A stretch of 64,000 nt of DNA, taken from Segatella copri (GTDB lineage Bacteria > Bacteroidota > Bacteroidia > Bacteroidales > Bacteroidaceae). Location of the stretch: positions 1 through 64,000 of the forward strand of contig NZ_VZCB01000084.1 of NCBI RefSeq assembly GCF_009494395.1, in the 5' to 3' direction. Every line of letters begins with the position of its first letter. The stretch's first letter is position 1. The notes under the pieces were generated by a model. That model searched no databases. It saw only the letters and a program-made list of their open reading frames with translations, and was not told the DNA's origin. The position numbers were made by a program, and so were the translations under genes. Shown in pieces: positions 1 to 64,000 of this stretch.

Positions 1-308
1 TACTGGTACGGCTAACCCGCTGATAAATAGTGGGGACGCTGTATTGGTGGTTTACTATTTTGCGGGATGGGACCGCCTGGAGAGGGCTTGATGAGGCAAT
101 GATCAAAGCCCTCGCCATGTTGTGCGGGATGGGACCGCCTGGGGAAAGGTGAAGACAGTATGAGGTGGGTTTGCTATAATGGGGGTATAGATTACTGATT
201 TTAAGGCTAATTCGTTGATAACTTGCAGATTTCTTGTGGTTTTCTTGGCGGTTTCGAGAAAAAAGCGTATTTTTGCGGCAAAGTTGAACGTTTAAAAAGG
301 AGAAAATT
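1..308. other. Intergenic region with dispersed-repeat copies and a promoter
   Basis: No gene is visible. Positions about 60-150 hold two copies of a phrase built on GCGGGATGGGACCGCCTGG, which recurs near 5430 and inside the helicase gene (near 6238 and 7076). From about 205 to 275 the sequence closely matches 5515-5583, so the repeat and the promoter-bearing stretch after it occur together twice in this window. The region ends with a promoter and an AAGGAG ribosome-binding site at about 297-302. Confidence 0.7.
245..275 (+). promoter_or_regulatory. Bacteroidota-type promoter for the first toxin-antitoxin pair
   Basis: A TTG at 245-247 is followed after 20 nt by TATTTTTG at 268-275, matching the Bacteroidota -33/-7 pattern. 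The first gene starts at 309 with a good Shine-Dalgarno sequence. Confidence 0.6.
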
Positions 309-581
309 ATGAATATTGTTGCTTTAAGTAATAGGCTCGCAAGTAAAGTTCCTCATTGGCATGAACTCGAAAAATTAAGTAAGGAAGATAAGATAGAGGT
401 TATTGCTTTACTTTCCATGTCGATGGCAAATGCAGAGGAAATAAAAACGCCAGCAGATAGAACTAAAGAAATGGTAGAACGTTGCTGTGGTTCTTGGGTT
501 GGCGAACAGTCGGCAGAAGATATTATAGCAAATATCAACGAAAGTAAAATGTCAAAGTCAGAACCTGTCAAGTTTGGATGA
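309..581 (+). CDS. VapB-like antitoxin of a type II toxin-antitoxin system
   Basis: This 90-residue acidic protein would neutralise the PIN-domain toxin encoded right behind it. Its C-terminal half has the pattern W-x-(5)-SAEDIIANINESK, which resembles the toxin-binding tail of small Bacteroidota antitoxins that precede VapC-type genes. The start at 309 is supported by AAGGAG 6-7 nt upstream and a promoter at 245-275. The toxin ATG follows its stop by one base, the tight coupling usual for such pairs. The role is inferred from the tail and from position. Because the toxin is frameshifted, the antitoxin may now be an orphan. Confidence 0.7.
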   Translation: MNIVALSNRLASKVPHWHELEKLSKEDKIEVIALLSMSMANAEEIKTPADRTKEMVERCCGSWVGEQSAEDIIANINESKMSKSEPVKFG

Positions 582-582
582 T

Positions 583-1003
583 ATGAATTACTTGTTGGAT
601 ACCAATATTTGTGTATATTTTATGAGGGGGTAAACGAAATGTAGCTGCTAAAATTTCAGAAATTGGTCAAGAGCATTTCTTTATCTCTGAGATGACTTTG
701 GGTGAATTACTTTATGGGGCTCAGTGTAGCGATAGACCTTCTGAGAACATTAGAGCTGTTCATGTGTTTTGCCAGTATGTAACAATATTGCCAATGGTAA
801 ATATTTGGAATGAATTTGCTGTTCAAAAGGCTTTTCTTCGTAAAAAAGGTCAACTTATTGAAGATGCTGACATAATTATTGGTACTACAGCTATCATAAA
901 TAATATGGTTATGGTTACAGAAAACGTTAAGCACATAGGAAGGCTTAATGGTATTGTTGTTGAAAACTGGATAGAAAAATATATTATTGACGCTGTTTGC
1001 TGA
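583..1003 (+). pseudogene. VapC-family PIN-domain toxin, frameshifted in a G tract
   Basis: The product would be a Mg-dependent PIN-domain ribonuclease. The ATG at 583 gives MNYLLDTNICVYFMRG, the expected N-terminus with the first catalytic Asp at residue 6. It then meets TAA at 631-633. Removing one G from the five-G run at 626-630 restores a continuous frame (MRGKRNVAAKISEIG) that runs to 1003 with the later acidic residues (EMTLGELLYG and EDADIIIGT). The restored protein would be about 139 residues, normal for VapC. As written the toxin is dead unless frameshifting occurs. A sequencing error or slippage in the G tract are alternatives. Confidence 0.8.
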
Positions 1004-1031
1004 TTACATTTTGATAGTTGGAGGATAGATT

Positions 1032-1226
1032 ATGGCATTAGAGATAAGAAGCATTCCTGTTTTGACAGGTGAGACCGCTGAACGATTTGTTCGTGAGGCA
1101 GAGGAGAATGAACGTAATCCACAGAGGAGAAAATTAGTCTTTTCTTTTGAGGATATTGATCGCATTATGGAACGTTCACGTAAATATATGAAAGAACATG
1201 GAGGAAAAGGACCTTTTGCAAAATAG
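1032..1226 (+). CDS. Small charged hypothetical protein, possibly an orphan antitoxin
   Basis: A 64-residue, strongly charged protein with no signal peptide or membrane segment; I do not recognise its family. It has a good ribosome-binding site (GGAGG at about 1020-1024, 8 nt before ATG 1032) and starts 28 bp after the broken vapC. The size, charge (runs such as REAEENERNPQRRK and DRIMERSRKYMKEHG) and position suggest an antitoxin-like protein. No intact toxin follows: 1227-1411 contains only short open frames and a fragment near 1290-1320 resembling the local dispersed repeat. The gene looks real; the function is inference. Confidence 0.6.
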   Translation: MALEIRSIPVLTGETAERFVREAEENERNPQRRKLVFSFEDIDRIMERSRKYMKEHGGKGPFAK

Positions 1227-1411
1227 TTGTGGAGGCTTTCCATATTAGAGTCAAGAATGATGTATCTTGATTTGTTGGGATATATAAGATAATAAATGCT
1301 CTCTGGCGCTCGGAATCGCATGGGATAGGACGCAAGGAACACAGGATATAATCAGAACATGGCATTTGCTGTGCCACGTTTTTACATTAAAAACAAACAT
1401 ATTAAAACAAT

Positions 1412-3076
1412 ATGAAAAAAAACTTTTCGAACACAAAGACTATGAGATTAGTTCTCTCGGTATGTTTTGCTTTGGGGGGATTTTGTGCACAAGATTCCAA
1501 CCTTTATGCCCAGCCTGCAAGCGGCTGTAAATTAGCTTCACAAACCGTCATTTTGCCCTGTACGGAAGTAGCCAACTTAAACGGCTTGGTTATTCCCTCC
1601 AATTTCTTCAAGGAAGCCTGCAATGGAGGAGCTGTTCTTTCGGTTACAACAAAGACTTCCGATACAGGTGCTTCTTACGCAGATGTGAAAGGCATTATTC
1701 GTTCTGTTGACCCCGATGCCCCAAACATAGAATGGGAGATTCTGTTGCCAATGAAATGGAATGGAAGAAGTTTGCAATTGGGAGGAGGTGCCAACAACGG
1801 TTCCATCCCTAACGTTCATGGCACATCAGCATTCGGAAGCGTGAAACCTATCGATGCCGGTTATGTGGTCTATGGAGATGATTCCGGACATCAGTCGAGC
1901 AGCAGTATGGATGCATCGTTTGCTTCTAACGAGGAGTCTCTGAACAATTATATTCGACAACATCTGATTAAAGCGCATGACGTGATGCGTTATGTGGTGA
2001 ACCATTTTTATGGACAGGAGCCTGTGTTTAATTATTTTGCTGGTTGCTCTACGGGAGGACGCGAAGCCTTGGAATGCGCCACCACCTACGGCAAGTACTA
2101 CGATGGCGTTTTTTGCTCACAACCGGCTTCCAACTATGTGCTGGCACGACTGTGGGGAGCCGTTCTCTCACAAGCTGTTTACAAAAATTTTGATGCTGAT
2201 ACTTATCCACATTCGGACGGGTATATTGACGAAGAAACCCTCAAGGGCATACAGCAAGATGCTATTTCGCTTTACGACAAATGGGATGGAATAGAAGACG
2301 GAATAGTCTGCAACATCTTTGCAGCGCGAAACAACCGAGATAATTTTTTGAACATCATCCGGAAAAAATATCACTTGACAGATGCCCAAATGAATACGAT
2401 AGATGTATATGCCAATGGCTTCTGTTTGGAGTATGCCATGAAAAACGGAATGAAAACCTACAAAGGGTGTTCTGCCTTAGAAGGTGGCGCGATGGATTTA
2501 GGTTCAAGTGAAGTGCCACGTGAACCACTCGACACCCGATACAATGTGCATCATGGAGACCGCGCCGATGGTATATTCAAGTATTTCTTCACCAAAGATC
2601 CGACATGGAAACTGATAGAACATGACTATTTCCATCCTGACGAGAATTTATATCGCATATTGATGGATGCCTCGGCACGCTATGATGCCAACAGCCCGGA
2701 TTTTGATGATTTTATCTCTCATGGCGGAAAGCTGATATTGTTTTCCGGCTGGATGGACATGTCGATGAGTCCTTGGCAATTGATTGATCAATACAAAGGG
2801 TATGTTGATAAATATGGACAAAAAACGACCGACTCCTTCTGCAAGTTCTACATAATGCCTGATGCAACTCATGGGTGGGGCGTAACCATGGACTATATGA
2901 GTTGGCTTGACCAATGGTGTACTACGGGAAACTATCCGCAAGAAACCCTTTATGCCACCATGCGTAGGACCCATGGGCAGATGCCTATGGCCGAATATCC
3001 AGGATGGGTGAAATACATAGGTGGTGACCCGATGTCCGGAACAAGCTATCAGATTATCAAACAAACAAACGAATAA
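1412..3076 (+). CDS. Tannase/feruloyl-esterase family secreted hydrolase
   Basis: A secreted alpha/beta-hydrolase of the tannase/feruloyl esterase family (554 aa), predicted to release phenolic acids from plant esters. Residues 1 to about 33 form a signal peptide. The nucleophile elbow is GCSTGGRE, with Ser213 preceded by Cys212 as in the CS-D-HC architecture of this family. The likely acid is Asp449 (GWMDMSMSP) and the base is His487 (DATHGWG). The residue after the His is Gly, not the Cys that normally forms a disulfide with the Cys beside the serine, which is unusual. The next gene starts 4 bp downstream, so the two are cotranscribed. The exact substrate cannot be told. Confidence 0.8.
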   Translation: MKKNFSNTKTMRLVLSVCFALGGFCAQDSNLYAQPASGCKLASQTVILPCTEVANLNGLVIPSNFFKEACNGGAVLSVTTKTSDTGASYADVKGIIRSVDPDAPNIEWEILLPMKWNGRSLQLGGGANNGSIPNVHGTSAFGSVKPIDAGYVVYGDDSGHQSSSSMDASFASNEESLNNYIRQHLIKAHDVMRYVVNHFYGQEPVFNYFAGCSTGGREALECATTYGKYYDGVFCSQPASNYVLARLWGAVLSQAVYKNFDADTYPHSDGYIDEETLKGIQQDAISLYDKWDGIEDGIVCNIFAARNNRDNFLNIIRKKYHLTDAQMNTIDVYANGFCLEYAMKNGMKTYKGCSALEGGAMDLGSSEVPREPLDTRYNVHHGDRADGIFKYFFTKDPTWKLIEHDYFHPDENLYRILMDASARYDANSPDFDDFISHGGKLILFSGWMDMSMSPWQLIDQYKGYVDKYGQKTTDSFCKFYIMPDATHGWGVTMDYMSWLDQWCTTGNYPQETLYATMRRTHGQMPMAEYPGWVKYIGGDPMSGTSYQIIKQTNE

Positions 3077-3080
3077 ACAT

Positions 3081-4589
3081 ATGAAACGTTTCTTTTTATT
3101 CTTTTTTGCCAGCCTGTGTGCGGTAATACCGGTATGTAGTCAAGTTAATGTCTTGGAACGTTGTACCCCCGAATCACAAGGAGTCCCTTCGGAAAAGATT
3201 ACAGCTCTGTTCGATTCGCTGATGACGTTTCCGAATACAGATATTCATAGTGTAATGGTTTTGCGACATGGGAAAGTCATTGCAGAAATGTATCCGGCTC
3301 CTTTCAAGCCGGAATATGGCCATCAGTTATTCTCTTGTTCGAAGACATTTACTGCTGCTGCGGTGGGCATAGCCATTATGGAGAATCGTTTAAGACTTGA
3401 CGACCGGCTTGCTACCTTTTTCCCCGAACTTTTACCCGATTCCATCTCTGAATGGTTGGCCGAAATAACTGTCCGTGACCTGCTGACAATGACTTCCGGT
3501 TTTGAGGTGGATACGAAGATGAGGACATTTTCTTCACATTGGATAGAGGGATATTTGAAACATCCTATGGTGGCAAGACCAGGGGAACGGTTTGCATACG
3601 ACTCTATCGACACTTATTTGCTTTCGGCCATTGTTCAACGAGTCACAGGAATGAAAATGATGGATTACCTTAAGCAACGTCTTTTTCTCCCATTAGGCAT
3701 TACAGAGGCTTATTGGGAAGAAAGTCCCGAAGGCATCAATAGCGGAGGCTGGGGGTTGTATTTGCAGCCTGAGTCTTTGGCCAAATTCGGGCAATTGTTG
3801 TTGAACAAAGGGGAGTGGAATGGAATGCGGTTGTTACCTGCGAAATGGGTAGATGAAATGACCTCACGGAAAGTAAATCGACCTAACGGCGACGATTATG
3901 GCTACCAGATGTGGATGTGTGCATACCCCAATGCATCGCGTGCAGACGGGGCGTATGGACAATATATTATTGTCATTCCCGACAAAGAAATGGTCATCAC
4001 TATCACCCAGTGTATGACTGGCAATGGGGGGAAGGAGCAGAGCCATATATGGAATGTCCTTTTGCCTCACGTCTCTGAAACTCCTTTGGCAGTAAAAAAA
4101 ACAAAAAAGTTTGCAAAACGTTGGCAACAATATAGCCATCCGATACCGCAGGGAAAGGTGTCTTCTTCAACTATGAAGAAAATACAGAGTAATAATTACC
4201 AATTGGAAGACAATGTGTTAGAATGGCGTTCTTTCCGTTTTGAACCTTCCGAGAATGGCTTGTCTCTCTACGTGATGGATAAAGCTGGGAAAGAAAGTAA
4301 AATCGCTTTGGGTTATAAAGAATGGAAAACCTCCCCCATCTCTTTCTATCCACCCAATTCCCGTCGATCCACATTGGGCAGTTTCAGCAATATTCCCACT
4401 CCTTTTTTAGTAGGTGGAGCTTATGCGTGGGGCAGCCATAATCAGTTGGAAGTTAAGCTCCACTTCGTTAACTGGATGAGTGCGGTTAAGCTGTTTTTTA
4501 ATTTCCAAGACGACAAGATGCACGTTGATATTTACAGAAACTTCGACAACTCCCACACATTCACACGAAAGAAATTTTCCGGATTATAG
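3081..4589 (+). CDS. Serine hydrolase of the beta-lactamase/EstB family
   Basis: A secreted penicillin-binding-protein-fold hydrolase related to class C beta-lactamases and EstB-type esterases (502 aa). The N-terminus is a signal peptide (MKRFFLFFFASLCAVIPVCS). The catalytic SxxK is Ser85-C-S-Lys88 and the second motif is Tyr173-D-Ser175. I chose ATG 3081, not the longer frame from 3021, because it begins at the signal peptide just after the upstream stop. Cotranscription with the tannase-like gene suggests esterase activity on plant-derived compounds more than drug resistance. The last 29 bp overlap the convergent PIN toxin gene. Confidence 0.78.
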   Translation: MKRFFLFFFASLCAVIPVCSQVNVLERCTPESQGVPSEKITALFDSLMTFPNTDIHSVMVLRHGKVIAEMYPAPFKPEYGHQLFSCSKTFTAAAVGIAIMENRLRLDDRLATFFPELLPDSISEWLAEITVRDLLTMTSGFEVDTKMRTFSSHWIEGYLKHPMVARPGERFAYDSIDTYLLSAIVQRVTGMKMMDYLKQRLFLPLGITEAYWEESPEGINSGGWGLYLQPESLAKFGQLLLNKGEWNGMRLLPAKWVDEMTSRKVNRPNGDDYGYQMWMCAYPNASRADGAYGQYIIVIPDKEMVITITQCMTGNGGKEQSHIWNVLLPHVSETPLAVKKTKKFAKRWQQYSHPIPQGKVSSSTMKKIQSNNYQLEDNVLEWRSFRFEPSENGLSLYVMDKAGKESKIALGYKEWKTSPISFYPPNSRRSTLGSFSNIPTPFLVGGAYAWGSHNQLEVKLHFVNWMSAVKLFFNFQDDKMHVDIYRNFDNSHTFTRKKFSGL

Positions 4590-4854
4590 GGGGGCGTGGC
4601 TGATCCAATATTTCCATCATTTCTGCAGCTGTAATCACTTGCGGTTCTTTTGGGAAGTGTTTGAGATTACCTGTTACTAAGAAGGAATCTTCCTTGCTCA
4701 GGCAGACTTCATAGAAGACTCGGTCATCCTCATCTGGCATTTCGCCATCATAGGGAAAACGGGATGAATCAATTCCGTTTTCCTTGACATGTTCTATAAT
4801 AGTGCTGATAAGGGCTGATACAAATATGTTTGTATCAATGACAGCATATACCAT
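4561..4854 (-). CDS. PIN-domain toxin with a probable internal deletion
   Basis: A 97-residue protein that starts as a normal PIN-domain toxin (MVYAVIDTNIFVSALIS, catalytic Asp7) and then passes directly to the C-terminal half of that fold (TIIEHVKENGIDSSRFPYDGE, then EDDRVFYEVCLSKEDSFLVTGN). From my knowledge of this family, members are about 135-140 residues and have roughly 40-45 more residues at this junction, including a conserved acidic residue. The gene therefore appears to carry an in-frame deletion. Its 3' end runs 29 bp into the convergent serine hydrolase gene. Its start overlaps the antitoxin by 20 bp. It may be inactive. Confidence 0.7.
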   Translation of the reverse strand: MVYAVIDTNIFVSALISTIIEHVKENGIDSSRFPYDGEMPDEDDRVFYEVCLSKEDSFLVTGNLKHFPKEPQVITAAEMMEILDQPRPPIIRKISFV

Positions 4855-5161
4855 TGCGTTCTTTTCTTAATCGTCTGACTTCTCTGATTTCTTCATTGAT
4901 TTCATCAAGCGTGAGCTCTGGGGTTTCACCTCTTTCTGCTTTAGCTCTAAGTTGCTTGAACGCAGCCTTTGCTTTCGCAGTCACTTCATCTTCTTCTTCA
5001 TTCTTTGCCTGAATGGAGAATGGAATGCTCTTACTGCGAATTACTGCCTTTACAAAGATGTTGATGGCGGTATTCGCACTCATACCGAACTGTTCGCAGA
5101 GTTTATCAAACTGTGCTTTCTGCTGGTTGTCCATACGGACTGTCATTGCTGTCTGTGCCAT
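4835..5161 (-). CDS. RelB/DinJ-family antitoxin
   Basis: A 108-residue antitoxin with an N-terminal ribbon-helix-helix DNA-binding segment typical of RelB/DinJ (AMTVRMDNQQKAQFDKLCEQ, then FGMSANTAINIFVKAVI). An acidic, helical C-terminal tail would wrap the toxin. It overlaps the downstream PIN toxin by 20 bp, so translation is probably coupled. Such proteins repress their own operon. Pairing RelB-like antitoxins with PIN toxins is common in Bacteroidota. Confidence 0.85.
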   Translation of the reverse strand: MAQTAMTVRMDNQQKAQFDKLCEQFGMSANTAINIFVKAVIRSKSIPFSIQAKNEEEDEVTAKAKAAFKQLRAKAERGETPELTLDEINEEIREVRRLRKERNGICCH

Positions 5162-5797
5162 AAGCCGATAATTATAAAGTTATACATTCTGACTGCAATA
5201 TACATCATAATGGTGTAGAATGGCTTATAATTTAACAAAGATTAAACTTTAGAATGTAACCGCCCTACAGTGCTGACTTTTCTACCTCTCCGTCTCTCCT
5301 GCAAGGAGAGCTCCACATCCTAACCAAGCCTTCCCTTCTCGAAAAGGGAAGGATGTAACCGCCCTCCGGTGCTCGGAACCGCTTCGCTCTATGGTTGGCG
5401 GGGCATCAAAGCCCTGCGCCATGGTTGTGCGGGATGGGACCGCCGGGAGACAACTTGCTGATGGGACCGCATGGGGGAGGAAGTTTATGATTTATAGTTT
5501 ACTGTTGATTTTGTAGTAATTTCCTGATAACTTGCAGATTTTTTGTGATTTTCTTGGTGGTTATGAAAAAAGTCGTACTTTTGGAAAGTTATATAAATAA
5601 TATCAGAGAAACACAAAGGGATTAGATTTTAAATTTTAATTATATACTTTAAGATTGGCAGGGCTTTTGATGAAGCTCTGCCTATCTTTTTGACTTTTCT
5701 TTTTTTTTAAAAAAGATACCATATTACTTTTTAACATACTGATAGGTGTCACTGCTTGGAATATAGCAGGGACGCTATATTCATTATATGCTTTTAT
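5162..5797. repeat. Repeat-rich intergenic region before the helicase gene
   Basis: No convincing gene is present. Positions about 5251-5480 hold a diverged copy of the repeat found in-frame in the helicase: small hairpins such as CCTTCCCTTCTCGAAAAGGGAAGG, then the phrases GATGTAACCGCC, GCTCGGAACCGCT, GGTTGGCGG and TGCGGGATGGGACCGCC in the same order. Positions 5515-5583 parallel 205-275 and contain a promoter. An 8-bp inverted repeat (AATATAGC/GCTATATT) lies near 5759-5780, just before the helicase start. Confidence 0.75.
5554..5583 (+). promoter_or_regulatory. Promoter for the helicase gene
   Basis: TTG at 5554-5556, 19 nt, then TACTTTTG at 5576-5583 match the Bacteroidota consensus. The predicted leader is about 210 nt. 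Confidence 0.55.
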
Positions 5798-8653
5798 ATG
5801 AAGAATATTAAACTCTTTGATTACCAAGAGGATATGAAGGAACGGATTGAGAAGGCGTTGCGCCTTCATCGGTCCGTGATGGCACAAATGCCTACTGGTA
5901 CGGGAAAAACGGTTCTACTTGCTTCGGTCGTAGAATCGTTTTTGAGGGAACATTCCAATTGTAATGTTTGGATTGTTGCCCATAGAAGGGAGTTGGTTTC
6001 TCAGATTCGAGAAACGATTCAAAGAGTTTTTTCGAAAACCCACCCGTCCTCCCTTACCCTTAAGGGAGGCTCCACCGCTTTCCCCAAGCCCCTTTCCCCT
6101 CAGGGGACAGGGGATGTAACCGCTCCTCCTCGTCGCTCGGAACCGCTACGCTCTAAGGTTGGCGGACCATCAAAGGTCTCGCCAGATTGTTTGTCGGCTG
6201 GCGCATTAAAGAGGGCATCAAAGGTCTCGCCAGATTGTGCGGGATGGGACCGCCTGGGTGAGAGGGGTGGTGATGGGCTTGGTGCCACTTCTGCCTCTTC
6301 TGTCAATCCTGCTTCTGACATGATGCCGATAAAGGCGGTGTCGATACAATGGTTGGCTAAACACTATGACGAGATAGAGGAAGAACCGGGGATGATAGTG
6401 ATTGACGAGGCGCACCATGCGCTCGCCAAGACCTATAAGGAAATGTGGGAGAGATTCCCGAATGCTAAGTTCCTGGGACTGACGGCTACTCCTTGCCGAT
6501 TAAACGGTAAGGGTTTTACTGATCTGTTTGACGTATTGGTGCAGTCGTGGAGTGTTCCTGAATTTATCAGCAAGGGAAGATTGGCGACATACGATTTCGT
6601 GAGCATCAAGTCGGATGGTGTAACGCAACGGCTCATCGACTCCTTGCAGAAGCGAGGGGCAGATGGTGACTACCAGAACAAGGAAATGGATATGCTGCTG
6701 AATAAAAAGCCGAGTATCGAAAGGCTCTATCGGAGTTTCGAAGAATTTGGTAAAAACAGAAAGGGCATCGTGTATGCTATCAATATTTCTCATGCCAATG
6801 CTATTGCCGAGTTCTATAGAGAACACGGCATAGCGGCTGTTGCCATTGATAGCAAGACTCCTGCGAGTGAACGTAGAATGCTGATTGAAAGATTCAAATC
6901 TTCTTCCTTATCTTTTTCGAAAACCCACCCGTCCTCCCTTACCCTTAAGGGAGGCTCCACCGCTTTTCCCAAGCCCCTTTCCCCTCAGGGGACAGGGGAT
7001 GTAACCGCTCCTCCTCGTCGCTCGGAACCGCTACGCTCTAAGGTTGGCGGACCATCAAAGGTCTCGCCAGATTGTGCGGGATGGGACCGCCTGGGGATGA
7101 GTGGAGCATCAAAGGTCTCGCCAGATTGTTTGTGCGGTGTAAACCGCCTTGGTGATGGTCTTGGGGACCGCCTGGGTGCTACTTGCTTGCGGCCTGCTGA
7201 TAAAGTTGGCGATAGACTTGCTGCTACTTGTTTGCGGGCAGCTGATGGAGTTGCTGATGAACTTGCTCCTATACAGGTGCTGGTGAATGTGGATATATTC
7301 TCGGAGGGATTTGACTGCCCGGATGTGGAGTTTGTACAGTTGGCTCGACCTACATTGTCGCTTGCCAAGTATCTGCAGATGGTGGGACGTGGACTGCGAG
7401 TGGCTAAGGGGAAGAAGAATTGCTTGATTATTGATAACGTGGGACTGTATCGGGTGTTTGGATTGCCTTCGCAAGTATGGAACTGGAATGCTATGTTCGA
7501 GGGAAAGCTGAAAGTTGGCAAGAAAAAGGAGACTCCGAAGGAAAGAGATTTCTTCTTGATGTACGGAAAGCAAGAAACTATGCCTGTTGGTCAAGACTCG
7601 GAAATGATGATGGTGATGAGCCATGAGGAACTGATGCAGTCATTGCTGTATCGGGAGTTTGTGGATTGCAATGATGATTTTGCCATCGTCAAGTTGAATG
7701 ATGGAAAAATGACGGTGGTAAACCGACAGGGCGAACAGGTGATAAAACCAGGCAACTATTATGAAATGAAGTTCTTGCAAGGGAATATCTTGTCCTATCG
7801 ACCTCGCAGAAAGACTGTATGTTACTACGACCTCTTGGCGAGAGTTGTCATTGACGAGGACATTCATGAGAAGGATGCTCCTAAGGTAATCACCATCAAT
7901 AAATGGGAGTTCGTCAAATATGATGATCACTTCAGGTCTCGTACCTACGAGCACTTTGCTTTGCCTTTTCGCCCTTCCCAATATGACCTTTGGAATTATG
8001 GATATTATATGATCTACAACTTTCAACGCTCTACAGCCAGTGGTTGTCAGGAATGGATATATAAAGAGGAGGATGGCGGCTCTATGCGTATGTATAAAGA
8101 AAACAGTGAAAAGGTTTGTTTTTTACGTGGCGACCATACTCATGTATATTGGCTGTGCGCCGACCTGTACGACAGTGGCATAGTGGTCATGGACAGTCAT
8201 GAGGATTACTACTTCGTTGACTCCAGCTTGAAAAAGACCTATATAGGTTGCAATCAACCCAAAACAGAAAGCGAGAATTTGACGGTTGCGATGCCACGGC
8301 TTGGCAAACTGGTCTATGAGCGAGAAATGCAGCGCAGGAAAAAGCAAGAGGAACAGGAACTGTTACTGTTGCACGAGAAGTCGGAGGCAGGCAGCGTGGA
8401 ATTGTATCAAGCTGGAAAGAAGTGGGGATTGAAGATGGATGGTAAGGTTGTAGTACCTCCTCTCTACCACAGCATTTCTCAACCTGTTGGTGCCTATTGT
8501 GCCTTTGAGCAGATGCCAAGGCATTGGGGGATCATGAACTTGAAAGGCAAGGTGATTGTTGATGCTAAATATGAAAAGGTGGAGGTTCTTGCCAATGGTA
8601 AAGCTGTTGTTACTACTATTACGGGGAAAACACAGACTGTCAATCTTAGATAA
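5798..8653 (+). CDS. DEAH-box superfamily 2 helicase with two in-frame repeat insertions
   Basis: A 951-residue ATP-dependent nucleic-acid helicase. Motif I is MPTGTGKT (31-38), motif II is VIDEAHHA, motif III is LTATPCR and motif VI is QMVGRGLRV. The C-terminus carries WG-type repeats (KKWGLKMDGKVVV and HWGIMNLKGKVIV). ATG 5798 starts directly at the family-like sequence MKNIKLFDYQ. Residues about 77-170 and 372-490 do not look like helicase: they are two copies of a dispersed palindromic repeat read in the same frame without stops. Both fall between conserved motifs, the first before motif II and the second just before the VLVNVDIFSEGFDCP segment. The closest relatives I know are uninterrupted there. 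Whether the enzyme is active with these loops is unknown. Confidence 0.85.
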   Translation: MKNIKLFDYQEDMKERIEKALRLHRSVMAQMPTGTGKTVLLASVVESFLREHSNCNVWIVAHRRELVSQIRETIQRVFSKTHPSSLTLKGGSTAFPKPLSPQGTGDVTAPPRRSEPLRSKVGGPSKVSPDCLSAGALKRASKVSPDCAGWDRLGERGGDGLGATSASSVNPASDMMPIKAVSIQWLAKHYDEIEEEPGMIVIDEAHHALAKTYKEMWERFPNAKFLGLTATPCRLNGKGFTDLFDVLVQSWSVPEFISKGRLATYDFVSIKSDGVTQRLIDSLQKRGADGDYQNKEMDMLLNKKPSIERLYRSFEEFGKNRKGIVYAINISHANAIAEFYREHGIAAVAIDSKTPASERRMLIERFKSSSLSFSKTHPSSLTLKGGSTAFPKPLSPQGTGDVTAPPRRSEPLRSKVGGPSKVSPDCAGWDRLGMSGASKVSPDCLCGVNRLGDGLGDRLGATCLRPADKVGDRLAATCLRAADGVADELAPIQVLVNVDIFSEGFDCPDVEFVQLARPTLSLAKYLQMVGRGLRVAKGKKNCLIIDNVGLYRVFGLPSQVWNWNAMFEGKLKVGKKKETPKERDFFLMYGKQETMPVGQDSEMMMVMSHEELMQSLLYREFVDCNDDFAIVKLNDGKMTVVNRQGEQVIKPGNYYEMKFLQGNILSYRPRRKTVCYYDLLARVVIDEDIHEKDAPKVITINKWEFVKYDDHFRSRTYEHFALPFRPSQYDLWNYGYYMIYNFQRSTASGCQEWIYKEEDGGSMRMYKENSEKVCFLRGDHTHVYWLCADLYDSGIVVMDSHEDYYFVDSSLKKTYIGCNQPKTESENLTVAMPRLGKLVYEREMQRRKKQEEQELLLLHEKSEAGSVELYQAGKKWGLKMDGKVVVPPLYHSISQPVGAYCAFEQMPRHWGIMNLKGKVIVDAKYEKVEVLANGKAVVTTITGKTQTVNLR
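6028..6190 (+). repeat. In-frame dispersed palindromic repeat, copy A
   Basis: This 163-bp segment is identical to 6913-7075 except at 6082/6967. It contains inverted repeats (CCTCCCTTACCC/TTAAGGGAGG and CCCCT/AGGGG pairs) and is translated as part of the helicase. A further partial unit (GCATCAAAGGTCTCGCCAGA, then GCGGGATGGGACCGCCTGGG) follows at about 6211-6258, so the foreign stretch extends to about 6310. Confidence 0.85.
6913..7075 (+). repeat. In-frame dispersed palindromic repeat, copy B
   Basis: Second copy, offset from copy A by exactly 885 bp (295 codons), so it is read in the same frame. The single difference (C at 6082, T at 6967) is synonymous for Phe. Further degenerate units continue to about 7270 (GACCGCCTGGG and TTGCGG phrases). 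Confidence 0.85.
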
Positions 8654-8735
8654 AGGTAGGTGTTTCCCTTGACGTCACATGCCGGTTGTTGCAACCTATC
8701 TGACCGTTTTTTCTGTTATTCTGTCAGTCTGTGGG

Positions 8736-8774
8736 CGTGCCAAAGTGTCAGTATTGATACTTTGGCACGTTTTT
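8736..8774 (+). terminator. Hairpin after the helicase gene, also resembling a sigma-54 promoter
   Basis: A perfect 11-bp stem (CGTGCCAAAGT/ACTTTGGCACG) with a 12-nt loop is followed by five T, a good intrinsic terminator. The right arm and tail also read TGGCACG-N4-TCGTA, close to a sigma-54 -24/-12 element. No TAnnTTTG promoter is visible before groES. Confidence 0.65.
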
Positions 8775-8870
8775 CGTATGGCCATGTATCGATTGGTGGT
8801 GAGCCCCAATAGGCTTGCTGAAGATCTGAAATAAAAACAAGAAGTAATAACAATTTAAAAATATAGAATC

Positions 8871-9143
8871 ATGAACATTAAACCATTAGCAGACAGAGTG
8901 CTGGTACTTCCTGCACCAGCTGAAGAAAAAGTAGGTGGAATCATTATTCCTGATACAGCAAAGGAAAAGCCACAGCGTGGTAAGGTCGTTGCTACAGGCA
9001 AGGGTACTAAGGATGAAGAGATGATTCTCAAGGAAGGTGATACCGTTCTCTACGGTAAGTATGCTGGTACTGAATTGGAATTTGATGGTACTAAGTATAT
9101 GATGATGCGTCAAAGCGACGTACTCGCAGTAGTAGAGGAGTAG
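8871..9143 (+). CDS. groES: Co-chaperonin GroES
   Basis: The 10-kDa co-chaperonin that caps the GroEL ring (90 aa). The N-terminus [20 protein letters not shown] is the family signature. The mobile-loop region reads [18 protein letters not shown] and the rest matches GroES throughout. Length is normal. It lies 80 bp upstream of groEL in the usual operon. The gap contains a 7-bp-period A/G-rich repeat (9148-9182). Confidence 0.97.
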
Positions 9144-9147
9144 TTTT

Positions 9148-9182
9148 AAAGGTAAAAAGGTAAAAAAGTAAAAAGGTAAAAA
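9148..9182 (+). repeat. Heptameric GGTAAAA-type repeat between groES and groEL
   Basis: About five imperfect 7-bp units of GGTAAAA/AGTAAAA. The same kind of array ends trpF and precedes trpA (56477-56520). Confidence 0.7.
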
Positions 9183-9211
9183 TACTTTTTGCGATATTTA
9201 AACATTATTAG

Positions 9212-10852
<1,641 letters not shown>

Positions 10853-10916
10853 AAACTGAATAGTTCGCGCAAACAACGCATACTGTAAGGGTGCGGTTTT
10901 GCAAAGTAAAAATAAC

Positions 10917-10953
10917 AAATAGGGGTGATTCTCAATGAATTACCCCTATTTTT
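10917..10953 (+). terminator. Terminator of the groESL operon
   Basis: The inverted repeat AAATAGGGGT/ACCCCTATTT, extended by a partly paired inner stem around a short loop, is followed by a T run. It lies 65 bp after groEL. Confidence 0.8.
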
Positions 10954-10994
10954 GTATTTATTAAGTTTTAAAGATGCAAAAAATCGCAAAATTA

Positions 10995-11026
10995 TTTGGA
11001 GTGAATTGACTTTTTTTGTAATTTTG
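10995..11026 (+). promoter_or_regulatory. Promoter driving a candidate small RNA
   Basis: TTTG at 10995-10998, 20 nt, then TAATTTTG at 11019-11026 give a full-consensus Bacteroidota promoter. A terminator follows about 180 bp later with no open frame between. Confidence 0.65.
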
Positions 11027-11032
11027 CAAGCG

Positions 11033-11208
11033 AATAAAGATAGTTCTTCTCACTGCGAGGAGATTATCTTTCAAAGTTTGATTGTAATTGTATGAGGACC
11101 GTGAGGTCTGTGTACAATGAAAATATTTTTTTGATTTGTTTTAGTAGATTAGTTTTTAAGTAGTTTGTTTTTGAAAATCGGTTGTCGTGAGACATCCGAT
11201 TTTTTTTT
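11033..11208 (+). ncRNA. Candidate structured small RNA of about 175 nt
   Basis: A transcript from the promoter at 10995-11026 would run to the terminator at 11175-11208. It folds into two similar hairpins. The first has outer stem AAAGATA/TATCTTT with inner pairing around ACTGC. The second has ATTGTA/TACAAT with GGACC/GGTCT around GTGA. An A/T-rich single-stranded stretch and the terminator follow. No coding frame is apparent. I cannot assign it to a family; 6S-like or another Bacteroidales RNA is possible. Confidence 0.5.
11175..11208 (+). terminator. Terminator of the candidate small RNA
   Basis: The stem ATCGGTTGTC/GACATCCGAT (one mismatch) with loop GTGA is followed by at least eight T. 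Confidence 0.75.
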
Positions 11209-11217
11209 GTTATTTAT

Positions 11218-11248
11218 TTTGTGTTCTCGAATTTATTGTGTAATTTTG
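11218..11248 (+). promoter_or_regulatory. Promoter only four bases before a start codon
   Basis: TTTG at 11218-11221, 19 nt, then TAATTTTG at 11241-11248. The ATG of the next gene is at 11253, so the transcript should be leaderless or nearly so. Confidence 0.65.
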
Positions 11249-11252
11249 CAGC

Positions 11253-11468
11253 ATGAAGAATATTGATTGGAAAAAAGCATTGGTCTTCCTGATTGTTATC
11301 GGTGGACTGATTTATATAACAAAGGCTGAGTTGGGAATGACAACTACTAATTCATTCCTCACTACGCTTGGTATTTTATTGCTTCTCTTTATCGGTGATA
11401 ACTTCGCTCAGAAGATAGACGATAATAGAAAGCGTCGTAAACTGAATGATGATGGAAAAGCTAATTAA
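11253..11468 (+). CDS. Small two-helix membrane protein of unknown function
   Basis: A 71-residue protein with two hydrophobic segments (ALVFLIVIGGLIYIT and FLTTLGILLLLFIGD) and a highly charged C-terminal tail (KIDDNRKRRKLNDDGK). It is probably an inner-membrane protein with both ends in the cytoplasm. I do not recognise a family. Its last 23 bp overlap the kinase-RapZ fusion gene, so the two are translationally coupled. The promoter at 11218-11248 places transcription start at or next to the ATG. Confidence 0.7.
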   Translation: MKNIDWKKALVFLIVIGGLIYITKAELGMTTTNSFLTTLGILLLLFIGDNFAQKIDDNRKRRKLNDDGKAN

Positions 11469-12993
11469 TCTTTATAAGCAATGGGCTGGCGAAGAACCTG
11501 CGGATGTCATCAAGTTGGCAGGGCAGGGAAGTAACCGTCAGTATTTCCGTATCATCAAGCAAGATGGAGATACGGTGATTGGTGTCGTGGGCACCAGTCG
11601 TGATGAAGATCATGCCTTCATTTATCTTGCCAATCATTTCAACCTCCGACAGTTGCCTGTACCTAAGATCTTGGCTGTGAGCGAGGATCAGCTTTGCTAT
11701 ATACAGACTGACCTGGGGGGAACTTCGCTTTTCGATGCAATCAAGGGTGGTCGTGAGGCTGGAGGAAGATATAATCAGAAGGAGAAGGAACTTCTGAAGA
11801 AGACTATCCGTGAGTTGCCTAACATCCAGTTGCGTGGTGCTCGCGGGCTGGACTGGTCCAATTGCTATCCTCAGCCGGAATTTGATGTGGATAGCGTTCT
11901 TTTTGACCTCAACTATTTCAAGTATTGTTTCTTGAAGCCTACCGATCTGGATTTTCATGAGCTGAAACTTGAAGCCAATTTCCGATTGTTTGCAAAGGAT
12001 CTGACTTCCGAAAAGATGGATTGTTTCCTCTATCGTGATTTCCAGGCACGCAATATTATGTTGGACGAAAATGGCAATCCGTATTTTATCGATTTCCAAG
12101 GTGGCAGAAAAGGACCGTTCTATTATGATCTGGCTTCCTTCCTCTGGCAGGCTTCTGCCAAATATTCCTTCAAGCTCCGCCGGGAGTTGGTTTGGGAGTA
12201 TTATCAGTCGCTCAAGGATTATACGGAGGTTCCTTCGGTTCGCCATTTCGTGAATCGTCTGAGTCTCTTTGTGCTCTTCCGCACCTTACAGGTGTTGGGA
12301 GCTTACGGTTTCCGTGGCTATTTCGAGCGCAAGAAGCATTTCCTCGACAGTATTCCACCTGCCATCCAGAATCTTCGCGATCTCCTGAAGATGGGCGAGA
12401 AGGTGTTCCCTTATCCCTATATGATGGATATGCTTCGCAGACTTACCGAACTGCCGCAGTTCAAGCGCATCGAGAGTGCTGCCGTAACACGTGCAGATGG
12501 ATATAAGACTACAGATAATAATATTTATCGGGCTCATCCACAGGATGGACCGGCAACATTCTCCAAGTATGACGGAAAGGGACCTTTGGTTGTGAGAGTC
12601 TACAGTTTCTCCTTTAAAAAGGGTATTCCTGAAGATCCGTCGGGCAATGGTGGCGGTTATGTCTTTGACTGTAGAAGCACTCATAACCCAGGCCGTTATG
12701 AACCTTACAAGAAGTTGACGGGGCTGGACGAACCGGTCATCCGATTCCTGGAGGATGATGGTGAGATTCTCCAGTTCCTGGAGCATGTCTATGCACTTGC
12801 CGATCATCACGTGAACCGTTATATCCAGCGTGGTTTCACCTCTCTGATGTTCTGTTTCGGTTGTACGGGCGGTCAGCATCGCAGTGTGTATTCCGCTCAG
12901 CATCTGGCAGAGCATATCCACGAAAAGTTTGGCGTAGAAGTGCAAATCTGCCATCGTGAGCAACAGATAGAGCAGGTTTTGCCTGCAAAATAA
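11446..12993 (+). CDS. Amino-sugar kinase (AmgK-like) fused to a RapZ C-terminal domain
   Basis: A 515-residue fusion. Residues 1 to about 330 are an aminoglycoside-phosphotransferase-fold kinase: the catalytic loop is YRDFQARNIM (Asp198, Asn203) and the metal-binding motif is IDFQGGRKGP. Residues about 380-515 match the C-terminal domain of RapZ, with GCTGGQHRS at 472-480. In E. coli that domain binds glucosamine-6-phosphate and the GlmZ/GlmY RNAs. The next gene is a MurU-like nucleotidyltransferase. AmgK plus MurU convert recycled N-acetylmuramate to its UDP form in other bacteria, so a cell-wall recycling kinase is the best guess. The kinase substrate is inferred from this neighbour. The start is one of three consecutive ATGs (11446, 11449, 11452). 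Confidence 0.78.
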   Translation: MMMEKLINLYKQWAGEEPADVIKLAGQGSNRQYFRIIKQDGDTVIGVVGTSRDEDHAFIYLANHFNLRQLPVPKILAVSEDQLCYIQTDLGGTSLFDAIKGGREAGGRYNQKEKELLKKTIRELPNIQLRGARGLDWSNCYPQPEFDVDSVLFDLNYFKYCFLKPTDLDFHELKLEANFRLFAKDLTSEKMDCFLYRDFQARNIMLDENGNPYFIDFQGGRKGPFYYDLASFLWQASAKYSFKLRRELVWEYYQSLKDYTEVPSVRHFVNRLSLFVLFRTLQVLGAYGFRGYFERKKHFLDSIPPAIQNLRDLLKMGEKVFPYPYMMDMLRRLTELPQFKRIESAAVTRADGYKTTDNNIYRAHPQDGPATFSKYDGKGPLVVRVYSFSFKKGIPEDPSGNGGGYVFDCRSTHNPGRYEPYKKLTGLDEPVIRFLEDDGEILQFLEHVYALADHHVNRYIQRGFTSLMFCFGCTGGQHRSVYSAQHLAEHIHEKFGVEVQICHREQQIEQVLPAK

Positions 12994-13002
12994 GAATAAG
13001 TG

Positions 13003-13048
13003 GCGTGCAAATTTGGCTATCTCGCAAAAAGTTAGTAAATTTGCACGC
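13003..13048. promoter_or_regulatory. Promoter enclosed by a perfect 12-bp inverted repeat
   Basis: TTTG at 13012-13015, 20 nt, then TAAATTTG at 13036-13043 form a promoter for the MurU-like gene. A perfect 12-bp inverted repeat (GCGTGCAAATTT at 13003-13014, complement at 13037-13048) overlaps both elements. It could be an operator or the terminator of the upstream gene, though no T run follows. Confidence 0.6.
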
Positions 13049-13072
13049 ACATTAAAATATAGCTATACAGCA

Positions 13073-13813
13073 ATGATGCAAGCAATGATATTCGCAGCAG
13101 GTTTGGGCACTCGCCTTAAGCCACTTACCGACCGTATTCCGAAGGCTTTGGTAAGTGTCGGTGGAGAACCTTTGCTCAAACGTGTCATCTTTCAGTTGAA
13201 GGATGCCGGTTTCACTCGCATTGTAGTGAACGTGCATCATTTCTCCAATCAAATCATCGACTATCTCAGAGAGAATGATAACTTCGGTATGGACATCCGT
13301 ATCAGTGATGAGAGCGAAAAGCTGCTCGAAACGGGTGGAGGTATCCGGAAGGCATGGCCGCTCTTCAACCAGACAGAGCCTATTCTCATCCACAACGTGG
13401 ATATTCTGAGTAATGTGGATCTGAAGAAGTTCTATCAGATGGAGAGTCAGGACATGATAGCAGCCCGACTGATGGTGAGCGAACGCAAGACCAAGCGCTA
13501 TCTTCTCTTCGATGACAGCATGCGATTGGTAGGTTGGACGAATATTGAGACGGGCGAGGTAAAGAGTCCTTATCCTGATCTCAATCCTAAAGAGTATAAG
13601 ATGTATGCTTTCTCTGGCATCCACATGGTAGCCCCATCACTCTTCCCATTGATGGAGGAGGAACCGGATAAGTTCCCAATCATGGATTTCTATCTGAAGC
13701 ATTGCGACAAGGTTCGCATTGAGGGATACGTGAAGAACGACCTCAAGCTGATGGATGTGGGAAAGCAGGAGACGCTGAAAGAAGCGGAAGCATTCCTAAA
13801 GGAGTTAAAGTAA
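13073..13813 (+). CDS. MurU-like sugar-phosphate nucleotidyltransferase
   Basis: A 246-residue NDP-sugar pyrophosphorylase. The N-terminus MQAMIFAAGLGTRLKPLTDRIPKALVSVGG carries the nucleotide-binding GxGTRxxPLT and the PKAL lysine. A metal-binding Asp sits in HNVDILSNVD. Size and sequence resemble MurU, which makes UDP-MurNAc from MurNAc-1-phosphate; mannose- or glucose-1-phosphate enzymes are related alternatives. I chose ATG 13073 because the promoter ends at 13043 and the family sequence starts here. It sits directly behind the AmgK-like kinase, which supports a shared recycling pathway. Confidence 0.75.
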   Translation: MMQAMIFAAGLGTRLKPLTDRIPKALVSVGGEPLLKRVIFQLKDAGFTRIVVNVHHFSNQIIDYLRENDNFGMDIRISDESEKLLETGGGIRKAWPLFNQTEPILIHNVDILSNVDLKKFYQMESQDMIAARLMVSERKTKRYLLFDDSMRLVGWTNIETGEVKSPYPDLNPKEYKMYAFSGIHMVAPSLFPLMEEEPDKFPIMDFYLKHCDKVRIEGYVKNDLKLMDVGKQETLKEAEAFLKELK

Positions 13814-13814
13814 A

Positions 13815-13910
13815 AGTGAAGAGTGAAAAGTGAAGAGTGAAGAACGAAGAGTGAAGAATTCAATAGTCTAAGCTAATCATAAAGTTCAAAGTTCAAATTT
13901 CAAAGTTTAA
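13815..13910 (+). repeat. Two heptameric repeat arrays before guaA
   Basis: Positions 13815-13859 are an imperfect GAAGAGT/GAAAAGT array of 7-bp period. Positions 13876-13910 are AATCATAAAGTTCAAA followed by more GTTCAAA units. The guaA ATG is at 13917. Confidence 0.75.
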
Positions 13911-13916
13911 TATATT

Positions 13917-15527
13917 ATGCAACAGAAGATTATTATTTTGGATTTCGGTTCACAGACCACACAGCTGATTGGCCGTCGTGTCCGTGAGCTTGATACCTTC
14001 TGCGAGATTATGCCTTACAACAAGTTTCCAAAGGATGACCCATCTGTGATTGGTGTCATCTTGAGCGGTAGCCCTTATTCCGTTCATGATCCGGAAGCTT
14101 TCAAGGTAGATCTGAGCCAGTTTATTGGCCGCATTCCTGTGCTCGGCATCTGCTACGGTGCTCAGTTCCTCTCTTACGCCCAGGGCGGTAAGGTGGAGGC
14201 TGCAGACAGCCGTGAGTATGGTCGTGCCAACTTGGAGCAGTTCGACAAGGAGAATCCTTTGTTCAAGGGATTCATCGAGAACTCTCAGGTCTGGATGAGC
14301 CATGGTGATACCATCACTGCTATCCCTGAGGATTATAAGTGCATTGCTTCTACTGCTAATGTGAAGTATGCTGCTTATGCTTCTACCAAGCAGCCTGTAT
14401 GGGCAGTACAGTTCCATCCAGAGGTGTTCCACTCTTTGCAGGGTACACAGCTCTTAAAGAACTTCGTGGTAGATATCTGTGGTAGCAAGCAGGACTGGAG
14501 TGCTGACTCTTTCGTTGAGACAACAGTTGCTGAGTTGAAGGAACAGTTGGGCGACGATAAGGTTATCCTCGGTCTTTCTGGCGGTGTTGACTCAAGTGTT
14601 GCTGCTGTTCTCCTGAACAAGGCTATCGGTAAGAACCTTACCTGTATCTTCGTAGATCACGGTATGCTCAGAAAGAATGAGTTCCGTGATGTAATGGAGG
14701 ATTACAAGTGCTTGGGTCTGAACGTGATTGGTGTTGATGCATCAGAGAAGTTCTTTGCTGACTTGGCTGGTGTTACAGATCCAGAGAAGAAGCGTAAGAT
14801 TATCGGACGTGACTTCGTGGAGGTTTTCAATGCTGAGGCTAAGAAGCAGACTGGTGCCAAGTGGTTGGCTCAGGGTACTATCTATCCTGACCGTATCGAG
14901 AGCTTGAATATCACCGGTAAGGTAATCAAGAGCCATCACAACGTAGGTGGTCTTCCTAAGGAGATGAACCTTCAGTTGTGCGAGCCATTGAAGTGGTTGT
15001 TCAAGGATGAGGTTCGTCGTGTAGGTCGCTCTATGGGTATGCCTGAGCACCTGATTACCCGTCACCCATTCCCAGGTCCTGGTTTGGCTGTCCGTATCTT
15101 GGGTGACATCACTCCAGAGAAGGTACGTATCCTTCAGGATGCTGACGATATCTATATCCGTGGCTTGCGTGAGTATAAGGTGAAGTTGAGTGGTGAGGAA
15201 GCTCGCCGCGTCCTGGCTGCCGGTGTTCCTGCTGACATGCAGAATGGCGAGATCGAGGTTTCTCTCTACGATCAGATCTGGCAGGCTGGTACCGTATTGC
15301 TTTCTACTGTCCGTTCAGTAGGTGTGATGGGTGATGAGCGTACATACGAGCACCCTGTTGCATTGCGTGCCGTAACCAGTACTGATGCGATGACAGCCGA
15401 CTGGGCACATCTTCCATACGACTTCATGGCAAAGGTAAGTAACGAGATTATCAACAAGGTAAAGGGTGTCAACCGCGTTTGCTATGACATCTCTTCAAAA
15501 CCACCTTCGACAATCGAGTGGGAATAA
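13917..15527 (+). CDS. guaA: GMP synthase (glutamine-hydrolysing)
   Basis: Converts XMP to GMP with ATP and glutamine, the last step of guanine nucleotide synthesis (536 aa). The N-terminal class I amidotransferase has the nucleophile Cys in GICYGAQF and the His-Glu pair in VQFHPEV. The ATP pyrophosphatase domain has the P-loop LSGGVDSSV. The C-terminal dimerisation domain ends in KPPSTIEWE, the family signature. Translation starts just after a heptameric repeat array. A bidirectional terminator separates it from mscL. Confidence 0.97.
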
Positions 15528-15534
15528 TCATATA

Positions 15535-15583
15535 AAAAAGACCACCATTTGAGCTGGATATTCAACTCAGATGGTGGTCTTTT
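15535..15583. terminator. Bidirectional terminator between guaA and mscL
   Basis: The stem AAAGACCACCAT-TGAG/CTCA-ATGGTGGTCTTT is flanked by A and T runs and so can stop transcription from both convergent genes. Confidence 0.85.
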
Positions 15584-15600
15584 GTTTGTAAAATACGTTT

Positions 15601-16032
15601 TTATGCTTTTTTCTCTTTCAGCAAATCACGGATTTCCATGAGAAGCTTTTCTTCGTTGCTTGGCTCTGGAGCCTTCGGAGTTTCTGCCGGTTTCTCTTCT
15701 TCTTTCTTGGCTGTAATCTTGTTGACAACCTTGATGAACATGAAGATACAGAAAGCAACGATGAGGAAGTCGAAGGTGGTCTGCAGGAAATTGCCATAGT
15801 TGATGGTAGCAGCCTTGAATTCCTCGCCAGCCACATTCACGGAAGGAAGGGTTACCTTGAGGTCGGCAAAGTTGACACCACCGATGAGCCATCCGATAGG
15901 TGGCATGATGATATCGTCAACAACAGAACTCACGATTTTGCTAAAGGCACCACCTATGATAACACCGACTGCCATGTCGAGAACGTTTCCACGCATGGCA
16001 AACTGTTTGAATTCATTTAAAAATTTACTCAT
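15601..16032 (-). CDS. mscL: Large-conductance mechanosensitive channel MscL
   Basis: An inner-membrane channel that opens on hypo-osmotic stress (143 aa). The N-terminal amphipathic helix ([21 protein letters not shown]), first transmembrane helix ([17 protein letters not shown]), periplasmic loop and second helix ([18 protein letters not shown]) are in the family order. The C-terminal helix ([13 protein letters not shown]) is preceded by a Pro/Glu/Lys linker. It is transcribed toward guaA. The upstream region contains a 21-bp sequence also found at 53366-53386. Confidence 0.96.
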
Positions 16033-17443
<1,411 letters not shown>

Positions 17444-17474
17444 TTCGTTGCCTCTTAACGATTAAGAAAATATT

Positions 17475-17512
17475 GCCGCCTAGCATTTTTAATGCTGGGC
17501 GGCATTTTTTTT
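17475..17512 (+). terminator. gapA terminator
   Basis: The stem GCCGCC-AGCAT/ATGCT-GGCGGC with a short T/A loop is followed by eight T. Confidence 0.88.
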
Positions 17513-17521
17513 GCTTTTTAT

Positions 17522-17552
17522 TTTGTGATTTCAAGTATTTGTCTTAACTTTG
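17522..17552 (+). promoter_or_regulatory. miaA promoter, four bases from the start codon
   Basis: TTTG at 17522-17525, 19 nt, then TAACTTTG at 17545-17552; the ATG follows at 17557. This predicts a leaderless or nearly leaderless mRNA. Confidence 0.65.
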
Positions 17553-17556
17553 TAGC

Positions 17557-18525
17557 ATGAAACATAAGATGATAACCATATTAGGTCCTACGGCGAGCGG
17601 AAAGACAAGTCTTGCTGCCGCCCTTGCAGCCAAGATTGACAGCTTGGATGCTGCTTCCTGGGGTGGTAATACGAAGGGTGCTGAGATTATCAGCGCTGAT
17701 AGCAGGCAGGTGTACCGGGGCATGGATATTGGTACGGGAAAAGATCTGGCTGACTATACGGTTGATGGTAAGTTGATACCTTATCATCTGATTGATATCT
17801 GTGAGCCGGGAACGAAATATAACCTCTTTGAATACCAGCAAGACTTCTATGATGCTTATCTGGATATTCTGGAGAGGGGGGTGTTGCCGATATTGTGTGG
17901 TGGTACAGGACTTTATATTGAGTCGGTATTGAAAGGTTATCATCTGTCCCCGGTTCCTCAGAATCAGGAACTTAGAGATAGGTTAGCTGATAAAAGCCTG
18001 GACGAACTGACAGTGATGTTGAAGGATTTGAAGGCTAAGACAGGGTCGAACATGCACAATCGCACAGATGTGGATACTGCACAGCGTGCTATCCGTGCCA
18101 TCGAGATAGAGACTTATAATCTGGAACATCCGATGCCCGAACGTGAACTTCCGGCTGTTGATTCGCTCATCATTGGTGTCAGTATAGACCGTGATGCTAG
18201 AAGGGAGAAGATTACCCGAAGACTGAAACAGCGACTGAAGGAGGGGATGGTTGATGAAATCAAAGGCTTGCTGGATACGGGAATTCCTGCAGAGAATCTG
18301 ATTTATTATGGATTGGAATATAAGTTTATCACGGAGTATGTGATAGGAAAAACCAGTTATGATGAGATGTTCCGAGGTCTGGAAATTGCCATTCATCAGT
18401 TTGCTAAGCGTCAGATGACCTGGTTCAGAGGTATGGAGCGAAGAGGATTTACCATTCACTGGATTGATGCCTTGCAGCCAATGGAGAAAAAGGTGGAGGC
18501 TGTTTTGGAGCTGATGAGGAGCTAA
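17557..18525 (+). CDS. miaA: tRNA dimethylallyltransferase
   Basis: Adds a dimethylallyl group to A37 of tRNAs that read codons starting with U (322 aa). The P-loop is ILGPTASGKTSLA. EIISADSRQVYRGMDIGTGK is the substrate-binding segment and GGTGLYIES is also conserved. Compared with the usual protein there is a short extra stretch after the first helix (KIDSLDAASWGGNTKG) before the EIISADS motif. Transcription probably starts at the ATG. It is followed by a repeat-rich spacer. Confidence 0.93.
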   Translation: MKHKMITILGPTASGKTSLAAALAAKIDSLDAASWGGNTKGAEIISADSRQVYRGMDIGTGKDLADYTVDGKLIPYHLIDICEPGTKYNLFEYQQDFYDAYLDILERGVLPILCGGTGLYIESVLKGYHLSPVPQNQELRDRLADKSLDELTVMLKDLKAKTGSNMHNRTDVDTAQRAIRAIEIETYNLEHPMPERELPAVDSLIIGVSIDRDARREKITRRLKQRLKEGMVDEIKGLLDTGIPAENLIYYGLEYKFITEYVIGKTSYDEMFRGLEIAIHQFAKRQMTWFRGMERRGFTIHWIDALQPMEKKVEAVLELMRS

Positions 18526-18556
18526 GGTGTAGCCTGAAAACTGGCTCGGGGGCTGG

Positions 18557-18575
18557 CATCCGATGGAATCGGATG
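18557..18575 (+). repeat. Hairpin element related to 54789-54826
   Basis: A perfect 8-bp stem (CATCCGAT/ATCGGATG) with a 3-nt loop. The flanks (AACTGG before it, CAACGGTGG after it) also occur around the related hairpin after trpD, so this is a dispersed element. Confidence 0.65.
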
Positions 18576-18579
18576 CAAC

Positions 18580-18674
18580 GGTGGCTAGGTTTTTGAAGAC
18601 GGTGGCTAGGTTTTTGAAGACGGTGGCTAGGTTTTTGAAGACGGTGTCTAGGCTTTTGAGGACGGTGTCTAGGA
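18580..18674 (+). repeat. 21-bp tandem repeat between miaA and the lipid-kinase gene
   Basis: Three identical 21-bp units (GGTGGCTAGG then TTTTTGAAGAC) are followed by a diverged unit and a half unit. A 21-bp period in a non-coding spacer is unusual. No open frame uses it. Confidence 0.9.
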
Positions 18675-18716
18675 GGGGGTAATATTATTCAACTTTCAAA
18701 TTACAAAGAAGAGACA

Positions 18717-19640
18717 ATGATAAACGAGAATAAATGGGGATTGCTTTACTGCCCTCGAGGCGGCTGGAGAAGCAATAAGCGCTGGGAAAAAATAGAAAAG
18801 GTACTCAAGGCACAAAATGTAGATTATGACTTTGTGCAGAGTGAAAATCAGAAAAGCGTAGAGCGACTGATTAAGATGTTTGTCAACAATGGCTATAAGA
18901 CAATAGTTGTTGTGGGCGGAGATTCTGCGCTCAATGATGCCGTCAATTGCTTGATGCAGATGAATACTGAGGAGCGTGAACAGGTGGCACTGGGTGTGAT
19001 TCCTAATGGATTGATGAATGATTTCGCCCATTTCTGGGGATTCAGCGACAGCGATATTGAAAATACGGTGGCATCTCTTAAAGCAAGAAGAATCAGGAAG
19101 ATAGACCTTGGATGTATCCGTTATACGAATAAGAAAGGGGAGAAATGCAGACGTTATTTCCTCAACTGCATCAATATAGGATTGATTGCTGCCATCATGA
19201 ACCTGAGAAGGAAAACTCATCACATGTTTGGCTCCCGTACGCTGTCGTTCCTGTGTTCTTTCATCCTGATGATCTTCCAGCGTCTGGATTATAAGATGCA
19301 TATTAAAATCAATTCAGATGTCATCAAGCGCAGGGTAATGACTATGTGCGTCGGTAATGCAACGGGTTACGGACAAACTCCTAATGCTGTGCCATACAAT
19401 GGTTTGCTGGATGTTTCTGTGGTTTATCATCCGCAGATGACGCAACTCTTTGAGGGTATTTACCTCTTTGTGAAAGGTAAGTTCCTGAATCATAAGAGTG
19501 TGCATCCTTACCGTACCAGAGAAATGGAGGTTTCATCCAATGCCCTGATTGGTATTGATGGCAGATTGATGAATACGCCGGTAGGACCTTACCAGATTAC
19601 CGTTATTCAGGAAGTTGTCAATTTCCTGATTCCTGCGTAG
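18717..19640 (+). CDS. Diacylglycerol/lipid kinase-family protein with variant GGD motif
   Basis: A 307-residue protein of the diacylglycerol kinase catalytic-domain family (YegS/DgkB-like), which phosphorylates lipids at the membrane. The nucleotide-binding motif usually written GGDGTLNEV reads GGDSALNDA, and the second loop is GVIPNGLMNDFAHFWG where GTGND is usual. The C-terminal beta domain is present (CVGNATGYGQTPNAVPYNGLLDVSVV). Key residues are altered, so the activity or substrate may differ from classical members. It stands alone, convergent with the Crp/Fnr regulator. Confidence 0.78.
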   Translation: MINENKWGLLYCPRGGWRSNKRWEKIEKVLKAQNVDYDFVQSENQKSVERLIKMFVNNGYKTIVVVGGDSALNDAVNCLMQMNTEEREQVALGVIPNGLMNDFAHFWGFSDSDIENTVASLKARRIRKIDLGCIRYTNKKGEKCRRYFLNCINIGLIAAIMNLRRKTHHMFGSRTLSFLCSFILMIFQRLDYKMHIKINSDVIKRRVMTMCVGNATGYGQTPNAVPYNGLLDVSVVYHPQMTQLFEGIYLFVKGKFLNHKSVHPYRTREMEVSSNALIGIDGRLMNTPVGPYQITVIQEVVNFLIPA

Positions 19641-19668
19641 TAGGAGGTCGTGAATAAAATTTAACTGT

Positions 19669-19724
19669 ATACGCTTTGAAAGGACAATGGCTTTCATTGA
19701 TGCTTTTGCCCTTTCAAGGCGTAT
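19669..19724. terminator. Convergent terminator hairpin
   Basis: ATACGCTTTGAAAGG pairs with CCTTTCAAGGCGTAT (one weak pair) around a 26-nt loop, followed by TGTGTTTTTT. It lies between the lipid-kinase gene and the convergent Crp/Fnr gene. Confidence 0.7.
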
Positions 19725-19732
19725 TGTGTTTT

Positions 19733-20437
19733 TTATCCCCTTTCTGCAATATTCTTCAGTTCTTCCTCATTCAGAATCTTTATTTTTCTTACGTTCGTAC
19801 TGATAAGGCCTTCCGTCACGAAGGAGGATAGGGTGCGAATACAGTTACTTGTCGTCATATTGGCAATGTTGGCTAAATCTTCACGGCTCAGACTGCAATC
19901 CAAGGTGCAACCGTCTTTAGCCAGTCCATAAGAATCCAATAGGAAAAGAAGAGCTTCGGCAAGGCGGGCACGGATGTGCTTTTGGGTGAGATTGACAGTG
20001 CGGTCGTCTGATTTACCGATTTCAATACTCAGGTATTTGATAAAATAAAAGCCGATGTTGTAACTGCTCTGCAGCATCTTCATGAGAACCGTCATAGGAA
20101 AATGAGCCACTACACAGTTGTCTAAAGCCATTGCTGCAGTTCTGTAGGCTTCATTGGCAAAATAGGCACGGAATCCCAGAAATTCACTAGGTTTGATAAC
20201 ACGGATTATCTGGCTTTTTCCGTTGATTCCATCCTTGTAAATCTTCACCTTTCCTGCAAGCAGACACATGGCTTCTTTAGGAATCGTTCCATTGTCATAG
20301 ATGATTTCACCCTTCTTGTATTTGGTAATTTGTATATGTGTTTTCAGCATCGCGAGCAGTTCGTCCTCGATGCCGCCCCACAAGTTTGCCACTTCCTTGG
20401 CTGCACTATCTGTATTCCAAATCTTATGTTTTGCCAT
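19733..20437 (-). CDS. Crp/Fnr-family transcriptional regulator
   Basis: A 234-residue regulator with an N-terminal cyclic-nucleotide-binding-type beta barrel (about 25-135; KKGEIIYDNGTIPKEAMCLLAGKVKIY) and a C-terminal helix-turn-helix (about 155-225; LSREDLANIANMTTSNCIRTLSSF). No Cys cluster for an Fe-S centre is visible, so it is not a classical Fnr. The ligand is unknown. It is divergent from the glycogen operon and is a candidate controller of it, which is inference. A -7-like TACTTTTG on the minus strand lies at 20482-20489. Confidence 0.88.
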   Translation of the reverse strand: MAKHKIWNTDSAAKEVANLWGGIEDELLAMLKTHIQITKYKKGEIIYDNGTIPKEAMCLLAGKVKIYKDGINGKSQIIRVIKPSEFLGFRAYFANEAYRTAAMALDNCVVAHFPMTVLMKMLQSSYNIGFYFIKYLSIEIGKSDDRTVNLTQKHIRARLAEALLFLLDSYGLAKDGCTLDCSLSREDLANIANMTTSNCIRTLSSFVTEGLISTNVRKIKILNEEELKNIAERG

Positions 20438-20582
20438 TATCCTTCTAGTTCGTTTTGCTTATATTGGTTTAAAACCGTGTGCAAAAGTACATAAAAAAAT
20501 CCATATAAATGAAAAAAATGAGCAAAAAATATGTTCTATAACATATAAAATAAAAATTTTAAGAAAATGTCGCGCTTTTTCC

Positions 20583-20613
20583 TTTGCAATACCATTCTTT
20601 TTTCTTACCTTTG
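20583..20613 (+). promoter_or_regulatory. Promoter of the glycogen operon
   Basis: TTTG at 20583-20586, 19 nt, then TACCTTTG at 20606-20613, about 50 bp before the debranching enzyme start. Confidence 0.65.
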
Positions 20614-20662
20614 AATGCAAAATAGATTAAAGTCAATAAATTATAAACCTTAATATAGATCT

Positions 20663-22606
20663 ATGAGTTATCTAAAATTCGAAAAGGCCCTAATGACTAA
20701 CTTACAAGAGTCATTGCCAAAGGAGTTGTTAAGAACAAACCGCTCGGGTGCTTATTCGTGCTCAACGATTGTAGACTGTAATACGCGAAAGTATCACGGA
20801 TTGCTTGTCGTTCCGGTTCCAGAACTGGACGATGAGAATCATGTGCTCTTAAGTTCGCTCGACGTTACGGTGATTCAGCATGGTGCTGAATTCAATCTCG
20901 GCTTGCACAAGTACCAAGGCAATAATTTTAGTCCGCTAGGCCATAAGTACATTCGTGAATTTGATTGCGATAAAGTGCCTACTACACTTTATCGCGTAGG
21001 TGGTGTTATCCTCAAGAAAGAGGTCGTTTTCCAGCATTATGAGAATCGTCTTCTGATTCGTTATACTTTGGTAGACGGACATTCTGCCACCACACTTCGT
21101 TTCCGTCCATTCTTGGCTTTTCGTAGCGTTCGCCAGTTTACTCATGAGAATTCAACAGCTTCTCGTGACTATTCTGCTGTAGACAACGGAATCAAGACTT
21201 GCATGTATGCTGGTTATCCTGACCTTTATATGCAGTTCTCTAAGAAGAACGAGTTTAAATTCTGCCCAGACTGGTATCGTGGAGTAGAATATCCAAAGGA
21301 GCAGGAGAGAGGTTATGCTTCTAATGAAGACCTCTATGTTCCAGGATATTTCGAAATGGGTATCAAGAAGGGCGAGACTATCGTCTTTTCTGCAGCTACT
21401 TCTGAAATCAAGACCAGTAGCTTGAAGAAACTTTTTGACACAGAGGTTGACGAGCGTTCGCCTCGCGACAACTTCTTCCATTGTCTGGTCAATGCTGCTC
21501 ATCAGTTCCATCGTCGTGAGAAGAATGATGACCGCTATATCCTTGCCGGTTATCCATGGTTCAAGTGCCGTGCCCGTGATACATTCATTTCTCTTCCTGG
21601 TCTTACGCTCTCTATTGAGGAGAACGATTACTTTGAGTTGGTCATGAAGACTGCCATGCGCGGATACTATGAGTTTATGGAGGGTAAGCCTCTTACCGCT
21701 CATATTACTGAGATAGAGCAGCCTGACGTGCCACTTTGGGCAGTCTGGGCTTTGCAGCAGTATGCCAAGGAAACCTCTAAGGAAGAGTGCCATAAGAAGT
21801 ATGGCCAGTTTATCAAGGACGTGATTCGTTTCATCCAGAACAACAAGCATCCTAACCTGGAATTGAAGGAGAACGGCTTGCTTTATACCAATGGAAGAGA
21901 CAAGGCTGTTACCTGGATGAATTCTACCGCCAATGGCCGTCCTGTGGTTCCTCGTACCGGATATATTGTTGAGTTTAATGCTCTGTGGTACAATGCATTG
22001 TGCTTCTGTGCTTCTTTGGCAGGGGCAGTAGGTGAGGAGGCTGACCAGCAGGAATTGCTGGCTCAGGCAGAGATTACCAAGAAGTCTTTTGTTGATACAT
22101 TCCTCAATGAATATGGCTATCTTTACGATTATGTAGATGGTAACATGATGGATTGGAGTGTTCGTCCAAACATGATATTCCCAGTAGCCTTCGACTATTC
22201 ACCATTGTCTCAGGACCAGAAGAAGAAGGTACTTGATATCTGTACCCGTGAACTCCTGACTCCTAAGGGATTGCGTTCTCTTTCTCCAAAGAGCGGTGGC
22301 TATAATCCTATCTATGTAGGACCTCAGACCCAGCGCGACTATGCTTACCATCAGGGTACAGCATGGCCATGGCTTTGCGGCTTCTATATGGAGGCGAGTC
22401 TGAAACTCTATAAGCGTACACGCTTGAGTTTCGTAGAGCGTCAGATGGTAGGTTTCGAAGACGAGATGTCTTATCATTGTCTCGGTACTATCAGTGAGCT
22501 CTTCGATGGCAATCCACCATTCGCAGGTCGTGGTGCTATCTCTTTTGCCATGAATGTGGCAGAGATTCTCCGCGCGCTTGAATTACTAGAAAAATATCAA
22601 TATTAA
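20663..22606 (+). CDS. Glycogen debranching enzyme (amylo-alpha-1,6-glucosidase)
   Basis: A 647-residue debranching enzyme that removes alpha-1,6 branch glucose from glycogen. Residues about 15-230 form the N-terminal beta domain (LLRTNRSGAYSCSTIVDCNTRKYHGLLV is characteristic). Residues about 275-640 form the (alpha/alpha)6 catalytic domain (AGYPWFKCRARDTFISLPGL, then LYTNGRDKAVTWMNST and the C-terminal GTAWPWLCGFY). No signal peptide, so it acts in the cytoplasm on stored glycogen. It is the first gene of a three-gene operon with a glycosyltransferase and a GH57 protein. Confidence 0.92.
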   Translation: MSYLKFEKALMTNLQESLPKELLRTNRSGAYSCSTIVDCNTRKYHGLLVVPVPELDDENHVLLSSLDVTVIQHGAEFNLGLHKYQGNNFSPLGHKYIREFDCDKVPTTLYRVGGVILKKEVVFQHYENRLLIRYTLVDGHSATTLRFRPFLAFRSVRQFTHENSTASRDYSAVDNGIKTCMYAGYPDLYMQFSKKNEFKFCPDWYRGVEYPKEQERGYASNEDLYVPGYFEMGIKKGETIVFSAATSEIKTSSLKKLFDTEVDERSPRDNFFHCLVNAAHQFHRREKNDDRYILAGYPWFKCRARDTFISLPGLTLSIEENDYFELVMKTAMRGYYEFMEGKPLTAHITEIEQPDVPLWAVWALQQYAKETSKEECHKKYGQFIKDVIRFIQNNKHPNLELKENGLLYTNGRDKAVTWMNSTANGRPVVPRTGYIVEFNALWYNALCFCASLAGAVGEEADQQELLAQAEITKKSFVDTFLNEYGYLYDYVDGNMMDWSVRPNMIFPVAFDYSPLSQDQKKKVLDICTRELLTPKGLRSLSPKSGGYNPIYVGPQTQRDYAYHQGTAWPWLCGFYMEASLKLYKRTRLSFVERQMVGFEDEMSYHCLGTISELFDGNPPFAGRGAISFAMNVAEILRALELLEKYQY

Positions 22607-22622
22607 TAAAGGAGGACGCTAT

Positions 22623-23891
22623 ATGAAAGTATTAATGTTTGGATGGGAGTATCCTCCTCACGTATTTGGTGGCTTGGCTACTGCCAACTTTGGTATCTCT
22701 CAGGGCTTGCATGCCCAGGGTGATGTCGATATTACATTGTGTCTGCCTCATCCTTTTGGTGATGAGGACCGCAGTGCATGTAAGATTGTGGCTATGAACA
22801 GTGTGCCTATTGCTTGGCGTGATGTAAACCACGACTATGTACAGCAGCGCGTAGGCAACATTATGGATCCTGATGACTATTTCCGCTACCGTGACCACAT
22901 CTATGCTGACTTTAATTATATGAACGTGAACGACCTCGGCTGTATGGACTTTGCCGGTGGTTATCCATCTAATCTCCACGACGAGATCAACAACTACAGT
23001 ATCATTGCCGGAGTAGTTGCCCGTAGCGAAGAATTTGATATTATCCACGCCCACGACTGGTTGACGTTCCCTGCTGGTATTCATGCCAAGCGAGTGAGTG
23101 GAAAGCCATTGTGCATTCACGTACATGCTACCGATTTCGACCGCAGCCGTGGTAAGGTGAACCCTACCGTATATTCTATCGAGAAAGACGGTATGGACAA
23201 TGCCGACTGCATCATGTGTGTATCTGAGTTGACTCGTCAGACAGTTATTCATCAGTATCACCAGGATCCACGCAAGTGCTTCGCCATGCACAATGCTGTT
23301 TATCCATTGAAGCAGGAGTGGCAAGACATTCCACGTCCTAACCATAAGGGTAAGGAGAAGGTGGTAACCTTCCTGGGCCGTCTCACTATGCAGAAGGGTC
23401 CTGAGTATTTCGTAGAGGCAGCCAATATGGTATTGCACCGTACCCGCAACGTGCGTTTCTGCATGGCAGGTTCGGGTGATATGATGGACCAGATGATTTA
23501 TCTGGCAGCAGAACGCGGCATTGCCGACCGTTTCCACTTCCCAGGCTTTATGCGTGGCAAGCAGGTATACGAATGTCTCAAGGATAGTGATGTCTATGTC
23601 ATGCCATCAGTGAGTGAGCCTTTCGGTATCTCTCCTCTGGAGGCGATGCAGTGTGGCACACCTACTATCATCTCTAAGCAGAGTGGTTGTGGAGAAATCC
23701 TTACCAACTGTATCAAGGTTGACTACTGGGATATTCATGCCCTTGCCGATGCCATCTACAGCATCTGCCACAACGAGAGTCTGTTCGACTATCTCTCTGA
23801 GGAAGGTAAGAAGGAAGTTGACCAGATTACCTGGGAGAAAGTGGGAGCCCGCATCAAAGACCTCTATCTCAAGACTTTGGGGTGGAAGTAA
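22623..23891 (+). CDS. Glycosyltransferase, glycogen-synthase-like GT-B family
   Basis: A 422-residue retaining glycosyltransferase. The N-terminal MKVLMFGWEYPPHVFGGLATANFG is the GT4/GT5 sugar-acceptor loop. The C-terminal half has VVTFLGRLTMQKGPEYF and the E-x7-E motif in EPFGISPLEAMQCGTP. It is translated from an unusually strong Shine-Dalgarno sequence (AAGGAGG, about 22610). Position between a debranching enzyme and a GH57 protein indicates a role in glycogen synthesis, with ADP- or UDP-glucose as likely donor. Donor assignment is inference. Confidence 0.88.
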   Translation: MKVLMFGWEYPPHVFGGLATANFGISQGLHAQGDVDITLCLPHPFGDEDRSACKIVAMNSVPIAWRDVNHDYVQQRVGNIMDPDDYFRYRDHIYADFNYMNVNDLGCMDFAGGYPSNLHDEINNYSIIAGVVARSEEFDIIHAHDWLTFPAGIHAKRVSGKPLCIHVHATDFDRSRGKVNPTVYSIEKDGMDNADCIMCVSELTRQTVIHQYHQDPRKCFAMHNAVYPLKQEWQDIPRPNHKGKEKVVTFLGRLTMQKGPEYFVEAANMVLHRTRNVRFCMAGSGDMMDQMIYLAAERGIADRFHFPGFMRGKQVYECLKDSDVYVMPSVSEPFGISPLEAMQCGTPTIISKQSGCGEILTNCIKVDYWDIHALADAIYSICHNESLFDYLSEEGKKEVDQITWEKVGARIKDLYLKTLGWK

Positions 23892-23910
23892 TTTTTAATG
23901 TTAAAGGGCT

Positions 23911-23950
23911 AATCATAAAGTTCAAAGTTCAAAATTTAAAGTTCAAAGTA
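23911..23950 (+). repeat. AATCATAAAGTTCAAA-type heptameric array abutting a start codon
   Basis: The array of AGTTCAA units ends at the A of the GH57 ATG (23950). It is one of six copies in the window sharing the AATCATAAAGTTCAAA head, all on the plus strand just upstream of a gene. Confidence 0.8.
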
Positions 23951-25380
23951 TGAAAACAATTTGTTTATATTTCGAGATACATCAGATTACCCATCTGAAA
24001 CGCTACCGCTTCTTTGATATCGGTACCGATCATTACTACTATGATGATTATGAGAATGATCGTAGCATCAACGATATCGCTGAGCGTTCATATATGCCAG
24101 CCTTGAATGCCATTCAGGAGATGATTGAGAAGAATGGTAAATCTTTCAAGGTGGCTTTCTCACTCTCTGGTGTGGGTATGGAGCAGTTGGAACTCCATGC
24201 TCCTCAGGTGATGGAGAAACTGCAGGAGTTGAACAACACTGGCTGCGTGGAATTCCTCGCAGAGCCTTATTCTCACGGTCTTGCTTCATTGGTTAATGAG
24301 GCTAGCTTCAAGGATGAGGTGAAGCGCCAGTGCACTAAGATCAAGGAATGTTTCGGCAAGGAGCCTACCGTACTCCGCAACTCTTCTCTCATCTATAGTG
24401 ACGAGATTGGTGCTCAGGTAGCTGATATGGGCTTCATGGGTATGTTGACCGAGGGTGCTAAGCACGTATTGGGTTGGAAGTCTCCACACTATGTTTATCA
24501 TTGTGCCATGAACCCTAAGTTGAAGCTTTTGCTTCGCGATGTTCGTTTGAGCGATGACATTTCTTTGCGTTTCAGTAACAGCGATTGGGAAGGTTATCCT
24601 CTCTTTGCAGACAACTACATGAATCAGATTGCTGCTTTCCCGGAAGAGGAGCAGGTTATCAATATCTTCATGGAGCTTTCTGCTTTGGGTATTGCCCAGC
24701 CTTTGTCTAGCAATATTCTCGAGTTTCTGAAGGCGCTTCCACAGTGTGCTAAGGACCGTGGCATTACCTTCTCTACTCCTACCGAGATTTTCCAGAAGAT
24801 GAAGTCTGTAGGCGAAATCAACGTTCCTGATACATTGAGTTGGGTAGACGAGGAGCGTGATGTCAGCTCATGGCTCGGTAACCCAATGCAGCGTGAGGCT
24901 TTCAACAAGCTCTATAGCGTAGCCGACCGTGTTCGCATTGCCAACGATCCTCGTATCAATCAGGACTGGGATTATCTCCAGGCTAGCAACAACTTCCGTT
25001 TCATGACTACCAAGCCAAGTAATGTAGGTCTGGACCGCGGTATTTACTCTAGTCCTTTCGATGCTTTCACCAACTATATGAATATTCTTGGCGACTTCAT
25101 CACTCGCGTCAACAACCTTTATCCTGCTGAGGTAGATAATGAGCAGCTCGAGAGTCTTCTCACTACCATCACCAACCAGGATGAGGAGATTGAGATGAGA
25201 GACAAGGAAATTACACGTCTTCAGGCTAAGATTGAGAAGATTGAGAAGGAAGTGGTAAAACTTCGTGGCGACAAGCCTGCTGCAGCCAAGAAGCCAGCAG
25301 CCAAGAAGGCTCCTGCTGCCAAAAAGCCAGCTGCTGCTAAGAAAACAGCTGCCAAGAAGGACGAAGCTAAGCCAGAATAA
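23950..25380 (+). CDS. Glycoside hydrolase family 57 protein with a Lys/Ala-rich tail
   Basis: A 476-residue GH57 alpha-amylase-type enzyme acting on alpha-glucans in the cytoplasm. The start MKTICLYFEIHQITHLKRY carries the family His, and EFLAEPYSHGLASL and VLRNSSLIYSDEIGAQ are further GH57 regions. Residues about 395-436 form a short coiled coil (TNQDEEIEMRDKEITRLQAK). The last 35 residues are a low-complexity AKKPAAKK-type tail like histone H1 or bacterial nucleoid proteins, which is unusual for an amylase. It is the last gene of the glycogen operon and is followed by a strong terminator. Confidence 0.88.
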   Translation: MKTICLYFEIHQITHLKRYRFFDIGTDHYYYDDYENDRSINDIAERSYMPALNAIQEMIEKNGKSFKVAFSLSGVGMEQLELHAPQVMEKLQELNNTGCVEFLAEPYSHGLASLVNEASFKDEVKRQCTKIKECFGKEPTVLRNSSLIYSDEIGAQVADMGFMGMLTEGAKHVLGWKSPHYVYHCAMNPKLKLLLRDVRLSDDISLRFSNSDWEGYPLFADNYMNQIAAFPEEEQVINIFMELSALGIAQPLSSNILEFLKALPQCAKDRGITFSTPTEIFQKMKSVGEINVPDTLSWVDEERDVSSWLGNPMQREAFNKLYSVADRVRIANDPRINQDWDYLQASNNFRFMTTKPSNVGLDRGIYSSPFDAFTNYMNILGDFITRVNNLYPAEVDNEQLESLLTTITNQDEEIEMRDKEITRLQAKIEKIEKEVVKLRGDKPAAAKKPAAKKAPAAKKPAAAKKTAAKKDEAKPE

Positions 25381-25398
25381 CATAGTTCTATTTTAAAT

Positions 25399-25434
25399 AA
25401 AAAGCCCAGAGGGATTATCCTCTGGGCTTTTTTT
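25399..25434 (+). terminator. Terminator of the glycogen operon
   Basis: AAAAGCCCAGAGG pairs with CCTCTGGGCTTTT around a 6-nt loop and is followed by further T. Confidence 0.9.
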
Positions 25435-25515
25435 ATCTCTATTTCATATCTACACGTGGAAATCGTGATAAAACTCTATTCTTTATGTTTAGCGAACGAA
25501 AAGGAGACAGGAAAT

Positions 25516-25565
25516 GAAAAAAGACCGTAATCTCAAGATTCTTAATCCTAGATTACAGTCTTTAA
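25516..25565 (-). terminator. Terminator of the SusCD1 operon
   Basis: Reading the minus strand, AAAGACTGTAATCT pairs with AGATTACGGTCTTT (one mismatch), followed by a T run. It lies about 60 bp past the susD1 stop codon. Confidence 0.7.
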
Positions 25566-25624
25566 TTAAATAGTTTCTTTGTGTATGTCGTGGTGTTTAT
25601 AAAAAACCTTCATCAAACCTTGTA

Positions 25625-27334
25625 TTAATAACCAGGATTCTGGTCTGCTGATGTCAACATATCGTTGGCATCGATGGCAGCCTGTGGGATAGGGCGCAGA
25701 AGCTTCTCGCCTATATACTGGGCTGCCTTATCTCCCATTTCGTAGTTATACTTGGTGCAACGCTCAACCAATGTCTTGGTTCTGCGGAGATCCATCCAAC
25801 GTGCCCCGTTACCGAAGTTCTCGCAAGCGCTCTCGTCAAGAATGTTGTCGATGGTGATTGTGCCTGTAAGTGCAGCAAGACCTGCACGCTGGTGAACTTC
25901 ATTGAGGCGAGCCAATGCCTTGGTGTTATCGCCAGCCTTGAGGTAAGCCTCTGCTGCTACGAGAAACATCTCTGGCAATGTGATGATATGGATATCGCGA
26001 TAGCAGGTATTCTTCTGGTTAGAAGCTGTATGGCTGTCATCAAACTTCTTGCAAGGATTTGAACCGTAAACCAACTGCTGGTTGTCGTAATAATCCATAT
26101 CCTTGCCATCCATATTCTGTGCCTCCTTGGTCTTTGAATCCATCGGGATGCGGTAGGTATTCGCTCTGTTGGCTGGATCTTCTGCCTTCCATGCAGCAAA
26201 GTCTGCATCAGTTTCATACCATGCAGAATAGTAACGGGTTACAGGATATCCCTTCAGAGTCTCACCATTCTTATACCAGGTCCAGTAGCCTGTGCCTGCG
26301 GCATTGCCCTTGTTTACATCCGGCAATTCCTTCATGAAGGTAGCATCGTAACGCAGGTCACCCTTCTGGAAGCAATGCAAGGCATAGAGAGTTGGTACAT
26401 AACTGGAAGTTGTTGCCTTGATAGGATCCTCGGCTCCACCCAGATAGTTGCAGTAGTAGCCGCTCCATTCTGTACCACCAGATGTGGTATTATTGGCTGT
26501 TGCCAGATCATATTCTACATCCCAGAGGAACTCTGCGTTATCATCGCCAGAACCATCTGCCTTCCAAAGGCTGGCAAATGGTGTGGTCAACTTTCTGCCT
26601 GCAATTACCTCATCGGCAAGAGAAGCTGCCTTGGCAAAGTATTCCTGCTTGCCGAGGTCCCATGCTGCTGAGAGATAGGTCTTGGCAAGGATAGCCTTGG
26701 CTGTTTCCTGACTGATGCGGCCGCCACCCTTGGTTGCTGTTGATGCCTCGAGTACGTTCTGGCTGATGACATCCTCCAATTCGCTGATGATGTAGTTATA
26801 TACTTCTTCTGCAGAAGACTTAGGATATCCGGTTTCTGCAGAAGTTAGGAAATCCTTCATGATAGGTACACCTCCAAAGTTGTTTACCAGGAGATAGTAT
26901 TCATATGCTGCAAGCACGCGTGCCTCGCCCACGAGCTTGTTCTTCAAGGCATCATCTATCTTAGCGCTCTGTGCATAGTAGGATACTGAATTAGCTGCAC
27001 GGATACCTGCATAGAGATAAGTATAGAGATTCTTAATATCACCATTTTCAGGAGTCAAGGTCTCATAAGTGTTCAATGCCTCATTCATCTTGTTTCGAGC
27101 ATCGGCATACATATCTGTTCCTGCAGAAAAGCAGCTGGTGAACAGAGGTGCTGCATAGATGTTCTGCAGACGCTGATAGGCATCATTTACCAAAGTGTTG
27201 AAGCCATCTTTGGTTGCGAAAGTTTGTTTGTCGCTCACATTCGACTTGTTTTCTGCGTCCAGGAAGTCGCTACAGCTGGTCATGGTGCCCATGCAGCAAG
27301 CAGCGAGAGCTACGCTATATAATATCTTTTTCAT
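25625..27334 (-). CDS. SusD/RagB-family outer-membrane lipoprotein (pectin locus, pair 1)
   Basis: A 569-residue surface lipoprotein that caps its SusC partner and binds oligosaccharide. The signal peptide ends at a lipobox (MGTMTSC, Cys about 21) followed by the acidic SDFLD typical of exported Bacteroidota lipoproteins. The SusD fold has a characteristic C-terminus (ARWMDLRRTKTLVERC, LLRPIPQAAIDAND and the final NPGY). It lies 50 bp after susC1 on the same transcript. Ligand specificity toward pectin fragments is inferred from the neighbouring enzymes. Confidence 0.93.
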   Translation of the reverse strand: MKKILYSVALAACCMGTMTSCSDFLDAENKSNVSDKQTFATKDGFNTLVNDAYQRLQNIYAAPLFTSCFSAGTDMYADARNKMNEALNTYETLTPENGDIKNLYTYLYAGIRAANSVSYYAQSAKIDDALKNKLVGEARVLAAYEYYLLVNNFGGVPIMKDFLTSAETGYPKSSAEEVYNYIISELEDVISQNVLEASTATKGGGRISQETAKAILAKTYLSAAWDLGKQEYFAKAASLADEVIAGRKLTTPFASLWKADGSGDDNAEFLWDVEYDLATANNTTSGGTEWSGYYCNYLGGAEDPIKATTSSYVPTLYALHCFQKGDLRYDATFMKELPDVNKGNAAGTGYWTWYKNGETLKGYPVTRYYSAWYETDADFAAWKAEDPANRANTYRIPMDSKTKEAQNMDGKDMDYYDNQQLVYGSNPCKKFDDSHTASNQKNTCYRDIHIITLPEMFLVAAEAYLKAGDNTKALARLNEVHQRAGLAALTGTITIDNILDESACENFGNGARWMDLRRTKTLVERCTKYNYEMGDKAAQYIGEKLLRPIPQAAIDANDMLTSADQNPGY

Positions 27335-27384
27335 AATTGTTTCCTTTTTTTTATATGAAGTTTAGAACTTAATTGGGATGAAGC

Positions 27385-30300
27385 TTAGAACTTCAAGTTG
27401 ACACCAAACTGATAGGTTACAGATGATGGACCACCGTTCTGCAAGCTCTGTGAAGCCCACTCAGGGTCGAAGCCCTTGTAGTTGGTGAAGCAGAATGGGT
27501 TCAGGATATTCATGTAAACACGAAGGGTTCTGATTCCAGCCTTGCTCACTACGTTCTTTGGCAAGGTGTACCCTAGGGTGATGTTCTTTACCTTGGTGAA
27601 TGAAGTCTTCTGATACTGGAAGCCTTCTCCCTTGGCTGAACCCTTGTCACCGAAATAACCACCCATAGATGTATCGCTGTTGTTTGGATAAGGATACTTT
27701 CCGTAGTGGGTCTCTGTGGCGGTTGTAATCTCACCTGTCTCATGATTGATGATTGGTGCTCCTGCAGGGATGTAGTAATCCAACTTCATGTGGGCATTAC
27801 CACGGTCGCTATACTTCATATACTTCTCATGGAAATAGCTACGAGACCAGAATCCGCTCTTGGTATAGAACATGATGGAGAAGTCGAAGCCCTTGAAATA
27901 GATATTTGTAGAGAGGCTTCCTGTCCAGCGTGGATCGGTGCAACCATAAATCTGCTTATCACTGTCATCAATCTTACCGTCATCGTTCCAGTCATTAACG
28001 GCTACCTGGCCTTCATACCACTTGTATTTCTTGCCATACTTGTCGTAGAATTCCTTTAGGGTATAGTGCTTGTCACCATTCATAGTGTGCATGGTTACAC
28101 CCTTGTCAGTGATAACTTCTGTATGGGTATAATCGCGGAGTACGTTCAATGGCTCGCCGATGAACCAGTTGTTGGCAACTTCATCAATCTTACCATTACT
28201 CAACTCCTTGATTTTGTTCCAGTTGCGGGCAAAGTTCACGTTGGCACTCCAGGAGAAATCCTTTTTGTTGATGATATTGAACTGCAAGCCCAACTCGATA
28301 CCTCTGTTCTGAACAGAACCTACATTGAAGGTAGATGTCTTCTCACCAGTTTCCAAAGGCACTGAACGCGACATAATCTGACCATCAGAAAGACGGTTGT
28401 AGAAGTCGGCAGTTACATTGATGCGATTCTTTAGGAAACTCAAGTCGAGACCGAGGTCGAATTCCTTTACCTTCTCCCAGATGAGGGCTGTGTTCACCAA
28501 TCCGTTAGGGTGATAGCCCTGTACTTCGGTACCACCGAGTGTCACGTATGTAGGACCTGTAGCAGAGGCGATAGTTACATAGTCTCCCACATTGTTGTTA
28601 CCTGTTACACCATAAGATACACGGAGTTTGGTATTATCGAGCCAAGAACTGAATTGCTTCATCCATGCCTCATCAGAAATACGCCATGCTGCAGCTACAG
28701 ATGGAAACCATCCCCAGCGATTGCCATCGGCAAAACGGGAACTACCGTCGGCACGGAGTGTAGCTGTTGCCATATATCTTCCCTTGTAAGAATAGTTGGC
28801 ACGGAAGGCGAATGATTCCAAAGATGACTCGTTGTATGAGCTGGAGAGATTCTTGTCACCGCTGGCAGAACTCTGGTTGTGGAAGGTGGTATGGTCGTTG
28901 GCGATACCCTTAGCTTCCTCATACTGATACTCAGTATTGCTTTTATAGAGTGAGAAGAGGGCCATGGCACCAATGTTGTGGTCACCAAAAGTCTCGTTAT
29001 AGTCTATTTGGTTATCCCAGGTCCAATCCATCCGGCTGGTGTTTGCAACAGATGCAAAGTTGGTCTTGTTCTTCTGATAATAGGTAGAACCTACATCGTT
29101 ACCCTCGTTGATACCTGTAGCATAGAAGATGCCCTGGCGCTTGTGAGAATAGTTTGGAGAGAATGTTGTGGTAAACTTCAATCCCTTCATGATATTGGCA
29201 CGTAGATACAGGTTACCCATCATGGTATATTTCTTGGTCTCGTTGGTATAGTTACCATCATAGAGGTCAATCAATGGGTTGTAGGTGGATGTGAACTGTG
29301 CATCAGACCCGAAGGCTGCCTTGGCACCCGGGTTAGGAATCAGATTGCCATCTGCATCTGTAGGAGATACGAATGGGTTGAAATAGAATGCATTCACGTA
29401 TGGTGAATAAGTTCCATCAGTACATACGTCTTCTGTACTGCTCATAGATAAGTTGACAGAGAATCCTGCATCAAATATCTTGGAAAGCTTGGCATCCATG
29501 GCACCCTTCAGATTGAAACGCTCATAGTCATTGCCTTTGAATACGTTTTCCTCGCCCTGATAACCCATACCTACACGGTAGTTTACCTTATCTGTAGCAC
29601 CTGCAGCACTGATGAAGTGGTTCTGCTGAGCAGCTGTGCGGGTTACCATCTTCTTCCAGTCGTAACCGTCGAAGCTTGGATCCATCATCAGTTCGTAAAG
29701 CTTTGAATCCTTGTAGCTGGTTCCTCCCTTGCGGGTCAGGAAGGCTGAATTCAAGTCGGTATCCTTGATGATGTAGTGTGGATGTCCATCGGCATCAACA
29801 CCCTTACGGCTTGAGCCATCGTAGCTCTTACCATCGAGAGTGGTATATCTGGCAAAACGGTAATCCATGAATTCATTGGCACCCATCAATTCCGGCATGC
29901 GGGCAAGCTTTTTCACACCATAATATCCATCGTAGGAGATGGTGGCCTTCTGAGCCTTGTCTGCGCCCTTGCTGCCCTTAGTCGTAATCATGATGACACC
30001 GGCAGAAGCACGGGAACCGTAGATGGCGGTAGATGAAGCATCTTTCAATACATCGATGCGGTCGATATCGTCTGGATTTAGAAAGTCCATGTTGTCACAA
30101 ACTACACCATCGATTACATAGAGAGGCTGAGCCTGCTTGTTGATGGAAGCTTGACCACGAACCTGGATATTGAAGCCTGCGCCTGCACGGCTACCTGACT
30201 GGGTAATGTTGACACCAGGTACAGAACCCTGCAAAGACTCTGCAAGATTGGTTGTGCCACGAGCTGCAATCTTATCAGAGTTGATAGATGCAATAGAACC

Positions 30301-30663
30301 GGTGACATCTCTCTTACGCATGGTGCCGTAACCCACAACAACGACCTCGTCAAGAGCTGCGTTGTCATCTTCGAGCGTAATGTTCCATGACTTTTGACCT
30401 CCTACTTTGATTTTTTGTGTTTTGCAGCCTATATAGCTGAATGTAAGAACCGTGTTAGGTTCTACGTTTTGGATAGTAAAGTTACCATCCAAGTCTGTGA
30501 TTCCACCAGCTTTACCGTTTTGGTCGGTAATGGTAACACCAATCATTGGCTCGCCATTAGAATCCTTCACTGTACCCTGTATTGTTTTCTGTTGTGCAAA
30601 CGCACCAATACAAACAGAGCCTAAAGCAAGTGCCATGCTGGCACGTTTAAGTTGTTGATACAT
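27385..30663 (-). CDS. SusC/RagA-family TonB-dependent transporter (pectin locus, pair 1)
   Basis: A 1092-residue outer-membrane barrel importing oligosaccharides with TonB energy. After the signal peptide (ends ...GAFAQQ) comes a carboxypeptidase-D-like domain (IQGTVKDSNGEPMIGVTI). Next are the TonB box region and plug (DEVVVVGYGTMRKRDVTGSI, VLKDASSTAIYGSRASAGVI) and then the beta barrel to the C-terminal Phe (FGVNLKF). No STN signalling domain is seen, so it is unlikely to feed an anti-sigma system. A regulatory near-palindrome lies upstream at 30854-30872. Confidence 0.95.
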   Translation of the reverse strand: MYQQLKRASMALALGSVCIGAFAQQKTIQGTVKDSNGEPMIGVTITDQNGKAGGITDLDGNFTIQNVEPNTVLTFSYIGCKTQKIKVGGQKSWNITLEDDNAALDEVVVVGYGTMRKRDVTGSIASINSDKIAARGTTNLAESLQGSVPGVNITQSGSRAGAGFNIQVRGQASINKQAQPLYVIDGVVCDNMDFLNPDDIDRIDVLKDASSTAIYGSRASAGVIMITTKGSKGADKAQKATISYDGYYGVKKLARMPELMGANEFMDYRFARYTTLDGKSYDGSSRKGVDADGHPHYIIKDTDLNSAFLTRKGGTSYKDSKLYELMMDPSFDGYDWKKMVTRTAAQQNHFISAAGATDKVNYRVGMGYQGEENVFKGNDYERFNLKGAMDAKLSKIFDAGFSVNLSMSSTEDVCTDGTYSPYVNAFYFNPFVSPTDADGNLIPNPGAKAAFGSDAQFTSTYNPLIDLYDGNYTNETKKYTMMGNLYLRANIMKGLKFTTTFSPNYSHKRQGIFYATGINEGNDVGSTYYQKNKTNFASVANTSRMDWTWDNQIDYNETFGDHNIGAMALFSLYKSNTEYQYEEAKGIANDHTTFHNQSSASGDKNLSSSYNESSLESFAFRANYSYKGRYMATATLRADGSSRFADGNRWGWFPSVAAAWRISDEAWMKQFSSWLDNTKLRVSYGVTGNNNVGDYVTIASATGPTYVTLGGTEVQGYHPNGLVNTALIWEKVKEFDLGLDLSFLKNRINVTADFYNRLSDGQIMSRSVPLETGEKTSTFNVGSVQNRGIELGLQFNIINKKDFSWSANVNFARNWNKIKELSNGKIDEVANNWFIGEPLNVLRDYTHTEVITDKGVTMHTMNGDKHYTLKEFYDKYGKKYKWYEGQVAVNDWNDDGKIDDSDKQIYGCTDPRWTGSLSTNIYFKGFDFSIMFYTKSGFWSRSYFHEKYMKYSDRGNAHMKLDYYIPAGAPIINHETGEITTATETHYGKYPYPNNSDTSMGGYFGDKGSAKGEGFQYQKTSFTKVKNITLGYTLPKNVVSKAGIRTLRVYMNILNPFCFTNYKGFDPEWASQSLQNGGPSSVTYQFGVNLKF

Positions 30664-30964
30664 AATGATGTTGTTTTATAGGTTATATTACTTTTAAATA
30701 TTTGTTTGGTCTTTTGAATTTACTGGCAATTGTTGTCGTGTATTATTCTTCTAGATCAATAGGAATCAGAGATTATTATTTAGTTTTTCTTTGATTTCGT
30801 CGTCAAAAGTAATAAAAATATCGTTATCTTGTATAGATTTTGATGGAAATTGTTACGTAAACGTTTTCGTAATTCTGTAGAATTACCAGATTTTTTAGTA
30901 CAGAAATAAGGGTACAGAAAACCCCGCAGGCAGAAAAATCATCTGCCTGCGGGGTAAATAGGAG
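30664..30964. other. Regulatory spacer upstream of susC1
   Basis: It contains a minus-strand -7 box (TACTTTTG, positions 30804-30811) without a -33 TTTG, and the operator at 30854-30872. An inverted repeat CCCCGCAGGCAGA/TCTGCCTGCGGGG (about 30923-30954) is probably the terminator of the GH43 gene. Confidence 0.7.
30854..30872. promoter_or_regulatory. Pectin-locus operator, site 1 (susC1)
   Basis: TACGTAAACGTTTTCGTAA, a near-palindrome around AACGTT. Its centre is 58.5 bp from the first base of the -7 box complement (30804), the same distance as at sites 2 and 4. This places it near -65, an activator position. Confidence 0.7.
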
Positions 30965-32755
30965 TTATTTTTCGAAATGTATCCAGTCGATGTCGAAGAA
31001 GGCTGCGTCGTTCTTCTTGGCTGTGCGGGTATTGAAGAAACCGAGTTTCGCTCCAATCCATTTGCCTTCGCGCACAGTAAACGGATTGCCTATCTTGATA
31101 AACTTCTTGCCATCCAGACTGTAGCTCCATTCTGCGATAGCCTGTATCTGGTTGGCGATGCCCTCGCTGTGTACTTTTACACGGAGCCATACATCCTGAG
31201 TAGCGATGCGGGATGAAGGAATATCATCTACCGCATACTTCACGGTGTAAGGTTTAGGCAGCTTGCTGGTCTTGATGGCTACCTGCTTTACCACCTTCTC
31301 TTCCTTTCCTTTGTCAGCTTTTTCACAAGTTACATATTGCAATACAACACCTTCTTCCTTGGTGTCTACAAACTTGAGGGCTGCATAATCCATTCCCTGC
31401 ATAATCATACCTGCGCTTTCGCCCAATACCTTATCATTCTCCTTGTAAGCCTCTGTGCGGTTAGGAATGAACTTAACCTTGGCTGTGGCTGTGAAATTCT
31501 CTGTAGGGAACTTCTGAAGCAGAAGGTTAGGCAGATCATAGAGGTTCTTTACATCTTCTGCCTGTTGCACACCATAGAGACGCAACTTGGAATTCTTGGC
31601 ATCGCAGAAGTACCAGTACTGACTGTAAGGACCATTCCACTGCCATTGCAGTCCGAGATCTAAGCTGTTGAAATCATCCGATTCCTTAGGCTGGAAGTTT
31701 CCGCTTGATGGCAAGTTTGGCTTCTTCCATTGCTGAACTGGATCTCCGCATCCGTCACCGTCCTTGTCGTCTCCGATAACCAGCCAGTCGTTTACCCATC
31801 TGGCTGGTTGCAGATGAACCACACGACCATAAGCATGCTTATCCTGGAAGTGGAGGAACCAGTCTTCGCCGTTCTGGGTATCTACCCATGCCCCCTGGTG
31901 AGGGCCGTTTACCTTCTTGTTCTTTCCCTGTGCCATACCCACATACTCCTCGTAAGGACCGTATGGATTCTTGGAACGCAGTTCTACCTGCCAGCCATAC
32001 TTCACTCCGCCCGCAGGGCTCATGATGTAATAGTAGCCGTTACGCTTATAGAACTTGGTACCTTCGATAGTAGGCTGGTCTTCATGCCCATCGTATACGA
32101 TGCGTGAAGGACCGATAACTTTGGTTCCGTCTGGTGACATCGGAGCTACGAAGAGCACCGATTTGATGCCGGCTCTAGAACCTGCGCAGCCATGCGACAG
32201 ATAAGCCTTTCCGTCTTCATCCCAAAGAGGGCAGCAGTCGATAAGACCTTTTCCCTTCATCACCCAAGTGATAGGTTCCCATGGACCACGAGGATCTTGT
32301 GTCTTGGTCATGAAGAGACCCTGATCAGGGTCGCCGCAATAGATGTAGAACCATCCGTCGTGATAGCGGATAGAGGGTGCCCATACGTAGTTGCCATGCT
32401 GAACTTTCTTGCGCCAGTCCAGGTCGGTACCCTGATACTCTGGCAGAACAGGATAGTCGTCGAGTAGGGCAGCGCCGATAATCTCCCAGTTTACCAGGTC
32501 GGTACTGTGCAGAATCTGCAGACCAGGGAAACACTGGAAGGAAGAGGAAGTCATATAGTAGTCATTGCCCACACGACATACATCTGGGTCAGAGTAGTCG
32601 GCGTCAATCACCGGATTGCGATACATTCCGTTCTTCAGGTTCGGATTCCATGTATGTGATGTTGCCTTCTGGGCGTTTACCCCCATCGCTGTGAGCGGAG
32701 AACTCAAAGCGATGGTTGCGAGAAGGCACAGGAGTGAATGATATTTTATTTTCAT
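30965..32755 (-). CDS. Glycoside hydrolase family 43 (arabinosidase/xylosidase type)
   Basis: A 596-residue secreted GH43 enzyme with a signal peptide. The five-bladed beta-propeller starts at MYRNPVIDADYSDPDVCRVG, which holds the catalytic-base Asp. The transition-state Asp (CCPLWDEDGKAYLSHG) and the catalytic acid Glu (EDQPTIEGTKFYKRNGYYY) follow. Residues about 360-596 form a C-terminal beta-sandwich typical of larger GH43 proteins. In this locus it probably trims arabinose, xylose or galactose side chains from pectin; exact specificity cannot be read. It follows the GH28 gene by 21 bp. Confidence 0.88.
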   Translation of the reverse strand: MKIKYHSLLCLLATIALSSPLTAMGVNAQKATSHTWNPNLKNGMYRNPVIDADYSDPDVCRVGNDYYMTSSSFQCFPGLQILHSTDLVNWEIIGAALLDDYPVLPEYQGTDLDWRKKVQHGNYVWAPSIRYHDGWFYIYCGDPDQGLFMTKTQDPRGPWEPITWVMKGKGLIDCCPLWDEDGKAYLSHGCAGSRAGIKSVLFVAPMSPDGTKVIGPSRIVYDGHEDQPTIEGTKFYKRNGYYYIMSPAGGVKYGWQVELRSKNPYGPYEEYVGMAQGKNKKVNGPHQGAWVDTQNGEDWFLHFQDKHAYGRVVHLQPARWVNDWLVIGDDKDGDGCGDPVQQWKKPNLPSSGNFQPKESDDFNSLDLGLQWQWNGPYSQYWYFCDAKNSKLRLYGVQQAEDVKNLYDLPNLLLQKFPTENFTATAKVKFIPNRTEAYKENDKVLGESAGMIMQGMDYAALKFVDTKEEGVVLQYVTCEKADKGKEEKVVKQVAIKTSKLPKPYTVKYAVDDIPSSRIATQDVWLRVKVHSEGIANQIQAIAEWSYSLDGKKFIKIGNPFTVREGKWIGAKLGFFNTRTAKKNDAAFFDIDWIHFEK

Positions 32756-32776
32756 TGTTACCGATGTTTAAATGAA

Positions 32777-34807
32777 TTATTTAGCTACGTATTTCTTGTT
32801 GTTGTAGATATAGATACCTTTTTTGAGACCTTGCAGGTCTTCTGCCTTGGCATTGAGCTTTACCATGCGACCGCTGAGGTCGTAAATGTTGTTATTGTTT
32901 ACCTTGGCGGTTAAAACAACATTACTGATACCGGAACTAGTTACCTTTACACCTTTCAGAGTGATAACCCAAGCGGCTTGTGCATTTTGTGGTGTGAAGA
33001 TAAGAGCGCCTGTAGCTGGAGTGTCTAGAGTAATATCAAACATTGTGCTCGTATCCGTTTGGGTTGTACGGCTAGGGAACACGTATTTATCTCTGGCAAA
33101 GGTTGTTCCGTTCAGTTCGCCGAGATAACAGGTCTTGTTGTCTTCATTGGCATATCCTGCAAATGTAGCCGATGTAATGGTAATATTCTCGGGCAGGTTG
33201 ATGGTAAACTGTACGCCCTTGCTGTACTTGATGGTATTGTTTTTAGCTGTAGCGTAACCTTTGCTGCTCTCTATGCTGCAACCGTTATTGAACGTCCATG
33301 GTGATGGATCACTTGAAGAAGAGGTGCAGGTTGATGCATCCAGAATATAGCTTACTTCTGTTGTCTCACCTGGGTTTGGAGTGGGATTTGGATTTGTACC
33401 AGCCCCTGTTGCATCACATTGGTCGTCTACCGTAGAATCGTACTGGCGAATCCAAAGTTTGCCTGACTGGCATGTAATCTTAGAATTATTCTTGAATACG
33501 AGATTATCTACGAAACGGATGTCGATACCTTTCTTGGCAGAAATCTGCACGTTGTCGAGTGTCACGTTCTTGATGTGGCTCTCTGGGCGGCCAATCAGGA
33601 AGATAGCATTGCCCTCGCAAACATCTGTAGTCTTCACGTTCTGAAGCAAGATGCCGTTGTAGGTTGGGGTAGTGCTATCTAAAGCTCTTGCATTAGCCTT
33701 GTCTACCGCAGGATCGCTGTTGTAGTTCTTGTCGTAGAAGCAGTCCATAGAGAAAGGATTCTTCACGTTGGTCATGGTGAAGTTGCTGAACTTCCAGTCT
33801 TCCTCTCCATTGCCGCGTAGTGTACCGTCGCTATTGATACCCGTCTTCATACGGATACCTGCTGTTGTTCCGTTCATGTCGATATAGTCGAACCATACAT
33901 GCTTGATGTTCTTGGTGTAGCTACCGATAGAAGCACCATGTCCTGTACCGAACTTGCAGTTCCAGACATGGATGTACTGTGCATCGTTGTCGCAAACCAC
34001 GTTATCATCACCTGTACTGATGTTGCAGTTATAGATATTCATGTGGTGTCCCCAGATAGAGATACCGTCTGTGTTATGAGAAGGCTGTTCTGTCTTGGTT
34101 TCTGAAGAAGGGTTATAGATGGTTACATCATGAACAGTACCATTGTTGGCTCCATTGCTGTTACTCAAGGTAATGTTGACACCCGGAGTATTCTGGACCT
34201 TGAGATTGCGAATCAGGAATCGGCTGCCTTTCTCGAAACGGATCATCGCTCCTGGATTGAAGGTCTCCTTGTTATCGCGAGCCTTCCACCAGCGGGTTCC
34301 CTGACCGTCAATAATAGAAGTTTCACCTTCACCCTCTATAACAATGTCGCTTTGGTTCTTGTTCTTGCAACCAATGAATACAGTCTTATTGTTTGGAGCC
34401 TTGCCGTATTCTACGAGCTTCAAGGTTGCTCCAGCGCAAAGGTGGAGTACTGTCTTAGACTTGATGCTGAGCACCTCTGTCTTGCTGGTCATCTGGTCTG
34501 TGCTACCAAACATCCAGGTACCCGCAGGTATTACGACCATACCGCCAGTTGAAGGAACTGCATCAAGCGCTTTCTGGATAGCCTTGGTATTATCTGCAGC
34601 AGATGTTGAGGCACCATAATCCTTGATGTTAAACGTATTTGCCGAAGTGATAGCAGGCAACTGAGGCAAGTTGACAGCAGTCCAACCCGCAGGGGTATTT
34701 TGTGCATTCTGCTCAGCAGTGATGCCGGCAAAAGTTTGTGCCTTAGCAAAGAAAGGCACAGCCATGAGTGCAGCGAGCACGATGGTTTTGATCATTTTTC
34801 TATTCAT
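32777..34807 (-). CDS. Polygalacturonase, glycoside hydrolase family 28
   Basis: A 676-residue secreted right-handed beta-helix enzyme hydrolysing galacturonan. All family motifs are present in order: NTDGISIWG, STGDDNVV, GTGHGASIGS and IRMKTG, giving the catalytic Asp residues, His and Arg-Lys. Residues about 485-600 form a beta-sandwich accessory module. The C-terminus (NNIYDLSGRMVKLNAK, then GLKKGIYIYNNKKYV) is a tail shared with other secreted proteins here. It is the first gene of a GH28-GH43 operon with operator site 4 upstream. Confidence 0.9.
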   Translation of the reverse strand: MNRKMIKTIVLAALMAVPFFAKAQTFAGITAEQNAQNTPAGWTAVNLPQLPAITSANTFNIKDYGASTSAADNTKAIQKALDAVPSTGGMVVIPAGTWMFGSTDQMTSKTEVLSIKSKTVLHLCAGATLKLVEYGKAPNNKTVFIGCKNKNQSDIVIEGEGETSIIDGQGTRWWKARDNKETFNPGAMIRFEKGSRFLIRNLKVQNTPGVNITLSNSNGANNGTVHDVTIYNPSSETKTEQPSHNTDGISIWGHHMNIYNCNISTGDDNVVCDNDAQYIHVWNCKFGTGHGASIGSYTKNIKHVWFDYIDMNGTTAGIRMKTGINSDGTLRGNGEEDWKFSNFTMTNVKNPFSMDCFYDKNYNSDPAVDKANARALDSTTPTYNGILLQNVKTTDVCEGNAIFLIGRPESHIKNVTLDNVQISAKKGIDIRFVDNLVFKNNSKITCQSGKLWIRQYDSTVDDQCDATGAGTNPNPTPNPGETTEVSYILDASTCTSSSSDPSPWTFNNGCSIESSKGYATAKNNTIKYSKGVQFTINLPENITITSATFAGYANEDNKTCYLGELNGTTFARDKYVFPSRTTQTDTSTMFDITLDTPATGALIFTPQNAQAAWVITLKGVKVTSSGISNVVLTAKVNNNNIYDLSGRMVKLNAKAEDLQGLKKGIYIYNNKKYVAK

Positions 34808-34881
34808 ATTTTTTAGGCTTAATTTCTTTTTGCAAAGTTACTACTTTTCTTTTGATTACTGATGCAATCAATGTATAAAAA

Positions 34882-34900
34882 ACACGAAAACGATTACGCA
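34882..34900. promoter_or_regulatory. Pectin-locus operator, site 4 (GH28-GH43 operon)
   Basis: On the minus strand TGCGTAATCGTTTTCGTGT, the same motif as the other sites but inverted. The centre is 58.5 bp from the -7 box TAACTTTG (complement at 34833-34840). No -33 TTTG is present. Confidence 0.68.
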
Positions 34901-35011
34901 ATTCATCTGCTATCATCGTTGTTTATAACAATAGTAGAAAATAAAAAGTGCAATGCTCCATATAAGCATTGCACTTTTCTTAAATTTATATGAGATGTTA
35001 ATCCTTGTGGA

Positions 35012-36700
35012 TTAATCCTCTACTACATACCAGCGTGGGTCACCAGCCTTTTCCTTCAAAGTTCCAGCCTTGATGGTAAAGTCGCCATTGGTTGGGTCCT
35101 TGAACAACTGGGTAGAGCTGAACTCTGTATCATTCACGCCCTTAATCACCTTGAAGAAGTCTGTTGTTCTGAAGCTGTTTACTACAGTTGCTGGAGTCTT
35201 GCTTCTGATGTTCTTGTTGGTAACTTCATCAGCACTCTTACCGAAGATACAGTTCTCAATAGTGAAGGTGCTTGGTCCGAATGTGTCAACGTTGAAGTCA
35301 ACGAAGAACTGGCCGTTACCATTACAGTTGTAGAATGTGCTGTTCTTGATGGTGATGTCCTGCATATCTGTCTTCTTGCTGAAGATAAATACCTTACCGG
35401 TTACACAGATACTGTTGAATGTACAGCCGTCAATCTCTACGTTGTCGAGATGACCTTTACCGCTGCCTGCATCAATGTGGATGAAACCATAACCTGCACA
35501 GAGTTTGGTGAAGATACTGTTCTTCAAGGTAAGTTTGCCGATAGACTTAGCATCACTTCCCTGGATACGGAAGAATGATGTTTTGATATTGCTAACCTCG
35601 CAATCCTCCAAAGTGAACTCGCTTATGGTACAAGCCTTGCTCTGGTTGATGAAGTAGCCAGCACCATTCTCTTCCAATTTCACGTTCTGGAACTTGATGA
35701 ATGCATGAGAACCTGCAACATCGAAGTTCTTGTCAAGATTGATGGTAGGCGCATCACCACCTGCCAAACCGAAGAATGTAACAGACATTCCGTCTGGGAT
35801 GGTTACGTTGGTCTTGCCACCATCTGAATCATTTGTGCCGTAGAGAGAAACTGTGGCACCAGCAGGAATACCGATAGTTGCACTATAGTTAGTCTCGTTT
35901 CCTGCTGCAGCTTTGGCCTGCTCTGCAATCTCTTCAATGAGAGTCTGGGAGATAACATTCACATCGCTTGGGAGCGTATACTTATAGTTTGCAGATGGCA
36001 TTGCTGCAGGTGTAGTGAATTGCAACTGACCACGTTTTACATCGTTATTATATAAGGTGGCGATGTAAGTGGTTGTTGGCTTCACGTTAGAGTAAGTAAC
36101 TTTACCAGCAGCAATTTGGTCTGCGGTAAGTTCATGCTTGCTCTTATCCTCTGGATCTGCTGCGTTGACAATTGTGATATGGGTAACTGTAGCACCTGGA
36201 GTCCAAGAGAAATTAACGTGGTCTTCAAAGAGGTCGGCTGTAGTAAGCTCGTTGAATAACTGTTCAGCCTTTGTCTTGAAAGATGAACCATCCTTGTAGT
36301 AAACCCATTTAGACTCGTTAGCAGTTGAAGACATAGCCTTTACACGCATGTAGTACTTGCTGTCGCCATCGAGACCTGAGAGAACTACTGGAGAAGAAGT
36401 CAAGGTCTTATCTTCTCCGAACTTGATGATGTTAGCATTCTCAACACCCTCGTAAAGAGAGTCCTTGCTTACCTCGAATACATAGTACTCTGGTGAAGGA
36501 ACTGCTTTTGATGTGAAGGCAGAGAATGTAACAGTAGCTGATGTTTCGGCAGTTTCAACGGTGATTTTGTCACCGTTGAGACCGAACAATCTTGACAGGC
36601 TGCCATCTACGTCCCAGTCATTGCCATCGGTACAAGAAGTAGCCGACAGAGTCAATGCCATCATAGATGCTGTGCCCAATATGTTTTTAATGCTCTTCAT
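35012..36700 (-). CDS. Surface lipoprotein with FN3-like and beta-helix domains (DUF4957/DUF5123 type)
   Basis: A 562-residue lipoprotein; the signal peptide ends at ATSC and is followed by TDGNDWD, an export-type acidic patch. Two fibronectin-III-like domains occupy residues about 45-235 (FKTKAEQLFNELTTADLFEDHV marks the second). A right-handed beta-helix resembling pectate-lyase folds fills the rest, but I see no catalytic Lys/Arg set. Proteins of this build sit in pectin loci and probably bind polysaccharide at the cell surface. I chose ATG 36700 since it begins the signal peptide. It is the last gene of the susC2-susD2 operon. Confidence 0.78.
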   Translation of the reverse strand: MKSIKNILGTASMMALTLSATSCTDGNDWDVDGSLSRLFGLNGDKITVETAETSATVTFSAFTSKAVPSPEYYVFEVSKDSLYEGVENANIIKFGEDKTLTSSPVVLSGLDGDSKYYMRVKAMSSTANESKWVYYKDGSSFKTKAEQLFNELTTADLFEDHVNFSWTPGATVTHITIVNAADPEDKSKHELTADQIAAGKVTYSNVKPTTTYIATLYNNDVKRGQLQFTTPAAMPSANYKYTLPSDVNVISQTLIEEIAEQAKAAAGNETNYSATIGIPAGATVSLYGTNDSDGGKTNVTIPDGMSVTFFGLAGGDAPTINLDKNFDVAGSHAFIKFQNVKLEENGAGYFINQSKACTISEFTLEDCEVSNIKTSFFRIQGSDAKSIGKLTLKNSIFTKLCAGYGFIHIDAGSGKGHLDNVEIDGCTFNSICVTGKVFIFSKKTDMQDITIKNSTFYNCNGNGQFFVDFNVDTFGPSTFTIENCIFGKSADEVTNKNIRSKTPATVVNSFRTTDFFKVIKGVNDTEFSSTQLFKDPTNGDFTIKAGTLKEKAGDPRWYVVED

Positions 36701-36728
36701 TTTCTTGTCTTTTTTGATTAAAGATGAA

Positions 36729-38672
36729 TTAGTCTGCATAACCATAAGAGTTGTGAATCTTACCGTTGGTTGCAGAGATGGTTGTAGAAGCGATTGGCAT
36801 GAGATAGCGGTTCTTCACTGCTACGTTATCGCCAACCAAACCGCTGCTGATAGATGGCAGGTTTACGTCAACCTGTGTATCTGAACCAGAATCCAACTTA
36901 GCTGCACCGAATGAGTCGATACTGCCTTCGTAGTCAGCAGACGTCTTTCCGTCAGGAATACCATACCATGTTACGCTAGAGAAGTCAATCTTGGTTTTCT
37001 TCTCATCCAGGTAGTTGAAGTAGATGGTCTTCTGGTAAGTACCGTCTGCAAGTTCTTCCAGGTAAGTCTGCTTGAACTCATTAATCTTTTCTGCGAGGAG
37101 GTTCCAACGAATCAGGTCGTACTTGCGGATACCTTCACCTGCAAACTCCCACATGTTCTCCTGAACGAGAGCATTGAAAAATGCGTCCTTGTCAGAAGCA
37201 ATGTTGTTGACGTATGCCTTAGCTTCATTCTTGTCAGCCTGGTTGAAGGCACGGGTGTGTACTGCTTCCAAAGCCTGGCGGGCTGTCATGCCGTTTGCTG
37301 AACCTTCGTAGTTGGCATCAGGGTTACCTGCCAACTCGTTCATGCACTCAGCATAGTAGAGCAATACCTGAGCGTAGCGCATCTTCACAGGATTGATACC
37401 TGTAGTGTGCTTAGCTGTTGCCTTCAGGTTGTTCTGCAACCAGGTGTTGTTCATCTTGCGGGCATCCCACTTACCTACATACATACCGAAAGGAGCATTC
37501 TTCAGCATGTTCTCAACAGTGTTGCTGCCATCCTGCTTGATTTCGAAGTTGGCGCAGGTGATGTCACGGCGTGTATCCTTCTTGTCGTAAGAATAGAGCA
37601 GAGGTGCAGTAACCTTCATCTTACCAGATGAGTTGCCATAGCCGTATTCTGTTGTAACACCATTCATGCGGACACCTACTGTGTAACCCAACTCTCCTGT
37701 TACGTTCTCACCGAAAGGAATCTCGAAGAGGTTCTCGTGGTAAGTCTTGTCGAGAGAGAGCTGGTTAATCAAGTACCACTCGTTCTCGAAAGATGGGTTG
37801 AGGTTGTGAGTATTGTCGTTGATGATAGCAGACCAGTGCTTCAGGGCACGCTCGTAGAGAGCCTTGCGGTCTGCTGCACCAGGGCGCTGTGTTGGATAAG
37901 TAGCATCGCTGTAAGATGCTGTCTCATATCCGTCCTTTTCCTTCTCGCGAATCACGTAGCCAGCACGTGTCATGGCAATCTGTGCCAGAAGAGCGTGAGC
38001 ATAACCCTTGGTTGTGCGCTCTGTGGTATAGCCTGTTGCCTGGTCTGCCCATGGCAAGTACTCTATAGCCTCATCCAGGTCGTTCATCAGGGAATCCATG
38101 ATTACGTCGCGGTCGGTCTTCTCCAGATAAGCGTTGCTCAAGTCTGACTTTGATGCCTCTCTCTTGAACGGAATATCACCAAAGATACGAACCAAGTCGA
38201 AGTAAACCATGGCACGGATGGTGAGCGCTTCGCCGAGGCTGCGTTCCATAGACTTCTGGTTAGCACCGCCAGCTGTTAATGTAGCGCTGCTGCGGATACC
38301 CTCAATAATCTGGTTGGCATCCTCGATGATACCATACTCAGCATCCCATACGCCGCTGATCTTGCTCCATCCCGGGTCCATGTTATAGTTCATGTTACCA
38401 CGTTCACTTGAGGTGTTGGTAGCATTGCTTCCAAGACCGTCAATCAATTCGCAGTCGCTGTTCAGGTTCCATACGATAGACAAGTCCTGTGCGTAGGTAC
38501 GGTCCTGTCCCATGCCACCATAGAGCTTATTGACGCGAAGATTGGTATAATAAGGTGAGGCGTAGGTATTCTCAGCAGTCATCTCTGATGGAGATGTCTG
38601 ATCCAGGAAGTCGGAGCATGAAGACAATCCTAATACGCCTGCCAATGCAAATGCATATAATATCTTGTTCAT
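36729..38672 (-). CDS. SusD/RagB-family outer-membrane lipoprotein (pectin locus, pair 2)
   Basis: A 647-residue glycan-binding lipoprotein partnering SusC2. The signal peptide starts at MNKILYAFALAGVLGL and ends at the lipobox LSSC, with SDFLDQ after it. SusD-fold signatures include LGEALTIRAMVYFDLVRIFGD and the C-terminal FAGEGIRKYDLIRWN. I chose ATG 38672 over an upstream in-frame ATG because it begins the signal peptide. It starts 19 bp after the susC2 stop codon, so the pair is cotranscribed. Confidence 0.93.
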   Translation of the reverse strand: MNKILYAFALAGVLGLSSCSDFLDQTSPSEMTAENTYASPYYTNLRVNKLYGGMGQDRTYAQDLSIVWNLNSDCELIDGLGSNATNTSSERGNMNYNMDPGWSKISGVWDAEYGIIEDANQIIEGIRSSATLTAGGANQKSMERSLGEALTIRAMVYFDLVRIFGDIPFKREASKSDLSNAYLEKTDRDVIMDSLMNDLDEAIEYLPWADQATGYTTERTTKGYAHALLAQIAMTRAGYVIREKEKDGYETASYSDATYPTQRPGAADRKALYERALKHWSAIINDNTHNLNPSFENEWYLINQLSLDKTYHENLFEIPFGENVTGELGYTVGVRMNGVTTEYGYGNSSGKMKVTAPLLYSYDKKDTRRDITCANFEIKQDGSNTVENMLKNAPFGMYVGKWDARKMNNTWLQNNLKATAKHTTGINPVKMRYAQVLLYYAECMNELAGNPDANYEGSANGMTARQALEAVHTRAFNQADKNEAKAYVNNIASDKDAFFNALVQENMWEFAGEGIRKYDLIRWNLLAEKINEFKQTYLEELADGTYQKTIYFNYLDEKKTKIDFSSVTWYGIPDGKTSADYEGSIDSFGAAKLDSGSDTQVDVNLPSISSGLVGDNVAVKNRYLMPIASTTISATNGKIHNSYGYAD

Positions 38673-38691
38673 TGTTATTATCTTATAAATT

Positions 38692-41600
38692 TTAGAATGT
38701 AACATTAATACCACCTACGAAGGTGCGGCTCTTTGGATAAGCTGCATAGTCGATACCTGGGGTCATTGGGTTCTTCTTTGAACTTGTATCAACCTCTGGA
38801 TCGTAGCCTGAGTAGTTGGTGAAGCAAAGCAGGTTGTAACCTGTGAAGTAGATGCGTACGTTCTGCATGTAGCACTTGTTTACCCACTTCTTTGGCAAGG
38901 TGTAACCCACTGTTACGTTCTGAAGGCGCAGGAATGATGCATCTTCTACAGCATAGCTGATGAGCTGCATGGTTGATACGCCTGCTGGATTGTAGATATT
39001 GGCGTTGGCATTGATCTCGTTCAAGCGGTTCATCACGTTCTCTACACCACCATATTCTGCGATGAGGCTAGCTGATGGGCGACCGATGTTGTTACCGTTG
39101 GCTGGGTCAATCCAGGTATAGCGGTTGCCTACGTTGAAATCATCTACAAGGTTATAGTTCTTGGCTGAACCAGCGTAGAATGAGTTGGCAAGCTTGGTAC
39201 CGTTCACAAGCTTATTGCCCAATGAGTAGTTGAAGAACAGGTTGAAGTCGAGGTTACCAACGTGACCGTCAAAGCCGAAACCACCTGTTGTGGTAGGTAC
39301 GGTGTTGCCCAGACGCTGCTTCACTGCATCACCATTCTCGTCAACTTCTACCTTGGCAACGCCTGGATAGAGGTTACCGCCGAAGAGCTTGTAGCTGTTG
39401 TCCTTTACGCCTTCTGCCAGTGCCCAAGTGCCGTTGGCTTTCAATACCAAGTCACCCTTGCCTGTTGCGGCATCATACACGGTGTAGAAACCGTTGCTCT
39501 TGTAGCCCCAAAGCTCACCGAGGCGACCGCCTTGCTCTACGCGGAAGTCTTCGTACTTGGCAATGGTAGAACCGCTCCAATTAGAACTCTGCCATGGGTT
39601 CTCCATGTTCAACTCGTCAATCTTGTTCTTGTTGTAAGATACGTTGAAGTTGAAGTTCAAACCAAAGTTCTTCTTGTCTACGATTACAGCATTGAGCGCC
39701 AACTCAACACCCTTGTTAGAGGTCTTACCGAAATTCTGGAACTGGTAAGAGTAACCTGTGTTGGCAGGAACGATACTTTGCATCAAGAGGTCCTTGGTGG
39801 TATTCCAGTAGAAGTCCAATGTACCGCTGATGCGACCGTTGAAGAAACCGTAGTCGATACCGAAGTTACGGGTCACTGTGGTTTCCCACTTCAAGTCTGG
39901 ATTATAGAGATATTTACCATGCTCAAGCATAGAAGCTCTGTTCTCATCGAAGAATGGAGCCTTTGATGTGTTGTCTGCCATTGAGTAGGTGGTAGTCAGC
40001 AAACCAGAGTTGATACGGTTGTTACCTGCTGTACCGAAGCTCAGACGAGCCTTCAGGTTAGAAAGCCAGCTGGAAGCACCCTTCAGGAATTCCTCGTCAG
40101 ACATACGCCAAGCCAAGGCTGCTGATGGGAAGAGACCCCAACGGTTGTCCTTGCCAAACTTGCTGGAACCATCGGCACGAAGTGTAAATGTTGCTAAATA
40201 CTTGTCGTTGAGCGTATAGTTGATACGGCCGAAGTAAGAGAGAATGTTCTCCTCAGCCTTGATGTTACCCTCGTTAGGAAGCGCTGTACCTGCTGCTGTG
40301 TTAGCCAATACCTCGTTCAATGTGAATGAAGTTGGGAAGGCTACAGAAGTATTGGTACGGGTTACGTCCTGGCTGCTGCTCCATTCCTGACCAACCAATA
40401 CATTGATGTGGTCACGACCATGGAAAAGCTTCTTGTTGTCGTAAGTCAATGTATTTGCATTACGCCAGTTCTTGTTCTCCAAACGAACGAACTGTACCTG
40501 TGGCTGACCGTTGTAACCATACTTAGAGTTGGTGGTTGCATTAGAACCCCAAACCTGGTCGGTATTGTTGTACTTCCAACCATAGCCGAACTCAGAGCGG
40601 AATGTGATGTTCTTGAATGGCTTCCAGTTCAAGCCTACGTTGTAGTTCTGCTGGAAACGCTCCTGATACTTATAGGTATCGGTGATACGCTCTGTTGGGT
40701 TACGGCGTGTTGATGTGCTGTTCTCCTCATCATCGTCTGATGTGCCGGAGAGAGGCTCTACCGGGTTCCATCTTACGGTGTTGGCAACAACTGAGTTTGC
40801 TGCACTCGACTCGTTGGTATCTGCACCACCATTCAAACCGTCCAGTTTTGTGAAAGCCATACGGCCATTGAAGTCGAGAGACAACCACTTGTTCAAGTTG
40901 GCATTGATCTTGGCGTTTACATTGTTCTTGGCATAGCCAGAACCCTGCATGATGCTCTTCTCGTCGTTGTGAGAAAAACCGATGTTGTATTTCAGGTCCT
41001 TGGTACCACCGCTTACGTTCACGTTATACTGCTTCTGGTTACCTGTACGGCCGAATACCTCATCCTGATAGTCACGTCCTTCGATAGACTTCCAGATGTC
41101 GAGGTCGTTGTAGTTACCATAGTCAGTGCTACCCAACTCATACTGATAGTATGCATAGTCGTATGGAGACATAGTCTTTACCAACTTAGATACTTTCTTG
41201 TAGCCGAGAGAAGCATTGAAGTTCACCTGGGTCTTGCCCTCAGAACCGCTCTTGGTTGTAACGATGATAACACCATTGGCACCACGGGCACCATAGATGG
41301 CTGTAGAGGAAGCATCCTTCAACACGTCGATGCTCTGGATTTCGCTAGGAGCGATGTCGCTGATAGAGCTTACAGGGAAACCGTCAACGATGTAGAGTGG
41401 AGAGTTGTCCTGAGAAAGGGAACCGCCACCACGCACGCGAATCTTCACGTCAGCATCTGGTGAACCTTCGGTGGTGGTGATGTTCACACCCGCCATCTTA
41501 CCGGTCATCGCCTCGCTTACGTTAGATACAGGAATATTGGCAATCTGCTTGTCGCTGATAGAAGATACAGAACCAGTGAGGTCCTTCTTTCTAACTGTAC

Positions 41601-41940
41601 CATAGCCGATTACAACCACGTCGTTGAGGGTGGTGTTGTCATCCTCGAGCTTGACGTCGATAGTTTCTTTACCTGCAACGCTTACTTCCTTTGCTTTCAT
41701 ACCGATGTATGAAATCTTCAGTTTCTTGCTCTTGCCTTTTAAGTTTACTGTGAAGTTACCGTCAATGTCGGTCACGCCACCATTGCCAGCTACACCTACC
41801 TCCATGACAGATGCGCCGATGATTGGCTCGCCCGTATTGTCAGTAACAACTCCTTTTACCGTTTGCGCAGAGACGCTTGTTACCATGAACATGAGCGCAC
41901 CTGCAAGCGCAATCTTCTTTCTGTTATAATTACCAGACAT
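38692..41940 (-). CDS. SusC/RagA-family TonB-dependent transporter (pectin locus, pair 2)
   Basis: A 1082-residue outer-membrane importer. Signal peptide (ends SVSAQ), carboxypeptidase-like domain (VKGVVTDNTGEPIIGASV), plug (NDVVVIGYGTVRKKDLTGSV, VLKDASSTAIYGARGANGVI) and barrel follow in order, ending GGINVTF. It is clearly diverged from SusC1, so the two pairs probably take different pectin fragments. It heads the operon susC2-susD2-beta-helix lipoprotein with operator site 2 upstream. Confidence 0.95.
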   Translation of the reverse strand: MSGNYNRKKIALAGALMFMVTSVSAQTVKGVVTDNTGEPIIGASVMEVGVAGNGGVTDIDGNFTVNLKGKSKKLKISYIGMKAKEVSVAGKETIDVKLEDDNTTLNDVVVIGYGTVRKKDLTGSVSSISDKQIANIPVSNVSEAMTGKMAGVNITTTEGSPDADVKIRVRGGGSLSQDNSPLYIVDGFPVSSISDIAPSEIQSIDVLKDASSTAIYGARGANGVIIVTTKSGSEGKTQVNFNASLGYKKVSKLVKTMSPYDYAYYQYELGSTDYGNYNDLDIWKSIEGRDYQDEVFGRTGNQKQYNVNVSGGTKDLKYNIGFSHNDEKSIMQGSGYAKNNVNAKINANLNKWLSLDFNGRMAFTKLDGLNGGADTNESSAANSVVANTVRWNPVEPLSGTSDDDEENSTSTRRNPTERITDTYKYQERFQQNYNVGLNWKPFKNITFRSEFGYGWKYNNTDQVWGSNATTNSKYGYNGQPQVQFVRLENKNWRNANTLTYDNKKLFHGRDHINVLVGQEWSSSQDVTRTNTSVAFPTSFTLNEVLANTAAGTALPNEGNIKAEENILSYFGRINYTLNDKYLATFTLRADGSSKFGKDNRWGLFPSAALAWRMSDEEFLKGASSWLSNLKARLSFGTAGNNRINSGLLTTTYSMADNTSKAPFFDENRASMLEHGKYLYNPDLKWETTVTRNFGIDYGFFNGRISGTLDFYWNTTKDLLMQSIVPANTGYSYQFQNFGKTSNKGVELALNAVIVDKKNFGLNFNFNVSYNKNKIDELNMENPWQSSNWSGSTIAKYEDFRVEQGGRLGELWGYKSNGFYTVYDAATGKGDLVLKANGTWALAEGVKDNSYKLFGGNLYPGVAKVEVDENGDAVKQRLGNTVPTTTGGFGFDGHVGNLDFNLFFNYSLGNKLVNGTKLANSFYAGSAKNYNLVDDFNVGNRYTWIDPANGNNIGRPSASLIAEYGGVENVMNRLNEINANANIYNPAGVSTMQLISYAVEDASFLRLQNVTVGYTLPKKWVNKCYMQNVRIYFTGYNLLCFTNYSGYDPEVDTSSKKNPMTPGIDYAAYPKSRTFVGGINVTF

Positions 41941-42127
41941 ACACTTATAGGTTAGATTATACTATTATAAAATTTGTTTTCTTACTCTCGATTTGTACGT
42001 TTAAGTAGACAAAAACCGCTGTGCAAAAAATACGCATTTATAGCGCAATTTTATGCACAGTCTGTTTTTTTCGTTTGCAAATATAGGTAAAAAAAATGAA
42101 TTACGTTAAAGATTCACGTGAAAATAA

Positions 42128-42146
42128 TACGTAAACGTTTGCTTAA
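42128..42146. promoter_or_regulatory. Pectin-locus operator, site 2 (susC2 operon)
   Basis: TACGTAAACGTTTGCTTAA, with its centre 58.5 bp from the -7 box TATATTTG (complement at 42078-42085), identical to the spacing at susC1. No -33 TTTG is present. Confidence 0.68.
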
Positions 42147-42419
42147 AGATTGTTTTTAACATAAAAACCCCTATAGTTAACTGCTCAGTACCCCTATGAG
42201 CATAACTTCTTTAACTTCTGAAAGAGGCTCATTCCACTTATTGCCTAACTATGGCACAATATTGCCCTCAACTGGGGCAACTTTTTGCCATTGCCGGGCA
42301 CAAAATGATGCGTCGGGAGAAAAATTTCGGGATGTCTACCTTCGCCATTCGAAATATGCTTTCCGGCTGCAGGAAGCGTGGTTTTGTTCGTGAAAAACCT
42401 TACTCTCAATTTTACCCTT

Positions 42420-42485
42420 CACCCTTCACCTTTTCGTCTGAAACCCCGATAAACACTGGGGGCATGAGAGGTGAAGGGTGTTTTT
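42420..42485 (+). terminator. Hairpin with T run in the susC2-CE8 spacer
   Basis: An 11-bp perfect stem (CACCCTTCACC/GGTGAAGGGTG) with an inner CCCC/GGGG pairing is followed by five T. No gene is seen before it on the plus strand. Confidence 0.55.
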
Positions 42486-42616
42486 GAATGTAGCTTTCTA
42501 TCCACCGCCGCCTGAATTTTCTATCCAGTCTTCTCAACTCTGGGTGCTAGAAAACTTTTATGTCTCACAATACGGGGTTAGCCGACGGCTTACACTGAGT
42601 TGTTACGAAACGGAAA

Positions 42617-42651
42617 AGAGAGTGTGTCATAAGTTCATGACGCACTCTCTT
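42617..42651. terminator. Strong 15-bp hairpin in the susC2-CE8 spacer
   Basis: AAGAGAGTGTGTCAT pairs with ATGACGCACTCTCTT (one G-T pair) around a 6-nt loop. It may terminate CE8 transcription on the minus strand or be a remnant of a mobile element end. Confidence 0.5.
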
Positions 42652-42722
42652 CTTGTTGGTATATTACTGAAATGTTGTTGGAACAGATAGTATAAGTTTC
42701 TAGGATAGTTAGTATCTTCGGC

Positions 42723-42805
42723 CGCACAACAGCTGTTGTGCGCTTGCATATCAGCTGATATGCGCTTGCACAACAGGTGATGTGCATGTGGTAGTCAACT
42801 GTTGT
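42723..42805. repeat. Tandem 22-bp units that are each palindromic
   Basis: A perfect 20-bp palindrome (42723-42742, CGCACAACAG then its complement) is followed by a perfect 18-bp palindrome (42746-42763, GCATATCAG then its complement). Two less perfect 22-bp units follow. The units share TGTG or TATG ends and CGCTTGCA joints but differ in the palindrome interior. Confidence 0.8.
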
Positions 42806-42871
42806 GCGCTAACTGTTTTCTAGACTTATGACCGCCTCTCCTTGAACAAAAACAGAGGCGGTCCCTTTCCT

Positions 42872-45800
42872 TTATTTCATGATAACTTTTTCTGTCTTCT
42901 TGCTACCATCAGCAAGAGTCTTCACAACGATGTTGATTCCTTTCTGAAGACTGTTTTGCTGAGTACCGCTTATTGAGAAGATGGCTGTGCTTACGGTGGC
43001 TGCTTCATCTGCAGCAGCAATGTTCTTGATGCCGGTAACAACAGAAGTCATCTTACCGAAACCACCCATCTCGTTGGCAGCACGAACGCTCCATGTACCT
43101 GTAGCACCGGCAATGCCGAGTGACTTCTCTGCTGTCATGGCGAAGAACTTGCCGTCTTTCAATACGATGTACATCTGTGCATCACCTTCCCAAGCGAGCT
43201 TGCCATTGCTTTCTGTTGCTGCAGTTGCAGACTTCTGAGCTGCGAGGTCGGCTGGCTTCCAGTTGTTGAATACCTTGTCGAGGCTGAACTCGGCTGCCTT
43301 CTCGGCTGTGATGATGGTGTTGTACTCGCTAACTTCCTTATCCTTTGTAAACTTCACGATGTTCTCGGCAGGAGAAATCACCTTGCCGTTCTCATCAACA
43401 GTGTTGTACTCGAAGAAGTTCTTGGCAACCACGTTCATACCACCTGTTGTCCAGCGGGTTGAAGCAATGTTGGCTGCTGCGTTCTTGTCGAGGATGGTGT
43501 TGAGGAAAGCACACTTGGCAGTTCCACCCCAAGAGCGACCGAAGGTGAAGCTGTCAGTAGCTGAACCTACAATCTTACATCCGTCAAATACATAACCATA
43601 ATCACTTCCGTCTGTGTAAGGAGCTGTGATGTATGAACCCTTACCTGGTTCCAATGTCAAGGTACACTTGTTGAAGAATACATCGCCACCACCGCAGATG
43701 AAGTCTACGATTCCGTGGATGTCTGAATTCTCGAAGTAGTACTGACCCTTATTATTGTTGCTATAGTAAGTATCCTGGTATGATAGCATCTTCACGTTCT
43801 TGCAGATGGTCTGGGTACCCTTATCCTGGAGGCAGACGGCACGGCCGGTGCTCTTGTCGAATGGATAAGCATTCTTCAGGGTGAGATCCTGCATGTAGAG
43901 ACCTGTGCTGGTATTGAACAATGTTGCAGTAACACCGATTCCCTCTACCTCAGGCTTGTTCACGATGATGGTGTTGTCCATGCTCTCGCCGATGATAGAG
44001 ATGTTGTTGCCACTGATAGTAGTGAGACACTTGTCTCCGAGATCGTATGTGCCGTTAGGCAAGAAGATGAATGTACGTGTTGCGTTGGCTGCTGCATTGT
44101 TGCCGTTAGCAATTTCGAGAGCTGTCATAAAGCCCTGTGCGTCGCCCGCCTTTACTTCCATCCAGTTACCGTTCTGAGCGAAGGCTGGATTGGTCATGTT
44201 GACGATGCTGAGGCTGTGGATATATGTATCTCCTCCTTCGAAGGTGAGGGTATATTCACCACTCTCGGTTGATTCGTTCTGGAGAATACCGAAGTTGCCG
44301 TCCTTTGTTGCCTTTGCATCAATAGAACTTACTTCATTTCCCTTAGGATCGAGGAGGGTAATCTTACCAGTCTTAGAATATTGGCAGAGGTTCATCTTGA
44401 TGTAACCCTTACCGCCCATCAATACCTTAATCTTGCCGTTTGATTCGAATACCCAACCGTGTGTAGTATCGTGCCACTTGCCGTTTTCTACAGAAATAGC
44501 TTCATGGTCGTTGATGTCGAAACCTTCCTTGGTGAAGTTGTAGTCGTAACGGGCTGTTGCATTGGCAGTCTCTATATCAGTTACGAGTGCATAGAGTGCT
44601 GCATCTGAACTAATGACAGAAGAAGTGGTGAACTTCTTCTCATCCTGCTTCAAGGAAGAAGACCATCCGCGGAACTTCTTGCCGTCAGCTACAGTTACCT
44701 TGTTTTCTACTCCTTCTACGAAAGCTTCAATTTCTGCATCCTGTTCTACTGCCTGTGTGCCGATAACAGTCTTGCCGTCTATATTATAATAGGTGAGGGT
44801 GAAATCTGGCTTGAAGCCTACGGTCAACTCATAGGTTACTTCGTCACCGTTAGCCTCTACTACGATAGTTGCTACAGTCTTCAGGTTGGCACCTTCGCCT
44901 GTAGTGGTGTAAGTAGTGCTCTTGATGGTTCCGTTGGCTGTAACGAGATCGGTAAGAGGGTTAGACTCTGTGATGAGCTTAGCCTTCTTGGAAACAAGAA
45001 TAGTTGCGATTTGCTTGCCTTCTGCATTCTCCTCGAAGAGGTCGGCTGCCTGGTAAGCCTTGCCGTTTACTGCGAAACTGCCCAGCATTGGAGTCTTGCT
45101 CATATCTACATTACCATAGATTGCGAGGTCAGTAACGTAAGCGTTCTGACCGAGAGCAAAGTTCTCGAACTTAATCTGACAGTTGGTACGGTTTACGTCG
45201 AGTGTCAGATCCTCACCACTTGCTTTTACGATAGATACGTTGTGGATTACTACCCAGTCATCATCGCCGTCGCCCTTTACGGATACTTTGATACCACGAT
45301 TGCCGCCGGTAGCAGCCTGGTGCAGTGTTATCTTGGTGATGCTTGCCAATGGAGAGGTTACTGCGCTTGGTTCAGCTGTTGTGTATTGGTTTGGATACTT
45401 AGCTGTAATCATATATCCAGTACGGTCAGGGAACTTAGCCTGATTTCCCGTAGGGTCAACACCCACTCCGTTGAATGTAAAGGTAAATGCCTCCTTGCTG
45501 TAAAGGGTTTTGAGATTTACCTTTACATCTGTAGCTTTTGTGTTGTCTATTTTCTCCCAGTTGGTGAAGTCGGTAGTGTAGAGTGCCTTCTCCTGAATGG
45601 CACTAACCTGAACCACCTTTACATTATAAAGGTAGCAACCACCAGTTGCCACAACCTCAACATAGCCCTTAGCCACTTCTGCTGTAGTAGCTTTGTGGTC
45701 AGTTGCGTCTTCTGTTGCAGCTATACCACCGATGGTATAGTTGTGGTAGCCATGGCAACTGGTTACAGTGACGATGTCCTTTGCTGACTTGACAGGTACC

Positions 45801-46060
45801 TGAAGGATGGTTCCGGTGTTAAACTGTGCGTCGGTGGTTCTTCCTTTCAGTTTGCCATTGGTTGCATCTACATGTAGTAGAATGCCGTCAACTGTAGAGG
45901 TGATGTCTCCTACTTTACCTTGAAAATTTGTTGCTGTGTTGATTCCTTCTGGCACGTTGTGCTGGAAGTCCCAAATAGCAGTTACGTCTTGCGCCTTTGC
46001 AATAAAAGCAAAGACAAGCAACAGGCTTAGAAGCCCGAATCTGAGTAGATTTTTTTTCAT
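42872..46060 (-). CDS. Pectin methylesterase (CE8) with large N-terminal modules
   Basis: A 1062-residue secreted protein. The CE8 beta-helix occupies roughly residues 650-960: FIFLPNGTYDLGDKCLT, LSYQDTYYSN (oxyanion Gln and catalytic Asp), GIVDFICGGGDVFFN (catalytic Asp) and FGRSWGG (substrate Arg) are present. The first 640 residues contain beta-sandwich modules and repeats that probably bind carbohydrate. The C-terminus (FSISGTQQNSLQKGINIVV, then KTEKVIMK) resembles the tail on other secreted proteins here. It removes methyl esters so GH28 and PL1 can act. Operator site 3 lies upstream. Confidence 0.88.
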   Translation of the reverse strand: MKKNLLRFGLLSLLLVFAFIAKAQDVTAIWDFQHNVPEGINTATNFQGKVGDITSTVDGILLHVDATNGKLKGRTTDAQFNTGTILQVPVKSAKDIVTVTSCHGYHNYTIGGIAATEDATDHKATTAEVAKGYVEVVATGGCYLYNVKVVQVSAIQEKALYTTDFTNWEKIDNTKATDVKVNLKTLYSKEAFTFTFNGVGVDPTGNQAKFPDRTGYMITAKYPNQYTTAEPSAVTSPLASITKITLHQAATGGNRGIKVSVKGDGDDDWVVIHNVSIVKASGEDLTLDVNRTNCQIKFENFALGQNAYVTDLAIYGNVDMSKTPMLGSFAVNGKAYQAADLFEENAEGKQIATILVSKKAKLITESNPLTDLVTANGTIKSTTYTTTGEGANLKTVATIVVEANGDEVTYELTVGFKPDFTLTYYNIDGKTVIGTQAVEQDAEIEAFVEGVENKVTVADGKKFRGWSSSLKQDEKKFTTSSVISSDAALYALVTDIETANATARYDYNFTKEGFDINDHEAISVENGKWHDTTHGWVFESNGKIKVLMGGKGYIKMNLCQYSKTGKITLLDPKGNEVSSIDAKATKDGNFGILQNESTESGEYTLTFEGGDTYIHSLSIVNMTNPAFAQNGNWMEVKAGDAQGFMTALEIANGNNAAANATRTFIFLPNGTYDLGDKCLTTISGNNISIIGESMDNTIIVNKPEVEGIGVTATLFNTSTGLYMQDLTLKNAYPFDKSTGRAVCLQDKGTQTICKNVKMLSYQDTYYSNNNKGQYYFENSDIHGIVDFICGGGDVFFNKCTLTLEPGKGSYITAPYTDGSDYGYVFDGCKIVGSATDSFTFGRSWGGTAKCAFLNTILDKNAAANIASTRWTTGGMNVVAKNFFEYNTVDENGKVISPAENIVKFTKDKEVSEYNTIITAEKAAEFSLDKVFNNWKPADLAAQKSATAATESNGKLAWEGDAQMYIVLKDGKFFAMTAEKSLGIAGATGTWSVRAANEMGGFGKMTSVVTGIKNIAAADEAATVSTAIFSISGTQQNSLQKGINIVVKTLADGSKKTEKVIMK

Positions 46061-46180
46061 TTTGTTTGCCTTTAGGTAATTATATAATATTTATACTTTC
46101 GTTTTTTAAGTTTATAGATGCAAAAATACACTTATTATTTTTATTTTCAGTTCTTTTTCTTCTTAATTTCTTGTAAAAGC

Positions 46181-46199
46181 TACGTAATCGTTTTCGTTG
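46181..46199. promoter_or_regulatory. Pectin-locus operator, site 3, between two divergent promoters
   Basis: TACGTAATCGTTTTCGTTG. The centre is 68.5 bp from the CE8 -7 box (TATTTTTG, complement at 46121-46128) and 67.5 bp from the plus-strand -7 box at 46250-46257. The distance to CE8 is exactly 10 bp, one helical turn, more than at the other sites. Confidence 0.65.
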
Positions 46200-46227
46200 T
46201 TTTTGTTAATTTTGGTTCACGTTTTTC

Positions 46228-46257
46228 TTGTGTTCTCAAAATGATTTGTTAATTTTG
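46228..46257 (+). promoter_or_regulatory. Promoter of the divergent small secreted protein
   Basis: TTG at 46228-46230, 19 nt, then TAATTTTG at 46250-46257; the gene starts at 46337 after an 80-nt leader. Confidence 0.6.
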
Positions 46258-46336
46258 CCATCGGAATAAGCAAAAAATGAATTAAACTTAAATAAGTTAT
46301 TCACGACTATTTTTTAAACTTAAAAACAGATAGATT

Positions 46337-47035
46337 ATGAAGAAATTTTTTACTCTTATCGCAGCTGTCGCTATGGCTGCAAGTATGAACGCTCAGGGCA
46401 CTTATGCAGTGCAGGTGGGTGACAATGTGAAGGCTGGTGATAAGATTACATCAGTAGAAAACATCACTTTGACTTATATGGAAAATGCTGGTACAGCTTA
46501 CGCTACAGCTAAGGCTACTAGTAACTGGGGTGACGCAGACTTCGTGGCTTATGTATCTGGTAAGAACAATGGTAAGTTGGTATCTGATGCTGAGCCAACA
46601 GGTTGTGTTTACAAGTTCGAGACCGCAAAGGCTGGTTCTCTAACAGTAGGTGTTCAGTTGAATGCTAATAAGGGTTTCCATATCCTGGATGCAGCTTTTG
46701 CTGAGGTTACTCCTGTTTCTTATAATTTGCCAAGTGCTAAGGACGGTGATTCTCAGACTTTCGCACAGAACGAAAAGGGCGAGAACATTGTTTCTGCAAA
46801 GTCTAATGGCGTTGTAAAAATCAATGTTGCTGAGGGTGGTACATACTATATTCTCGCTGCTGGTACAAAGTTGGGCTTTTATGGCTTCAAGTACGAGGTT
46901 GGCACATCAACAGGCATCTCTTCTATCGAGGCTACTTCTGCTCAGAATGGTAAGACATACAATCTCGCTGGTCAGCAGGTTTCTGACTCTTACAAGGGCT
47001 TGGTAATCAAGAACGGCAAGAAGTACGTAAAGTAA
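46337..47035 (+). CDS. Secreted protein of unknown function with a shared C-terminal tail
   Basis: A 232-residue protein with a clean signal peptide (MKKFFTLIAAVAMAASMNAQ). The middle is predicted beta-rich and lacks motifs I know. The C-terminus (YNLAGQQVSDSYKGLVIKNG, then KKYVK) matches the tail of the GH28, CE8 and PL1 proteins nearby, probably a sorting or anchoring domain. It is the only plus-strand gene in the pectin locus and shares an operator region with CE8, so a role in pectin binding is plausible but unproven. Confidence 0.75.
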   Translation: MKKFFTLIAAVAMAASMNAQGTYAVQVGDNVKAGDKITSVENITLTYMENAGTAYATAKATSNWGDADFVAYVSGKNNGKLVSDAEPTGCVYKFETAKAGSLTVGVQLNANKGFHILDAAFAEVTPVSYNLPSAKDGDSQTFAQNEKGENIVSAKSNGVVKINVAEGGTYYILAAGTKLGFYGFKYEVGTSTGISSIEATSAQNGKTYNLAGQQVSDSYKGLVIKNGKKYVK

Positions 47036-47104
47036 TCAAAAGAATATAAGATTTTAATTGACGAAATATCGTTAATCAATTTTTTTCATTGATTTAATAA
47101 AAAT

Positions 47105-47150
47105 CGCCCGTGTCCAGTATTCGTTTACTGTAACACGGGCGTTATTTTTT
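47105..47150. terminator. Terminator between the secreted protein and PL1 genes
   Basis: CGCCCGTGT pairs with ACACGGGCG with inner pairing CAGTA/TACTG, followed by TTATTTTTT; A-rich sequence on the left allows use in both directions. Confidence 0.8.
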
Positions 47151-47156
47151 GTTATT

Positions 47157-48971
47157 TTATTTGATAACCTTATCTGTTAATACCTTGCCATTTCTGAAAA
47201 CCATCTTGCGGATGTTGATTCCAGTTTGTGGAGCAGAAAGGAGTGTTCCGTCGAGACTGTAGTAAGTCACTTTGACCAATTCGCCAGGATTGATAACCGG
47301 ATAATCGCTGATGCCTGTTGGATTCTTCCAGGCAGGATAATATTCATCCACAGCGTTAGTTGCGTCTGCATTACTAGTCTTCATGATGTCTTCGACCAGC
47401 GAATTGGCATAGACTTCCAGATTGGTATAGTAACCTTTCTCATCAAGAGAGTAGGTGAGAGCATCGCTCGCATCGTTCGGATTCAAGCCGTTTGCTGTCT
47501 CCCAATCGTCAGGGATTCCGTCATTGTCAGTGTCAAATCCCTTAGGACGACTACCGGTTGCGAAGGTCTTCTCTGTATAACCGTTTACGTCCGATACCTT
47601 ATCTATAATGCCAGGCGACTGAGTGATGCTTCCCTTATACTGTGCCGTTCCCGTCTTGGCCTCTTCCATGTAGCGGGCATCAATCTCATCGCGGAAGAGT
47701 GAAGCTCCGGCGTTAGCCAATACTTTGCTGAAAGCTTCATCGGCTGTATGAGTAGTAATCATGCCTGTAGGAGCCGGTTCGTCCATCTTAATCTTGACGC
47801 AGGAAACTCCGTTGATGGTCTTATGTTCTACCGCATCACCATAAAGATTCTTCTTGTCGGCTGAATAAATCTCATTATTGTAAGTATAAGTACCCTTGTC
47901 ATAGCTTACGCCCTTCCAGTCTTTGTTCTTTGTAACAGATCCTTTGGTGGTTTCTGTGGTGTTGCCATTGATAAAGTATCTGCTGGTCATTTCGTAGAAC
48001 TCAGGATGGTTCTTGGCAGAATTACTGCTGGTTGATACGGTTACCAGGGTAATTCGCTCTTGGTTTCCTCTTTCCTTGCCTGTGCTTACATCTACCTTGA
48101 TGCCGTTCTGGGTTGTACCTTTCAAACTCTGGCTAGGACCTGCCTTATAGTAATTGTTGACGATATTGATCTGTCCACCTCCAGGACCACCATAGCAGGT
48201 TCCTTGTGCATTATAGATGACGCTGTTGCGGAAATCTACATTCTCTGCCTGGACGGTGTTCTTCCATTTGTAGGTGGCGTAGTCCTGATTGCTATTGTAA
48301 CCGGTCCATCCGTAACGGGCACCGTTGAAGCGGGGACCACGGTTCATCAGATGGCCCAGGAAGTTGTGGTGGAAGCTGGCTAGCTTTCCGCCCCAGATAC
48401 CACCGTAGCCATGGGCACCCTTGGAATGCCCCGGATTGGTAAGACTCTCAGCAATGGTACACCACTGCATGGTGAAATTGTTGTTGTCGTAGAAGGAAGC
48501 CACCTCATCGATGCTCCAGCTGAAGGAACAGTGGTCGAAGATGATGCCTGTCTTGTTGCGCTGCCATGTAGCATCTGCTCCGTCATTGATGTTCTTCTCC
48601 TCTCCGCGTCGTATGCGAAGGAAACGGATGATATTGTTGTTTCCCGGTTGCACTGTAAAATAGCGCAGGGTGATGCCCGGCGAAGGAGCAGTCTGTCCGA
48701 GGATGGTGATGTTATCTGCTATCTTGAGATCAGATTTCAAAGCAATGACGCCAGCCACATCGAAGACGATGATTCTTTTACCAGACTTGACAGCCTCTCT
48801 GAAAGAACCGGTTCCGCTGTCGTTGAGGTTGGTTACATGTACTACTTTTCCGCCTCTTCCGCCCGTTACGTATCTTCCGTGACCTTCTGCGCCCGGAAAG
48901 GCTGGGGCTTGTGCTAAAGCAGCAGCACTTACCAGTGCTGCTGCCATGGTTGAGAATATTATCTTTTGCAT
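47157..48971 (-). CDS. Pectate lyase, polysaccharide lyase family 1
   Basis: A 604-residue secreted lyase cleaving polygalacturonate by beta-elimination. The signal peptide is followed by the PL1 start FPGAEGHGRYVTGGRGGKVV and VTNLNDSGTGSFREAV. The beta-helix includes IIFDHCSFSWSIDEVASF and HHNFLGHLMNRGPRFN (substrate-binding Arg). Near residue 480 is a calcium-binding-type DTDNDGIPDDWE segment. The C-terminus (YYSLDGTLLSAPQTGINI) is the shared tail. It follows the GH28-GH105 gene by 19 bp, so the two are cotranscribed. Confidence 0.9.
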   Translation of the reverse strand: MQKIIFSTMAAALVSAAALAQAPAFPGAEGHGRYVTGGRGGKVVHVTNLNDSGTGSFREAVKSGKRIIVFDVAGVIALKSDLKIADNITILGQTAPSPGITLRYFTVQPGNNNIIRFLRIRRGEEKNINDGADATWQRNKTGIIFDHCSFSWSIDEVASFYDNNNFTMQWCTIAESLTNPGHSKGAHGYGGIWGGKLASFHHNFLGHLMNRGPRFNGARYGWTGYNSNQDYATYKWKNTVQAENVDFRNSVIYNAQGTCYGGPGGGQINIVNNYYKAGPSQSLKGTTQNGIKVDVSTGKERGNQERITLVTVSTSSNSAKNHPEFYEMTSRYFINGNTTETTKGSVTKNKDWKGVSYDKGTYTYNNEIYSADKKNLYGDAVEHKTINGVSCVKIKMDEPAPTGMITTHTADEAFSKVLANAGASLFRDEIDARYMEEAKTGTAQYKGSITQSPGIIDKVSDVNGYTEKTFATGSRPKGFDTDNDGIPDDWETANGLNPNDASDALTYSLDEKGYYTNLEVYANSLVEDIMKTSNADATNAVDEYYPAWKNPTGISDYPVINPGELVKVTYYSLDGTLLSAPQTGINIRKMVFRNGKVLTDKVIK

Positions 48972-48990
48972 TATTATCTTGAAAAATGAA

Positions 48991-51564
48991 TTATTTGTTC
49001 AATCCCTGCTGTTCCATTTCAAGGCTAGCCCAGATGAAAGGACCAACGCCCTTGGCATCGTTGTCGCGGATAGGCTCGCTCATGTAGTAGTTGAAGCTGC
49101 CATCCCGCTTGTAGTTTGGCTTCTTGACGTATGGACCAGGGCCAGGACCGAGACCACTTACAGAGCAGCACTTGGTAAGACTGATGGTCTTGTCTGGGTT
49201 CACCTTGATGAACTGGTTCAGAATCCCGTTATAAGCCTTTACGCCAGCATCACGGTATTTCTCTGAGAGGTATCCCTTTCGGTAACCCTTGAGCAATACA
49301 TAAGCAAACATGCTTGAAGCTGTACTCTCCAGATAGTTGCGAGGGTCCTTGACGTCCATTACGTCATACCATACGCCTGTAGCCTTATCCTGGTATTTCA
49401 CTACGCTAGCCATCGCCTTGTTCAAGAGCTTGATGACCTCACCGCGGCGAGCGTAATTCTCTGGCATTGCATCGAGACATTCAGTCATTGCCATTACATA
49501 CCATCCCAAGGCTCTAGCCCAGGTATGCTGGCTCTTACCGTTCTCCTTGTCTGCCCAGAACTGCTCGTGAGTCTCATCCCAGGCATGCTTCCAGAGCTGG
49601 GTCTTCTCGTCGTAGGTGCGGAGGTCGGTCTTGATCATCTGGTCTACCGCATCGTTCAGATACTTCTCTGCCTTCTTTGGCTTCATGGTCTGTACGGCAT
49701 AGTTGCAGTAGAAAGGTAAGCCCATGAAGATACCGTCGAGCCAAACCTGGTTGGCGTAGATAGCCTTGTGCCAGTAAACGCCTTCCTTGGTGCGAGGCTG
49801 GTTGACAAGCTGCTTGAAGAGAGTCTTCAAAGCTTTCTCAGTGCCCTTGGTTGGAGCGATGTTATGCATGCGGAGGATAAACTTGGCTGTTCGAACATTG
49901 TCGAGGTTGAAATCCTCATATTTGTAGCCGGTGATGTTACCCTTCTCGTCAATCATGGTCTGAGGATATTCCTTCAGATATTCGAGGATAGCCTCGTTGC
50001 CTTCCTTGTATGCTTCGTAAGTATCGAGCATACCTTCCATCTCGATGCCCATTACGTAACTCCACTTTGGCTTCTTACTGAAATCAAGGAGATAAGAATG
50101 AGGAACACGCTTCATCTCGCTGTGGGTAAGCCACTCGGAATAGTTCTTGTATGGCTGCTCGCCTGCGTTGAGAACAAGAGAACCGTTGATGTAGAGGTTG
50201 TCGAACTTCACGTTGCGGGTCTTGCCTGTAATCTTGACTGGCTGCTTCTGCACACCGTCGAACTTACAGTTCTTGATGTTGATGTCGTAAACATTCTCTA
50301 CAGCGTCACGGCCAATGATGAGAACACCATAGTTGCTCTTCTGGCAGGTAACGTCTTCGACATTCACATTGCGAACGGTTGGTTCGAAACCACGGTAGCA
50401 AACTTCCTTAGACTCGTAATCGAGGTTGATTTTTACTACAGCTTCGCCACACTGACCTACCTTGATACGGCGCATGTTGATGTTCTGAATCAGTCCGCCA
50501 CGGCAATTATTGGTCTTGATGCGGAGGATACGGTCCAGATGCGGAGAGTCCATCTCGCAGTCTTCAGCGTAGACATTCTCGCATCCGCCGGAAATCTCAG
50601 AGCCGATAACCACACCTCCGTGACCATCTTCCATCTTGCAGTTGCGGATGATGATGTTCTTGGAAGGCTGGTTCCAGAGACGACCGTCATTGTTGCGACC
50701 GCTCTTGATGGCGATGCAGTCATCGCCAGTATGGAAGATACAGTTCTGGATGAGAACATTCTCGCATGCCTCAGGGTCGCAGCCGTCACCGTTAGGACCT
50801 TCGTTCCAGATGTAAACCCCATCTACGGTAATGTTCTTGCAGAGGAGAGGGTGGATAACCCAGAAAGGAGAGTTGATCATCTTGACATCCTTGATGAGGA
50901 TGCGTTCGCTGCGAACGAAGTTGATGAGCTGAGGACGGAGCCCCTGACCCATACCGAACTTTCTTTCATCAAAGGCCACGCCGTCTTCTGCCTGCTTCAG
51001 CAGTTTGGAGCGTGAACCCAACTTCTGGCTTTCGGTGGTTACTCCAGCCTTGAATCCGAAGCGTGGATTTCCGTTCCACTGCCACCAGGTGTCGTTGTTG
51101 CCGCCACCATCGATGGTACCTTTACCTGTAATGGCGATGTCTTTAGCCTGGTAAGCATAGATGCATGGAGAGTAGTTCCAGCAAGCCAAGCCTTCCCAAG
51201 AAGTGCGAACCAATGGATAGAGCTTTGGCTCGAAGGCAAAGCGGAGTGTAGCACCCTCTTCGATAACGAGATTGACTCCCGATTTCAATTCGATGGCTCC
51301 AGTGTTCCATGTTCCAGCAGGAATCACCACCTTGCCACCTTTCTTGGATGCAAGTGAGATGGTACGGTTGATTGCCTTCTGGTTCTGTGCAGCAGAAGCC
51401 GTTGTCTTAGCGCCATACGATGTAATGGCGTAAACTTTTTCACTCAATTTTGGCTGTTGGATGCTCTGCTCAATACGTTTGTATTCTGTATCATCCCATC
51501 CAGCTGCATACGAACAGACAGGAAGGAGTAAAGCCACCAACAAAGATTTCAGTAATTTGATCAT
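48991..51564 (-). CDS. GH28-GH105 fusion: galacturonan hydrolase plus unsaturated uronyl hydrolase
   Basis: An 857-residue secreted two-enzyme protein. Residues about 40-450 form a GH28 beta-helix (GPNGDGCDPE, HTGDDCIAIKSG, MEDGHGGVVIGS, ILRIKTN, the complete catalytic set). Residues about 550-855 form a GH105 (alpha/alpha)6 barrel of the YteR type (YANQVWLDGIFMGLPFYCNY, WDETHEQFWAD, HTWARALGWYVMAM). GH105 removes the unsaturated uronate left by lyases, so the protein can both cut the backbone and process lyase products. The minus-strand -7-like TATCTTTG at 51617-51624 lacks the locus operator. Confidence 0.9.
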   Translation of the reverse strand: MIKLLKSLLVALLLPVCSYAAGWDDTEYKRIEQSIQQPKLSEKVYAITSYGAKTTASAAQNQKAINRTISLASKKGGKVVIPAGTWNTGAIELKSGVNLVIEEGATLRFAFEPKLYPLVRTSWEGLACWNYSPCIYAYQAKDIAITGKGTIDGGGNNDTWWQWNGNPRFGFKAGVTTESQKLGSRSKLLKQAEDGVAFDERKFGMGQGLRPQLINFVRSERILIKDVKMINSPFWVIHPLLCKNITVDGVYIWNEGPNGDGCDPEACENVLIQNCIFHTGDDCIAIKSGRNNDGRLWNQPSKNIIIRNCKMEDGHGGVVIGSEISGGCENVYAEDCEMDSPHLDRILRIKTNNCRGGLIQNINMRRIKVGQCGEAVVKINLDYESKEVCYRGFEPTVRNVNVEDVTCQKSNYGVLIIGRDAVENVYDINIKNCKFDGVQKQPVKITGKTRNVKFDNLYINGSLVLNAGEQPYKNYSEWLTHSEMKRVPHSYLLDFSKKPKWSYVMGIEMEGMLDTYEAYKEGNEAILEYLKEYPQTMIDEKGNITGYKYEDFNLDNVRTAKFILRMHNIAPTKGTEKALKTLFKQLVNQPRTKEGVYWHKAIYANQVWLDGIFMGLPFYCNYAVQTMKPKKAEKYLNDAVDQMIKTDLRTYDEKTQLWKHAWDETHEQFWADKENGKSQHTWARALGWYVMAMTECLDAMPENYARRGEVIKLLNKAMASVVKYQDKATGVWYDVMDVKDPRNYLESTASSMFAYVLLKGYRKGYLSEKYRDAGVKAYNGILNQFIKVNPDKTISLTKCCSVSGLGPGPGPYVKKPNYKRDGSFNYYMSEPIRDNDAKGVGPFIWASLEMEQQGLNK

Positions 51565-51696
51565 TGTTTGCTTTTAGATTAAATTAATACTGTGTAAAGT
51601 AGTTTATATCACCTTGCAAAGATACATAATTTATTTATATAAACGAGTTTTCTGTATGTTAAAAAAGTGTTTTTTATGAAAAATAACCGGTTTTTC

Positions 51697-51727
51697 TTTG
51701 TTAAATAAAAATTAATTGCTACCTTTG
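51697..51727 (+). promoter_or_regulatory. Promoter of the ECF sigma factor gene
   Basis: TTTG at 51697-51700, 19 nt, then TACCTTTG at 51720-51727; the gene starts at 51812. Confidence 0.65.
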
Positions 51728-51811
51728 TAGCGATAATTAACATTTATAATACAATAAACAAGGAGATAGCCTATAGATTGGACATTTACTTAATACAAAA
51801 TAATTAAGAAA

Positions 51812-52408
51812 ATGAGAATACTCGAAGAAATGACAGATGAGGAGTTGGCTTTGGCTTATGTCGAAGGCAACAACAAGGCTTTTGACCTTTTGCTTTCACG
51901 CAATGAGGTGAAGCTTTTCTCATATATTATGTTTGTGGTACATGATGAGCAATTGGCAAACGATATCTTTCAGGAAACATTTGTCAAGGCCATCGTCAAG
52001 TTGCAGAACCGTTTGTATTCCACAAGCGGTAAGTTCAGCTCTTGGCTCATGCGTATCGCTCATAATGTAATCATTGACGGCTATCGTGAACAGGGCCATT
52101 TCCGTATGATAGATCAGGGTGAGAACAACGACTTGTCCTGCCTTCGCGGTGATTCTATCCTTGATAGTTTTGCTGAGCGCGAAATGATTAGAAACCAGGT
52201 GTTGGATGATGTTCAGAAACTCATGATGTATCTGCCTGCCAATCAGCGTGAAGTGGTCTATATGCGATATTATCAGCAAATGTCTTTCAAGGAAATTGCC
52301 GAAACAACCAATGTCAGTATCAATACCAGTCTGGGCAGAATGCGCTATGCGCTCCTTAACCTGCGTCGTATGGCTAAGGAGCACCATATCTGCTTGCAGC
52401 TGGATTAG
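51812..52408 (+). CDS. ECF-type RNA polymerase sigma factor
   Basis: A 198-residue sigma-70-family factor with only regions 2 and 4. Region 2 (about 22-95) includes LFSYIMFVVHDEQLANDIFQETFVKAI and GKFSSWLMRIAHNVIIDGYR. Region 4 (about 140-190) includes LPANQREVVYMRYYQQMSFKEIAE and the helix-turn-helix TNVSINTSLGRMRYALLNLRR. No anti-sigma (FecR-like) gene is adjacent, so its control is unclear. Its stop codon overlaps that of the convergent rpe. It neighbours the pectin locus, but a link is not supported by the sequence. Confidence 0.9.
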   Translation: MRILEEMTDEELALAYVEGNNKAFDLLLSRNEVKLFSYIMFVVHDEQLANDIFQETFVKAIVKLQNRLYSTSGKFSSWLMRIAHNVIIDGYREQGHFRMIDQGENNDLSCLRGDSILDSFAEREMIRNQVLDDVQKLMMYLPANQREVVYMRYYQQMSFKEIAETTNVSINTSLGRMRYALLNLRRMAKEHHICLQLD

Positions 52409-53070
52409 TCGTCCAGCTGTTTCAGTTCTTTCATTGCATGGATGACGGAGCATGGGTCTGTACTCTTGAATACATAACTTCCGCTCACCAGAACGTTGAC
52501 TCCGGCTTTTACGAGTCGTGGAGCCGTTTCTGCTTGTACGCCACCGTCTACCTCTATGAGGGCATGGCTTCCGCTTTCCTTGATCAGCTTGCGGAGGCGC
52601 AGAACCTTCTTGATGGTGTTTTCGATAAACTTCTGTCCTCCGAAGCCCGGGTTCACACTCATCAGAAGTACCATGTCTACATCACAGATGATATCTTCCA
52701 ATACGCTTACGGGTGTGGAAGGATTCAGTGTAACACCCGCTTTCATTCCTGCAGCATGAATCTGCTGGATGGTACGGTGCAGGTGGGTGCAAGCCTCATA
52801 GTGAACGTTCATCATCATTGCGCCTGTCTTGGCAGTCTGTTCGATGTACTGTTCCGGGTGAACAATCATGAAGTGAACATCCAGTGGTTTGGTGCAGACT
52901 TTGGCTACAGCTTCAAGGACTGGGAATCCGAAGGAAATATTTGGTACGAAGACACCGTCCATAATGTCCATATGGAGCCAGTCTGCTTCACTCTTGTTGA
53001 TCATTTCTACATCGCTCTTTAAGTCAATGAAATTGGCAGAGAGGAGTGAAGGTGATATTATTGTTTTCAT
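52405..53070 (-). CDS. rpe: Ribulose-phosphate 3-epimerase
   Basis: Interconverts ribulose-5-phosphate and xylulose-5-phosphate in the pentose phosphate pathway (221 aa). The TIM-barrel motifs are complete: SPSLLSANFIDLKSDVEMI, WLHMDIMDGVFVPNISFG (metal His and Asp), VHFMIVHPEQYIE, LMSVNPGFGGQKFIE and IEVDGGVQ. The stop codon overlaps the stop of the convergent sigma factor gene by 3 bp, leaving no room for a terminator. A 42-residue reading frame lies 44 bp upstream on the same strand. Confidence 0.96.
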   Translation of the reverse strand: MKTIISPSLLSANFIDLKSDVEMINKSEADWLHMDIMDGVFVPNISFGFPVLEAVAKVCTKPLDVHFMIVHPEQYIEQTAKTGAMMMNVHYEACTHLHRTIQQIHAAGMKAGVTLNPSTPVSVLEDIICDVDMVLLMSVNPGFGGQKFIENTIKKVLRLRKLIKESGSHALIEVDGGVQAETAPRLVKAGVNVLVSGSYVFKSTDPCSVIHAMKELKQLDD

Positions 53071-53114
53071 CTTTATTGAGATTGATGTTTTAAGACCCTT
53101 GGGTCGTTTGAATT

Positions 53115-53243
53115 CTAGTTGACATAATACGCCTGCTGGGATTCTTCTTTATCGAATGCCCGATAGGTGTATGCCAGCTTCTTGATGAAATAGATAGTCT
53201 TGGCAGACGGTCTCTTTTTTTCCGAAGTAAATAAATGCTTCAT
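53115..53243 (-). CDS. Small basic protein of 42 residues, unrecognised
   Basis: A short uninterrupted frame upstream of rpe on the same strand. It begins MKHLFTSEKKRPSAKTIYFI and continues with KKLAYTYRAFDKEESQQAYY. It is basic at the N-terminus, helical by composition and uses codons like the neighbouring genes, which suggests it is real. The function is unknown. The upstream ribosome-binding site is weak, and the gene could be spurious. Confidence 0.5.
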   Translation of the reverse strand: MKHLFTSEKKRPSAKTIYFIKKLAYTYRAFDKEESQQAYYVN

Positions 53244-53465
53244 AGGCGTATTATTAAATGATTATTCTATTCTTACTATATTAATAACGATGTGCGTTTG
53301 GCTTTATTATATTTCCATGCATTTTTTTCTCTATTTTTTTCTTTTGCCTGCCTATTCGGTGCATTTTCTTCTATATATAATAAGGTATATGGAAACTTTT
53401 TATGTTGAAAAGTGTATGAAAACTAACTTTTTTCTGTTAAATACCTAAATTTTCTGATAAAAAAT

Positions 53466-53495
53466 TTGTTATTTAACAGAAAAAGTGTACTTTTG
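53466..53495 (+). promoter_or_regulatory. trp operon promoter
   Basis: TTTG ending at 53468, 19 nt, then TACTTTTG at 53488-53495. The predicted start near 53502 puts the leader peptide about 55 nt into the transcript. Confidence 0.7.
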
Positions 53496-53555
53496 CAAAC
53501 GAATAGTTATAGTGACTATGATAATAAAGTAAAAAAAATAAAATACAATACAATT

Positions 53556-53618
53556 ATGATGAATTCATTCGTATCTACAGCATGGTGGTGGCGTAACTCA
53601 AGATTTAAAAAGTCGTGA
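53556..53618 (+). CDS. trpL: trp leader peptide with three consecutive tryptophan codons
   Basis: A 20-residue leader, MMNSFVSTAWWWRNSRFKKS. Codons 10-12 are TGG TGG TGG at 53583-53591, and the stop is TGA at 53616-53618. A rho-independent terminator follows 40 bp later, and the seven-gene trp operon after that. This is the arrangement of ribosome-mediated attenuation: stalling at the Trp codons when charged tRNA-Trp is scarce would prevent terminator formation. I could not identify the alternative antiterminator pairing with certainty by eye. Confidence 0.82.
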   Translation: MMNSFVSTAWWWRNSRFKKS

Positions 53619-53657
53619 GTCGCGAACCCGTGTATGGATATGAATCCTAAGATACTA

Positions 53658-53690
53658 AGGGCCTGCCGTAACTTACGACAGGTCCTTTTT
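53658..53690 (+). terminator. trp attenuator terminator
   Basis: AGGGCCTG-CGTAA pairs with TTACG-CAGGTCCT (one mismatch, one G-T) around a very short loop, followed by five T. It lies between the leader peptide and trpD. Confidence 0.8.
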
Positions 53691-53765
53691 CTATATTCTA
53701 AAGTACTGTATCGTATTTTTCAGATAGTGAGTATTAATATAAAATAGATAAACAGATAGGAGATA

Positions 53766-54779
53766 ATGATTATGGAAATGAAGAATATCTTGAACAGAAT
53801 GTTGAATCATGAAGAGTTGACTCGTGAGGAAACCAAGGATATTATCATCGGTATTACAAAGAGCGAGTTTCCTGAGGAACAGATTACCGCTTTGCTTACT
53901 GGTTTGCAGATGCGTGGCGTTACGGTGGATGAGTTGCTCGGCTTCCGTGATGGTATTTTGGCTACTGGTGTACCTGCCGTCCTGGATTGCGACCGCTATA
54001 TTGATGTTGTAGGTACAGGTGGCGACCGCAAGAATACTTTCAATATCTCAACCACTTCCTGCTTTGTGATTGCCGGTGCCGGTTATAAGGTGGCTAAGCA
54101 TGGCAACTATGCAGCAACTTCCGTAAGTGGAGCTTCTAACGTGATCAAGAATCACGGTGTGCAGTTTACTGACGATATGGACAAGTTGAACCGCAGCATC
54201 AATGAGGCGGGTATTGTTTATCTCCATGCTCAGCTTTTTGCCAAGGCAATGAAGTTTGTGGGTCCTATCCGCAAGGCTTTGCAGTTCCCTACGGTGTTCA
54301 ATCTCCTGGGTCCTTTGGTTAATCCTAGTCAGCCTAAATGTCAGCTCTTGGGTGTTGCCAATCTGGATCAGATGCGCCTTTACAATCAGGTTTATCAGAA
54401 GATAGGTATTGATTACGGAATCGTGAACAGCATTGACGGTTATGATGAGATTTCATTGACCAGCGATTTCAAGGTAACCACCAATAACTATGAAAAGATT
54501 TTCAAGCCACAGGATCTCGGTTTTGATTTGGCTAAACCGGAAGAGGTAAGAGGTGGAGCTACAGAGGAAGAGGCTAAGGATATCTTCGATGCAGTACTGG
54601 AAAACCGTGCGCTTCCTGCTCAGAAGAACATCGTTCTGGCTAATGCTGCCTTTGGAATTCAGGTGATGGAGAAGGGACTGAAGAGCATCGAGGAATGCGT
54701 GGAGATAGCTAGAGAAAGCATCGACTCCGGTAAGGCGCTAGCTACATTCAAGAAGTTCGTGGAGCTGAATAGAGACTAA
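53766..54779 (+). CDS. trpD: Anthranilate phosphoribosyltransferase
   Basis: Transfers the phosphoribosyl group from PRPP to anthranilate (337 aa). The family motifs are DVVGTGGDRKNTFNIST (PRPP and Mg binding, near residue 83), KHGNYAATSVSGASNV and NLLGPLVNPSQP. An AGGAG at 53758-53762 sits 3 nt from ATG 53766 and 9 nt from ATG 53772, so the true start may be the second (MEMKN). It is the first structural gene of the operon. Confidence 0.96.
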   Translation: MIMEMKNILNRMLNHEELTREETKDIIIGITKSEFPEEQITALLTGLQMRGVTVDELLGFRDGILATGVPAVLDCDRYIDVVGTGGDRKNTFNISTTSCFVIAGAGYKVAKHGNYAATSVSGASNVIKNHGVQFTDDMDKLNRSINEAGIVYLHAQLFAKAMKFVGPIRKALQFPTVFNLLGPLVNPSQPKCQLLGVANLDQMRLYNQVYQKIGIDYGIVNSIDGYDEISLTSDFKVTTNNYEKIFKPQDLGFDLAKPEEVRGGATEEEAKDIFDAVLENRALPAQKNIVLANAAFGIQVMEKGLKSIEECVEIARESIDSGKALATFKKFVELNRD

Positions 54780-54788
54780 AAACTGGGG

Positions 54789-54826
54789 GAATCCGATGGA
54801 CTGGGGGGAAATCCTATGGAATCGGA
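54789..54826 (+). repeat. Dispersed hairpin element after trpD
   Basis: AATCCGAT pairs with ATCGGATT across the element. The left flank AACTGG and right flank CAACGGTGG match the element at 18557-18575, indicating one repeat family at two loci. Confidence 0.6.
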
Positions 54827-54885
54827 TTCAACGGTGGTCCAGAGGGGGGACTTGATTCCTGTTTCTGTTTTTCAGGGAGGATAGG

Positions 54886-54928
54886 TAATCATAAAGTTCA
54901 AAGTTCAAGGTTAAAAGTTCAAAGTTGA
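54886..54928 (+). repeat. AATCATAAAGTTCAAA-type heptameric array before trpC
   Basis: The conserved head is followed by imperfect AGTTCAA units, ending 4 nt before the trpC ATG at 54933. Confidence 0.78.
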
Positions 54929-54932
54929 AAAA

Positions 54933-55739
54933 ATGGCTGATATATTAGAAGAGATAGTGGCACATAAGAGGATTGAGATAGAGCAGCGCAAGCGCTTTAT
55001 CCAGCCTCGCCAGATGATAACCCTCACCGAGCAGAAGATGCAGGAGAATGGGGGAAAGGTGATGGGAGGAAGTATGAAGGAGGCGCTGGTGAATTCTGAG
55101 ACAGGAATCATCGCCGAGTTCAAGCGCAAATCGCCAAGTAAGGGGTGGATCAAGGAGGAAGGCAAGCCTAGCATCATTCCTTTGAGCTACCAGAAGAATG
55201 GAGCTTCTGCCCTGAGTATCCTTACCGATATCGATTACTTCGGTGGTTATGATGAGTATATCCAGGAGGCGCGCCATGTGGGTGTTTCTATACCTATATT
55301 ATATAAGAACTTCGTCATCGAGGAATATCAGCTCTTGCAGGCTAGATATTGCGGTGCTTCTGCTGTATTACTCATTGCGGCTTGCCTCAGTAAGGAAGAA
55401 TGTAAGCGGCTGATGAACATGGCTCACCAGCTGGGGATGGAGGTGCTGCTGGAGATGCATAACGAGCGAGACTTCGAGTATGCGGAGCTGGAGCCGGATA
55501 TGTATGGAATCAACAACCGCAACCTGGGTACCTTCGTTACGGATGTTGAGAATAGCTTCCGCTTGGCAGAGAAACTTCCGAAGAATGTATGCAGGGTGAG
55601 TGAGAGTGGAATCTCCAATCCGCTGACCGTTCGCCGATTAAGAGAAGAGGGCGGTTTCCGTGGTTTCCTGATGGGTGAACAGTTCATGAAGCAGGCTGAC
55701 CCGGGAATTGCGCTTCAAGAGTTTATCTCTAAATTATAG
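54933..55739 (+). CDS. trpC: Indole-3-glycerol phosphate synthase
   Basis: Closes the indole ring from carboxyphenylamino-deoxyribulose phosphate (268 aa). Motifs: IIAEFKRKSPSKGWI (catalytic Lys), ILTDIDYFGG, LYKNFVIEEYQL (catalytic Lys), LLEMHNERDFEYAEL and NRNLGTF; the phosphate site is CRVSESGIS. The length and order are normal. The start codon follows a heptameric repeat array, and a 130-bp spacer with three hairpins separates it from trpF. Confidence 0.96.
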   Translation: MADILEEIVAHKRIEIEQRKRFIQPRQMITLTEQKMQENGGKVMGGSMKEALVNSETGIIAEFKRKSPSKGWIKEEGKPSIIPLSYQKNGASALSILTDIDYFGGYDEYIQEARHVGVSIPILYKNFVIEEYQLLQARYCGASAVLLIAACLSKEECKRLMNMAHQLGMEVLLEMHNERDFEYAELEPDMYGINNRNLGTFVTDVENSFRLAEKLPKNVCRVSESGISNPLTVRRLREEGGFRGFLMGEQFMKQADPGIALQEFISKL

Positions 55740-55740
55740 G

Positions 55741-55858
55741 ACTTTCGCAAGTTTTTCTCCTTACGCCCTAAAGGGCAGAAGCTCCTAGCCCAGGGCAACG
55801 CCCTGGGTATAGATAGCCGTCAGCAATGCGCCCTGTAAGGGCAAAAGCTTTAGAATCA
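55741..55858 (+). repeat. Dispersed element of three GC-rich hairpins between trpC and trpF
   Basis: GCCCT-AA-AGGGC (55765-55776), CCCAGGGC-AAC-GCCCTGGG (55789-55807) and GCCCT-GTA-AGGGC (55830-55842) are spaced about 12-22 bp apart in an otherwise AT-rich gap. The composition is unlike the flanking genes. It looks like a REP/MITE-type element. Confidence 0.7.
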
Positions 55859-55872
55859 TAAATAATAATATA

Positions 55873-56502
55873 ATGTTAGTAAAGGTTTGTGGAATGCGTG
55901 AACCTGAGAATATAGAGCAGGTTGCGCAACTCGGCGTAGACATGATTGGATTCATTTTCTATCCTAAGTCTCCACGATATGTTAGCCAGGCGGTGTCTCG
56001 CTCGGATGCTGACCGGAAGGTTTGCAGAGTGGGAGTCTTCGTGAATGATTCCATTCCGGATATGGTGGATAGGATTCATTCCTTCTCCCTGAATGCGGTG
56101 CAACTGCATGGCGGCGAGAGCAGAGAAGTTTGCGAACAGCTGCGTGAAGCCAACGGGGAGATTAAGATAATCAAAGCCATCAGTGTTTCCGATGCTGGGG
56201 ATATTCAGAAATATAAGGAGTATGTAGGCGCTGTTGACTACTTTCTTTTCGACACCAAATGTAAGACGGTGGGTGGAAGTGGTCAGCAGTTTGATTGGCA
56301 AGTTCTCGATGAATATGATGGCGATGTTCCATTCCTGTTGAGTGGTGGCATTGGTCCGGAGGATGTTTCCCGCGTTCGTTCTTTCCATCATCCCGAATGC
56401 ATCGGTATCGACCTCAACTCCAGGTTTGAGATAGAACCAGGGGTGAAGGATGTGGAGAAACTCAGGAAATTCCTTTTAAAAGGTAAAAAAGTAAAAAGGT
56501 AA
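55873..56502 (+). CDS. trpF: Phosphoribosylanthranilate isomerase
   Basis: Catalyses the Amadori rearrangement before ring closure (209 aa). The start VKVCGMREPENI carries the catalytic Cys. GFIFYPKSPRYV, VQLHGGES and the C-terminal GIDLNSRFEIEPGVKD (catalytic Asp, phosphate loop) are conserved. The final residues LLKGKKVKR and the stop codon are encoded by a GGTAAAA/AGTAAAA heptameric repeat, so a repeat has replaced or extended the natural C-terminus. Confidence 0.95.
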   Translation: MLVKVCGMREPENIEQVAQLGVDMIGFIFYPKSPRYVSQAVSRSDADRKVCRVGVFVNDSIPDMVDRIHSFSLNAVQLHGGESREVCEQLREANGEIKIIKAISVSDAGDIQKYKEYVGAVDYFLFDTKCKTVGGSGQQFDWQVLDEYDGDVPFLLSGGIGPEDVSRVRSFHHPECIGIDLNSRFEIEPGVKDVEKLRKFLLKGKKVKR

Positions 56503-56520
56503 AAAAGTAAAAAAACAAAA
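56477..56520 (+). repeat. GGTAAAA-type heptameric array spanning the trpF stop and trpA leader
   Basis: 7-bp units run from within the last trpF codons through the stop to the base before the trpA ATG (56522). The same array type lies between groES and groEL. Confidence 0.78.
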
Positions 56521-56521
56521 A

Positions 56522-57298
56522 ATGAACAAGATAAATGCATTGTTTGCTAACAATAAAGACCGCAAGCTTTTGAGCTTGTATTTCTGTGCTGGCTGCCCAA
56601 CCTTGGAAGGTACCGGCGATGTGATTAAGGCGATGGAACGTAAGGGCATCGACATGATTGAGGTAGGAATCCCTTTCAGCGATCCATTGGCTGATGGACC
56701 TGTTATTCAGAGCGCAGGTACCAAGGCCTTGAAGAACGGAATGACCGTGAAGAAGCTCTTCGGCCAGTTGAAGGCTATCAAGGATGAAGTCCAGCTTCCA
56801 TTGGTACTGATGGGTTATCTCAACCCTATCATGCACTATGGCATCGAGGAGTTCTTCAAGAGTTGCGTAGAGAGTGGAGTCAGTGGAACCATCATTCCTG
56901 ATCTTCCTTTTGATGATTATCTGAAGGTGGTGAAGCCGATTGCTGACAAGTACGATATCCGTGTCATCATGATGATTACTCCGGAAACCAGCGAGGAGCG
57001 CATCCGCTTTATCGATGAGCATACCGATGGCTTCATCTATATGGTCAGCTCTGCCAGTATCACGGGTGCCCAGAGCAACTTCGGTGATGCCAAGCTCGCT
57101 TACTTCAATCATATCAACAGCATGAACCTCCGCAACCCTCGCATGATTGGTTTCGGCATCAGCAACAAGCAGACGCTTACCAGTGCGCAGGATAATGCCG
57201 CCGGTGCCATCATCGGCAGCAAGTTCGTGACATTGCTCAATGAGACCCTGGATCCAGACAAGGCACTGGATGAACTCTTCGAGGCACTCAAACATTAA
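56522..57298 (+). CDS. trpA: Tryptophan synthase alpha subunit
   Basis: Cleaves indole-3-glycerol phosphate to indole, which passes to TrpB (258 aa). LYFCAGCPTLEGTGDVI, MIEVGIPFSDPLADGPVIQ (catalytic Glu and Asp), LMGYLNPIMHYG and the phosphate-binding GFGISNKQTL are all present. It precedes trpB, with a 132-bp gap of repeats that can form a long hairpin. The usual order in close translational coupling is B then A, so this arrangement is less common. Confidence 0.96.
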   Translation: MNKINALFANNKDRKLLSLYFCAGCPTLEGTGDVIKAMERKGIDMIEVGIPFSDPLADGPVIQSAGTKALKNGMTVKKLFGQLKAIKDEVQLPLVLMGYLNPIMHYGIEEFFKSCVESGVSGTIIPDLPFDDYLKVVKPIADKYDIRVIMMITPETSEERIRFIDEHTDGFIYMVSSASITGAQSNFGDAKLAYFNHINSMNLRNPRMIGFGISNKQTLTSAQDNAAGAIIGSKFVTLLNETLDPDKALDELFEALKH

Positions 57299-57300
57299 CA

Positions 57301-57429
57301 TTGAACATTGAACTTGGAACTTTGAACTTTATGATATGCTGTCTTGGTAATCATAAAGTTCAAAATCCAAGGTTCCAAGTTCAAAGTAAGAGAGTAATCA
57401 TAAAGTTCAAAATTCAAAGTTCAAAGTAA
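57301..57429 (+). repeat. Inverted and direct heptameric arrays between trpA and trpB
   Basis: The left part (57306-57334, TTGAACTTGGAACTTTGAAC and TTTATGAT) is the inverse complement of 57350-57380 (ATCATAAAGTTCAAA, GGTTCCAAGTTCAA). This gives a long imperfect hairpin. A second AATCATAAAGTTCAAA array at about 57396-57429 ends just before the trpB ATG (57431). Confidence 0.8.
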
Positions 57430-57430
57430 T

Positions 57431-58630
57431 ATGTATCAAGTTGACGATAAAGGATTTTTTGGAAAATTCGGAGGAGCTTACGTTCCTGAAATATTATATA
57501 AGTGTGTAACAGAACTCCAGCAGGCTTACAAGCCTATCATCGAGAGCGAGGAGTTCAAGAAAGAATATCATGCCCTGTTGAAAGATTACGTGGGCCGTCC
57601 TTCACCTCTTTATTATGCCAAGCGCATGAGCGAGAAGTATGGCTGCCAGCTCTATCTGAAGCGTGAGGATCTGAACCATACCGGTGCACACAAAATCAAT
57701 AACACCATTGGTCAGATTCTGATGGCAAAGAAGATGGGCAAGACCCGTATCATCGCCGAAACGGGTGCCGGCCAGCATGGCGTTGCTACTGCCACCGTCT
57801 GCGCCCTGATGGATATGAAGTGCGAAATCTTCATGGGTGCCACCGATGTAGAGCGCCAGCATACCAACGTGGAACGTATGAAGATGCTGGGTGCCAAGGT
57901 AAACCCTGTTCGCACAGGTAATATGACCCTGAGCGATGCCTGCTCTGAGGCCATCCGCGACTGGTGCTGTCACCCACAGGATACCTTCTACATCGTAGGT
58001 TCCACCATGGGTCCGCATCCTTACCCAGATATTGTGGCAAAGATGCAGAGCGTCATCTCTGAGGAACTGAAATGGCAGTTGGAGGAGAAGGTTGGTCGCG
58101 ATTATCCTGATTACCTCATCGCCTGCGTGGGTGGCGGAAGCAATGCTGCAGGTACCATCTATCATTACATCGATGATGAGCGTGTTCAGATTTATCTGGC
58201 TGAGGCTGCCGGTCATGGCATCGATACCAACTATACCGCTGCCACCATGCATTGCGGAACAGAGGGAATCATCCACGGTGCCCGCACCCTGGTGATGCAG
58301 ACAGAGGATGGTCAGATTGAGGAAGCCTTCACCATCAGTGCCGGTTTGGATTACCCAGGCATCGGACCTATGCACGCCGACCTTGCTACCCGTGGAAGAA
58401 GTCATGTGCTTGCCATCAAGGACGATGAGGCTATCTATGCCGGTTATGAGTTGACCCGCATGGAGGGTATCATCCCAGCCATTGAGAGCGCACATGCAGT
58501 GGCAGCCTTGAAGAAGATGAAGTTCAAGAAGGACGATGTCGTTGTCCTGACCGTTTCAGGCCGTGGCGACAAGGATGTGGAGACGTATTTGAGCCATAAG
58601 GAAATGGCAGGAGAATATGGCAATTTCTAA
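57431..58630 (+). CDS. trpB: Tryptophan synthase beta subunit
   Basis: A PLP-dependent enzyme that condenses indole with serine (399 aa). It has the N-terminal FGKFGGAYVPEIL, the PLP lysine in LNHTGAHKINNTIGQ (about residue 87), GAGQHGVATATVCAL, the phosphate-binding CVGGGSNAAGT and the C-terminal TVSGRGDKDVETY. Length is normal for the TrpB1 type that partners TrpA. The next gene, trpE, begins within 4-28 bp. Confidence 0.97.
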   Translation: MYQVDDKGFFGKFGGAYVPEILYKCVTELQQAYKPIIESEEFKKEYHALLKDYVGRPSPLYYAKRMSEKYGCQLYLKREDLNHTGAHKINNTIGQILMAKKMGKTRIIAETGAGQHGVATATVCALMDMKCEIFMGATDVERQHTNVERMKMLGAKVNPVRTGNMTLSDACSEAIRDWCCHPQDTFYIVGSTMGPHPYPDIVAKMQSVISEELKWQLEEKVGRDYPDYLIACVGGGSNAAGTIYHYIDDERVQIYLAEAAGHGIDTNYTAATMHCGTEGIIHGARTLVMQTEDGQIEEAFTISAGLDYPGIGPMHADLATRGRSHVLAIKDDEAIYAGYELTRMEGIIPAIESAHAVAALKKMKFKKDDVVVLTVSGRGDKDVETYLSHKEMAGEYGNF

Positions 58631-58657
58631 AGCATGATTTCAATCAATAAGAGAAAA

Positions 58658-60118
58658 ATGGCAAAGTTTAATTATAAGACAGTAACCCGCAAGATTCTTG
58701 CTGACCTCTATACGCCGGTGGGAGTCTATATGCGATTGAGAGATATTTATCCCCAGTCGGCTCTGATGGAGAGTTCCGACTATCATGGTTCCGAGAACTC
58801 CAGATCCTTCATCGGTGTTCATCCGTTGGCAAGTATCGCCGTGAGCCATGGCGAGGTGATCAAGATCTATCCTGACGGCAGCGTAGAAAAGGAAACGCTC
58901 CCTGCTTTCGGCGAAGGAAAGGGCGAGCAGTGCAAGCTCGCCATCTCCAAGTCAATCAATGATTTCATCAAGAGTTTTCATGTAGAAGGTGAGAGCAAGG
59001 ACTTCTGCGGCTTGTATGGTTTCACCACCTTCAATGCTGTGAGATATTTCGAGAATATCCCGGTAAAGGATACTACGATGGAGAAGAACGATGCTCCGGA
59101 TATCTATTATATAATGTATAAGGATATCATCGTTTTCGACCACTTCAACAATACGATGGAGTTGATTGCGCTTCAAGAGAGTCAAGAACGAAGAGTGAAG
59201 AGTGAAGAATCTTACTCTTCACTTCCTGAGCTCGATGCCCTGCTCAAGGCCGTGAACAAGGCGAACGTGAAGCCTTATGATTTCCATCCAGTGGGCGAAA
59301 CATTTTCTACCCTTACCGATGAGGAGCATAAGGAGAACATCCGCAAGTGCATCCAGCACTGTCTGCGTGGTGATGTCTTCCAGATTGTTGTCAGCCGTCG
59401 CTTCATCCAGAAATACGAGGGCGATGACTTCAAGCTCTATCGTGCCCTGCGCAGCATCAACCCATCGCCATATCTCTTTTATTTCGATTTCGGAGGATTC
59501 CGTATCTTCGGTTCTTCACCGGAAACCCACAACCGCATCGTGGGCGACAAGGCGTTTATCGACCCTATTGCCGGAACCACCAAGCGTACGGGCGATATGG
59601 AGCAGGATAGAAAGGCTGCCGAATTCCTCCGCAACGACCCGAAGGAGAATGCTGAGCACGTGATGCTGGTAGATTTGGCGCGCAATGACCTGAGCCGCAA
59701 CTGCCATGGCGTGAAGGTAGATTTCTATAAAGATATGCAGTTCTATAGCCACGTCATCCACCTGGTGAGCCGTGTGAGCGGAACCCTGGATCAGGATGCC
59801 GACCATATCAAGGAGTTTATAGATACCTTCCCTGCCGGTACCCTGAGCGGTGCTCCAAAGGTAAGGGCGATGCAGATTATCTCCGAACTGGAGCCTCATA
59901 ACCGTGGAGCCTACGGTGGCTGTATCGGTTTCATCGGCTTGAATGGTGATTTGAATCAGGCTATCGTTATCCGAACCTTCATCAGCCGAAATGGCGAACT
60001 CTGGTTCCAGGCAGGAAGTGGAGTAGTGGCGAAAAGCAACGACCAGTATGAGCTGGAAGAGTGTAATAACAAGTTGGGCGCATTGACCAAGGCGATACAT
60101 ATTGCAGAGAAGCTTTAG
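58658..60118 (+). CDS. trpE: Anthranilate synthase component I
   Basis: Makes anthranilate from chorismate with ammonia from TrpG (486 aa). The feedback site is ALMESSD (LLES-type). The catalytic domain includes HCLRGDVFQIVVSRRF, RIFGSSPETH, PIAGTTKRTGD, LVDLARNDLSRNC and TFPAGTLSGAPKVRAMQII. I prefer ATG 58658 (MAKFNYKTVTRKIL) to 58634 because family similarity begins there. Near residues 176-189 the sequence QERRVKSEESYSS is encoded by a GAAGAGT-type heptameric repeat plus its inverted copy, an apparent insertion in a linker. Confidence 0.94.
   Translation: MAKFNYKTVTRKILADLYTPVGVYMRLRDIYPQSALMESSDYHGSENSRSFIGVHPLASIAVSHGEVIKIYPDGSVEKETLPAFGEGKGEQCKLAISKSINDFIKSFHVEGESKDFCGLYGFTTFNAVRYFENIPVKDTTMEKNDAPDIYYIMYKDIIVFDHFNNTMELIALQESQERRVKSEESYSSLPELDALLKAVNKANVKPYDFHPVGETFSTLTDEEHKENIRKCIQHCLRGDVFQIVVSRRFIQKYEGDDFKLYRALRSINPSPYLFYFDFGGFRIFGSSPETHNRIVGDKAFIDPIAGTTKRTGDMEQDRKAAEFLRNDPKENAEHVMLVDLARNDLSRNCHGVKVDFYKDMQFYSHVIHLVSRVSGTLDQDADHIKEFIDTFPAGTLSGAPKVRAMQIISELEPHNRGAYGGCIGFIGLNGDLNQAIVIRTFISRNGELWFQAGSGVVAKSNDQYELEECNNKLGALTKAIHIAEKL
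59184..59224 (+). repeat. GAAGAGT heptameric repeat with inverted copy inside trpE
   Basis: AGTGAAGAGT (59194-59203) is inversely repeated at 59214-59223, a 10-bp stem with a 10-nt loop. The same units form the array before guaA at 13815-13859. It is in-frame and without stops. Confidence 0.75.
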
Positions 60119-60187
60119 GTAGTGATTAGTGAGTAGTGATTAATGATTAGTGAGGAATAATCACTAATAAATAATCAATAATAAATA
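60119..60187 (+). repeat. TAGTGAT-type heptameric array with inverted copy before trpG
   Basis: TAGTGAT units are followed by their inverse (TTAGTGA/TCACTAA stem) and then AATAAT-type sequence, ending at the trpG ATG. The same units without clear inversion lie at 63305-63358 before prfC. Confidence 0.7.
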
Positions 60188-60757
60188 ATGAAGATGAAAG
60201 TAGTAATCATAGATAATTACGATTCCTTCACCTATAATCTGGCACATCTGGTGAAGGAGTTGGGAGCAGAAGTTACGGTTTATCGCAATGACCAGTTCCA
60301 GTTGCGCGAGCTGGAGCCATTCGATAAGATTATATTGAGTCCGGGTCCGGGAATCCCATCCGAGGCGGGTTTGCTAATGGATGTCATCAAGAAGTATGCG
60401 GGCATCAAGCCGATGCTGGGCGTCTGTCTGGGTCATCAGGCTATCGGCGAGGCGTTTGGTGCCAAGTTGACCAATCTCTCTGAGGTTTATCATGGAGTGG
60501 CAACACCCTGTACACAGTTCGGCAACGACCCGATTTTCCGCGGTATGGATAAGCGTATAGAGATTGGCAGATACCATTCTTGGGTGGTAGACCGTACCGG
60601 ATTTCCTGAGTGTCTGGATGTAACCGCCGTGAGCGATGATGGTTGCATCATGGGATTGAAGCATAAGAATTATGATATTCACGGCATCCAGTTCCATCCC
60701 GAGAGCGTGTTGACACCAGAAGGAAAGACCATTGTCAAGAACTGGTTGTTTGACTAG
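60188..60757 (+). CDS. trpG: Anthranilate synthase component II (glutamine amidotransferase)
   Basis: Supplies ammonia from glutamine to TrpE (189 aa). Class I amidotransferase with IDNYDSFTYNLAHLV, LSPGPGIPSEAG, the nucleophile Cys in GVCLGHQAIGEAFG and the His-Glu pair in GIQFHPESVLTPEG. Such a subunit can also serve p-aminobenzoate synthase, but position makes the trp role clear. The start is 60188 or the in-frame ATG at 60194. It ends the operon. Confidence 0.95.
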   Translation: MKMKVVIIDNYDSFTYNLAHLVKELGAEVTVYRNDQFQLRELEPFDKIILSPGPGIPSEAGLLMDVIKKYAGIKPMLGVCLGHQAIGEAFGAKLTNLSEVYHGVATPCTQFGNDPIFRGMDKRIEIGRYHSWVVDRTGFPECLDVTAVSDDGCIMGLKHKNYDIHGIQFHPESVLTPEGKTIVKNWLFD

Positions 60758-60775
60758 TAGGATATATAAAAAAGT

Positions 60776-60811
60776 AAAAAGCTTGACGCTCTCACGAGTG
60801 CCAAGCTTTTT
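60776..60811. terminator. Bidirectional terminator between trpG and glucokinase
   Basis: AAAAAGCTTG pairs with CAAGCTTTTT around a partly paired loop; A and T runs allow termination of both convergent units. Confidence 0.85.
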
Positions 60812-60856
60812 CCATCTTAAAAATAGATGATGACCTAAGTGTTATATTATAAAATT

Positions 60857-61837
60857 CTACAATTCCCAACCCACAGCGCTTGCACCAAGTACAGCAGCTG
60901 AGCTACCATCGAGGGTAGAAACAAGGAATTTAGCCTTGCCCTTGTAAATCTTCAATACGTTCTTGTCGTAAGCTTCCTTCAAAGGCTTCATCAGGAGATC
61001 GCCAGCCTTGGTCAGACCACCGAAGAATACGAATGCCTCAGGAGCAGAGAATGCTGCGAAGTTAGCACAAGCCTCACCCAGCATCTTGCCGGTGAAGTCG
61101 TAGATGCTCTTAGCCAAAGCATCACCCTTGCCTGCAGCCACACTTACGTCGTATGAAGTAATATCTTCTGGCTTCATATCGCGGAGCAATGAAGGCTCAT
61201 CTGTCTTCTGAAGGAATTCACGGGCAGTGCGAGCTACACCGGTAGCAGAGCAGTATGCCTCCAGGCAACCCTTGCGGCCGCAGCCACATGGACGACCTTC
61301 CTCACCAGGAACCATGATTACGTGACCCAACTCGCCAGCGAAACCATCGCTTCCGTAAACCATCTGACCGTTGATGACGATACCAGAACCCACACCAGTA
61401 CCGAGCGTGATATCGATGAAGTTCTTCATACCGCGAGCCACGCCATAAGTCATCTCGCCGAGAGCAGCAGCGTTGGCATCATTGGTCAAAGCAACAGGAA
61501 TGCCACCGAGAGCCTTGCTGAAGAGATCAGCCAATGGCACAACGCCATCATGAGCCCAAGGCAGGTTTGGAGCAAATTCGATAGTTCCATTATAATAATT
61601 GCCATTAGGTGCACCGATACCCATAGCCTTAATCTTATCGAGACCACCAACGGTATCGATTACAGGTATGAGCGCCTCAGTTGCAGCCTTTACATAGTCG
61701 TCTACATTATCATAGCCCCCAGTTTTAATAGCTGTTGTAGCTTTGATTTCTCCACGTGCATCTACGATGCCGAAAACAGAGTTAGTACCACCGAGGTCTA
61801 ATCCGATAACATACGGTTTCATTGCATTTTCAGTCAT
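60857..61837 (-). CDS. ROK-family glucokinase
   Basis: Phosphorylates glucose or a related hexose with ATP in the cytoplasm (326 aa). The N-terminal phosphate loop is VIGLDLGGTNSVFGIVD. The catalytic Asp is in PVALTNDANAAALGE. The zinc-binding ROK signature CGCGRKGCLEAYCS follows GELGHV. It lacks an N-terminal helix-turn-helix, so it is an enzyme, not a ROK repressor. Glucose released from glycogen or pectin-associated sugars could feed it. N-acetylhexosamine specificity is an alternative. Confidence 0.9.
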   Translation of the reverse strand: MTENAMKPYVIGLDLGGTNSVFGIVDARGEIKATTAIKTGGYDNVDDYVKAATEALIPVIDTVGGLDKIKAMGIGAPNGNYYNGTIEFAPNLPWAHDGVVPLADLFSKALGGIPVALTNDANAAALGEMTYGVARGMKNFIDITLGTGVGSGIVINGQMVYGSDGFAGELGHVIMVPGEEGRPCGCGRKGCLEAYCSATGVARTAREFLQKTDEPSLLRDMKPEDITSYDVSVAAGKGDALAKSIYDFTGKMLGEACANFAAFSAPEAFVFFGGLTKAGDLLMKPLKEAYDKNVLKIYKGKAKFLVSTLDGSSAAVLGASAVGWEL

Positions 61838-61878
61838 GTTATTCTTTAAAATTAGTTAGAATGTTATTAATTTTGACG

Positions 61879-61910
61879 CAAAGATATATAAAAGTAGTCA
61901 AAAAAACAAG
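61879..61910 (-). promoter_or_regulatory. Glucokinase promoter
   Basis: On the minus strand CTTG (61907-61910), 20 nt, then TATCTTTG (61879-61886), about 40 bp before the ATG. Confidence 0.5.
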
Positions 61911-61981
61911 ATTTATACGATAAAAAAATGTGAAAAGCGAATATTTTATTAGAAATATAGTCGAATATGCTCGAAATTTTG

Positions 61982-61989
61982 TATCTTTG
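61982..61989 (+). promoter_or_regulatory. -7 box immediately before the LysE-type exporter
   Basis: TATCTTTG at 61982-61989 lies 9 nt before ATG 61999; the -33 element is weak. The transcript should have almost no leader. Confidence 0.45.
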
Positions 61990-61998
61990 CCAGCTGTT

Positions 61999-62676
61999 AT
62001 GAGTTTAGCATTTCCAATAGAGATAAATATTCTTGATTTCATATTCAAGGGAATTATCATAGGCGTGATTGCCTCGGCTCCAATGGGACCCGTTGGCATC
62101 TTATGTATCCAGCGCACTTTGAACAAGGGGCGTTGGTATGGTTTCGTTACGGGTATCGGTGCCGCTTTGAGCGATATTGTCTATGCGCTCTTTACGGGTC
62201 TCGGTATGAGTTTTGTGATGGACTTTGTGAATAACGCCCAGAACAAGTTCTATCTTCAGATTTTTGGAGGTATCTTGTTGCTGGTATTCGGTGTTTATTG
62301 CTTCAAGAGCAATCCGATGAAGAATATGCACAAGTCGAGCAATAAGCAGGGCACGCTTCTGCATAACGGCATTACTGCGTTTCTGGTTACGCTCAGCAAT
62401 CCGCTCATCGTATTCCTCTTTATGGCTACGTTTGCACAGTTTGCCTTTGTGGTGCCCGATATGCCGATAGAGATGAGTGTGGGCTATCTGAGCATCGTTT
62501 TCGGAGCTTTGCTGTGGTGGTTCGGACTCACCTGGCTCATCGATAAGATCAGGGGCAAGTTTGATACCAATGGCATCCTTATTATTAATAAGGTGATAGG
62601 TAGCGTGGTTATCATCTTCTCGCTCATCGCATTGGTGGGAACGGTGTTCAATCTCTACCATCTTCCTGAATTCTAG
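61999..62676 (+). CDS. LysE-family exporter
   Basis: A 225-residue inner-membrane protein with about six transmembrane segments. The first carries FKGIIIGVIASAPMGPVGILCIQRTL, the LysE/RhtB signature. Other segments include IFGGILLLVFGVYCF, AFLVTLSNPLIVFLFMATFAQ and VIGSVVIIFSLIALVGTVF. Relatives export amino acids; the substrate here is unknown. I chose ATG 61999, not the longer frame from 61930, because a -7 box at 61982 lies between them and family similarity starts here. Confidence 0.83.
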   Translation: MSLAFPIEINILDFIFKGIIIGVIASAPMGPVGILCIQRTLNKGRWYGFVTGIGAALSDIVYALFTGLGMSFVMDFVNNAQNKFYLQIFGGILLLVFGVYCFKSNPMKNMHKSSNKQGTLLHNGITAFLVTLSNPLIVFLFMATFAQFAFVVPDMPIEMSVGYLSIVFGALLWWFGLTWLIDKIRGKFDTNGILIINKVIGSVVIIFSLIALVGTVFNLYHLPEF

Positions 62677-62711
62677 GAGAATTTAGACAGACCTTTAAAC
62701 AGAAGAAGGCA

Positions 62712-62752
62712 AATCATAAAGTTCAAAGTTCAAAGTAAAGAGTTCAAAGTAT
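62712..62752 (+). repeat. AATCATAAAGTTCAAA-type heptameric array before the DUF4924 gene
   Basis: The conserved head is followed by AGTTCAA units up to the base before ATG 62753. Confidence 0.78.
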
Positions 62753-63307
62753 ATGTTTGTAGCAAAAGAATTAAGAAAGAAGAGTATCGCTGAATACCTC
62801 TTATATATGTGGCAGATTGAGGATATCATCCGTGCTTACGGCTGCTCGCTGCCTGTTATCAAGAAGAATTATATCGAGCGTTTCGATTTCACTCCTGAAC
62901 AGAAGGACGAGGAGATAGACTGGTTTGGCAACCTCATCCGCATGATGAACGAAGAGGGCAAGCGTGAGTATGGTCATCTCGATATCAACCGAGTGCTCCT
63001 GCAGGATGTCATCGACCTTCATGCCCGTTTGCTCCAGAGCAGCAAGTTCCCTATCTACAATGCTGAATACTACAAGGTTCTGCCGTTCATCGTAGAACTT
63101 CGAAACCGTGGCGATAAGGAACTCAACGAGATAGAAACCTGCCTCGATGCCCTCTATGGTGTGATGATGCTGCGCTTGCAGAAGAAGCCGATTACGCCCG
63201 AAACCGAGCGTGCCATCAAGGAAATCACCGTCTTTGTCGGTCTTTTGAGCGATTACTACATCAAGGACCGCACTGAAGGCTTGAAGTTCGAAGACGACGA
63301 CATGTAG
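62753..63307 (+). CDS. DUF4924-family protein
   Basis: A 184-residue cytoplasmic, mostly helical protein recognised as the Bacteroidota-specific DUF4924 family (FVAKELRKKSIAEYLLYMWQ, then WFGNLIRMMNEEGKREYGHL). The function is unknown. It has no signal peptide, membrane segment or enzyme motif. It sits between the exporter and prfC, in each case separated by a repeat array, and may be cotranscribed with them. Confidence 0.82.
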   Translation: MFVAKELRKKSIAEYLLYMWQIEDIIRAYGCSLPVIKKNYIERFDFTPEQKDEEIDWFGNLIRMMNEEGKREYGHLDINRVLLQDVIDLHARLLQSSKFPIYNAEYYKVLPFIVELRNRGDKELNEIETCLDALYGVMMLRLQKKPITPETERAIKEITVFVGLLSDYYIKDRTEGLKFEDDDM

Positions 63308-63358
63308 TGATTATTTTTTAGTGATTAGTGATTATTTTTTAGTGATTACTTTTTAGGA
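63305..63358 (+). repeat. TAGTGAT-type array before prfC
   Basis: TAGTGAT and TTTTTTAGTGAT units begin at the DUF4924 stop codon and end 33 bp before the prfC ATG. Confidence 0.65.
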
Positions 63359-63390
63359 TATACATATTTTATAATATATATATATAACAG

Positions 63391-64000
63391 ATGAAAGAGA
63401 TTGAAAGAAGAAGAACATTTGCCATCATTTCGCACCCTGATGCAGGTAAGACAACTTTGACCGAGAAGTTCCTGCTCTTCGGTGGACAGATTCAGGTGGC
63501 TGGTGCCGTTAAAAATAATAAGATTCGTAAGACAGCTACTTCCGACTGGATGGATATCGAGAAACAGCGCGGTATCTCTGTTTCTACTTCCGTTATGGAG
63601 TTTGATTATCTTCCTGATGGACAGACCGGTGATCCTTACAAGGTGAATATCCTCGATACTCCGGGTCACCAGGACTTCTGTGAGGATACTTACCGCACGC
63701 TTACTGCAGTAGATTCAGCCATCATCGTGGTAGACTCTGCCAAGGGTGTGGAGGCTCAGACCCGCAAGCTGATGGAAGTGTGCCGTATGCGCAATACTCC
63801 TGTTATCATCTTCATCAACAAGATGGACCGTGAAGGTCGCGACCCATTCGATGTGCTCGATGAGCTGGAGGAGGAATTGAAGATTCATGTACGCCCATTG
63901 TCTTGGCCTATCGGTCAGGGCGCCCGCTTCAAGGGTGTTTACAATATCTATGAGCATCAGCTCAACCTTTTTACACCTAATAAGCAGCGTGTTACAGAAA
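63391..64000 (+). CDS. prfC: Peptide chain release factor 3 (partial, runs off the window)
   Basis: A GTPase that recycles RF1/RF2 from the ribosome. The first 203 residues are visible, with the G domain complete: G1 [16 protein letters not shown], switch I region [16 protein letters not shown]3 [12 protein letters not shown] and G4 [12 protein letters not shown]. The paired [16 protein letters not shown] distinguishes RF3 from EF-G. The open frame continues past base 64000. Confidence 0.95.

Follow-up and report, generated by a model that had tools for sequence, protein, structure and literature searches.

Phased operators at pectin-gene promoters of Segatella copri point to a probable LacI-family regulator linked to a predicted small RNA

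Four nearly identical palindromes lie upstream of pectin-gene promoters in the window, the whole 64,000-nucleotide stretch of Segatella copri DNA analysed here. We judge it likely that they are operators of one LacI/GalR-family protein, encoded on contig C111, which contacts RNA polymerase to activate transcription, represses its own gene and drives a small RNA (sRNA). The sequence-only reading had proposed one activator bound near -65 or -75. The genus-wide spacing peaks and the co-occurrence of the sites with one lacI gene strongly support one LacI-type protein acting from two helical positions, while the word activator remains unproven.

Table 1 Operators, promoters and genes in the window. 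Spacing is counted from the CG axis of the operator to the first T of TAnnTTTG.
Feature	Position	Strand	Details
Operator 1 TTACGTAAACGTTTTCGTAA, susC1 promoter	30853..30872	.	24.7 bits, rank 1
Operator 2 ACACGAAAACGATTACGCAA, GH28-GH43 promoter	34882..34901	.	16.2 bits, rank 4
Operator 3 ATACGTAAACGTTTGCTTAA, susC2 promoter	42127..42146	.	23.5 bits, rank 2
Operator 4 CTACGTAATCGTTTTCGTTG, bidirectional, CE8 (-) and gene 46337 (+)	46180..46199	.	16.8 bits, rank 3
-7 box TACTTTTG, susC1	30804..30811	-	51 bp to operator 1 centre
-7 box TAACTTTG, GH28-GH43	34833..34840	-	51 bp to operator 2 centre
-7 box TATATTTG, susC2	42078..42085	-	51 bp to operator 3 centre
-7 box TATTTTTG, CE8	46121..46128	-	61 bp to operator 4 centre
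-7 box TAATTTTG, before gene 46337-47035	46250..46257	+	60 bp to operator 4 centre
susD1	25625..27334	-	Pfam
susC1, TonB-dependent transporter	27385..30663	-	Pfam
GH43	30965..32755	-	Pfam; probable operon with GH28 (short gap)
GH28, polygalacturonase family	32777..34807	-	Pfam
DUF5123/DUF4957 beta-helix protein, last susC2-operon gene	35012..36745	-	Pfam; probable membership (overlap)
susD2	36729..38714	-	Pfam
susC2	38692..41940	-	Pfam
CE8 pectinesterase	42872..46060	-	Pfam
232-aa protein, signal-peptide-like start, no Pfam family	46337..47035	+	

All four sites are present where they were first reported. Each is an even palindrome with its axis between the C and G of the central CG. The 58.5 and 68.5 bp given earlier describe the same geometry as our 51 and 61 bp, counted towards the distal edge of the -7 box, and the label "inverted" for the site at 34882 is unnecessary because the palindrome is nearly symmetric. 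A fifth promoter, on the plus strand, had been overlooked and shares operator 4; homologues of the 232-aa protein behind it carry the operator in two further genomes, G045 (60 bp) and G022 (50 bp). A matrix from 24 lacI operators of other genomes ranks the four sites 1-4, with the next window match at 6.4 bits, and 300 first-order Markov sequences averaged 0.02 matches per 64 kb that scored as high as the weakest of the four. The training sites were chosen with a motif-shaped regular expression, so this ranking is independent of the window sites, not of the motif idea. The matrix for the CE8-locus, lacI-promoter and uxaC-region scans below was built from the four window sites; the cross-species window ranking alone is free of them. 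As first noted, -33 TTTG is missing at all four promoters: no TTTG stands 18-21 bp before the -7 box. This does not extend to a general rule, since 40 of 59 regulated promoters tested lack the element and 19 have it; activator dependence is therefore not general.

Among the 36 window proteins scanned we found no hybrid sensor and no LacI protein, in line with the first reading. Its further statement that the window holds no other candidate is not quite accurate, because an ECF-type sigma factor gene lies at 51812-52408. In the available part of a study of S. copri DSM18205 (PMC11784079), expression of GH28, GH43_10, uronate isomerase and the second SusC/D set (predicted PUL6, including CE8) increases on homogalacturonan and rhamnogalacturonan I. 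Two points from the same part count against our best explanation: the first SusC/D pair is weakly induced, in contrast to the susC1 operator, which scores best in the window, and genes like GH28-GH105 are induced too, whereas their counterpart in the window has no operator site.

Across 60 genomes of the genus, the motif is locked to the promoter at two spacings, which bears out the spacing relation seen in the window. Among the 150 matches listed (168 found), 105 fall at 50-51 or 60-61 bp (38 at 51 bp, 38 at 60, 16 at 50 and 13 at 61), compared with an average of 1.2 per spacing outside 49-52 and 59-62 bp; the genomes are related and these counts are not independent. A reversed-pattern control was poorly matched (99 control matches by hand sum, compared with 168), so the spacing distribution and the other genera of the family were used as control instead. 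Those genera showed no clear spacing peak (25/70 at the eight peak spacings, where 18 are expected). The genus thus has sites held at helical-turn intervals ahead of its promoters, as in class I-type systems. Six matches to TGCAAACGTTTGCA lie at 47, 47, 51, 51, 51 and 60 bp and probably belong to another LacI; we weighed them as part of the same regulon, and six are too few to decide.

The phase-locked sites precede uxaC, kdgK-like kinase, GH28, pectate lyase, CE8 and SusC genes, and also nagB, GH97, gdhA and malic enzyme genes. The pectin link proposed earlier therefore holds in that pectin and uronate genes are among the targets, but is too narrow, and the operator system is not pectin-specific. 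Among 58 downstream reading frames sampled, 19 are pectin- or uronate-related, the first downstream frame having been chosen mechanically. At two loci (L204 and L209), the first frame follows an sRNA copy and is unlikely to be a target.

The candidate binder is a CcpA-like protein of 338 aa (G000:C111:8739-9755), encoded outside the window by one of four LacI genes in the genome, all on contigs other than that of the window. It has the full-length LacI/GalR architecture, with an N-terminal LacI HTH (PF00356, 55.3 bits, cut-off 27) and a sugar-binding-type C-terminal domain. CytR, RbsR and CcpA models cover nearly the whole protein, all below their equivalog cut-offs (179.9 bits for the CcpA NCBIfam equivalog, cut-off 442.35), and the Cra/FruR equivalog gives 132.9 bits (cut-off 385). 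CcpA and PurR structures were matched, CcpA being the nearest solved relative by sequence. The neighbouring genes encode a LuxR-type protein and a hybrid histidine kinase, followed by GH31 and GH2. In the available part of PMC4052901, operators of LacI proteins are as a rule even palindromes centred on CG, and the window and lacI sites have this form.

At lacI itself, the operator covers the -33 box. We found the operator at 26 of 30 lacI promoters, at 24 or 25 bp in 24 of those 26, and -33 TTTG at 23/24. Peak-spaced matches average 3.7 per genome in the 30 genomes with a lacI orthologue and 0.52 in the 21 without (Mann-Whitney p ~1e-8), while off-peak matches do not differ (0.40 and 0.76). 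From these patterns we infer that the C111 protein binds the operators.

We used individual genes as tracers. CE8 has a peak-spaced site within 300 bp upstream in 2 of the 17 loci with the frame start inside the fetched DNA (27 loci sampled, from other genomes and our own; the positives are our own and L050 in G022), and a longer stretch from G016 (L176) has a site at 62 bp. Most CE8 homologues lack the site, which makes uxaC the better tracer. A phase-locked site is found upstream of uxaC in 26 of 29 regions with lacI and 2 of 16 without (Fisher p 4e-7, by a loose criterion under which the G059 site was counted present though its core lacks the central CG, and a G018 half-site at 51 bp, which fails the full-site score, was counted absent). 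G042 keeps the uxaC site and lacks the lacI orthologue, and G004, G019 and G053 show the reverse; these four genomes count against our best explanation. On a 29-row uxaC tree, the absence of lacI is scattered and needs four changes, at least three of them forced by well-supported branches.

The operator of the lacI gene also lies 51 bp from the divergent promoter of a predicted sRNA. This locus has its own promoter, a 31-nt core invariant in 28 genomes and an intrinsic terminator, the stem of which shows compensatory changes in 10 of 12 pairs; there is one copy per genome. Complementarity of ~11 nt to the lacI 5' leader, seen by eye in this genome, was not seen in the L092 leader and is not claimed.

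We propose that the C111 protein would bind operators whose centres lie ~62 or ~72 bp upstream of the transcription start (if the -7 box is centred at -7), all on one face of the helix, and would there touch RNA polymerase in a class I manner. Targets activated by this contact would be the pectin PUL genes, uxaC of uronate catabolism and further carbon genes. The operator over the -33 box of lacI itself suggests self-repression, and that operator would also drive the divergent sRNA. The effector is presumably a sugar or carbon-status signal.

A fixed distance indicates contact with RNA polymerase, but LacI-family proteins may also repress in that way. They are mostly repressors, and GalR at -60.5 represses through polymerase contact. 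The same LacI could thus be a contact repressor, holding polymerase inactive from about -62 or -72 until an inducer frees it on pectin, an alternative that we consider unlikely. Phase-locking shows contact and not its sign, and the induction of S. copri genes on pectin, as far as given in the available part of PMC11784079, fits derepression equally. The use of two positions, separated by one helical turn, at many promoters that are unrelated nevertheless resembles class I activation, the window offers no additional site scoring at least 14 bits with which a local loop could form, and the four promoters without -33 TTTG suit activator dependence, though 19 of the 59 regulated promoters have one. 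Activation is our best reading of the contact, if an unproven one.

It is improbable that another LacI paralogue or palindrome-binding protein occupies the pectin sites, with the lacI co-occurrence a product of lineage bias. The genome does have four LacI genes, four of the six TGCAAACGTTTGCA sites share the 51 or 60 bp spacing, and G042 has its uxaC site without the orthologue; but lacI is lost at scattered points of the tree, and the matrix from lacI operators of other species recovers the window sites. We rejected the C27 LacI, which is found in 3 of 60 genomes, and the C46 LacI, because the ~400-bp gap between it and a kdgK-like gene lacks the AANCGNTT core; the C46 gene adjoins genes for a KDG-kinase-like protein, KDPG aldolase and a galactarate-dehydratase-like protein. 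Least credible of all is a local switch, in which the sites act on the pectin PUL only and chance or different regulators account for the remaining genus signal. The 19 pectin or uronate frames would suit it, but such sites, with these spacings, recur in several genomes at each of nagB, GH97, gdhA, lacI and the sRNA.

The C111 protein thus preferred resembles CcpA of Firmicutes, whose co-repressor is HPr-Ser-P, and Cra/FruR of enterobacteria in LacI fold, CG-centred palindrome and broad carbon regulon. Unlike these, it is seen in one Bacteroidota genus, at two locked positions before Bacteroidota-type -7 boxes, is linked to an sRNA and does not reach their equivalog scores. CRP class I activation, from -61.5 and -71.5, has similar helical phasing, with a different protein family, sigma and promoter type. 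Cra both represses and activates in the available part of PMC4052901. In that of PMC3878776, the LacI-family proteins KdgR, UxaR and UxuR of Bacteroides control galacturonate and glucuronate catabolism; the pathways reported for them are those of monosaccharides, and few extracellular genes are included. In the present genome, the C46 LacI of the uronate locus lacks this operator in its kdgK-like gap and another LacI is implicated, whose gene is not beside uronate catabolism genes. The same source describes HTCS that bind direct-repeat sites and control SusC/D and enzyme operons of pectin PULs; such operons are likewise served here, by a LacI-type palindrome instead.

The evidence leaves about even a broader reading, in which the protein is a genus-wide global carbon regulator of Prevotella sensu lato, with class-I-like activation from two phased positions, autorepression and control of a single-copy sRNA from a bidirectional operator. 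Pectin and uronate genes would be its largest visible target group, and the whole a CcpA/Cra-like circuit with an RNA arm. We found no description of such a circuit for Bacteroidota in the open-access literature searched. Pectin genes without a hybrid sensor among the window proteins scanned now have a named candidate regulator, operator, geometry and wider regulon, all testable. The system offers a natural case of LacI-family action on Bacteroidota promoters, whose consensus differs from classical models, and the operator ties the candidate to an ultra-conserved sRNA.

An Rfam search of one sRNA locus gave no match at the gathering score, with nearby matches far below. GibS and FopS of B. thetaiotaomicron, which act in carbohydrate metabolism, share the conserved single-stranded 5' part and terminator hairpin; the available parts of PMC7366714 and PMC11697453 mention no LacI-type operator for them, and give 14 FopS paralogues, compared with one copy per genome here. 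The predicted sRNA may be identical to SrcF of S. copri. SrcF reportedly affects PUL genes and colonisation, according to work attributed to El Mouali in 2024.

The operator is a real regulatory feature of the genus that extends beyond the pectin locus; LacI-family regulons are a known kind of system, while the arrangement seen here is new. The positions proposed for four operators in the sequence-only reading were confirmed. All four are even palindromes with their axis on CG, and the distances from this CG centre to the first T of the -7 box (TAnnTTTG) are 51, 51, 51 and 61 bp in the order listed in the table, thus the four sites are mutually in register. Their promoters do lack TTTG at -33, as that reading had claimed, and a fifth promoter that it overlooked (TAATTTTG, + strand) lies 60 bp from the CE8 site, ahead of gene 46337-47035. 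In genome G022 of the genus, a comparable site is placed between a CE8 gene and a relative of gene 46337, 50 bp from each promoter.

Operators, regulator gene, small RNA and small secreted protein family
Feature	Location	Strand	Remarks
susC1 operator	window 30853-30872		
GH28-GH43 operator	window 34882-34901		
susC2 operator	window 42127-42146		
CE8 operator	window 46180-46199		
lacI	G000 (source genome), contig C111:8739-9755		338-aa LacI/GalR-family protein; outside the window
Conserved sRNA	G000:C111:8562-8593 and ~90 bp around it (DNA stretches L091, L328)	-	divergent from lacI; operator at 51 bp
Small secreted protein family	L173:418-771, L179, L183, L190, L191, L196, L199, L207, L215		

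We scanned the window with a matrix built from 24 operators that precede the lacI genes of other genomes (29 loci examined, five of them unmatched by the regular expression, which is itself motif-shaped). The four sites took ranks 1-4 (24.7, 23.5, 16.8 and 16.2 bits) and the next-best match reached 6.4 bits; with the threshold set at 16.2 bits, 300 Markov sequences gave a mean of 0.02 matches per 64 kb. Genome G045 holds a related, rearranged pectin locus with operators retained at GH28 (50 bp), susC1 (50 bp), susC2 (51 bp) and the homologue of gene 46337 (60 bp). Comparison of window 25625-34807 with this locus (L171) shows the susD1-susC1 and GH43-GH28 blocks exchanged, with the operator kept at each promoter. 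The GH28-GH88 gene at 48991-51564 has no operator in the window, divergent from an ECF-type sigma factor gene (51812-52408); its homologues in four other genomes have one (L201, L202, L219, L227).

Across 60 genomes of the genus, including the source genome, the half-site CGTTTDCGT followed by 33-63 bases and a -7 box gave 168 matches. Among the 150 matches listed, the commonest spacings were 51 bp (38 matches), 60 bp (38), 50 bp (16) and 61 bp (13), with 64 matches at 49-52 bp and 58 at 59-62 bp, and 28 over the remaining 23 spacings, although these are not independent events since many are orthologous promoters. The same pattern in other genera of the family showed no clear peak (25 of 70 matches in the eight peak spacings versus 18 expected). 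Taking -7 as the centre of the -7 box would put the operator centres at about -62 and -72, one helical turn apart. Half-sites also cluster at a spacing of 17/18 bp to the -7 box, where 20 of 72 matches fall; this second cluster is present in genomes with and without lacI and perhaps represents another regulator or promoter element.

The source genome has four LacI genes. The protein encoded on C111 is CcpA-like by sequence and scores under every equivalog cut-off. The operator is found upstream of this type of lacI itself at 26 of 30 loci, with a spacing of 24/25 bp to the -7 box at 24 of them, and 23 of these 24 promoters have the -33 TTTG; at this spacing the TTTG lies inside the operator and should be occluded on binding. 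In named genomes, which share species with the genus sample, the operator precedes lacI at 64 of the 78 loci with enough upstream DNA (80 fetched). Orthologues of at least 64% identity occur in 36 of the 60 genomes. Peak-spaced matches averaged 3.7 per genome with lacI (30 fully listed genomes) versus 0.52 without (21), nine genomes with unlisted matches being left out, and off-peak matches did not differ between these groups. The uxaC regions kept the site in 26 of 29 cases with lacI versus 2 of 16 without (of the 46 genomes with a uxaC match, the three with partial genes were excluded and the other 43 supplied 45 regions; one mismatch tolerated in the -7 box). On the uxaC tree (29 rows, G018 not included), lacI absence takes four changes, at least three of them forced. 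In G042, uxaC is near-identical to that of the source genome and the site is present without lacI, a pattern that matches expectation after recent lacI loss and can also be read as a counter-example. A different LacI (C46, L014:8797-10258) is divergent from a kdgK-like gene, and the TGTGCGAATACACA-like repeats in the gap are probably its own operator. Contig C26 carries an array of repeated GTAAACNGTTTCGTAG-like units, similar to LacI half-sites (L017:3600-4900).

Beyond the lacI operator, on the side facing away from lacI, there is a conserved block, GAGTAATGAATAGTTGATAATAAGTTAGTTAG, and after it a terminator hairpin. By eye, 23 of the 26 operator-bearing lacI loci have this block, and a divergent -7 box stands at 49-51 or 60-61 bp in all 23, versus none of the three without it; in named genomes the counts are 40 of 41 with the block versus 4 of 37 without. 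The sRNA core is present as a single copy in 29 of the 60 genomes: 28 of the 36 with lacI and 1 of the 24 without. In G041 and G049, where sRNA and lacI are on separate contigs, the sRNA retains an operator at 51 bp. The core has 31 consecutive invariant positions (28 of 29 sequences, G012 left out), and the terminator stem has two-sided, pair-preserving changes at 10 of its 12 pairs. Outside the genus this sRNA is almost absent: it occurs in 1 of 141 genomes of other genera, versus 7 of 10 within the genus. An Rfam search with one locus gave nothing at gathering score. It may be identical with the S. copri sRNA SrcF which, according to a review, affects PUL genes and colonisation.

We take the debranching enzyme of the window to be GH133. 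The neighbours described for the pectin locus of S. copri DSM18205 (GH133, GT4, GH57; PMC11784079) agree with the window, therefore the two are probably the same kind of locus. The published account reports that homogalacturonan and rhamnogalacturonan I raised GH28, GH43_10, the second SusC/D set of predicted PUL6 (which includes CE8), a PL1, GH28-GH105, uronate isomerase, KDPG aldolase and a sugar kinase, that the first SusC/D pair was raised only weakly, and that the uronate-locus LacI gene was not raised (PMC11784079). The fit to the operators is good but imperfect: the strongest window operator belongs to the weakly induced SusC/D pair, and not every induced gene has a site in the window.

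The best reading is that a LacI-type protein would activate in a class-I-like manner from about -62/-72, repress its own gene and control the sRNA. The sites, their spacing, the co-occurrence and the architecture are observed; the protein's binding, the sign of regulation and the effector are inferences. The main rival is a contact repressor acting from the same positions, because GalR at -60.5 represses through contact with polymerase.

Putative targets come from 60 stretches taken from the 122 peak-spaced matches listed, most uxaC and lacI loci being left out, which gave 58 distinct first downstream frames in 35 sequence clusters. Nineteen of the 58 are pectin- or uronate-related: SusC, GH28, GH28-GH88, pectate lyases, Pel9A-like proteins, CE8, relatives of gene 46337 and a kdgK-like kinase, which scores below the cut-off of KDG-kinase models. 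Other frames encode nagB (Glucosamine_iso), GH97, glutamate dehydrogenase, a malic enzyme and a nine-member family of small secreted proteins, mostly of ~120 aa, behind a phase-locked operator; the sole member scanned, from L173, had no Pfam match. The matches in L200 and L211 lack the full palindrome and are probably chance. Glucuronate isomerase (uxaC) has a peak-spaced site at 21 of 30 loci (19 at 60/61 bp, two at 51 bp). In the source genome, uxaC has a site at 60 bp plus a weaker one at 24 bp, and GH97 (C24) has a site at 60 bp. The nagB loci (L208, L188, L193, L203, L212, L174) and a GH97 locus (L170) belong to the 60-bp class, in which, by eye, an FNR/CRP-like TTGATTTAYRTCAA-type element often lies between operator and -7 box.
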